A DNA stretch of 28,898 nucleotides from a virus: the IMG/VR virus record IMGVR_UViG_3300042560_000170, positions 1 to 28,898 of that record; one strand, written 5' to 3'. Made by a program: the position numbers and the translations under genes. Below, piece by piece: positions 1 through 28,898 of this stretch. Within the stretch, counting starts at the first letter, position 1; each line of letters begins with the position of its first letter. The notes under the pieces are model-generated. The model saw only the letters and a program-made list of their open reading frames with translations, was not told the origin of the DNA and did not search any database.

Positions 1-57
1 GCGTCAGACATTACAAAGGTGGCCGCGCAAGCAATCCGAGCAAGGGGTGAGCAATGA
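1..57 (+). CDS. C-terminal end of an unidentified phage gene (partial)
   Basis: An open frame enters from the left edge and ends at TGA 55-57. The 18 visible residues (ASDITKVAAQAIRARGEQ) are too few to identify a family. Its stop overlaps the ATG of the next gene in an ATGA arrangement (54-57), and the next gene's ribosome binding site lies inside this frame. That tight coupling is typical of the rest of the plus-strand cluster and is the main reason to believe the frame is coding. Confidence 0.55.
   Translation, partial: ASDITKVAAQAIRARGEQ
42..47 (+). promoter_or_regulatory. Shine-Dalgarno site for the first complete gene
   Basis: AAGGGG lies six bases before the ATG at 54, which supports that start for the Cro-like gene. 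It sits within the end of the upstream frame. Confidence 0.6.
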
Positions 58-251
58 AACCCTCAGACATGATCGCAACGCTTGAAATGATCGGCTGGAC
101 ACGACAAGGCATCTCTAAATATCTCGGTGTTGGTAAACCGGCAATTAGCCGTATAGCCACTGATCAATGCGCTAATCCGCGCTACAAAACGATGGATGCA
201 CTGCGTGAGTTGATTAGTTCGCCAACGCCAATTAACAGAGGTAAGCAATGA
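54..251 (+). CDS. Small Cro/C1-like helix-turn-helix DNA-binding protein
   Basis: This 65-residue protein is about the size of phage Cro-type regulators. Residues 16-35 (WTRQGISKYLGVGKPAISRI) read as a helix-turn-helix: one helix with a hydrophobic core, a Gly turn, then a recognition helix with Ser and Arg. A second helix follows (YKTMDALRELI). The role is inferred to be transcriptional control within the phage, probably by binding operator DNA as a dimer. It starts on an ATGA overlap with the upstream frame with a good AAGGGG site, and ends on an ATGA overlap with the next gene. No operator could be identified. The fold call is fairly secure; the regulatory target is unknown. Confidence 0.75.
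   Translation: MKPSDMIATLEMIGWTRQGISKYLGVGKPAISRIATDQCANPRYKTMDALRELISSPTPINRGKQ
237..241 (+). promoter_or_regulatory. Shine-Dalgarno site for the winged-helix gene
   Basis: AGAGG lies six bases before the ATG at 248. It falls inside the end of the Cro-like gene and supports the overlapping start. Confidence 0.5.
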
Positions 252-583
252 AAACAATGAGCATCCACAAACTTAGAGTGCAAGCCAAGATCGACCGCGG
301 TCAGGCTTGTTTGAGGTACATGAAAACCAGAACATCGCCGGTTACGCTGAAGGACCTTGCCAGTAAGTTGGGCGTGACGACAAAGTCAATCTCAAACTCA
401 CTCATGCCTCTGTTGGAAGAAGGAGTGATTGTGCGTGAGCGTGAGTTCCGACAATCATCAATATGCAAGAAATTGGGTTGGGCCTACGTCTATTACGATG
501 CAGAAAAGCGAAACAAGATAAGGAAGGTCAAGGCATTCAAGATCAATTACCACGACCCTTTTAACATGGCTACAAGGGTATGA
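248..583 (+). CDS. Winged-helix-like DNA-binding protein
   Basis: The protein has 111 residues. Residues 25-65 form a clear helix-turn-helix of the winged type: MKTRTSPVTLKDLASKLGVT, then a recognition helix (KSISNSLMPLLEEG) and a short beta wing (VIVRERE). This layout is common to MarR/IclR-like regulators and to phage replication-initiation accessory proteins. The C-terminal half is basic (KRNKIRKVKAFK), consistent with nucleic-acid contact. It overlaps both neighbours through ATGA junctions, so it is probably translated together with them. Whether it represses transcription or acts in replication cannot be decided from the sequence. The winged-helix assignment rests on pattern recognition, not a search. 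Confidence 0.7.
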   Translation: MKTMSIHKLRVQAKIDRGQACLRYMKTRTSPVTLKDLASKLGVTTKSISNSLMPLLEEGVIVREREFRQSSICKKLGWAYVYYDAEKRNKIRKVKAFKINYHDPFNMATRV

Positions 584-837
584 AGGATTACTTGGCCGGC
601 GAAACCGTCTGGCGGCTACCAGAAGACTACCCACCGCCCTTAGGGGTCAAGATGCTGCTACTCAACGGCGGCGGTGTTTGTGTGATGGGAACCTGGGGTG
701 ATTGGGCTGTGGCTTGGTCACCGCTACCAAAGATACCTGACAACATTAAACAGAGACTGATACATGGACATTTACCTGGATGCGATGCGCTACCGCATGC
801 TGCGTCAACTCGTGGATTACCCGGAGCAAATGGATGA
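580..837 (+). CDS. Small DUF551-like phage protein
   Basis: The protein has 85 residues. Residues 12-58 follow the DUF551-like pattern of short phage proteins: a Pro-rich start (PEDYPPPLGVKMLLL), a Gly-rich beta turn, a WGDW segment and a closing W-x-PLPKIP motif. The family has no settled function. The ATG overlaps the previous stop (ATGA 580-583). An AAGGG lies only one base upstream, too close to act normally, so start use probably depends on coupling. The last 25 residues (from about 763) lie over the start of the next gene in another frame and have a random-looking composition, so only the first 60 residues look conserved. Confidence 0.6.
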   Translation: MKDYLAGETVWRLPEDYPPPLGVKMLLLNGGGVCVMGTWGDWAVAWSPLPKIPDNIKQRLIHGHLPGCDALPHAASTRGLPGANG

Positions 838-949
838 AGACCTTGACATCGCTTTACGACAAACAGCTAGCGATTATCAAACGCCTGCACGATACGATGC
901 AGAATCAAATGAAAACCGATGCAGCGCTTGCCGATCAGCTTTTGCATGA
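764..949 (+). CDS. Short phage protein with a DAMRYRMLR motif
   Basis: This 61-residue frame starts inside the previous gene and ends inside the next. Its first 33 residues (MDIYLDAMRYRMLRQL, then PEQMDEDLDIALRQ) match a pattern frequent in small phage proteins: a D-A-x-R-Y-R-x-L-R helix followed by an acidic helix of the D-x-x-ID-A type. The remaining 28 residues overlie the next frame and look non-conserved. The function is unknown. The ribosome binding site is weak. The motif is the reason for keeping the frame; it could still be a chance reading of a region whose other frames are also open. Confidence 0.5.
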   Translation: MDIYLDAMRYRMLRQLVDYPEQMDEDLDIALRQTASDYQTPARYDAESNENRCSACRSAFA

Positions 950-1049
950 TCTGGCATGGAACGTACTAGAACTCAGGAAGACACTTCACGATGCTATGCC
1001 CACATTGCGCAGACCAGTCAGGACGGTCCAGCCGGACAATCTTCCTTGA
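834..1049 (+). CDS. Small helical phage protein, unknown function
   Basis: The open frame could begin at 780, but the ATG at 834 is preferred. It overlaps the stop of the DUF551-like gene in an ATGA junction (834-837) and has GGAG seven bases upstream (823-826). The 71-residue product is predicted to be largely helical, with heptad-like leucines and isoleucines (KQLAIIKRLHDTMQNQ, then DLAWNVLELRKTLHDA). That suggests a small coiled-coil or oligomerising protein. The last 19 residues lie over the start of the zinc-ribbon gene. No family was recognised. Confidence 0.5.
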   Translation: MKTLTSLYDKQLAIIKRLHDTMQNQMKTDAALADQLLHDLAWNVLELRKTLHDAMPTLRRPVRTVQPDNLP

Positions 1050-1230
1050 AACCAGAAGTTTCTGGGAACCCAACAAATATTATTTCTACATAGAACGACG
1101 ACGCGAATGCAAAAGATGCCACGAAAGATTTACGACAACAGAGAAGTCACCATCGGCTCGACAACACTTACCCTCAAAGAGTGGGCCAGAAGGTCAAGAA
1201 TCAGCTTCTACACCCTCAAGTGGCGAATAG
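991..1230 (+). CDS. NrdR-type zinc-ribbon protein
   Basis: The protein has 79 residues. The N-terminus shows CPHC at residues 3-6, then the block RRRECKRCHERFTTTE near residues 37-52. This matches the zinc ribbon of the ribonucleotide-reductase repressor NrdR (CPxC ... RRRxCxxCxxRFTT). NrdR itself is about 150 residues with an ATP-cone domain, which is absent, so this is only the metal-binding DNA-contact module. An AGGAAG site lies about ten bases before the ATG. The last 30-40 residues are Ser/Pro/Gly-rich and overlie the next gene. It may be a phage transcription factor or a small accessory zinc protein. Confidence 0.65.
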   Translation: MLCPHCADQSGRSSRTIFLETRSFWEPNKYYFYIERRRECKRCHERFTTTEKSPSARQHLPSKSGPEGQESASTPSSGE

Positions 1231-1421
1231 ATCAAGGTTGGCCACCAGAGCGCTTATTTGAGCGCAGGGAAGGCTTCCAGGAGGGTATGAAGGTCTGTAG
1301 TGCCTGCGGCGAGACAAAGCCCTCTGAGGGCTATTACAAGCGTTCCAGAGGGGGTTGGTATTCAGAGTGCAAGGCTTGCCACAAAAAGCGCGTTATCTCA
1401 AATACATCGGCGCATAAATAG
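1107..1421 (+). CDS. Phage HTH-like domain fused to a Cys4 zinc motif
   Basis: The protein has 104 residues. Residues 12-50 (TLTLKEWARRSRISFYTLK, then GWPPERLF) match the small domain often found in phage HNH-type and regulatory proteins, where it is thought to bind DNA. Residues 63-95 carry two pairs of cysteines: C-x2-C-G-E-TKP-x2-GYYK, then C-x2-C-HKKR. This resembles the zinc-binding half of HNH nucleases or related recombination-endonuclease-like proteins, but no catalytic HNH residues follow, because the protein ends soon after. The start may be ATG 1107 or ATG 1116. It converges with the transglycosylase gene, and the two overlap by 29 bases. Confidence 0.65.
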   Translation: MQKMPRKIYDNREVTIGSTTLTLKEWARRSRISFYTLKWRIDQGWPPERLFERREGFQEGMKVCSACGETKPSEGYYKRSRGGWYSECKACHKKRVISNTSAHK

Positions 1422-2751
1422 AGGGGGGCTGTAAGCCAGCGCCGGTCTCTTGTGCCTTCTTGGCTTTGTCGTAAAGGTACATTGCAATCGGACTGCCGAC
1501 TGCCGTGGCCAGACCTACACCCCTGACAGCAGGGTTAGGGAATATTGTAGCCAACCCACCTAAGGCACCAGCGCCAGCGATGGCCGCGCCAGGATCATCG
1601 CCGGCCTTCAGTCTTGTATAAGCTTCTTGGCCACCTTCTGCTGCAGCAAGACCGCCTAAGCCACCAGAAACGACAGGCGATCTGAAGGGTGCCGTCATGC
1701 CTCGACCCATTGCCCTGCCAACATTAGCAGTGGTCTGTTGGGTGCGCTGTAGTAACGAAGGTCTTGGTGGCGGTGTCGTTCCCTGCGGTGGAGGGATGTC
1801 TGCATAGACCTGGCTAGAGGGAAGAAGCACGCCAGAAGGCGTAGCAGTTAAGCCAGGAGCCTTGGCCATCACAGACTTTGCATCACCCGTAATAACGCCT
1901 TGCCGCTGCAGTTGCTGCATGATGTCTGCTTGCTGTTTAGCGGCGGCAGCTTGTTGTGACGTACCCGTCTGGTAAGTCGTCTGTCGTGCCCGTCCTGTAG
2001 CGCCAGCATCAGTCGTGCCCTGCATTTGCCGAGTGTGCATCGGATCAGTAGGAATAGGGGCTGGTGGCGTTCCTTGCCTAGCAGCAGCCGCTTGTGCAGC
2101 TAGGATGTCACGCACGTCACGCAAGCCTGATGCTGTAGCCGAGCCAACCTCTGCAACCTTAGCGCCAGCAGCGCCGGCACCCATGGCCATCAAATCAGTT
2201 AAAGCCTGAGCCTTTGCTTCTGGATTCTGAAACTTGCTCAGAAACTCTTCTGTGACGTTTTTATCCTTGCCCTGATCGCCTTGATCTTCTTGCTCTGGTG
2301 GTTTCGGCATATCTGTAAAGCCACCAAGCTTATAAATGTCTCGGACATAATTCTCTGTGGACTCTGGCAGCTTTCCCTTTGTCGGATCAGATAAGTAAGT
2401 GAGTTCAGGGCCGGCATTGTAGGCAATCGCAGCCAGCATCGGATCATTGTCGTAGCGATCCAAGTGACGCCGCAGGATGTCAACACCGATACTGATATTT
2501 CTAGCCGGATCAGCTAACTCCTTTGGGTCGTAACCGTACTGCTTTGCAGTCCCTGGCCGCACTTGCATAAGACCCACTTCATCTTTAGTGCCCATGGCAC
2601 CCGGATTTAGCTTGCTCTCCTGCCAAGCCAGTGCCAAAGCAAACCGCGGTGACACGCCACGCTTTTCTGCTTCCGTAACGATCAGATCAGCATATTTAGC
2701 CTGCTCTGGCGAGAGCGAATTAAGGAAGGGCAGGATGTCTTTATCTTCCAT
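1393..2751 (-). CDS. Lytic transglycosylase (SLT domain), putative virion ejection protein
   Basis: The protein has 452 residues. Residues 15-140 form a soluble lytic transglycosylase domain: catalytic Glu45 in QESKLNP, the GLMQVRP motif at 60-66, AYNAGP at 110-115 and ENYVRDI at 133-139. These enzymes cleave the MurNAc-GlcNAc bond of peptidoglycan, forming 1,6-anhydro ends. The rest is an acidic linker (150-165), Ala/Gln-rich helices, Pro-rich stretches (320-335) and hydrophobic Gly/Ala segments (360-420). It lacks a signal peptide, so it is more likely packaged in the particle and injected to open the cell wall, as with T7 gp16 (an analogy, not homology). It is the last gene of the leftward operon. 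Confidence 0.85.
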   Translation of the reverse strand: MEDKDILPFLNSLSPEQAKYADLIVTEAEKRGVSPRFALALAWQESKLNPGAMGTKDEVGLMQVRPGTAKQYGYDPKELADPARNISIGVDILRRHLDRYDNDPMLAAIAYNAGPELTYLSDPTKGKLPESTENYVRDIYKLGGFTDMPKPPEQEDQGDQGKDKNVTEEFLSKFQNPEAKAQALTDLMAMGAGAAGAKVAEVGSATASGLRDVRDILAAQAAAARQGTPPAPIPTDPMHTRQMQGTTDAGATGRARQTTYQTGTSQQAAAAKQQADIMQQLQRQGVITGDAKSVMAKAPGLTATPSGVLLPSSQVYADIPPPQGTTPPPRPSLLQRTQQTTANVGRAMGRGMTAPFRSPVVSGGLGGLAAAEGGQEAYTRLKAGDDPGAAIAGAGALGGLATIFPNPAVRGVGLATAVGSPIAMYLYDKAKKAQETGAGLQPPSIYAPMYLR

Positions 2752-2759
2752 GATATGCC

Positions 2760-4292
2760 TTATGGAGTTGTTATGCCGATGCGCCTACGAATGTCTTGGC
2801 CTGCAGTGGTTGGTGCTCCTGCTTGTCTTGGTGCGCCAGGTTTGGGCACAGGAATATTGACGCTCTGAGCAATCTGGCTCACGCGGTCCAAATAACTTTG
2901 CACCATGGAGTTGTATTGATCTTCATTCTCTTCTTTGAATGAATCAAGTGACTTCTTAGACTTTCGTATGACACGTCCAAGATCACGATCAAACTCAGCA
3001 CGCGCTTGCAAGAGTTGGACCTTGCGCAAAATAGTCGCCGGATTGTCTTGCGGTGATATTGCTGCCAAAGCAAACAACTCGCGCTCAAAGTTAGAAACAG
3101 ACCCTTGACCCTGTGCAAGCTTGGCCATCTGCAATTGAATGTTGGCCATCGTATTGAGTGCCAACTCATACTTGTTGATCGTCTCTTGCTCTAAGCCAAC
3201 ATTCCGCAGGGCATCAGCAAGGGAGCCAAGCTGGATAGTCTTAGAGTCTGCTCGAATGCCATCATTGACTAGCCTTGTGATAGCGGCACCTACGGTAGGT
3301 CGATTCAGGATACCGAAGATCTGACTTGCATCCTTGCCACTAGCAATCGTTTGAAGCAGGCGATATTGAGACATGCGACTAGTGACATCGCCTTGCTCAA
3401 TCGCTTGCTGCGTGCGGCTAACTTCTGCCTTAGCTGTTTCTGTTGCGGACGTTTCTTCGCCCTTGGCCGCTGCTGCCTGCTGGGCTACTGTGCGTAAGCC
3501 AAGGCCTGTGAGGAATCTGTCACCAGCGTCTTTCCCACCTTCGCTTAAAGCCTTTTCATACCTTGCAAATTGTCTTGGCGTCATCCGCATGTCTCCCATG
3601 TGAGTCGGGAAGACATCAGGCTTATCCTGGCGAAGGTCGGCAATAACTTGGCCATCACTCTTGCGCACTAATACGCCATCAGCAAAGGCTAAGTCTTGAC
3701 GCTCATCTTCACGCAGCTTGCGTATAAATTCCGCTGTTTGTGCGTAACGCGGATTGCGCGACATCATGACTAAGTCTTGATCAGTCAGACTATTTAATCC
3801 AGTCTTTTGTGCTGAGGGCGGTAAAACTTCAGCCTTTGGCTCTGGACGCGGAGCTAACGGCGCTCCAGCCTGAACGGCAGGTTCTGCAGCAGGTTCTGCA
3901 GGTTTGCCAGGTTCTGCAGGTTTTGCACCCGTTAACTTGGGAAGGATGCGCTTATCCATCTCAGCAGCTTGGGTCAGGGCTAGATCAGCCGCAGCTAATT
4001 CACGCTCCATGCCTAACCGCTCGAGACGCTGCTTTTCTGCTGTGGCTTGCGCAGGACCGACTAAGGCGGCGGCGTTAGCGATAGACTCACCAAACGATCC
4101 CGTCTTGGTAGGCGCTAAGAACCCTTGTGCCATAGCGAGAAGCACTGGATCAAACAACTGCTGCCGGTTTTGCAGGGCATCTCTTAACTCTTGCTGGATA
4201 CGCTGCAGATCCTCAATCTTTGTTTGCTCTTCAGTCGATTGACCAAAGTAGCTAACAGGCAGATTGGCAAGACCGCTTCTGGGTGTAGTCAT
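2760..4292 (-). CDS. Putative internal virion protein
   Basis: No family was recognised for this 510-residue protein. It has a helical N-terminus with coiled-coil character (EEQTKIEDLQRIQQELRDAL near residue 22). A Pro/Ala/Glu-rich linker follows at about 120-160 (GKPAEPAAEPAVQAG), then a long Gln/Ala-rich helical body containing an F-A-R-YEKALSEGG segment and a C-terminal basic/helical zone (SKKSLDSFKEENEDQYNS). There is no signal peptide or clear membrane span. It lies between the transglycosylase and two other Ala/Gln-rich proteins, the position held by internal core or ejection proteins in podoviruses. That role is inferred from context. Confidence 0.55.
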   Translation of the reverse strand: MTTPRSGLANLPVSYFGQSTEEQTKIEDLQRIQQELRDALQNRQQLFDPVLLAMAQGFLAPTKTGSFGESIANAAALVGPAQATAEKQRLERLGMERELAAADLALTQAAEMDKRILPKLTGAKPAEPGKPAEPAAEPAVQAGAPLAPRPEPKAEVLPPSAQKTGLNSLTDQDLVMMSRNPRYAQTAEFIRKLREDERQDLAFADGVLVRKSDGQVIADLRQDKPDVFPTHMGDMRMTPRQFARYEKALSEGGKDAGDRFLTGLGLRTVAQQAAAAKGEETSATETAKAEVSRTQQAIEQGDVTSRMSQYRLLQTIASGKDASQIFGILNRPTVGAAITRLVNDGIRADSKTIQLGSLADALRNVGLEQETINKYELALNTMANIQLQMAKLAQGQGSVSNFERELFALAAISPQDNPATILRKVQLLQARAEFDRDLGRVIRKSKKSLDSFKEENEDQYNSMVQSYLDRVSQIAQSVNIPVPKPGAPRQAGAPTTAGQDIRRRIGITTP

Positions 4293-4295
4293 AAT

Positions 4296-5327
4296 TTACG
4301 TTCCATAATCGCCCATTAAGCCGGTCTCGGTACCGCCGCCAGTAAGAGACCCCAAAGATGGCAATCCACTGCCTATGCCGCTGAAAATATCTTTAATACC
4401 GCCCAACACCCCGCCGGCAGCACTCTTGTCTACTGCGCCTATCAAAGTGCCAAGACCTGCAATCTGTGACAAGGCGGAAGGACTCATGACTGTTGGCAAC
4501 TCTTCCTTCGTTTCTTCCACTGATGTCGGATAAGTGTAGCCACGCATAATCTCAGCCACATTCTGAGCGCGTTTAAGTGGCGCCTCAAGGATCGACTGCT
4601 CGTAAGCCAGACCTTCTTTGCCGATGTCTGCCAGTTGCTTAATTGCTGCTGGCGTAGCAGTGGACTCAACACTGCCTAGAGAACTCAACCCACCTACTAA
4701 GCCTTGCTGGGTAGCCTGTTCACGCAGGGCTGCTTCGAGGGCTTGCTTGTAACCCGACGACATCAACTCAGCTTGCTTACCCAATAAGCTTGCCTGAACG
4801 TCACCTAAAGCCTGTCCTGTTGCGCCGGCATAGCGTTGGCTACCAAAGGCTCCCTGGCCAGCAAAGGCACCACGCAAGGACGGCAGAAGGTTTCGCTGAA
4901 CATTTAAGGCTGACTGCCTTGAAAGCTCATCAATCACGCCCTTCTGGTAAGGATCGTAAAACTTTGAGATGTCTGTGGCGCCTACATCTTCGGCTAATCC
5001 GCCGACTCGAGAAGCTGCATCAAGTGGTGTCTGATAACGGGTGAGATCTGACAACTGAGGTAACGCAGCACCTTCAGCAGGCGTCATCAGGTTCGCGTAG
5101 AAATCCGGCCTTGCAGCGATCAACTCCTGGCCAGTAAAAGGCGTGACAGTTGACGGTGTTCCTGGTGTAGTTCCTGTTGCTGCCGTGCCAGGCGTTACCG
5201 TGCCCAGCGCACCCATACCTGCTTGCGATAAACCCGTCAGGTAATTGGTTAGGTACTCAGGCGTCTTGGTTACTGAACTCTTTTGTAACTCGACGGGATC
5301 TGGGGCGGAACCTTGAAATAGCGACAT
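4296..5327 (-). CDS. Putative virion protein, Ala/Gly/Gln-rich
   Basis: The protein has 343 residues. The N-terminus (SLFQGSAPDPVELQKSS) is followed by a Thr/Pro/Gly linker (TPGTAATGTTPGTPSTVTPF). A helical core at about 130-235 has the pattern SLRGAFAGQGAFGSQRYAGA, then repeated Ala/Gln helices. That G-A-x-G-S-R segment is familiar from uncharacterised virion proteins of environmental phages. The C-terminus is Gly-rich. An AGGAG site precedes the ATG at 5327. With neighbours on both sides it probably forms part of the ejected internal complex or tail hub. Function unproven. Confidence 0.55.
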   Translation of the reverse strand: MSLFQGSAPDPVELQKSSVTKTPEYLTNYLTGLSQAGMGALGTVTPGTAATGTTPGTPSTVTPFTGQELIAARPDFYANLMTPAEGAALPQLSDLTRYQTPLDAASRVGGLAEDVGATDISKFYDPYQKGVIDELSRQSALNVQRNLLPSLRGAFAGQGAFGSQRYAGATGQALGDVQASLLGKQAELMSSGYKQALEAALREQATQQGLVGGLSSLGSVESTATPAAIKQLADIGKEGLAYEQSILEAPLKRAQNVAEIMRGYTYPTSVEETKEELPTVMSPSALSQIAGLGTLIGAVDKSAAGGVLGGIKDIFSGIGSGLPSLGSLTGGGTETGLMGDYGT

Positions 5328-5336
5328 GACGCGCTC

Positions 5337-8300
5337 CTATCGTTTCTTGAGGTAATCCAACGGGCTTTTAAGTGCCGGTGGCGGCAAGTCTTTAGGCTTG
5401 TTGGATCTTGCACGCTGGCGAATGGCGTGCATCATTTCGTAAAGCTTCTCGGTCCCTGCTTTGGTCGAGCCATTACCCAGCGCTGCAACCACATCAGCAG
5501 GAAAGACAAATTCACCGTCGGCCAGCATGGCAGGAATGTCATCTGATTGACCATCGCCGGGGCCGGCAACATGTTTGCCATCACGGAAATCTTGCCTTGG
5601 TAGTCCACCCTTGGCATACATGAATTGAGGGTTCATCACCTGACCGCCCATGCGGTAAACAGGCTCCTCTTCTTCCACGCCCACAGGAATCTCACCGAAG
5701 ATTTCATCCATTGAGGGTTCTTGGCCGTAGGTGTAATAAGGTAAGCGCATTTCTTCCTCTTGGACTGGCGTTTCTGGCACTTCTGGAACAACCGGCAATC
5801 GCGTATCAAACACCCCAGCTAGCGGGTCATAATACTTGCCTAATTCCTTGGATTGTAAGAGTTTTCCACCCAGCCAATCCTCTGGCGATTTTCGCCCAGA
5901 AAGGCTCGCCGCGGCAAGCATTCCAGCTTCACCACCAGAAATAGAAGGCTTGGTTACAGTCTTCTTTGTTTCAGACGGGGTAACGGGAGAAACGTCTGCT
6001 TGAAGCGTTGGAACAACGGGTGGAATAACAGGCTGAAGTTGGATGATGCTTTTCGCATCCTCAATGATGGCAGGATCAAGATCGCCAGACCCGCCAGATA
6101 CCGAGTCTTGCTTTCCTGTAGCGAGATCCGTAACGTATTGAACGAAAGTATTAGTCTTTAAGTCAACAACCGTTTCAACGCTCACGTTGTTGTTGCTCGT
6201 GACATTCACAATCGAGTTACCTGAAATACTGGTATTTGAGGTACTGTTACCTACGACTGTAGAGACACTTCCTGTCTTGCCATCTGATGTGATCGTTACC
6301 GTCTTATTGCCATCATCAGTGACTTTTGTCGTGTTGCCATTTGAATCAGTCGTGATCTGCACGAGATTCTTGCCATCATCGGTCACTTGTACGGTTTGAT
6401 TGCCATCTGACTGCGTGACTGTGACGGTGCCAGTCTTGCTGTCTGAACTAGTTTGCTGCGTGATATTGCCGCTAACAACTGTTTCGATGACATTGTTACC
6501 AACCGTCTCGGTGGCTTTTGTTGTGTTGCCATCCACCACGATGGTCGCCTGACCGCCTGATGTTGTAGGACCCGACGTTGTCGTTCCCGGTGTTGCCTCT
6601 GGCGCTACAGCAGGCCTCATTGAGGCTAACAATTCCGGCGATGAACGAAGCTTGGCTAATACCTGATCATTTGTCGGATTGCCTTGCATCAAGGAATCGA
6701 CGGCCTCTTTGGTCGGCGTCAGGCCCATGCTTTGCAAAGTTGCCTCAACGTCAGACCTTGCGGCTGCTTGCTGACCTATAGGGGCATTCTGTATGACTGG
6801 CGTGCCACCTGTAACGGGCAAGTCACTGGTGACTGGTGTACCACTCGTAGCAGGAACTCCACTATCAGGCGTACCACGCAGCGACTGAATAAGTTCAGCC
6901 TGAGATTGCATGCGTGCCAGAACTTCTTGATTGGTAGGCGAGCCTTCCATCAGCGAGCTAATCAGCGCGTCTGTTGGCTTGACACCCATCGCATCAAGTG
7001 TGGCCCTTACATCAGCCTCTTTAGCCAATTCTTTGACAGTCGATTTATCGCCGGCACCAGACAAGTCGATCTTGTCACCTACCGCTGCCTTATCACCTAA
7101 TTCGGTAGTGCCTAACGCAAGCTTATCGCCCAGGTTTACTAAGGCAGCGCTGTCATTGATCAATTGATTGGCTTGATCTACTGTCAGACCTTCTTGCTTT
7201 AATGTCACCTGCAAGCCATTGAGCACCTGACCAAGGTCTACGTTGGCAGCGTCAGCGCCGACAAGCATGTTGGCAATCAGTACGCTGTCATTGATGCCCT
7301 CTGCTCTGCCGGTCTGGTAAATCGTTGTCAGAGCGCTTGTAGGGTCAGCCTGGGATTTCAATGATGACGATGTAATCGCTGCAATACCCGGCGTGCCAAG
7401 CTCATCAATAGATTGAGCGGTTGCATTACCGATGGCATTGGCTTGCGATGCCGCATCAAGGGTTGTCATTACTGCTGATGTTTTGCCGCCGAGCCAGCCG
7501 CCAAGGATGGTGTCTGTAAGCGCTTCGTTAGCGTCAACTGATCCTTTGGAAGCTAGTTGCTTGGCAACGCTTCCTGCGCCCTCTTGAAGGCTTTCACCAA
7601 CGGTTTCTTTTGCCCCGCTACCTAAAACTGTAAGCGCTCTTTTGCCAATTGTTTGACCTACATCTGCACCCTCTTTAGCTAATACTTTGAGAATGGGCAG
7701 GTCTGTTAATGGACTAAGAACACTTTCTACAACCCCAGCCGCAAAGGCGCCAGGCGAGGCTGCTTGAGCGGCTTGCGTAGAGGTCAGGCCGAGATTCTCA
7801 AATCCTTTTGCTAACTCTTCTTGGGTTAGCCCTTGAGTCTCAAGGAAGTTTGCAATACCGTCTGCAAAGGCTGCGGCCCGCATGCTGCCTGTTAATTTCA
7901 ACACCTTGGCAGCAACGCCAATAGGCACTAACTCTTCAGCGCCTTCTGTGGCCGTCCACCACATAGCAGAGGCTGGGTTTTCAATAACCGCATTGACTAA
8001 CGCACTGACTTTGTTTTTGAACCCGTCTGCATTGGAGACAGCATCACCGATTTGTTGTGCGCCATAAGCAAGCTCGGGCACCACAATATCGCCAGCAGTC
8101 GAGGCAATATCACCTATCTGCCTCATAAGCGTTGAGACGCTATTTTGCGTGTCACCCGTAACACTTGAAGCGACGCCAGCAATAATGTTGGGCGTAAGCG
8201 CTGCAACCTTAGCGGTCAATGAATTAACAAGGTTTTGCGCATCAGAGGCTACTTTGCTGCCTGCGGCTACACCGCCAAGCACTGTGTTTTTGAACTCATC

Positions 8301-11201
8301 AAATGATGTGGGCGGATTCTCGTAAATGTCTGACGGTGGACGGTAGGCAATCTCAAAGGGCAATGAGATGCGCTGGCCTGCTGCCACTCGAGGTGCTTGA
8401 GAGTAAAGATAAGCCTGGTAGCGCTGATCAAGCGTGGATGGATCAATGCCAAGCTTAGGATCGCTCATCAAGGATCTGAACTCTTGTGGCGACATCAATC
8501 TTGCTGTCGTGGCATTGAACGCATCAAACCCTAGCGGGGTTTTCATGAGACTTAAGTCCCATTGCGTGGCGCCGGTAAGGTCTAATGACTTCTGATTCTC
8601 TGGTGCCGTCTTATCGACAGGCTTGCCAGAAAGGTCTGGGCGCTCTTCTGCTGTAGCGGTGCTATAGAGCTTGCCGCCATAATTGAAAGTAGCGTTGGGG
8701 CCAAACTCTGCGCGGGCTATTGCGTAGGCGTCATTAAACGATGCTGCATTTGCGATTCTTGCATTGACTTCGGCTGATTTATCCGCACCGGCAAACTCAC
8801 CCGCTCCGGCAGCAATGGCAGCACGTTGATCGGCGCCAGAAAACTCACCTGCTCCGGCGGCGATTGCCGCTTGATCTTGTGCAGCCTTATTTAATGCCGC
8901 CGTTCTTGCTGCGGCCACTTGACGCTCAACACCGTCGAGAATGTCATTGGCTTGTGCTGTATCAAAGCCAGCCGCTTCCAATTCTTTAACTGCAACGTTT
9001 CGCGCAAGTGCTGGCGTACCAAACTCTGGATCGACTTGTGAGTAACGATTTATTACATCAGCCGACACGCGCCTTTGATTGATAGCCGTATCAGCCTGCG
9101 CGGCTAAAGTATTTGCTTGTTCAGCACCAACAAGATTTGTTAACTGACCGACAAGACCTTCACGGCTTAAGTCATTCCCTGGCCCTAGATAGTCTGAAAT
9201 GGCTTGGTTTGCAGCTATGACGCGCTGTTGCTGGGCGATCTGCTCATCTTCTGTCGGAGACCCTGGTGGTTTCAACTGCGTCAATGGGCTTGTAATGCCA
9301 CCAGCATCAGCGTCAATCGCACCGATGTCTTTGCTATTGATTAGCAAGTTGGCAACGTCAGACTTCGCTGTTAGGTTGTTGACGTTATTGATCAGCCCTT
9401 GGCCAGCGGCCATGATTGCCTGAGGATTGCCTGACTCAATCGCCTTTGCAAGCTGCAGCGCAGAACCTGCGGTTGATACTTCAGAGCTACCCGTTAGTGA
9501 GCCAACGCCTCGTAAAGCGCCTGCGTAGTCGCCTGCATTGATGCGATCAACAACATTAGCCGCGGTAATAACATCATTAACTTTTAACCCGCCGCCAAGA
9601 TCAGTTGATCCTAGTTGTGCGCCAAGATCAGTCTGACCCATGACGCTCATAAGTGCGCCGACATAGTTACCGCTATCGACAGCCTTATAAACATCATAAG
9701 CCGCAGAAACGACTGGTGGCGCAACCATTTTTACAAAGCCAGAGATGTCTCCCTGCATTGCACCGCGGGTTGCTACATAAATCTGTGCAGGAATCTGCCA
9801 CGGACCAGGAACCCAAGCCAGAGCCGATGCGGCCATGTCAAGGAATGTCAAACCCATATCCTGTTCGACAGCACCCTTGTACATTTTCGGGTCGCCAACA
9901 GGTATTAGCTGATCGCCTTCTGCACGATAAAGCTGTGCCATGCGCTCACGATTTGGACCGCCTGTTTTCCCACCAAGGAAGAAGAAAGCGTTGCCTGAAG
10001 CTATGTCTTCAGGCGTAATTTCTGACGCGCCAACCTCTTTTAATTCACCATTGACGATCTTGTAACTGTTAGCAAAAGTGCTGGTATGAGGCCCAATAGC
10101 ATCGGCAATAACAGGATTGTTTTGCAACAAGTAATCAATTGCGGTCGCAGGCGTTTGCTCATAACCGCTCACATAGGGATCATAGTCACCACCTGGCTGC
10201 GTATAAACGGGCGTCTCAACAAAGCCAAACGGCGCATTCGTAGATAGATCTGCCTGATCAATACCAGCCTTCCATCTTGCCAGTTGATCGCCAGCCGTTT
10301 CATATCCTGCATCACCAAGCGACTTGTCGTAAAACGTCGGAACAGCAACGCCTTTGTAATATCCGCTGCCGCCGAGTTGCTCTGCAACGTTGCCAAACCC
10401 ACTTGAAAGAACGCTTCCAGGGGTAAACGTCTGCTGCAAATCGGAAACAGCACCAACTTCTGGCTGTGCTGGTTGTTGACCCGCTGCCGCCAAGTCTTTC
10501 ACCCTTTGTGCATCAGCCTCAGCAACAGTAGCGTATACGGTACCGTTATAGGTTCGTGCTGCAAGCGTTGTGTCTTGCGGCAAATTACCCGGCACTGGTG
10601 GTCCTTGATCTAATACACTCAAGCCACCGGCAGGAGGTCTGGCAGCAATCTCAGCCTGTGAGGCCTGTCTAAACGCAGCCTCTTCTTCTGGTGAGACGTC
10701 ACTGCCAAACTGTGATGCCCAATAAGCAAGACCGCCAGGATCTGCCTCTCGGCCTAAGACACTTTGGTAAAGATTCTTGACAGCGTCTTGATTAACAACT
10801 TCTGGCGCAAATTGTCTGCCTTCTGTTGCGCCATACAAGGCATAGTGACGCTGTGCCTCGAGGGGTGTATCAATACCAGCAGCGCCAAGATCTGAATAGC
10901 GCGTCAGGTAATTCTGCCAATCAAAATTAGCTGGCAACTTTGACTGATCAAAAATAACGCCTGACATCCAATTATCAGCCGATGGTGGTGGGCTTGCAGG
11001 CTGTACGTTGATGGTCGGTTGCCCAATAGGCTTTAAGCCTTCAAATTCTTGCAGTAACGCGTTGATCCCGCCAGCCTTGGTGTAATAATCAATGTCTGCA
11101 GGCGACAAGGTTTGGCCAGGGAAGTAAGACTGATAAAGCGACTGCAATTCGTTAGCATCGCCCTCTGGATTAATTCTGATAGTCGTTTCGTAGAGTGACA
11201 T
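5337..11201 (-). CDS. Giant multidomain virion protein with DUF4214 region
   Basis: At 1954 residues this takes a fifth of the window. Residues 95-130 carry a YLTRYSDLGAAGI ... HYALYG-x2-EGR repeat, followed by a DUF4214-like segment at 137-185 (NLYQSVLGREADPGGLAYW). The middle (about 400-1350) is Ala-rich and helical, with segments resembling phage internal-virion polyproteins. Residues 1396-1441 and 1483-1529 are a diverged direct repeat. Residues 1540-1705 are a Thr/Asn/Val-rich beta region. Residues 1869-1954 match a widespread phage C-terminal module (GPGDGQSDDIPAMLADGEF, then ALGNGS). No catalytic motif was seen. It may be an ejected internal protein or a tail-hub protein; the final module is common on virion proteins. 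Confidence 0.65.
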   Translation of the reverse strand: MSLYETTIRINPEGDANELQSLYQSYFPGQTLSPADIDYYTKAGGINALLQEFEGLKPIGQPTINVQPASPPPSADNWMSGVIFDQSKLPANFDWQNYLTRYSDLGAAGIDTPLEAQRHYALYGATEGRQFAPEVVNQDAVKNLYQSVLGREADPGGLAYWASQFGSDVSPEEEAAFRQASQAEIAARPPAGGLSVLDQGPPVPGNLPQDTTLAARTYNGTVYATVAEADAQRVKDLAAAGQQPAQPEVGAVSDLQQTFTPGSVLSSGFGNVAEQLGGSGYYKGVAVPTFYDKSLGDAGYETAGDQLARWKAGIDQADLSTNAPFGFVETPVYTQPGGDYDPYVSGYEQTPATAIDYLLQNNPVIADAIGPHTSTFANSYKIVNGELKEVGASEITPEDIASGNAFFFLGGKTGGPNRERMAQLYRAEGDQLIPVGDPKMYKGAVEQDMGLTFLDMAASALAWVPGPWQIPAQIYVATRGAMQGDISGFVKMVAPPVVSAAYDVYKAVDSGNYVGALMSVMGQTDLGAQLGSTDLGGGLKVNDVITAANVVDRINAGDYAGALRGVGSLTGSSEVSTAGSALQLAKAIESGNPQAIMAAGQGLINNVNNLTAKSDVANLLINSKDIGAIDADAGGITSPLTQLKPPGSPTEDEQIAQQQRVIAANQAISDYLGPGNDLSREGLVGQLTNLVGAEQANTLAAQADTAINQRRVSADVINRYSQVDPEFGTPALARNVAVKELEAAGFDTAQANDILDGVERQVAAARTAALNKAAQDQAAIAAGAGEFSGADQRAAIAAGAGEFAGADKSAEVNARIANAASFNDAYAIARAEFGPNATFNYGGKLYSTATAEERPDLSGKPVDKTAPENQKSLDLTGATQWDLSLMKTPLGFDAFNATTARLMSPQEFRSLMSDPKLGIDPSTLDQRYQAYLYSQAPRVAAGQRISLPFEIAYRPPSDIYENPPTSFDEFKNTVLGGVAAGSKVASDAQNLVNSLTAKVAALTPNIIAGVASSVTGDTQNSVSTLMRQIGDIASTAGDIVVPELAYGAQQIGDAVSNADGFKNKVSALVNAVIENPASAMWWTATEGAEELVPIGVAAKVLKLTGSMRAAAFADGIANFLETQGLTQEELAKGFENLGLTSTQAAQAASPGAFAAGVVESVLSPLTDLPILKVLAKEGADVGQTIGKRALTVLGSGAKETVGESLQEGAGSVAKQLASKGSVDANEALTDTILGGWLGGKTSAVMTTLDAASQANAIGNATAQSIDELGTPGIAAITSSSLKSQADPTSALTTIYQTGRAEGINDSVLIANMLVGADAANVDLGQVLNGLQVTLKQEGLTVDQANQLINDSAALVNLGDKLALGTTELGDKAAVGDKIDLSGAGDKSTVKELAKEADVRATLDAMGVKPTDALISSLMEGSPTNQEVLARMQSQAELIQSLRGTPDSGVPATSGTPVTSDLPVTGGTPVIQNAPIGQQAAARSDVEATLQSMGLTPTKEAVDSLMQGNPTNDQVLAKLRSSPELLASMRPAVAPEATPGTTTSGPTTSGGQATIVVDGNTTKATETVGNNVIETVVSGNITQQTSSDSKTGTVTVTQSDGNQTVQVTDDGKNLVQITTDSNGNTTKVTDDGNKTVTITSDGKTGSVSTVVGNSTSNTSISGNSIVNVTSNNNVSVETVVDLKTNTFVQYVTDLATGKQDSVSGGSGDLDPAIIEDAKSIIQLQPVIPPVVPTLQADVSPVTPSETKKTVTKPSISGGEAGMLAAASLSGRKSPEDWLGGKLLQSKELGKYYDPLAGVFDTRLPVVPEVPETPVQEEEMRLPYYTYGQEPSMDEIFGEIPVGVEEEEPVYRMGGQVMNPQFMYAKGGLPRQDFRDGKHVAGPGDGQSDDIPAMLADGEFVFPADVVAALGNGSTKAGTEKLYEMMHAIRQRARSNKPKDLPPPALKSPLDYLKKR
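6615..7016 (-). repeat. Diverged domain duplication in the giant gene
   Basis: Two related segments lie about 87 residues apart. One reads DVRATLDAMGVKPTDALISS then SPTNQEVLARM (roughly 6880-7016). The other reads DVEATLQSMGLTPTKEAVDS then NPTNDQVLAKL (roughly 6615-6755). Both look like two-helix units ending in SLR/SMR, and a Gly/Thr/Pro linker separates them. Confidence 0.7.
8775..8870 (-). repeat. Tandem 48-bp in-frame repeat in the giant gene
   Basis: Two adjacent units encode AAIAAGAGEFSGADQR (8823-8870) and AAIAAGAGEFAGADKS (8775-8822). The 48-base spacing preserves frame, so it looks like a slippage or unequal-recombination duplication that has drifted at synonymous sites. Confidence 0.75.
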
Positions 11202-11449
11202 CAGTTAGTCCTTGGATTAACAGCCCCGACAACAGCAGAGGCCCAATCCTGCCATTCATCAAAAAGATATGGATCTGGGATGCCCTCATTAACGAACACA
11301 TCAATCGCTAGCAACCCAGCAGCCCAACTCTTCCAATCAAGATCTGCGGTAGGGATTTGCAATTGCTGTGCCGCATAAGCTTCGACCATGAGACTTGCCC
11401 ATGAATCAAAGGTATGAAATCTGGGGTCATACACTAACGGGACTGTCAT
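11201..11449 (-). CDS. Small conserved phage protein, unknown function
   Basis: The 82-residue product is rich in Trp and acidic residues, with a repeated aromatic pattern: FDSWASLMVEAYAAQQL, LDWKSWAAGLLAIDVF and FDEWQDWASAVVGAVN. It reads as a compact helical protein. The start overlaps the upstream structural gene in an ATGA junction, and the stop touches the ATG of the giant protein, so all three are likely co-translated. It could be a small neck or core component or a chaperone for the giant protein. No family name is offered. Confidence 0.6.
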   Translation of the reverse strand: MTVPLVYDPRFHTFDSWASLMVEAYAAQQLQIPTADLDWKSWAAGLLAIDVFVNEGIPDPYLFDEWQDWASAVVGAVNPRTN

Positions 11450-13716
11450 GTTGAGTAGCCTCGCACATCACCCAAGTCTGCCGTGATGATGACCTTACCT
11501 AATTGGTAATCGCCACCTTCCGTATTGGATACGAATTTCAGACGCAACTCACGGCGCTGCTCTTTCATGTCAATTTTGCCTGTATTTGCATCAAAGACAT
11601 AGGCCGTAGACGTCTGATCAGCCTCTTGCGCGTAAGGTCTGCCTGTAACGTAAAGCTCTATCTCGCCTTCTTGCACGAAGTCTGGCTCTACACGTTCAAC
11701 CCGCAGCCAACGATTCTCACCAATCGGTGATGGTTGTGATGGACCGCCAGCAACCCAACCAAGGTCTGATGTCTCAAATGACGACTCAATCGCTAGGACG
11801 TTGGTGTTATACACCTGATCGGTTCCAACCTCGTGTTCCCAGAGGCGGACAAAGGTCATCAGACTATCCACTTCAATTTCAAAGTCTGCGCCACCAGGAA
11901 TAGCGGCTGAAAGGAAGTCTCCCACCACATAACCTGATCCGCGGTCTTCAATCGTTACCGAAGTAATAGACCCGCCCGATACCACGATGGTAGCTGTAGC
12001 GCCGGAGCCATTGCCGCCTGTTAGCGGTTCGTAGGAATAGGTCCCGTTGGTATAACCTGTGCCCGCATCCGTGATGGTGAAGTCAACAACACCGCCCTCT
12101 GCAGACGGTTCCCAACCAGCGTTAACCGGGAAGCGAAACACTTGCGAGAAGTAACCAGCAGAACGTCTGGCGCCAATAGCCTGGCCTGCGTCATACCAAA
12201 CATTCTCACGCACGTTGTAAATCACTGCATCAGTACATTCTGTTGCCGTGCCTCGAGGATAGAACCACCACACCTCGCCAAACCTGGGAACCTTGGAAGC
12301 CCAAACCTTCTGGCGTTGTGCATAGTTGAGATTGTCAAAAAACCAGTTCTGGTTGAACTGATTGGGAATCTCTTTAACCACGCCGTTGTAGAGCAGGAAC
12401 CGATCCACACCGCACCAGTAATAGATGCCGTCATATTCAATGATGGACTGCGATGAAAGGATCGACGACTGCGACGTGATGATGTCATACCGCCAAAAGG
12501 TTGGGGCGGCAAAATTTGCCGTTCCTGCGACACCAATGGATGTGGGTGCATAAGACACGCGAATCACAGAGTCCAGTGACCAAAATAATCCCGAAGGCGC
12601 ATTGGAGCCACCGCGCACAGGCAGGCCTTGGACGATCTTTCCTGTGGCCACGTTCACTGCGTTGGCATCAGCAGATACCCAATCATCAATATTGCCTGCA
12701 GCGCAGTTTCTGATCAGTCCGTCATTGCCGTACACAAACACATAAGGATGCAATGCAACGACACCACCTGATACGGACACCTCGTTATCGAAGGTAAGTG
12801 ATACGTTAGTGTTACTTGCTGTTGCTGCTTGCGTCAGTACAAGATTGGTCAGTTGCACAGACTCTACGCGAGTGCCTACAGGGATGCCTGCCCCTGTTAC
12901 TAATTGGCCTGCGCCGATGTTCAGATTGGTTGCTGATAAGGTTACGGCTGTCGAGCCATTCGTTATCGTTGCCGCGGTCTCGCTAAAGACGCCAATCGCA
13001 TGCAGGGTTGAGCTACTTACTGCTCCTGCCATGACAGGCGTATTGGTTTCTGAGTCAATCTGAGAAAGGTCTTGCGATGGATGCGCAAGCAATAAATTCT
13101 GGCCGCTGCCTGATGAGTCTTTGAAGGTATCAAACTGCCAGAGATTGTTATCCGAAGCTGTGAACGGGCTGTTAATCGTAGCCACCAACACAGCGAATCC
13201 AGAACCCGTGCCGCCAATGCTTGAAGCAGCAGCGCTTAGGCTATCGCCTTGCATGTACTGAAAACCACTGCCTGTGAGCGTGACCGTTGTGACAACGTTG
13301 CCTGATACGACGACAGTAGCAGTTGCACCTTGGCCACTGCCGCCCGTAAGCGCCACACCCGTGTAGGTGCCATTGGTATAAGACGACCCTGCAGTAATCG
13401 CTCCTAGCGTCGCAATAGCGCCTGAGAAGGTGTAATTAACGATCCCAGAGCCTACGCCGTTGTTGTCAACAGGAATGTACTGCAGGCCATTGTTGTAGCC
13501 GCTGTAGACGTTATTAAACGAATTGCGCGGCAGGACATAAACGCCACGAGAAGGCCCGGCTAAACCTTGAACGATTTGCTTAAAGCCGCCAATCTTGCGA
13601 GGGCGCTTGCGTTGAAAGCGAACCCAGACACCGTCCACATAATACTCACGGTCAAACACCGTGCCATCACGCTGAATGCCGGGCTGTGTATCAAGCGCAA
13701 AGACCTTCTTGGCCAT
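11446..13716 (-). CDS. Large structural protein with inserted beta modules
   Basis: The 756-residue N-terminus (residues 1-60) contains DGVWVRFQRKRPRKIGGF, a pattern common in uncharacterised environmental phage structural proteins. The core looks beta-rich, with recurring aromatic strands (FWRYDIITSQSSILS, GIYYWCGVDRFLLYNG, VWWFYPRG) that suggest a propeller-like body. Three inserts interrupt it: two related TNGTY modules at 109-175 and 550-616, and another beta module at 247-310 (VTGAGIPVGTRVESVQL). The C-terminus (620-756) resumes the core. It sits next to the SU10-like adaptor and a fibre-like gene, so a neck or tail-hub role is inferred. Confidence 0.65.
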   Translation of the reverse strand: MAKKVFALDTQPGIQRDGTVFDREYYVDGVWVRFQRKRPRKIGGFKQIVQGLAGPSRGVYVLPRNSFNNVYSGYNNGLQYIPVDNNGVGSGIVNYTFSGAIATLGAITAGSSYTNGTYTGVALTGGSGQGATATVVVSGNVVTTVTLTGSGFQYMQGDSLSAAASSIGGTGSGFAVLVATINSPFTASDNNLWQFDTFKDSSGSGQNLLLAHPSQDLSQIDSETNTPVMAGAVSSSTLHAIGVFSETAATITNGSTAVTLSATNLNIGAGQLVTGAGIPVGTRVESVQLTNLVLTQAATASNTNVSLTFDNEVSVSGGVVALHPYVFVYGNDGLIRNCAAGNIDDWVSADANAVNVATGKIVQGLPVRGGSNAPSGLFWSLDSVIRVSYAPTSIGVAGTANFAAPTFWRYDIITSQSSILSSQSIIEYDGIYYWCGVDRFLLYNGVVKEIPNQFNQNWFFDNLNYAQRQKVWASKVPRFGEVWWFYPRGTATECTDAVIYNVRENVWYDAGQAIGARRSAGYFSQVFRFPVNAGWEPSAEGGVVDFTITDAGTGYTNGTYSYEPLTGGNGSGATATIVVSGGSITSVTIEDRGSGYVVGDFLSAAIPGGADFEIEVDSLMTFVRLWEHEVGTDQVYNTNVLAIESSFETSDLGWVAGGPSQPSPIGENRWLRVERVEPDFVQEGEIELYVTGRPYAQEADQTSTAYVFDANTGKIDMKEQRRELRLKFVSNTEGGDYQLGKVIITADLGDVRGYST
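11869..12069 (-). repeat. TNGTY beta-module, copy 2
   Basis: Encodes residues 550-616 of the same protein: GTGYTNGTYSYEPLTGGN, then GATATIVVSGG and GDFLSAAIPG. It lies about 1.3 kb from copy 1 within one gene. Such modules recur as inserts in phage structural proteins. Confidence 0.75.
13192..13392 (-). repeat. TNGTY beta-module, copy 1
   Basis: Encodes residues 109-175 of the large structural protein: SSYTNGTYTGVALTGGSG, then GATATVVVSG and a final GDSLSAAASS. It is about 67 residues long and matches the second copy at 11869-12069 position by position at most glycines, threonines and valines. Confidence 0.75.
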
Positions 13717-14954
13717 TAGAATTGGCCCCCTTGAACGCCCCCGCTAAAGACGCCTGTACCCGTTACTGATAAGCCTGTGGCTGTAGTTTCAGCGATCAAG
13801 TTACCCAATACCGAGATGCCAAAGCGACCTGCGCCTGGTCGATAAATACCTGTGTTGGTTTCGGCAGAGAAGTTAATCGCTGGCGATCCGGCTGTGCCGT
13901 TCACAATACTTAATGCGGTAGCACCTACCTGAGCCGTATTGGCATTTAAGAAGTTAACGCCGTCACAGATAAGCGTGGCAGCACCAGCCGCTGGGATGGT
14001 TGCAGTAGCACCGCCTGCAATGCCTGTTGTAACCGTGAGCGAATTGCCACCGGCTACGGTTTGATTGCTCACCACATACAGGTTTACAACCGGCGGATAA
14101 GTTACGGTAACCGCACCTGTTAAGGTGCCCGTGTACTTGTGGATGGTATTGGCAGCTTCCGTTGCTGTGAGCGTGTAAGAGCCTGTCGTTACCGGGTAGG
14201 TCAGGATGGAGAACTCAAACTCGGTACTGACCCCAAAGCCTACAGTTACAAATGCCGTGCCCGTACAGATAATGAATGCCGAGTCACCAGGCTGAAAGGC
14301 TTTGCTTGCAGCGCCATCAATCAGTTGACCGCCTGTAGGCGTGATGGTTAACGTGCCAGAGCCATTGTTTTTGAATAGCACGAACCAGTTATTGGCAAGA
14401 CTCGAGGCTGCTGGCAATGTGGCCGTATTGGTACCACCATCCCAAATATAAGTTTGGGCGCGATCACTCGTCAGGAAGGTGTAGCCGGCTACCAGCGAAG
14501 CCGTGGGATGAGACTGATTAAGCGTAGCCCCTGATGCGACTAATCCTAAGCCTGCAAGCGTGGCCGCATCTGCTGAAGAAGTTCCTGTGCCGAAGGAAAT
14601 AATCCCCCACGTTCCCTGCTCATTCGCATTCGTGGTGATGTAGATGTATTTCGACTCACCTGCTGCCACCGAAATGATGGTATTGGTGCCTGCGTAATCC
14701 TTAACCGTAAAGGTTGTGGCGCCAACGTTTCTGATCAGCGCATCTTGACCTACGGATGCCTGATTGGCAGGTGGCATGTAAAGTGACAACCCCGCAGAGG
14801 AGGCTGTAACTTGCATGATCCTGGCCGCGTAATCATCCGTGGCGTTACCATTGATCGGCCACTCTAGCTGCGTGTTGGCAGAAAGCGTAATGGCCCGATA
14901 TGAAACGTCCGTAGGTTGCACGACGTTGCCGGTGAAGGGTGAGTTGTAGCTCAT
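13716..14954 (-). CDS. Tail fibre-like structural protein
   Basis: The 412-residue protein begins MSYNSPFTGNVVQPTDVSYR and is almost wholly beta-rich, with Gly, Thr, Ala and Val dominant. It shows several repeated short beta units (WFVLFKNNGSGTLTITPTGG, GDSAFIICTGTAFVTVG). The C-terminus contains the TNTGIYRPGAGRFGISVLGN motif, common near the ends of phage fibre and appendage proteins. The start overlaps the adaptor gene spacing by only two bases, and the stop overlaps the ATG of the large structural gene (TAATG). A role in a tail spike, fibre or neck appendage is inferred from composition and motif. Confidence 0.65.
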   Translation of the reverse strand: MSYNSPFTGNVVQPTDVSYRAITLSANTQLEWPINGNATDDYAARIMQVTASSAGLSLYMPPANQASVGQDALIRNVGATTFTVKDYAGTNTIISVAAGESKYIYITTNANEQGTWGIISFGTGTSSADAATLAGLGLVASGATLNQSHPTASLVAGYTFLTSDRAQTYIWDGGTNTATLPAASSLANNWFVLFKNNGSGTLTITPTGGQLIDGAASKAFQPGDSAFIICTGTAFVTVGFGVSTEFEFSILTYPVTTGSYTLTATEAANTIHKYTGTLTGAVTVTYPPVVNLYVVSNQTVAGGNSLTVTTGIAGGATATIPAAGAATLICDGVNFLNANTAQVGATALSIVNGTAGSPAINFSAETNTGIYRPGAGRFGISVLGNLIAETTATGLSVTGTGVFSGGVQGGQF

Positions 14955-14956
14955 GA

Positions 14957-15592
14957 TTAGCTATCCATAACAACGGCTTGACGGTCTGCAATCCGTAGCT
15001 TGTTCTCAACGGTCAAAGCCTGCATGAAAAAGTCATATTGCTGCTGGTAATCATTGACCAAGTCAGGATTCTTAAGGAACTTGGCCGCTTCCATCAGTGA
15101 GCCAAACAGCAGCGCATTGGGCGCATAAATCGTAAACCAGTTGGTTTGGTTGGCAGAATCCAATGGCTGAATGCGCTCGTAATAGAGAATCTCAAACGCA
15201 TAGTCATCATCAGGGGTCGGCGCAATGATCCAGTGCGTGTAGTCATAGTCGGCATAAAACTTTGGCTCATCAGTGCTTGCCGGCTCTGGCCAATACTCAC
15301 GCAGGTACTCATAGGCTCGCAAGAAGACAGGCTTGCGGCGACCAGCCACTGTGATGTTAAAGGACACCGTTTTATGCCAGCGGGCTGGCTTGTCGATGAT
15401 GTTCTGGCCCTGCACAAGGTTGCTTGTCTGAACTGTCAAATTGCCGAGGATCTTTAACTGCGTGGCAATCTTCTGTTCTGTCAGGCCAATGAACGTAGGA
15501 ATCATGTTGAGCGTTGCCTGGTCGGTACGCTCGAGATACTTGGGGATGTCGGCCACCAAGCTATCGTAGGTCATGACATACGCTGCTGTCAT
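14957..15592 (-). CDS. Head-tail adaptor (SU10 adaptor-like)
   Basis: The protein has 211 residues. It has an N-terminal helical pair (MTYDSLVADIPKYLERTD, then IGLTEQKIATQLKI). A beta middle with R-x-Y-E-Y-LREYWPEP follows, then a WIIAPTPDDDYAFEILYYER strand pair, and it ends in helices (LLFGSLMEAAKFLKNP, YQQQYDFFMQAL). This layout matches the SU10 adaptor family, ring proteins under the portal that join the head to the tail. Family length is about 200 residues, so it looks complete. It lies between the lysis-associated genes and the large structural genes. A different adaptor-like protein is encoded at 26086-27156. Confidence 0.75.
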   Translation of the reverse strand: MTAAYVMTYDSLVADIPKYLERTDQATLNMIPTFIGLTEQKIATQLKILGNLTVQTSNLVQGQNIIDKPARWHKTVSFNITVAGRRKPVFLRAYEYLREYWPEPASTDEPKFYADYDYTHWIIAPTPDDDYAFEILYYERIQPLDSANQTNWFTIYAPNALLFGSLMEAAKFLKNPDLVNDYQQQYDFFMQALTVENKLRIADRQAVVMDS

Positions 15593-15593
15593 A

Positions 15594-15986
15594 TCACCAC
15601 ACCTTTTCTCTGATCGACTTGGGTTGCGGTACGAATTGCTTACCTTGCCTCATGCCCTCGCGCTTGGCTCTCGTTGTTGCCCCATATTCCGAAGCGGTTA
15701 GCTTCTCAATTTTCTTCTTGGGCAAATAACGCTCACCAGTTGCTTCAGGTCCTTGCGTGGACGGCTTCCCAGACTTCGTTCCCCAGTCTTCTTTGGTCCA
15801 CTTTGAAAGCGAATTATCCGCCCTTTTGGGGCCTTTGTAACCCCCGCCAGAGGCTTTATACCTCTGAGTCGCTAATTGTGCCTTACGGGCGCTCCATTGG
15901 CCTGGCGAGCCGCCTTTATCGGAGGCTTTAACAGAGGCGACGATACGCTTCCACTTAGCCGGATCTGACTTGGTTGCTGAACTCAT
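15594..15986 (-). CDS. DUF5872-like basic protein
   Basis: The 130-residue, strongly basic protein contains DPAKWKRIVASVKASDKGGS, PGQWSARKAQLATQRYKASG and LSKWTKEDWGTKSGKPS. These blocks are characteristic of DUF5872-like proteins of viruses and phages; the function is unknown. The frame is open back to 16067, but the ATG at 15986 is chosen because it forms an ATGA overlap with the endolysin stop and has an AGAGG site about eight bases upstream. The extension would lie over the endolysin gene in another frame. Lysine-rich composition suggests DNA or capsid contact. Confidence 0.7.
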   Translation of the reverse strand: MSSATKSDPAKWKRIVASVKASDKGGSPGQWSARKAQLATQRYKASGGGYKGPKRADNSLSKWTKEDWGTKSGKPSTQGPEATGERYLPKKKIEKLTASEYGATTRAKREGMRQGKQFVPQPKSIREKVW

Positions 15987-16450
15987 CGCATCAACGCGGC
16001 CTCTGCCGCCCTCCTTCGAGTAAGTCCTGGTAGTACGCGGCCAGCGGCCTTGTTCCAGAGCATGCACTGATCGGCAGCGCCGTCCCAGTCACCAGCATCA
16101 ATCCGCTTTTTAAAGGTGCTGACACGGTAATTACCAAGACCACAGTTATAGGCCCAAGAAGTAACCGCAGCCATACGTCTTGGGAGCGCTTTTGACAGGT
16201 TTGGTGACATCTTGAGTAGGCCGCGAACAAAATACTCAACGTGATGGTCTAGGGCGTCCTCGCACTGCTCCAGAGTCCAGATGGTTCCAGGATTGACTTC
16301 TGGGCCGGTAGCACCCCATCCTATGGTCCAAGGATGTCCACGAGTACCAGGATCGGGATAAGCAGTCACACGGCCATCAGGCAAGCGCTTTGCAAGCCCC
16401 TCAAAGGGCTTTATCAGTACATCCTTGCAAAGCTTTTTGGCCTCGTTCAC
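15983..16450 (-). CDS. Endolysin, GH24 phage lysozyme
   Basis: This 155-residue muramidase would cut the MurNAc-GlcNAc bond of peptidoglycan to lyse the cell. The catalytic-type motif is Glu17 in KPFEGLAK, a YPDPGTRG segment with Asp33, and the TIGWGAT block with Thr42. A short extra loop (LPDGRV) lies between the Glu and the Asp compared with many relatives. The C-terminal half keeps the AVTSWAYNCGLGN and RRRAAEAALM segments. It starts with GTG at 16450, overlapping the holin stop (GTGA). There is no signal-anchor at the N-terminus, so release should depend on the holin. The length fits the family. Confidence 0.9.
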   Translation of the reverse strand: MNEAKKLCKDVLIKPFEGLAKRLPDGRVTAYPDPGTRGHPWTIGWGATGPEVNPGTIWTLEQCEDALDHHVEYFVRGLLKMSPNLSKALPRRMAAVTSWAYNCGLGNYRVSTFKKRIDAGDWDGAADQCMLWNKAAGRVLPGLTRRRAAEAALMR

Positions 16451-16932
16451 GACTTGTTGTACTTCTCAATCGACCGTCCTACAAACCAGAACGTCAGCAT
16501 CATGTTGAGCATGGCGAAGTCATCCTCGTCATAACTCTTGGTTAAGACCTCAGCCCAGTTGGCGTTACTCTGAAAAGCAATCGTTAGCCCAGCAGCCTTG
16601 ACGGCCACATAAACACCAAAAGCAATCCAAGTAAGACCGGGGCGGGTAACAGCAGTGATAAAAGAAGCGAACCAACCAGCCTCTTTTGCGGTCTGGGCCT
16701 GTTCCTTAAATGCCTCCTTAATCGTATCCATTTGCTGGATGCTGTAGTCAACATACTTCTCCTCCATCTTGAACTCGCCCCTCATTTTCTCGAGGTCGGT
16801 CTGTAGTTGGAACATACTCAATTCATGCTGACGCTCATTCTTTTTGTCTAAGAACTTAAGGACTTCAGGGGCAAGCCTGAATAAGCCACCGAAGATGGAA
16901 CCCATTAAACCGCCGCCAAGAAGCTCAAACAT
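16447..16932 (-). CDS. Holin, 3TM (GTA-type) family
   Basis: The protein has 161 residues. It has a hydrophobic N-terminal segment (GGGLMGSIFGGLFRLAPEVL), then a charged coiled coil at about 29-75. Two membrane segments follow at about 88-120 (TRPGLTWIAFGVYVAVKAAG) and 138-155 (AMLNMMLTFWFVGRSIEKY). The R-P-x-L-T ... FGxRSIEK ending is typical of the GTA_holin_3TM family. Holins form the membrane lesion that lets the endolysin reach the wall. It lies directly before the endolysin with overlapping codons, which supports the role. Its ATG overlaps the previous stop (TAATG). Confidence 0.8.
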   Translation of the reverse strand: MFELLGGGLMGSIFGGLFRLAPEVLKFLDKKNERQHELSMFQLQTDLEKMRGEFKMEEKYVDYSIQQMDTIKEAFKEQAQTAKEAGWFASFITAVTRPGLTWIAFGVYVAVKAAGLTIAFQSNANWAEVLTKSYDEDDFAMLNMMLTFWFVGRSIEKYNKS

Positions 16933-17207
16933 TACTTGCCTCCTTTGGCAATACGCTCACGCTCCTCAAGCAGCCGTACTTTGACTTGTAGTTCGTTAAT
17001 GTGAGTCATCAACTGCTCTTTCTGAATAGCGCGTCGCTCGGCACTAATTGGGCTGTCAGTAGGCGTGCCTTCCTTTGTAATCAACGCTGGCATCTGGCCT
17101 TCAATCTTAGTAAGGCGTTCAGAGAAAGATGCAACCTGCCCCAAGAGCCAAGCAAGTGCAGCCACTACGATAGGGATGACGGCCTTAAGAACATCTGACC
17201 AAGCCAC
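16932..17207 (-). CDS. Small membrane protein with coiled coil, possible spanin-like or lysis accessory
   Basis: The protein has 91 residues and a GTG start at 17207, just after the upstream stop. Residues 6-27 (VLKAVIPIVVAALAWLLGQV) form a single membrane segment. The rest is charged and predicted coiled coil (AIQKEQLMTHINELQVKVRL). That topology resembles an inner-membrane spanin (Rz), but the protein is short and no lipoprotein partner (Rz1) was found. It could equally be a holin accessory or antiholin. Position in the cassette, before holin and endolysin, supports a lysis role. Confidence 0.55.
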   Translation of the reverse strand: MAWSDVLKAVIPIVVAALAWLLGQVASFSERLTKIEGQMPALITKEGTPTDSPISAERRAIQKEQLMTHINELQVKVRLLEERERIAKGGK

Positions 17208-17208
17208 A

Positions 17209-17406
17209 TCAGATACCCAGCAATTTTTTCACGAACATTGCAGCAACGCCTGGCCCTAAGAGGACGGCAGCAATCGTGATGTAAAGCAACCACTCAATGT
17301 GACGCATGCGCCTGCTGCCGTCACCGAGACGCTTCTCTATCTGCTCGTAGCGTTGGGCGCAAATTGCTTCATGAACAGATAGTCTTTTATCAAGGTCATC
17401 ACTCAT
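17209..17406 (-). CDS. Small membrane-anchored phage protein (HEAICAQRY motif)
   Basis: The 65-residue protein has an N-terminal soluble part with the motif LSVHEAICAQRYEQIEKRL, seen in many short phage proteins (DUF7201-like). It is followed by a C-terminal membrane segment at about 39-60 (WLLYITIAAVLLGPGVAAMF). The topology is probably N-in with a single anchor. It is next to the spanin-like gene and holin, so a lysis or lysis-timing role is inferred. Its start is ATG 17406. The family name is by recall and not tested. Confidence 0.6.
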   Translation of the reverse strand: MSDDLDKRLSVHEAICAQRYEQIEKRLGDGSRRMRHIEWLLYITIAAVLLGPGVAAMFVKKLLGI

Positions 17407-17411
17407 GATAC

Positions 17412-17573
17412 TTATTGGGCTGGATTAGACTCTTCTGGCGCAGGGATCTGCGGAACGGTTTGCTCTTTGATCTTGTCAATCGTGGTCACGATGTCAATGT
17501 AAAGATATGAGCGACCGAGTGCCGTCAGCACTTTATTCACTTCATCAAGTGTCAACTCTAATTTGATATTCAT
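17412..17573 (-). CDS. Small conserved phage protein, unknown function
   Basis: The protein has 53 residues. The frame is open to 17618, but the ATG at 17573 is preferred because it forms an ATGA overlap with the upstream stop. The product (MNIKLELTLDEVNKVLTALG, then DKIKEQTVPQI) matches a recurring short phage protein with a beta-strand followed by an E-V-N helix. No function is established. The C-terminus is Pro-rich. It sits between the conserved 105-residue gene and the lysis membrane proteins and is likely co-translated. Confidence 0.65.
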   Translation of the reverse strand: MNIKLELTLDEVNKVLTALGRSYLYIDIVTTIDKIKEQTVPQIPAPEESNPAQ

Positions 17574-17887
17574 ACTGAATCGGCTCCAACACTTTGTTGC
17601 GGCACGATCCACTGACATGTCGCTTCATCAAGCGTTGCATCATCACTAGGGCGCGGTGGAATAAACGCATCCCGCACTGCATCAAACGTATAGCCAATCC
17701 CAGCATAGTTCTTTCTGAAATTAGCGTTATACGAAGTCTGTTTCCACGTTCCACCGAGCAAACGCTCACAGAAGGCTGCGCCGATGTATTCCTTCTCCAC
17801 GCCGAAAGCATCAGCCGTGTCTTTGTTGTCTACAACGATCACTTGTTGGACGATGTTGTTTTCGTCGATCCGAGCAAAATGTGACAT
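17570..17887 (-). CDS. Conserved phage protein (YNANFRKNYAGIGYTFD family), unknown function
   Basis: The protein has 105 residues. It contains HFARIDENNIVQQVIVVDN, GGTWKQTSYNANFRKNYAG and a DAFIPPRP ending, a pattern widespread in cyanophages and other aquatic phages where it is uncharacterised. The ATG at 17887 overlaps the oxygenase stop (TGATG); a GTG three bases upstream is an alternative. It is probably a virion or small accessory protein. High recognisability of the blocks gives good confidence that the gene is real, but none on function. Confidence 0.7.
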   Translation of the reverse strand: MSHFARIDENNIVQQVIVVDNKDTADAFGVEKEYIGAAFCERLLGGTWKQTSYNANFRKNYAGIGYTFDAVRDAFIPPRPSDDATLDEATCQWIVPQQSVGADSV

Positions 17888-18489
17888 CACGCCTCCAGTT
17901 TCAATCCAGTTAAGTCCATCTCTTCCCCAACAGTACCCACAGGGAAGGTATTAAACGATAAAGATATGCGGGTTGTTTCACCCTGCACGTTAGGAACCAT
18001 GTGTGTTAAAGATGAGGGGAACAGAATCAGTCGGCCTGCATAAGCCTCAAACCACCAACTCTCTGAGTTATACGCATTCCAGTTATCCGTAGGAAACTTG
18101 ATCTGCTGCCAGCCGTCTTTGTAGAAATAGATTCGGTCATCAGGATTGGTCTGCACATAAAACACGCCAGAGATGTACGAATTGGGATGTGCGTGTTTGT
18201 GGTGGTATTGACCTTGCTCTGAGTAATTGCACCAGCTTTGCGTGACTCTAAGGCTGACATTGTGCTTTGGGTTGACGGTGGATTTGAAGTATTCCGATAC
18301 CGAATCTTCAATGAATGATCTGAGTGACGTTAAGGCTGGATCACGCAAGACAAAATTGTTCGTGCTTGTCGTGTTACCCATATTCGGGCGTGTCTCAAGC
18401 TCACGGATGAAGAACAACTCTTCATCGCTTAACGGGCGACCGAGATCGGCAAAACCTACCGCTGTGGGGAATAGGTTATGCAATTGCAT
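17887..18489 (-). CDS. 2OG-Fe(II) dioxygenase (2OG-FeII_Oxy_5 type)
   Basis: The 200-residue protein has a jelly-roll oxygenase pattern. It shows QYHHKHAHPNSYISGVFYVQ (metal-binding His pair, then the S-G-V-F-Y-V strand) and GRLILFPSSLTHMVPN (distal His). The R-I-S-L-S-F-N segment carries the Arg that usually binds the 2-oxoglutarate carboxylate. These enzymes use Fe(II), O2 and 2-oxoglutarate for hydroxylation. The substrate is unknown; phage homologues of this type are uncharacterised. ATG 18489 is preferred over TTG 18495 because an AGAG site lies about eight bases upstream. It overlaps the upstream gene's end. Its neighbours are fibre, small phage and lysis genes. Confidence 0.8.
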   Translation of the reverse strand: MQLHNLFPTAVGFADLGRPLSDEELFFIRELETRPNMGNTTSTNNFVLRDPALTSLRSFIEDSVSEYFKSTVNPKHNVSLRVTQSWCNYSEQGQYHHKHAHPNSYISGVFYVQTNPDDRIYFYKDGWQQIKFPTDNWNAYNSESWWFEAYAGRLILFPSSLTHMVPNVQGETTRISLSFNTFPVGTVGEEMDLTGLKLEA

Positions 18490-18733
18490 CTTCAATCTCT
18501 TTCATCTTGATGCCCATTTCCTCTAACTGCTCTGGCAACCACATCGTGGGGATGCTTTCCTCAAACTCTTTGATCTTGTCCATCACCCAGTAGACTTCAT
18601 CCATTGACGGGCAGGGGCGTGGATCATCCCAGCGTGTGAATTGATTGTTCGTGATTTCCCACTTAGCACCGGGGCGAAGCATGTGCATCGCCGTATCAAT
18701 GCCGAGGAAGCGGTAGACCTTCGTGTTTTCCAT
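18476..18733 (-). CDS. Small phage protein, unknown function
   Basis: The 85-residue protein has a helical pattern and a central GAKWEITNNQFTRWDDPRPC segment. It is followed by an acidic helix (DEVYWVMDKIKEFEES) and a Glu-rich C-terminus. It may be a tail-fibre assembly or chaperone protein, as it follows a fibre gene, but the family was not recognised. An AGAGG site four bases before the ATG at 18733 supports the start. Its end overlaps the oxygenase start by about 14 bases, suggesting coupling. Confidence 0.6.
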   Translation of the reverse strand: MENTKVYRFLGIDTAMHMLRPGAKWEITNNQFTRWDDPRPCPSMDEVYWVMDKIKEFEESIPTMWLPEQLEEMGIKMKEIEDAIA

Positions 18734-18741
18734 GTGACCTC

Positions 18742-20580
18742 TTATTGATTGATCTTGATGATTACAATGCCGGATGAACCATTACCCCCGGCTGCGGAAC
18801 TACCATTGCCGCCACCACCAGAACCTCTGTTTGCGGGAGAAGCGTTGCCACCAACAGCGGTTGAATTTGAGCCGTTTCCTCCGATACTTGAACCGCCTGT
18901 GCCAGCAGTCCCACCGTTAAACGATCCTCCGCCACCTCCGGCGGCATACGTCAACGATGACCCAGATATTGTTGATACTGTCCCTGCGCCACCATTACCT
19001 CCAGCGGTTGATGTCCCATTTCCGCCCGTTCCGCCGTGAGCATTAGGAGCAGCAGGTGCTGGGCCAGTAGGTTCTTGTGAGCCACCGCCGCCACCGCCTC
19101 CGTAGTTAGGCGCTCCGCCTGTGCCTCTACCATTTCCGCCATTTCTTCCTTGTTGAGGATTGGCTGGCGCTCCATTCCCACCATCAGAAGATGCTGCCGG
19201 TGAATTACCGGTTCCGCCTGTTGCTGGGCTTCCGCTTGTAACTGCCCCCCCGCCTCCGGAGCCTCCATTTGAACCTATAAGTACAAAGTCACCAGCACCT
19301 CCACCGCCGCCAGCCGATGCTATTCCGGGCGAGGCAAAAGGCGATGGACTTGATCCACCAACAATAGATGACAGGTAACCGTTACTTCCTGAACCTGAAG
19401 TGCCGCCAGCGCCAGACGCCCCAACCGTAATTGTTAACGTAGCGCCTACCGTTACGCTTTGACTTGCACCAGTTCTAAATCCGCCAGCACCTCCACCACC
19501 GCCTTGCGGCCCCCCACCCCCACCTCCACCACCAACGATCAAGTAATCAATTGACGTAACACCAGTAGGCACAGTCCACTGACCAGACCCTTTGAAGGTG
19601 AATACGGTTTGTGATGGTGCTTGATATTTCAGAATGACAATGCCGGAGCCGCCTGATTTTGTTGGGTCCGCTCCAATTTGACTGTCCCAACTTTGCCCTC
19701 CAGCTCCACCGCCTGTATTAACCGTTCCGGCTACTGACACTAAATTGTTACTGCTAGGCGTGATTGTTGATACACCTCCAGCTCCACCGCCTCCAGCTCC
19801 ACCTGCTCCACGATTTGAAGATGAGCCACCGGAGCTTGCAATAAAACCACCGCCACCGCCTCCAGCGTATGTCACCGATGTTCCGCTAATCGTTGATGCG
19901 GTTCCAGCTCCTCCGTCACCTGCTTTTGAATTACTTGCATCGCCACCTGTGCCGTTTGTTGCATCAGCACCACCCCCACCGCCACCAGCATAGTTAGGTG
20001 CGTTATTTATTCTTCCGACCCCTCCATTTCTTCCTTGCTTTGGATTGGCTGGCGCACCGTTACCACCATCCGACGAAGCGGAAGGTGTATCTCCTGTCCC
20101 GCCTATACAGTTTGGTGCGGAAAGTCCTCCCGTACCCGTGGAACCACCGCCACCAGAACCTCCGTTGTTACCAACCCCAATGTTTGGTGCTGAGCCAGAA
20201 GCAGAAGATGCACCACCTCCTCCGCCAGCAGAAGCAATGGTTGTAAATGGCGACGGGCCTGCTATTGATGAAAGACCACCGTCACTACCATTAGCAGTGT
20301 TATTGACTGGACTTGTAGACACAGCGCCAGCACCACCCCCTCCTACTGTGATGGTGTAATCGCTTCCGGCAGTAACGGCTAATCCTGTGCCTGTGCGAAA
20401 ACCACCTGCACCGCCACCGCCAGCTCCGTTTCTACCACTACCTCCACCACCACCTACCACAAGATACTCAACGCTTGTGACATTAGCAGGGCAAGTCCAC
20501 GTTGAGGTTGCTGTGAAGGTTTGGATGATGGTGTACCTACTCCCCATCGCTCCAATCAATAAATTAAGGATGCCAGTCAT
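18742..20580 (-). CDS. Glycine-rich tail fibre/tip protein with duplicated domain
   Basis: The 612-residue protein consists of two long copies of a Gly-rich domain at residues 21-318 and 326-611. Each begins with a strand pair (TFTATSTWTCPANVTSVEYL or TFKGSGQWTVPTGVTSIDYL). Each continues with VVGGGGG/IVGGGGG runs and closes with GSGIVILKY or GSSGIVIIKI. Gly-rich domains of this type occur in phage receptor-binding tips and related adhesins. There is no obvious signal peptide; the first 20 residues (GILNLLIGAMGSRYTIIQ) are a short hydrophobic lead. The ATG nearly abuts the upstream stop. It is the last large fibre before the oxygenase. Confidence 0.75.
   Translation of the reverse strand: MTGILNLLIGAMGSRYTIIQTFTATSTWTCPANVTSVEYLVVGGGGGSGRNGAGGGGAGGFRTGTGLAVTAGSDYTITVGGGGAGAVSTSPVNNTANGSDGGLSSIAGPSPFTTIASAGGGGGASSASGSAPNIGVGNNGGSGGGGSTGTGGLSAPNCIGGTGDTPSASSDGGNGAPANPKQGRNGGVGRINNAPNYAGGGGGGADATNGTGGDASNSKAGDGGAGTASTISGTSVTYAGGGGGGFIASSGGSSSNRGAGGAGGGGAGGVSTITPSSNNLVSVAGTVNTGGGAGGQSWDSQIGADPTKSGGSGIVILKYQAPSQTVFTFKGSGQWTVPTGVTSIDYLIVGGGGGGGGPQGGGGGAGGFRTGASQSVTVGATLTITVGASGAGGTSGSGSNGYLSSIVGGSSPSPFASPGIASAGGGGGAGDFVLIGSNGGSGGGGAVTSGSPATGGTGNSPAASSDGGNGAPANPQQGRNGGNGRGTGGAPNYGGGGGGGSQEPTGPAPAAPNAHGGTGGNGTSTAGGNGGAGTVSTISGSSLTYAAGGGGGSFNGGTAGTGGSSIGGNGSNSTAVGGNASPANRGSGGGGNGSSAAGGNGSSGIVIIKINQ
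18748..19605 (-). repeat. Glycine-rich domain, copy 2
   Basis: Encodes residues 326-611. It includes GAPANPQQGRNGGNGR and GIVIIKINQ, aligned with copy 1 across its whole length although internal Gly-rich loops differ in length. Confidence 0.7.
19627..20520 (-). repeat. Glycine-rich domain, copy 1
   Basis: Encodes residues 21-318 of the glycine-rich protein. It includes GAPANPKQGRNGGVGR and a closing GSGIVILKYQAPS. It pairs with copy 2 at 18748-19605. Confidence 0.7.
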
Positions 20581-20581
20581 G

Positions 20582-21028
20582 TTAGGTCAACCCGTTGCCA
20601 GAGATCAGCCATGTCGTGCTAGTCATCTTGACTGCTGTAGCAATGCCGTATTGGGCAAGACTGCGTGAGCCTGTTGATCCGGTTCCCGCTTGATACAAGG
20701 TATCGGTTGTAATCGCAATCGTGACAACCTGTGATGTCATGTTGATAAAGGTCAACACAGTCCCCGTAGCATAAGCTACCGAGCTGTTAGCAGGAATCGT
20801 AAATGTCCTTGCGTTGGCATCAGTAGACGGGTGGAAGATGATCTTTCCTGCGTCTGCTTCAACAGCCGTATAAGCAGCAGACTGTTCGTTTACCGGCGCA
20901 TTCAAGTAGCCTAGCGTCGTGCTGTCAGTCAGCGGTAACGTCTGGGTTAATGCAGACCCTGTGTTGGCGGATTGCAGCGTATTGGATCCTGCACCGCTGG
21001 CATTACCTTTGAGAATAATCGAAGACAT
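20582..21028 (-). CDS. Small structural/fibre-associated protein
   Basis: The 148-residue protein is beta-rich, with IILKGNASGAGSNTLQSANT at the start and FTIPANSSVAYATGTVLTF and TTDTLYQAGTGSTGSRSLAQ later. It resembles the C-terminal or tip modules of phage fibre proteins. An AAGGAG site about nine bases before the ATG at 21028 is one of the stronger ribosome sites in this operon. It sits between two large fibre genes. The role as fibre tip or small virion component is inferred from composition and position. Confidence 0.65.
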   Translation of the reverse strand: MSSIILKGNASGAGSNTLQSANTGSALTQTLPLTDSTTLGYLNAPVNEQSAAYTAVEADAGKIIFHPSTDANARTFTIPANSSVAYATGTVLTFINMTSQVVTIAITTDTLYQAGTGSTGSRSLAQYGIATAVKMTSTTWLISGNGLT

Positions 21029-21041
21029 TTTTTGAGACTCC

Positions 21042-23561
21042 TTAGAACTCTAAAACAACCCATTTTTCACCAGTGCCAACAGTAACCTCGATGCCTTGGT
21101 TAACCGTTACAGGGCCAATACTTAAGCCGTTGTATCCATTGGTTACCGTGTAGTTGCTGGAAATCGTTTGGGCGTTTTCCAGAATTGTTGCTGCACCTGC
21201 TGATGGCGATGACCACGCAAGCGTGCCACTGCCATTTGTTGATAAGAACTGCCCGTTTGAACCGTCTGCGTTAGGCAGCGTCCAGGTCACATTAGAGGCT
21301 ATTGTTGCCGCGCCTTGGAAGGCAACCCAGTTTGATGAATCACTGTCGCCAAATCTCAGATCGCCCTGAGCGTTGATGGTGAGGTTTGAACCATCAGTGA
21401 CCAGATTGGTTGCACCGGCAAACGACCCCGAACTGTTGTACTGAAGCTGAGTGTTAGAGCCGCCCGGTGATGCGCTCGCCGTAGCCCAAGATAAAGTCCC
21501 AGATCCATTCGTTGATAAGACTTGGCCGCTTGTGCCATCTGCACTTGGCAACGTCCATGTGACATTAGATGCAATCGTTGAAGCACCTTGGAAGGCTACC
21601 CAATTGCTTGAGTCTGAATCGGCAAACCTTAAATCACCTTGGGCGTTGATCGTCAGATTAGAGCCATCAGTCACTAAACCTGATGCACCAGCAAATGAAC
21701 CTGAGCTGTTGTATTGCAGTTGGGTATTTGAGCCACCCGGAGATCCGCCTGGGGTTGCCCATGACAAGGTTCCTGTACCGTTAGTTACCAGTGCCTGACC
21801 GGAAGAGCCATCAACGCTTGGAAGCGTCCAAGTAATGTTTGACGCTACGGTTGCTGGAGCTTGGAATGCGACATAGTTGGACGAGTCGCTGTCTGCAAAC
21901 CGCACGTCACCTTGAGCATTAAGCGTTAAGTTGCCTGTGATCGCCTGATCTTGCGTGAAGGTTTGTGCGATACCCAAGCCTGCCACAGTTGTGCTCGAGG
22001 CGGGGAACGTCATCGTTGTCGAGTCAGTGCCCTGCAGGGTTAAAGTATTGCTAACCGTGAGTGTCTTGGTATTGGCAATCGTAAGCGTGGCACTTGAGGC
22101 CGGCGCTGTAATTGTGACGTTGTTAAAAGTGCCTGAAGAACTAAAGCCACCGGCTACCGTTAAAAGGTTAGTGGACTTGTTGTAGGTGAAGTCTGAGTCA
22201 CCGCCAAATACACCGCCATCATTAAACTGCACTTGCGTGGTTGAACCACCAGGCGTTCCTGTTGGGGTTGCCCAAGAAAGCGTGCCAGTGCCGTTAGTGA
22301 CCAACGCTTGACCAGTAGATCCATCAGTGCTTGGCAGCGTCCACAGGACGTTAGAAGCCACCGTAGAAGGTGCTTGGAACGCTACATAGTGCGATGAATC
22401 AGCGTCTGCAAATCGCAAGTCGCCTTGGGCATTCAATGTCAGATTGGCAGCAATCGTTTGATCTTGCGTAAACGTCTGAGCAATACCTAAGCCCGCAAGT
22501 GTTGTGCTGCTGGCAGGCATGGTCATCGTGGTGCCGTCAGTACCCGCCAAGGTCAGCGAAGCATTAGAGGCAAAAGTCTTGCCATCAGCAATTGTTAATG
22601 TGGCCGAGCTTGCCGGAGCGGTAATCGTCAGCTTGTTGATCGTTGTGGCTGTTGCAGCACCTAGTGTTGGCGTGACAAGCGTGGGCGATGTAGCGCGAAC
22701 AATATTGCCTGTGCCTGTCGAGGAAACCCACTCTGGCGCTGTTGCTCCGGCGTTAACCTGGAGGACCTGTGTAGCCGAGCCAATCCCAAGGAAGGTCGTT
22801 GTTCCCGAGGCCGAGTTGTAAACGATGGCGCCTGTAGATCCGCCTGCCACATTGGTTGCCGTAGTAGCTGTGGTTGCAGAGCCTACGGAGAGTGCTGACT
22901 GGTTGACGTATTCCAGTGCGGTAGCGCCTGAGTTAACACGCAACACCTGTGAGGCGGTACCGATGCTTAGGAAGGTAGTTGTGCCGGCGCCTGATTGGTA
23001 AGGTAACGAACCCGCAGCGCCACCGGCCAAGTTGGTGGCCGTGCCGATTGCCAGGCTTGATAGCGACGTCCACTGAGGCGCAGAGCCTGACGAGGTCAGG
23101 ACTGTGTTGGATGATCCGATACTAAGCTTTGATAGCGCAGTGCCAGCAGAGAAGTATGGAATGTCACCCGTCGTCCAAGACGTTAAACCCGTACCGCCCT
23201 GGTCTGTTAATAGCGTTCCCGTGGATACAAGATTCTTGCTTGCATCAGTAAAGACAGGCTTTGATGCTGTTAGGCCGCTGTTAAGCAGGTTGCCAACAGT
23301 AAGCTTGGTGCCATCAAACGTGAGATTGGCCGAGCCAACAACCAAGCCAGAACTGTTATACAGGACCTGTGTCGTTGAGGAGCTTCCTACGCCTCCCTTG
23401 GTGCCAATAACTTGTACTGAGCCGCCGTTGTCTTTGTAGAAGAGCTTGCCATCAGTAATGTTGATGGCCAACTCGCCATTGGCTAAATTACCCGCCGTAG
23501 GCGTAGCCGCAGCCGTGGTGCTGTAATACAGTGAAATGGGTGTGTAGCCGGTTTGTGCCAT
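21042..23561 (-). CDS. Repeat-rich tail fibre protein
   Basis: The 839-residue protein opens with a TPTAGNLANGELAINITDGK segment, a familiar N-terminal motif of phage fibre proteins. Residues 146-280 hold three short IGSATQVLQVNAGATAPEW-like units. Residues 311-786 are built of repeats: NAQGDLRFADSDSSNWVAFQ occurs four times (near 377, 548, 639, 730). The C-terminus (787-839) is a short beta module, ILENAQTISSNYTVTNGYNG, often found at phage fibre ends. It is likely a trimeric fibre. The repeats make length variation by recombination plausible. The ATG at 23561 follows an AAGGTAG sequence. Confidence 0.75.
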   Translation of the reverse strand: MAQTGYTPISLYYSTTAAATPTAGNLANGELAINITDGKLFYKDNGGSVQVIGTKGGVGSSSTTQVLYNSSGLVVGSANLTFDGTKLTVGNLLNSGLTASKPVFTDASKNLVSTGTLLTDQGGTGLTSWTTGDIPYFSAGTALSKLSIGSSNTVLTSSGSAPQWTSLSSLAIGTATNLAGGAAGSLPYQSGAGTTTFLSIGTASQVLRVNSGATALEYVNQSALSVGSATTATTATNVAGGSTGAIVYNSASGTTTFLGIGSATQVLQVNAGATAPEWVSSTGTGNIVRATSPTLVTPTLGAATATTINKLTITAPASSATLTIADGKTFASNASLTLAGTDGTTMTMPASSTTLAGLGIAQTFTQDQTIAANLTLNAQGDLRFADADSSHYVAFQAPSTVASNVLWTLPSTDGSTGQALVTNGTGTLSWATPTGTPGGSTTQVQFNDGGVFGGDSDFTYNKSTNLLTVAGGFSSSGTFNNVTITAPASSATLTIANTKTLTVSNTLTLQGTDSTTMTFPASSTTVAGLGIAQTFTQDQAITGNLTLNAQGDVRFADSDSSNYVAFQAPATVASNITWTLPSVDGSSGQALVTNGTGTLSWATPGGSPGGSNTQLQYNSSGSFAGASGLVTDGSNLTINAQGDLRFADSDSSNWVAFQGASTIASNVTWTLPSADGTSGQVLSTNGSGTLSWATASASPGGSNTQLQYNSSGSFAGATNLVTDGSNLTINAQGDLRFGDSDSSNWVAFQGAATIASNVTWTLPNADGSNGQFLSTNGSGTLAWSSPSAGAATILENAQTISSNYTVTNGYNGLSIGPVTVNQGIEVTVGTGEKWVVLEF
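21204..21737 (-). repeat. Tandem 273-bp fibre repeat (91 residues)
   Basis: Two adjacent units encode residues 609-699 and 700-786 of the fibre. Each begins GGSNTQLQYNSSGSFAGA and contains NLTINAQGDLRFADSDSS. The protein identity is very high; DNA differs mainly at synonymous positions. Confidence 0.8.
21738..22628 (-). repeat. Larger fibre repeat (about 172 residues)
   Basis: Two units (residues 312-483 and about 484-608) share TITAPASSATLTIA, a TTMTMPASSTTLAGLGIAQT-like stretch and AQGDLRFAD. They contain the same motif as the 91-residue units, so the fibre appears to have grown by two rounds of duplication. Confidence 0.75.
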
Positions 23562-23570
23562 GGTCTACCT

Positions 23571-25742
23571 TCAGAAAGTTCCGCCTTCGATGATCGCCCA
23601 TTCAGGGGCCGAGACACCTTGCCTAAGCATATAACCTTGGGTGCCTTTTCCAACCGTTGATAACGTTGTTGTGCCCGAAGCGTATAGTAAATCACCTGCG
23701 GTATAAGATCCAATATTTGTGCCGCCTCGTGCCACTGCCAGGGTGCCTGCAGTCACTTGACTAGCATTGATGGCAATCGACGTATCAGTCACTGATGTCA
23801 ATTGGCCTTGCGCGTTTACTGCAAACACAGGAATGGTTGCTGCGCCACCATAGGATGCGGCTGCTACACCTGTGCTCGTGATGCTAAATTGCGTGCCCGT
23901 TAGCGTTAACCCGGTACCCGCTGAATAAGTGCCGGCACTTGAGAATTGCGAGAACAGGATCGAACTCGTGCCCATCGTAACGACATTGGCCGTTTGCACC
24001 CAGCCTGTGCTGCCGTACAACGTTCCATTAGCGACAAACACAAAATCGCCGGTCTGGATCTCTGCGGCTTGATCAAAGTCTGTGGCGCGAGTCAGGACTG
24101 TGCCGCCAGTTGCCCAAGTGTAGATGCCGTTATGCGCTGCATTAGACTCATTACGCACAAGGATGCGGTCACCGTTTTGGATCGCATAGCCATCAAGCGT
24201 TGTCAGTGCTACGCCAAGCGTTAAGGTTGCGCCGACGCCTGCGGTGCCGTTGTCATAAGTTACAGAGCCGCCTGTGATGGATGCCAGCGAGGCTGTTGTC
24301 GTAACCTGGCAGGGAGTTTCAATATCAAGGCCTTGGGCTACCGCATCCACATACTGCTTGGGCGCCAACTCCAACGCATTAACAGGGTTTTGCGTAACGG
24401 TTACTGATGTCAGGCCACCAAGGGTCAGGCTCGTAGCACCCAAAGCAATATTGGTTGTGCCAATCGTCAGACTGGAGTTGGTTAAGCTTGCGTTGCCAAT
24501 ATTACTGAGCGTATTGCTTGCACCGCTGATCGTCTTATTGGTCAGCGTGTCGCTGGTTGCGCGGCCTACAAGCGTGTCAGTCGTTGATGGTAGGGTTAGG
24601 GTACCCGAGTTAACAATAGACGCAATGACGGGCGCTGTAAGCGTCTTATTTGTCAGTGTTTGCGTGCCTGTCAGCGTAACAACTGACGTATCAATCCCAA
24701 TCGTTACTGGTGCCGAAGCATCATAACTGCCGCCTGTTAAGCCCGTGCCAATCGTTAGCGGGTAAGCCGCTGCTGCTGTAATCGTTCCAGAGGCGCCTAG
24801 CGCAATCGTTGTGCCGTTGATCGTTAGGCTTGAATTAGTAAGTGATGCGTTGCCGATGTTGGTAAACGTATTGAGCGCACCGCTCATCGTTTTGCCTGTC
24901 AGCGTTTGCACACCTGTAAGCGTGACGACATTTGAGTCAATCTCAATCGTTCCCGTTGAAACAATCGGATTAGCAGACCCTGTAATGCCATTGCCTAACG
25001 TGATTTGCGTGATGCCAGAACCGACTGAAAGCTGTCCCCAGGCGTTGTTTGCGTAAGCCTCGAGTTGCGCGTTGGTGGTGTTGTACCGGATGGTTCCGTT
25101 GGAGGGCGAAACGACTCGATCACCCGTTGTTCCTGAAGGAACCACCACTCCTTGGACGCCCGGTATAACGGGGTTATCGGCAAGACCAATCGTCGGGTTT
25201 GTGCCATCGCCAGTCCCATTCGCTACATCAATCTCGCTTGCAGTGCCTTGCAAGGTAACGATGCCGACACTGTTACCACTTGTGCGGGTAAGCAAGCCAA
25301 CGCCTGAAGATTGCGCCAGATACAAGGGCATGCCTGTTAGCGATACGACAGGATTGCCTGCGATGCCATCGCCGTTTGATATGGCCAAGCCTGAAGTGCC
25401 AGCTTGAATGGTTCTTGCAGCAACTGTGGTTGAGCTGTCCTTAGCGATCAAGCCCTGCGCAGACGTTGCTAGGCTTGATACGGCGCCTGCAAGTGCCACG
25501 GCTAGGGTTGAGCCTGCGCCATTGTCTGTAATCGTTAAGCCACTGCCTGTGGTGGTTAACAAGCGCGAATTAGTAAGCGTAGGCTGCGACGTTGCCGTGA
25601 CAAAGGTGCCTGTCAATACAGGGCTAGCAGCAATCGCTCCTGTCGTTGTTTGAACGGTCTGTCCATTCTGGACGACTGGCACAAGCTCTGTGCCTGTAAT
25701 GGCACCGGCGGCTGGTAATTGGGAGATAGCCTGATTAGCCAT
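23571..25742 (-). CDS. Tail fibre protein with T/N-rich repeats and fibre middle domain
   Basis: The 723-residue N-terminus (MANQAISQLPAAGAITGTEL, VPVVQNG) matches that of the protein at 27562-28146, suggesting a shared attachment module. Residues 270-430 have VVTLTGTQTLTNKTL-type repeats and SNIGNASLTNSSLTI units. Residues 459-600 resemble a widespread phage fibre/side-tail domain: PKQYVDAVAQGLDIETPC, then NGDRILVRNES, NGIYTW and VFVANGT-x3-STGWVQT. The C-terminus (670-723) ends ARGGTNIGSYTAGDLLYASG and APEWAIIEGGTF. Probably a trimeric receptor-binding or connector fibre. Its ATG overlaps the upstream stop (TAATG). Confidence 0.75.
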   Translation of the reverse strand: MANQAISQLPAAGAITGTELVPVVQNGQTVQTTTGAIAASPVLTGTFVTATSQPTLTNSRLLTTTGSGLTITDNGAGSTLAVALAGAVSSLATSAQGLIAKDSSTTVAARTIQAGTSGLAISNGDGIAGNPVVSLTGMPLYLAQSSGVGLLTRTSGNSVGIVTLQGTASEIDVANGTGDGTNPTIGLADNPVIPGVQGVVVPSGTTGDRVVSPSNGTIRYNTTNAQLEAYANNAWGQLSVGSGITQITLGNGITGSANPIVSTGTIEIDSNVVTLTGVQTLTGKTMSGALNTFTNIGNASLTNSSLTINGTTIALGASGTITAAAAYPLTIGTGLTGGSYDASAPVTIGIDTSVVTLTGTQTLTNKTLTAPVIASIVNSGTLTLPSTTDTLVGRATSDTLTNKTISGASNTLSNIGNASLTNSSLTIGTTNIALGATSLTLGGLTSVTVTQNPVNALELAPKQYVDAVAQGLDIETPCQVTTTASLASITGGSVTYDNGTAGVGATLTLGVALTTLDGYAIQNGDRILVRNESNAAHNGIYTWATGGTVLTRATDFDQAAEIQTGDFVFVANGTLYGSTGWVQTANVVTMGTSSILFSQFSSAGTYSAGTGLTLTGTQFSITSTGVAAASYGGAATIPVFAVNAQGQLTSVTDTSIAINASQVTAGTLAVARGGTNIGSYTAGDLLYASGTTTLSTVGKGTQGYMLRQGVSAPEWAIIEGGTF

Positions 25743-26083
25743 TATGGTGACAGTGCAATTCCATCGAGGTTCCCATTATTTTCTGGCGTCTGGGTGTTGC
25801 CTTCAGTTGACATTATCGTCTGATTTAAGCCATTAGTCAGCAGGTTATTGGGATCTACTGCTACTGACACGTCAGGCCGCGGGAAGCGCAAGTTAATCCT
25901 CTCAGTCTTTCTTGCCGGCAGGCGGTATGGATCTTTCTGATCAGCACACCCCTGATCGCAAACTTGCAAGCCAGGAAAGTTGGGATCGGGACGCATGACC
26001 ACATAGGTGCGCTTCATCTTGCAGCGATCACAAACAGCAATCGCAACACTAGCAAGGCCTGATGTGTCAAGAAAGATAGACAT
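25742..26083 (-). CDS. Phage protein with CxxC zinc-like motif
   Basis: The 113-residue protein has CDRCKMKRTYVVMRPDPNFP, then LQVCDQGCADQKDPYRLPAR. The Cys pairs (C-x2-C and C-x3-C) may bind zinc. A PRPDVSVAVDPNN segment follows and the C-terminal third looks disordered. Such proteins recur beside adaptor genes of environmental podophages, but the function is unknown. No strong ribosome site was seen; two bases separate its ATG from the adaptor stop, so re-initiation is likely. It may be a minor structural or assembly protein. Confidence 0.65.
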   Translation of the reverse strand: MSIFLDTSGLASVAIAVCDRCKMKRTYVVMRPDPNFPGLQVCDQGCADQKDPYRLPARKTERINLRFPRPDVSVAVDPNNLLTNGLNQTIMSTEGNTQTPENNGNLDGIALSP

Positions 26084-26085
26084 AA

Positions 26086-27156
26086 TCAGGAGGTGTAGGG
26101 CATGATATTGGGCGCGAAGTAGATAGGCGAGCGATCACGCTCTTCCTGCTCAACCTCGTTGAGGTACTTATTAGCCTGCGCCTCAAGGTATTGAACCCGA
26201 TCTAGTGGCACCTGTGGCAATTCCAGTGCAAGCTGATGACTCAGCATGGCCACGGTTGCCAGATACCAACGCTGCGGGATTTGTAACTCGTCAGTAAGGT
26301 CGCCCACATCCATGATCTGCTTGGAATACCAGACCGTCATTTGAATAAACGGGTCACTTGGCGTGGGCCAGAGGTAGATTTCAGGCTGTGGGATCGTGCG
26401 GTTGAACCAAAACTGGTAGGGCTGGTTGGCCGTGAAGTTTTTATTCGGCAGATTGGTGTAATCATCACGATTTAGGCGTGACATCGTGATTTCTCGGCTG
26501 TTATTGCCGACATACCACTCTCTTAGCGCCAACGTCGTGCCGCCAGAAGCCCTAATGCGGTAATACTGCACCGTCTGGCCAGGGTCGATGTCATACCAAA
26601 GCCACTGATTGTCAGTTACAACGACGGTTCCGACGTTTTCAAGCGTATTCCAGGTGGAACCATCCGTGGAATACTCAAGTGTGAAGGTCCAGGTGGCACT
26701 TCCACCGCCAGAAACATAGGGCAGCACGCCAATAGATCCCGCATAAACCGGGTTGTCGGTCCCAAAATCGACTGAAATGTTGCCATTGGCACTCGTTTGC
26801 TGGCAGTAAGTGTCTACATCGTTATCAGCAACGAAGGAAACCGTGCCGCCTGCACTGGTAGCGTAGTTACCTGAGGGGCGGTTCATCGTGCGATACAGGG
26901 CATTCAGAACATCATTGGCGCCAATCGGCAGCGAATAGATGTACTTATCCACTGACAGGCCAATAACTTCCTTCTTGATTGCCCAATATTGGATGCCAAT
27001 GTTGATCAGGCTTGATAGCGTCATGCCCAAGATCTCTCTTGCGGCTACCAACTGCTCGCTGGTTAGCTCTTCTGCTAACTTGCCACACCGACGCGCTGCG
27101 TGGTCAATCAGCGTTTGGACGTTATAAACCTGGCCGTAAGTTTCTGAATATGCCAT
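26086..27156 (-). CDS. Tail adaptor (P22 gp4-like) with inserted discoidin-like domain
   Basis: The 356-residue protein has an N-terminal helical part, 1-94 (VQTLIDHAARRCGKLAEELT, then AAREILGMTLSSLIN), and a C-terminal part, 219-356. The C-terminal part includes W-F-N-R-TIPQPEIYLWPTPSD and a long helix, RVQYLEAQANKYLNEVEQEE. These match phage gp4-like tail adaptor proteins that close the portal. Residues about 95-218 differ: an all-beta stretch with VSFVADNDVDTYCQQTS, WTFTLEYSTDGSTWNTLE and VQYYRIRASGG. This resembles a discoidin (F5/8 C) galactose-binding fold. The insert would project from the adaptor ring. The family call is from pattern recognition. Confidence 0.7.
   Translation of the reverse strand: MAYSETYGQVYNVQTLIDHAARRCGKLAEELTSEQLVAAREILGMTLSSLINIGIQYWAIKKEVIGLSVDKYIYSLPIGANDVLNALYRTMNRPSGNYATSAGGTVSFVADNDVDTYCQQTSANGNISVDFGTDNPVYAGSIGVLPYVSGGGSATWTFTLEYSTDGSTWNTLENVGTVVVTDNQWLWYDIDPGQTVQYYRIRASGGTTLALREWYVGNNSREITMSRLNRDDYTNLPNKNFTANQPYQFWFNRTIPQPEIYLWPTPSDPFIQMTVWYSKQIMDVGDLTDELQIPQRWYLATVAMLSHQLALELPQVPLDRVQYLEAQANKYLNEVEQEERDRSPIYFAPNIMPYTS
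26503..26874 (-). other. Inserted discoidin-like (galactose-binding fold) segment within adaptor gene
   Basis: Encodes residues 95-218 of the adaptor. It shows the A-D-N-D-x-DTYCQ start, a STDGSTWNT turn and the YYRIRASGG ending, typical of discoidin-like carbohydrate-binding modules. Confidence 0.6.
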
Positions 27157-27561
27157 TTAGAACCCCGGACATTTCCAGCGCTTCATTGAAGCGCGTGCTC
27201 GAGAACCCTTCTCGCTCTTCTCTGCTATAGGACCCATGCGTGCGCAGAAAGAGTCTTTTCTCGGCCCTCCCTGGGGCTGTGGAGCCTTCAGGTTTGATCC
27301 TGTTTCTCGGTTGTACTTCGCTCTGCCCTTGGCGGTAAGACCAGCGCCTTGATCCGCCGGAAGCTTTTCACCGCGGCCAATCGCAAGGCTCGGACCACCT
27401 TTCTTAAGCTGTTCAGGAAGCTTCGCATAAGATCGCCCTTTCACGTTGGATTGGGTGTACTCAGCCGCTACGTCAGGACTGATGCCCACCTTCTTGGCAA
27501 ACTTGGGATTGTTTTCGGCTGCTTTCATCAACCGAAATTGCGCCTTAGATTTGGCGGGCAT
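27157..27561 (-). CDS. DUF6321-like basic phage protein
   Basis: The 134-residue, very basic protein has an N-terminal SKAQFRLMKAAENNPKFAKK helix (DUF3008-like) and a VGISPDVAAEYTQSN segment. This is followed by a C-terminal block GLTAKGRAKYNRETGSNLKA and PRKDSFCARM, which matches DUF6321-like proteins. It is probably a small structural or DNA-binding virion protein; no function is known. The gene ends with a stop one base after the adaptor ATG, so the two are coupled. It parallels the DUF5872-like protein of the lysis region in its basic character. Confidence 0.7.
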   Translation of the reverse strand: MPAKSKAQFRLMKAAENNPKFAKKVGISPDVAAEYTQSNVKGRSYAKLPEQLKKGGPSLAIGRGEKLPADQGAGLTAKGRAKYNRETGSNLKAPQPQGGPRKDSFCARMGPIAEKSEKGSRARASMKRWKCPGF

Positions 27562-28146
27562 TTAGGCCACCTGCATCATCGTAGCGATGACTGAAGGAAT
27601 TGCTGGGTAGGCCGGAGAAACGCTTGCAGGCAAATGTTCCATCGTAAGCGTAGCCACTGTGGGCAACCACATGATCTGCACATATTGACTAGCGTTAAGG
27701 TCAAGGAAAATATTCCAAGCCGCCACACCGTATCCAAAAATGCTAGCACTCTTTCTGGCAGAGATTGTGATCTGCGTAGCCGAGTTTGCAAGGTCCACGC
27801 CATCAACGCGAAACCAAATCGTTACGTCTTCCTGCGTGTTTTCAACGTTCTTAAACTGCGAACTAAACTGCAAGTTGTAGATGCCATCAGCGGGCACTGT
27901 GATGCGGCTACTGCTTGCTACCGTGACGCCATCAGAAATGTCTGTGGTGTTAAAAGTCATCGCCGTGCCTGCAGACACGCTACCTGTCTGATCCAGCGTG
28001 CTGCTAAAGCCGCCATAATTAACGCCAAATGCCCTTACCGTAGCAAGCGTTGCTTTTACGTTTGCGCCGCTTTGAACTAAAGGCACAAGCTCGGTGCCAT
28101 CCAGCGTCGCCGCCGTAGGCATTGCGGAAATCTTCTGATCAGCCAT
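27562..28146 (-). CDS. Small fibre protein with C1q/TNF-like head
   Basis: The protein has 194 residues. The N-terminus, MADQKISAMPTAATLDGTEL, shares its pattern with the large fibre at 23571-25742. Residues about 45-194 resemble a C1q-like jelly-roll: TAMTFNTTDISDGVTVASSS, then ITVPADGIYNLQFSSQF, VTIWFRVDGV and NASQYVQIMW. C1q-type domains form trimers and often bind sugars or proteins, so a short trimeric receptor-binding fibre is likely. The stop and next ATG are one base apart. No signal peptide, as expected. Confidence 0.7.
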   Translation of the reverse strand: MADQKISAMPTAATLDGTELVPLVQSGANVKATLATVRAFGVNYGGFSSTLDQTGSVSAGTAMTFNTTDISDGVTVASSSRITVPADGIYNLQFSSQFKNVENTQEDVTIWFRVDGVDLANSATQITISARKSASIFGYGVAAWNIFLDLNASQYVQIMWLPTVATLTMEHLPASVSPAYPAIPSVIATMMQVA

Positions 28147-28385
28147 TACGAGGCCTCCAAGACAATTTTGTCGTCATCCTCCTGAAGGACATAGCCTGGG
28201 CTTGTCTCATCAAGAATGTAAAAGGTTGTGACGGGCGTTGCGCCGTATACATCGACAACGCCATCATCGCCCACATCAAGACCAAAATCCGTTCCACCAA
28301 TGACGTTTTGCGCACCGACGCCTAAAGCGAAGCCGTCTGATGTGTTGGCTTGATTGGCTACGCTTGAGTAACCAACTTTGCCCAT
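28146..28385 (-). CDS. Small acidic phage protein
   Basis: The 79-residue acidic protein (GGTDFGLDVGDDGVVDVYG) ends with the motif VLQEDDDKIVLEAS. A Y-x-LQED-x-K-x-x-LE ending recurs in small fibre or virion-decoration proteins of environmental phages. The ATG at 28385 follows the stop of the next upstream gene by one base. It lies between two small beta-rich structural genes. Function inferred only. Confidence 0.55.
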   Translation of the reverse strand: MGKVGYSSVANQANTSDGFALGVGAQNVIGGTDFGLDVGDDGVVDVYGATPVTTFYILDETSPGYVLQEDDDKIVLEAS

Positions 28386-28386
28386 A

Positions 28387-28689
28387 TCAAATACCTGCTT
28401 GAATGAGTTTTAGCGTTGCTGTACCGCTGCCAGAATTGACAAGCAACTTAATGGCCGTCACTGGAAAAGCATAGTTGCCATCAGCATTAGCCGCTTGACT
28501 TGCAACGGTTGGATGACTAAACCACGTTGAAATGGTTCCGCTTGGATCGTCGAATGAATGCTGTACGGTATAGTTAACCGTGCCACTTACGATAACGCCA
28601 AACCCAACATTAAATGGGCTGATGTTGGTATTCATGACGATAGTGCTGCTTGAACCTACGCCTGTTTTAGATACCGATACGACCTTCAT
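28387..28689 (-). CDS. Small beta-rich structural protein, possible head decoration
   Basis: The 100-residue frame is open to 28728, but the ATG at 28689 is chosen because the upstream extension runs through a hairpin and an AAAGAGC site lies just before 28689. The product shows VVSVSKTGVGSSSTIVMNTN, YTVQHSFDDPSG, a WFSHP turn and TAIKLLVNSGSGTATLKLIQ. It is a pattern I associate with small conserved virion proteins of environmental phages. It is all-beta and without a membrane segment. A decoration or minor structural role is inferred from size and position. Confidence 0.6.
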   Translation of the reverse strand: MKVVSVSKTGVGSSSTIVMNTNISPFNVGFGVIVSGTVNYTVQHSFDDPSGTISTWFSHPTVASQAANADGNYAFPVTAIKLLVNSGSGTATLKLIQAGI

Positions 28690-28696
28690 GGCTGCT

Positions 28697-28709
28697 CTTT
28701 CATAGAAAG
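28697..28709 (-). promoter_or_regulatory. Small inverted repeat over the ribosome site
   Basis: CTTTC (28697-28701) and GAAAG (28705-28709) pair across a three-base loop on the minus transcript. This could partly hide the AAAGAGC site of the gene that starts at 28689. A five-pair stem is weak, so this is a minor signal. Confidence 0.35.
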
Positions 28710-28710
28710 C

Positions 28711-28726
28711 AGGGGCCGAAGCCCCC
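28711..28726 (-). terminator. UUCG tetraloop hairpin, possible terminator or processing site
   Basis: On the minus strand the sequence GGGGC-TTCG-GCCCC forms a five-pair stem, one more with a G-T wobble, with the very stable C(UUCG)G loop. It lies between the stop at 28732 and the ATG at 28689. Only TGCTTTCT follows, so it is not a classic U-run terminator. It may instead lower readthrough or protect the upstream mRNA end. Confidence 0.6.
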
Positions 28727-28731
28727 ACTAT

Positions 28732-28898
28732 TTAGCACGCGCCGCCGGCTCGCTTTTTGGCTGGTGGTGGCGATACCGTTACAGACTTCTCAGTCTCGGT
28801 TACCGCACCTTGGCCACGCAACTTGTCACGAAGCTTGCCGCCAAGCTCCTTAAAGATGCCAATCGGATTCAACGCTTCCTCAAGATCTCGACTCGCCT
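28732..28898 (-). CDS. C-terminal end of an unidentified phage gene (partial)
   Basis: A frame runs in from the right edge to TAA at 28732-28734. The last 54 residues include LEEALNPIGIFKELGGKLRD and TVSPPPAKKRAGGAC. The Pro/Lys/Gly-rich C-terminal tail ending in Cys is typical of some phage proteins, but I cannot identify the family. It is the first gene seen of the leftward operon and is followed by the UUCG hairpin. Its start lies outside the window. Confidence 0.6.
   Translation of the reverse strand, partial: ASRDLEEALNPIGIFKELGGKLRDKLRGQGAVTETEKSVTVSPPPAKKRAGGAC

Follow-up and report, generated by a model that had tools for sequence, protein, structure and literature searches.

What does a phage do with a 1954-residue protein that appears to be assembled from unrelated parts? 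The protein is encoded in a 28,898-nt stretch of viral DNA (the window), an incomplete IMG/VR virus record of 28.9 kb, many relatives of which are on contigs of about 54-60 kb. A sequence-only reading of this DNA had described a multidomain virion protein with no recognisable core function, possibly a surface-contact part of an ejected or tail-hub machine, and had considered the presence of a DUF4214-like segment in it odd. DUF4214 is best known from secreted and surface proteins. We refer to the gene and its product as the slot gene and the slot protein, after the gene position that they fill in related phages.

Modules of the slot protein

The open reading frame (ORF) is real and is on the minus strand, which the sequence-only reading had not given. 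Its start codon overlaps the stop codon of an 82-aa ORF (TGATG). The 1954-aa ORF is not an assembly artefact, since it recurs with 66 nt differences in an independent metagenomic contig (L002). The codon changes between the two copies, 56 synonymous and 8 nonsynonymous, indicate in turn that the ORF is translated over its whole length and is under purifying selection. The ORF and its features are as follows.

5337-11201, minus strand: slot protein ORF, ATG start, 1954 aa, zero cysteine
10809-10919, minus strand: YLTRYSDL...HYALYG unit, aa 95-131 (YLTRYSDL at aa 98, HYALYG at 119)
10635-10802, minus strand: DUF4214 (PF13946), aa 134-189
9345-10433, minus strand: block common to relatives L004-L007, aa 257-619, ~59% identity
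8919-9284, minus strand: helical block present in most close relatives, aa 640-761, 50-65% identity
8604-8771, minus strand: short recurrent module AYAxARxxxGxxATFxxxGKxYSTAT, aa 811-866, in most close relatives
7227-8603, minus strand: helical middle, aa 867-1325, in L005 and weakly in L008, L027, L030 and L031
6873-7034, minus strand: helical repeat copy 1, aa 1390-1443, predicted helices
6612-6773, minus strand: helical repeat copy 2, aa 1477-1530, predicted helices
6093-6548, minus strand: T/N/S-rich beta meander, aa 1552-1703, predicted strands
5340-5996, minus strand: constant C-terminal region, aa 1736-1954
5466-5597, minus strand: tape-measure-homologous core HVAGPGDGQSDDIPAMLADGEFVFPADVVAALGN, aa 1869-1912

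All the features named from the sequence were found, and the picture of a multidomain mosaic holds, since blocks of the protein are common to the slot proteins of other phages. The YLTRYSDL/HYALYG element, previously described as a repeat, is present as a single unit and not as an array; related single units occur at the N terminus of the L051 slot protein (52% identity) and in L050. The DUF4214 segment is a bona fide domain, with a PF13946 match at aa 134-176 scoring 33.6 bits against a Pfam gathering cut-off of 23.2. Overall, aa 1-256 are nearly private to the window protein.

AlphaFold predicts a small alpha/beta domain at aa ~354-442, inside the block 257-619, and confident helices at aa 650-785. 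The long middle (aa 250-1340) is predicted to be mostly helical as claimed, largely at low confidence (mean pLDDT 57), and its model has no significant match among PDB folds (E>=0.18), for which reason we assign it no fold. The sequence-only reading had left some 900 middle residues unassigned. This stands as far as a named fold is concerned, but not for their relationships, because blocks 257-619, 640-761, 811-866 and 816-1325 (the last one common to L005) recur in other slot proteins. The 811-866 motif has one marginal match in cultured phages. The proposed domain duplication is well supported (score 136, shuffled maximum 53), each copy being modelled as a three-helix repeat. Strands are predicted at aa ~1552-1703, in agreement with the proposed beta region, and the closest solved fold is the OspA single-layer sheet. 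With E 2e-3 and a low TM-score, this weak match probably means just "single-layer beta meander". In the same model (aa 1380-1954, mean pLDDT 65, of limited confidence), a disordered linker follows the beta meander and the C-terminal module contains helices. The latter module is present as described, with SDDIPAMLADGEF at aa 1886.

Pfam and PHROG searches with the full protein returned DUF4214 alone, and no family covers it from end to end. Beyond DUF4214 and the tape-measure core, there was no PHROG, Pfam or solved-structure match. DUF6991/T2SSM/Ndr-type matches to window proteins were sub-threshold and were discounted as noise. As assessed by hydropathy, the window protein has no clear transmembrane segment and no strongly hydrophobic 19-residue segment, and we therefore make no claim of membrane insertion; many relatives' slot proteins do have a transmembrane segment.

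Gene neighbourhood and the occupants of the slot

The slot gene lies in a cluster with the transcription order SU10_adaptor, 412 aa, 756-aa nozzle-like, 82 aa, 1954 aa, 343 aa, 510 aa and 452-aa transglycosylase (SLT). The nozzle and ejection labels are family names.

14957-15592, minus strand: head-tail adaptor (SU10_adaptor domain match)
11446-13716, minus strand: nozzle-like tail protein, 756 aa (phrog_3287)
11201-11449, minus strand: 82-aa conserved protein, directly upstream of the slot gene (start/stop overlap)
4296-5327, minus strand: DNA-ejection-like protein, 343 aa (phrog_4287, "DNA ejection protein"), cysteine-free family
2760-4292, minus strand: 510-aa ejection-cluster protein, cysteine-free family
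1393-2751, minus strand: lytic transglycosylase (SLT), 452 aa, ejection-type (SLT domain, 4e-24), cysteine-free family

Judging from these family matches, the cluster is a podovirus-type tail/ejection operon, with a gene order comparable to T7 gp11-gp12-gp13-gp14/15/16, and the group is one of short-tailed-type freshwater phages. The slot gene sits within the ejection cluster, adjoining nozzle and transglycosylase genes, as is typical of podovirus ejection genes. The flanks of a tape measure protein (TMP) gene, i.e. tail-tube/chaperone and tail-tip genes of a long tail, are absent, and SU10-type adaptor, nozzle-like and ejection/SLT genes are found instead. From this gene order, we infer that the slot protein is in the virion.

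Elsewhere in the window, also on the minus strand, are a 2OG-Fe(II) oxygenase gene within the structural region (17887-18495; phrog_81, 8e-44) and genes for fibre-like proteins of 612, 839 and 723 aa (18742-25742), which are glycine-rich (PF21722) and T/S-rich with internal repeats. A second adaptor-like gene (26086-27156, minus strand, 356 aa) has an SU10_adaptor-like C-terminal part (27.4 bits, cut-off 27), preceded by an F5/8 type C (discoidin-like) domain (28.0 bits, cut-off 28.2).

Relatives were collected by profile scans with the C-terminal module, which gave about 100 loci with the same gene position filled. In essentially all of them, the slot gene is preceded by the nozzle/82-aa pair and followed by the 343-aa, 510 and SLT genes. 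Complete slot ORFs range from 252 to 2507 aa. The neighbours align with those of the window over most of their length (adaptor 99%, 412-aa 96%, nozzle 93%, 82-aa 98% and 343-aa 90%), whereas a median of 18% of the slot protein is alignable; the 510 and SLT genes are intermediate. Only aa 1736-1954 are constant among slot proteins, narrowing to 1822-1954 in the furthest relatives (the C-terminal ~130-220 aa). As judged by alignment, the slot protein is thus a block mosaic: nearly every phage has its own combination of modules, and slot proteins that are otherwise unrelated have blocks in common at 50-65% identity. Positions 9337-10703 of the window and 6306-7672 of L003 are 100% identical over 1367 bp of DNA between flanks of 69-74% identity, which would mean either that the slot gene has recombined internally very recently or that the assembly is chimeric.

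Among the occupants, the slot protein of L003 has five CPxGYxLGPDGKTCV EGF-like repeats at aa ~900-1030 (cEGF 8e-25), those of L026, L037 and L019 have collagen-like stretches, some others have Cys-rich domains, and one has a GDSL lipase/acylhydrolase domain. In a Limnohabitans MAG, contig L104 (5282-10489) has a syntenic cluster and 54% C-module identity, a hint of a freshwater Burkholderiales host. Three records with different named hosts (OQ594354, OL906435 and PP438419; Synechococcus MinM2, Planktothrix Pag-Yong1 and Pra-JY27) are all 65,014 bp long and gave an identical match.

Variability on this scale might be neutral. The slot protein would then serve in assembly only, as a chaperoned spacer resembling a scaffold or a TMP; its length would be irrelevant at the envelope and its sequence a drifting filler, in line with lengths of about 300 to 2500 aa and unrelated sequences. 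This is very improbable, because comparison of the window with L002 shows strong purifying selection and because blocks are re-used in otherwise unrelated slot proteins. It is also improbable, if less so, that the slot protein is injected cargo, i.e. a polyvalent-type protein with exchangeable effector modules acting on host defence or metabolism. A large mosaic protein of the ejection set, with a GDSL domain in one relative, could suit such a role, but recognisable enzymatic effector domains are absent from the window protein (Pfam) and almost absent from the 101 relatives scanned, with no nuclease, methylase or toxin modules.

DUF4214 recurrence and the cysteine step

When the DUF4214 segment was searched by tblastn against 50,697 phage records, there were zero matches even at E 0.1. 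Recurrence was therefore tested in IMG/VR, using window-derived DUF4214 seeds, for which four closer sequences served where a seven-sequence alignment was too diverse. The scan yielded 45 loci, at least 17 of which carry the domain in the slot gene, counting ORFs directly behind the nozzle/82-aa genes or ending in the C-module. A single ORF contains both DUF4214 and the C-module in 11 of these 17; the remaining 6 stop short of the C terminus, either through the end of the sequence or through a split in the ORF. The domain is always near the N terminus of slot ORFs, in 1-5 copies, and L039 and L050 are further slot cases. DUF4214 is therefore a recurrent component of the slot, and its presence in a phage protein of this kind can no longer be called odd. 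As in other PF13946 proteins the domain itself is bona fide, but here it is a small N-terminal module of a phage protein, whereas elsewhere it is found mostly in cellular proteins. In L191 (8797-9690/9724-11418) and L214 (4926-10700/10697-11452), the slot gene is split in two ORFs, one with the DUF4214 part and one with the rest, by a frameshift, a sequencing error or gene fission.

Such modules bring in the main rival explanation, which is that the slot protein is an external tail-hub or fibre adhesin, hanging on the nozzle by its C-module and binding host polymers through its N-terminal DUF4214, YLTRYSDL, EGF-like and collagen-like modules. Hypervariable modules are typical of receptor binders, DUF4214 is familiar from surface proteins, and a fibre on the exterior of the particle could also be built with collagen-like, EGF-like and DUF4214 modules. 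However, the window has separate fibre-like genes (18742-25742), and amino acid composition places the slot gene with the ejection rather than the tail genes.

Indeed, cysteine counts across the cluster (100 loci, three excluded) fall from 5.2-6.6 Cys per 1000 residues in the three genes upstream of the slot to 0.33 in the slot gene itself; the three genes that follow have 1.02, 0.08 and 0.09. Cysteines in the first gene after the slot come mostly from small inserted ORFs. No cysteine is found in 86 of the 100 slot proteins, or in 69 proteins (28.5 kaa) of the 343, 510 and SLT families. The slot gene is thus on the cysteine-free side of a step. T7 gp15 and gp16, Sf6 gp12 and gp13, and SU10 gp20-gp24 have 0 Cys, and the portals, nozzles and spikes of these phages have some; TMPs are Cys-poor (0.57 per 1000). 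Because T7 scaffold gp9 and the Sf6 needle are also Cys-free without being of the ejected type, the marker is not exclusive to ejection proteins. We found no literature on the absence of cysteine in ejection proteins, and the cysteine-free composition seen in the window protein is an empirical marker proposed here rather than a classical criterion. It may reflect avoidance of disulfides by proteins that are threaded through the tail. In practice, the step offers a simple genome-level marker for virion genes of the ejection set.

Two loci depart from the step together. In ctpbd312 (L022, 6282-8201/8205-9443) and L114 (233-3220), the slot protein and the 343 homologue have 36/33 and 88/31 Cys, respectively, and the two genes after the 343 homologue have 0 Cys. 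This joint Cys-richness suggests that the slot and 343-type proteins interact physically; perhaps they cross-link or bind metal.

The tape-measure-like C terminus and known ejection systems

The core of the constant region, HVAGPGDGQSDDIPAMLADGEFVFPADVVAALG, matches a C-terminal element of TMPs. Alignment of profiles from 51 slot C termini and 13 TMP C termini (hhalign) gave a probability of 98.4% and an E value of 6.9e-15 over 45 columns, with 44% identity. When the GB2A, DSL-LC04 and L110 slot proteins are compared with the independently built PHROG TMP profiles, the match falls precisely on the module. In an unbiased search of PDB sequences, the sole match of the slot profile was the TMP of mycobacteriophage Douge (8zdo_S, 6.2e-6). 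The module profile scores on 54 of 56 prophage TMPs and on 0 of 1120 shuffles, a comparison that controls for composition only, the 56 having been collected with the identical motif. Most of the ten prophage proteins tested with PHROG are TMPs. Slot proteins have the core 78 aa from the C terminus; for most TMPs in the set, this distance is 96-129 aa. In lambda gpH (L232, 143-2704), which has zero cysteine, GEFVFTKEATSRIGVGNLYRLM lies about 100 aa from the end and resembles the slot C-module (GEFVFPADVVAALGNGS...LYEMM) by eye, and both lambda gpH and HK97 gp16 are below significance with the module profile.

The statement that the protein has no recognisable core function thus needs correcting, given a C-module homologous to a TMP element and a gene located between nozzle-like and ejection genes. 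The homology is confined to the C-terminal ~45-residue core and the surrounding genes are those of a short tail, so the slot protein is not itself a TMP. The core could be a mobile structural or processing motif. The element also occurs, as GPGTGTSDSIPAxLSxGEFV, near the N terminus or within the first third, and not at the C terminus, of prophage proteins L117, L119, L126, L156 and L172, several of which are phrog_11341.

Gene position, the near absence of cysteine and the TMP-like C terminus favour the ejected-machine half of the earlier proposal, and surface contact by DUF4214 and the other variable modules may accompany it. An external adhesin is made unlikely not only by the cysteine step but also by the location of the C-module homologue in TMPs, which run inside the tail tube. 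We therefore prefer, with a probability of roughly 0.7, the view that the slot protein belongs to the ejection set as an internal virion protein built like a TMP, with a C-terminal anchor and swappable envelope-facing modules. The constant C-module would anchor the protein where the short tail opens (nozzle/hub lumen), and the long N-terminal and middle part, exchanged module by module, would be adapted to the host envelope. By analogy with TMPs, the C-module may be distal, the last 42 residues of the Douge TMP forming a trimer in the baseplate hub, with the slot-like motif outside the resolved part (PMC13033339). At infection, the slot protein would leave the virion ahead of or with the DNA, crossing the narrow portal/nozzle channel largely unfolded, which we propose as the reason for its lack of cysteine. 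It would then refold outside and line or extend a conduit with the 343-aa, 510-aa and transglycosylase proteins.

The closest counterparts by gene position and C-module are the slot proteins of Caulobacter phages RW/GB2A, DSL-LC04, Synechococcus MinM2 and ctpbd312, which differ from the window protein in their size (294-759 aa), absence of DUF4214 and unrelated N-terminal parts. They are labelled "tape measure", "hypothetical" or "calcium-binding", the first of these labels being explained by the PHROG TMP matches to the C-module. TMPs proper (lambda gpH, Douge gp16, PHROGs 3547/6090/25241/23013) share with slot proteins a GxGxxxSDxIPAxLxxGEFV motif about 80-130 aa from the end and a long, largely helical, Cys-poor build of very variable length. 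Unlike TMPs, slot proteins belong to a short-tail gene set without a long tail tube and have a longer conserved C-terminal extension ending in KSPLDYLK; outside the ~45 residues, neither the flanks nor any of the middle blocks are related to TMPs.

As in T7 (gp14/gp15/gp16), P22 (gp7/gp20/gp16) and SU10 (gp20-24), the genes form a block after the nozzle with a transglycosylase in the cluster, and like podovirus ejection proteins the slot protein is large, Cys-free and subject to mosaic exchange. We found no sequence similarity to T7/P22-type ejection proteins, and the slot protein does not clearly correspond to any of the three but is an addition to them. Mosaicism of ejection proteins is already published, with gp15 of 431-982 aa and gp16 of 609-1337 aa (PMC8954989), and the slot protein is therefore a new, extreme variant of it, its length varying ~8-fold as compared with 138%/120% for gp15/gp16 (PMC8954989). 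Such extreme module exchange between unchanged neighbours suggests that strong host-specific diversification acts on the DNA-delivery channel itself as well as on receptor-binding fibres. The conduits of TMPs and of ejection proteins are considered functionally parallel, both possibly forming a conduit through the envelope, with few obvious similarities (PMC10883804), which makes the shared C-module the most interesting part of our findings. Tentatively, and at somewhat less than even odds, an evolutionary link may exist between TMPs and one or more classes of podovirus ejection proteins, the C-module having been kept by or transferred to a short-tailed lineage and the rest having turned into a conduit tuned to the host, with exchangeable parts and with N-terminal modules (DUF4214, EGF-like, Cys-rich and others) that adapt delivery to different envelopes. 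The significant match at the C terminus is a concrete link between TMPs and an ejection cluster, testable in the cultured Caulobacter phage RW/GB2A, and suggests that the DNA-delivery machines of short- and long-tailed phages share parts.
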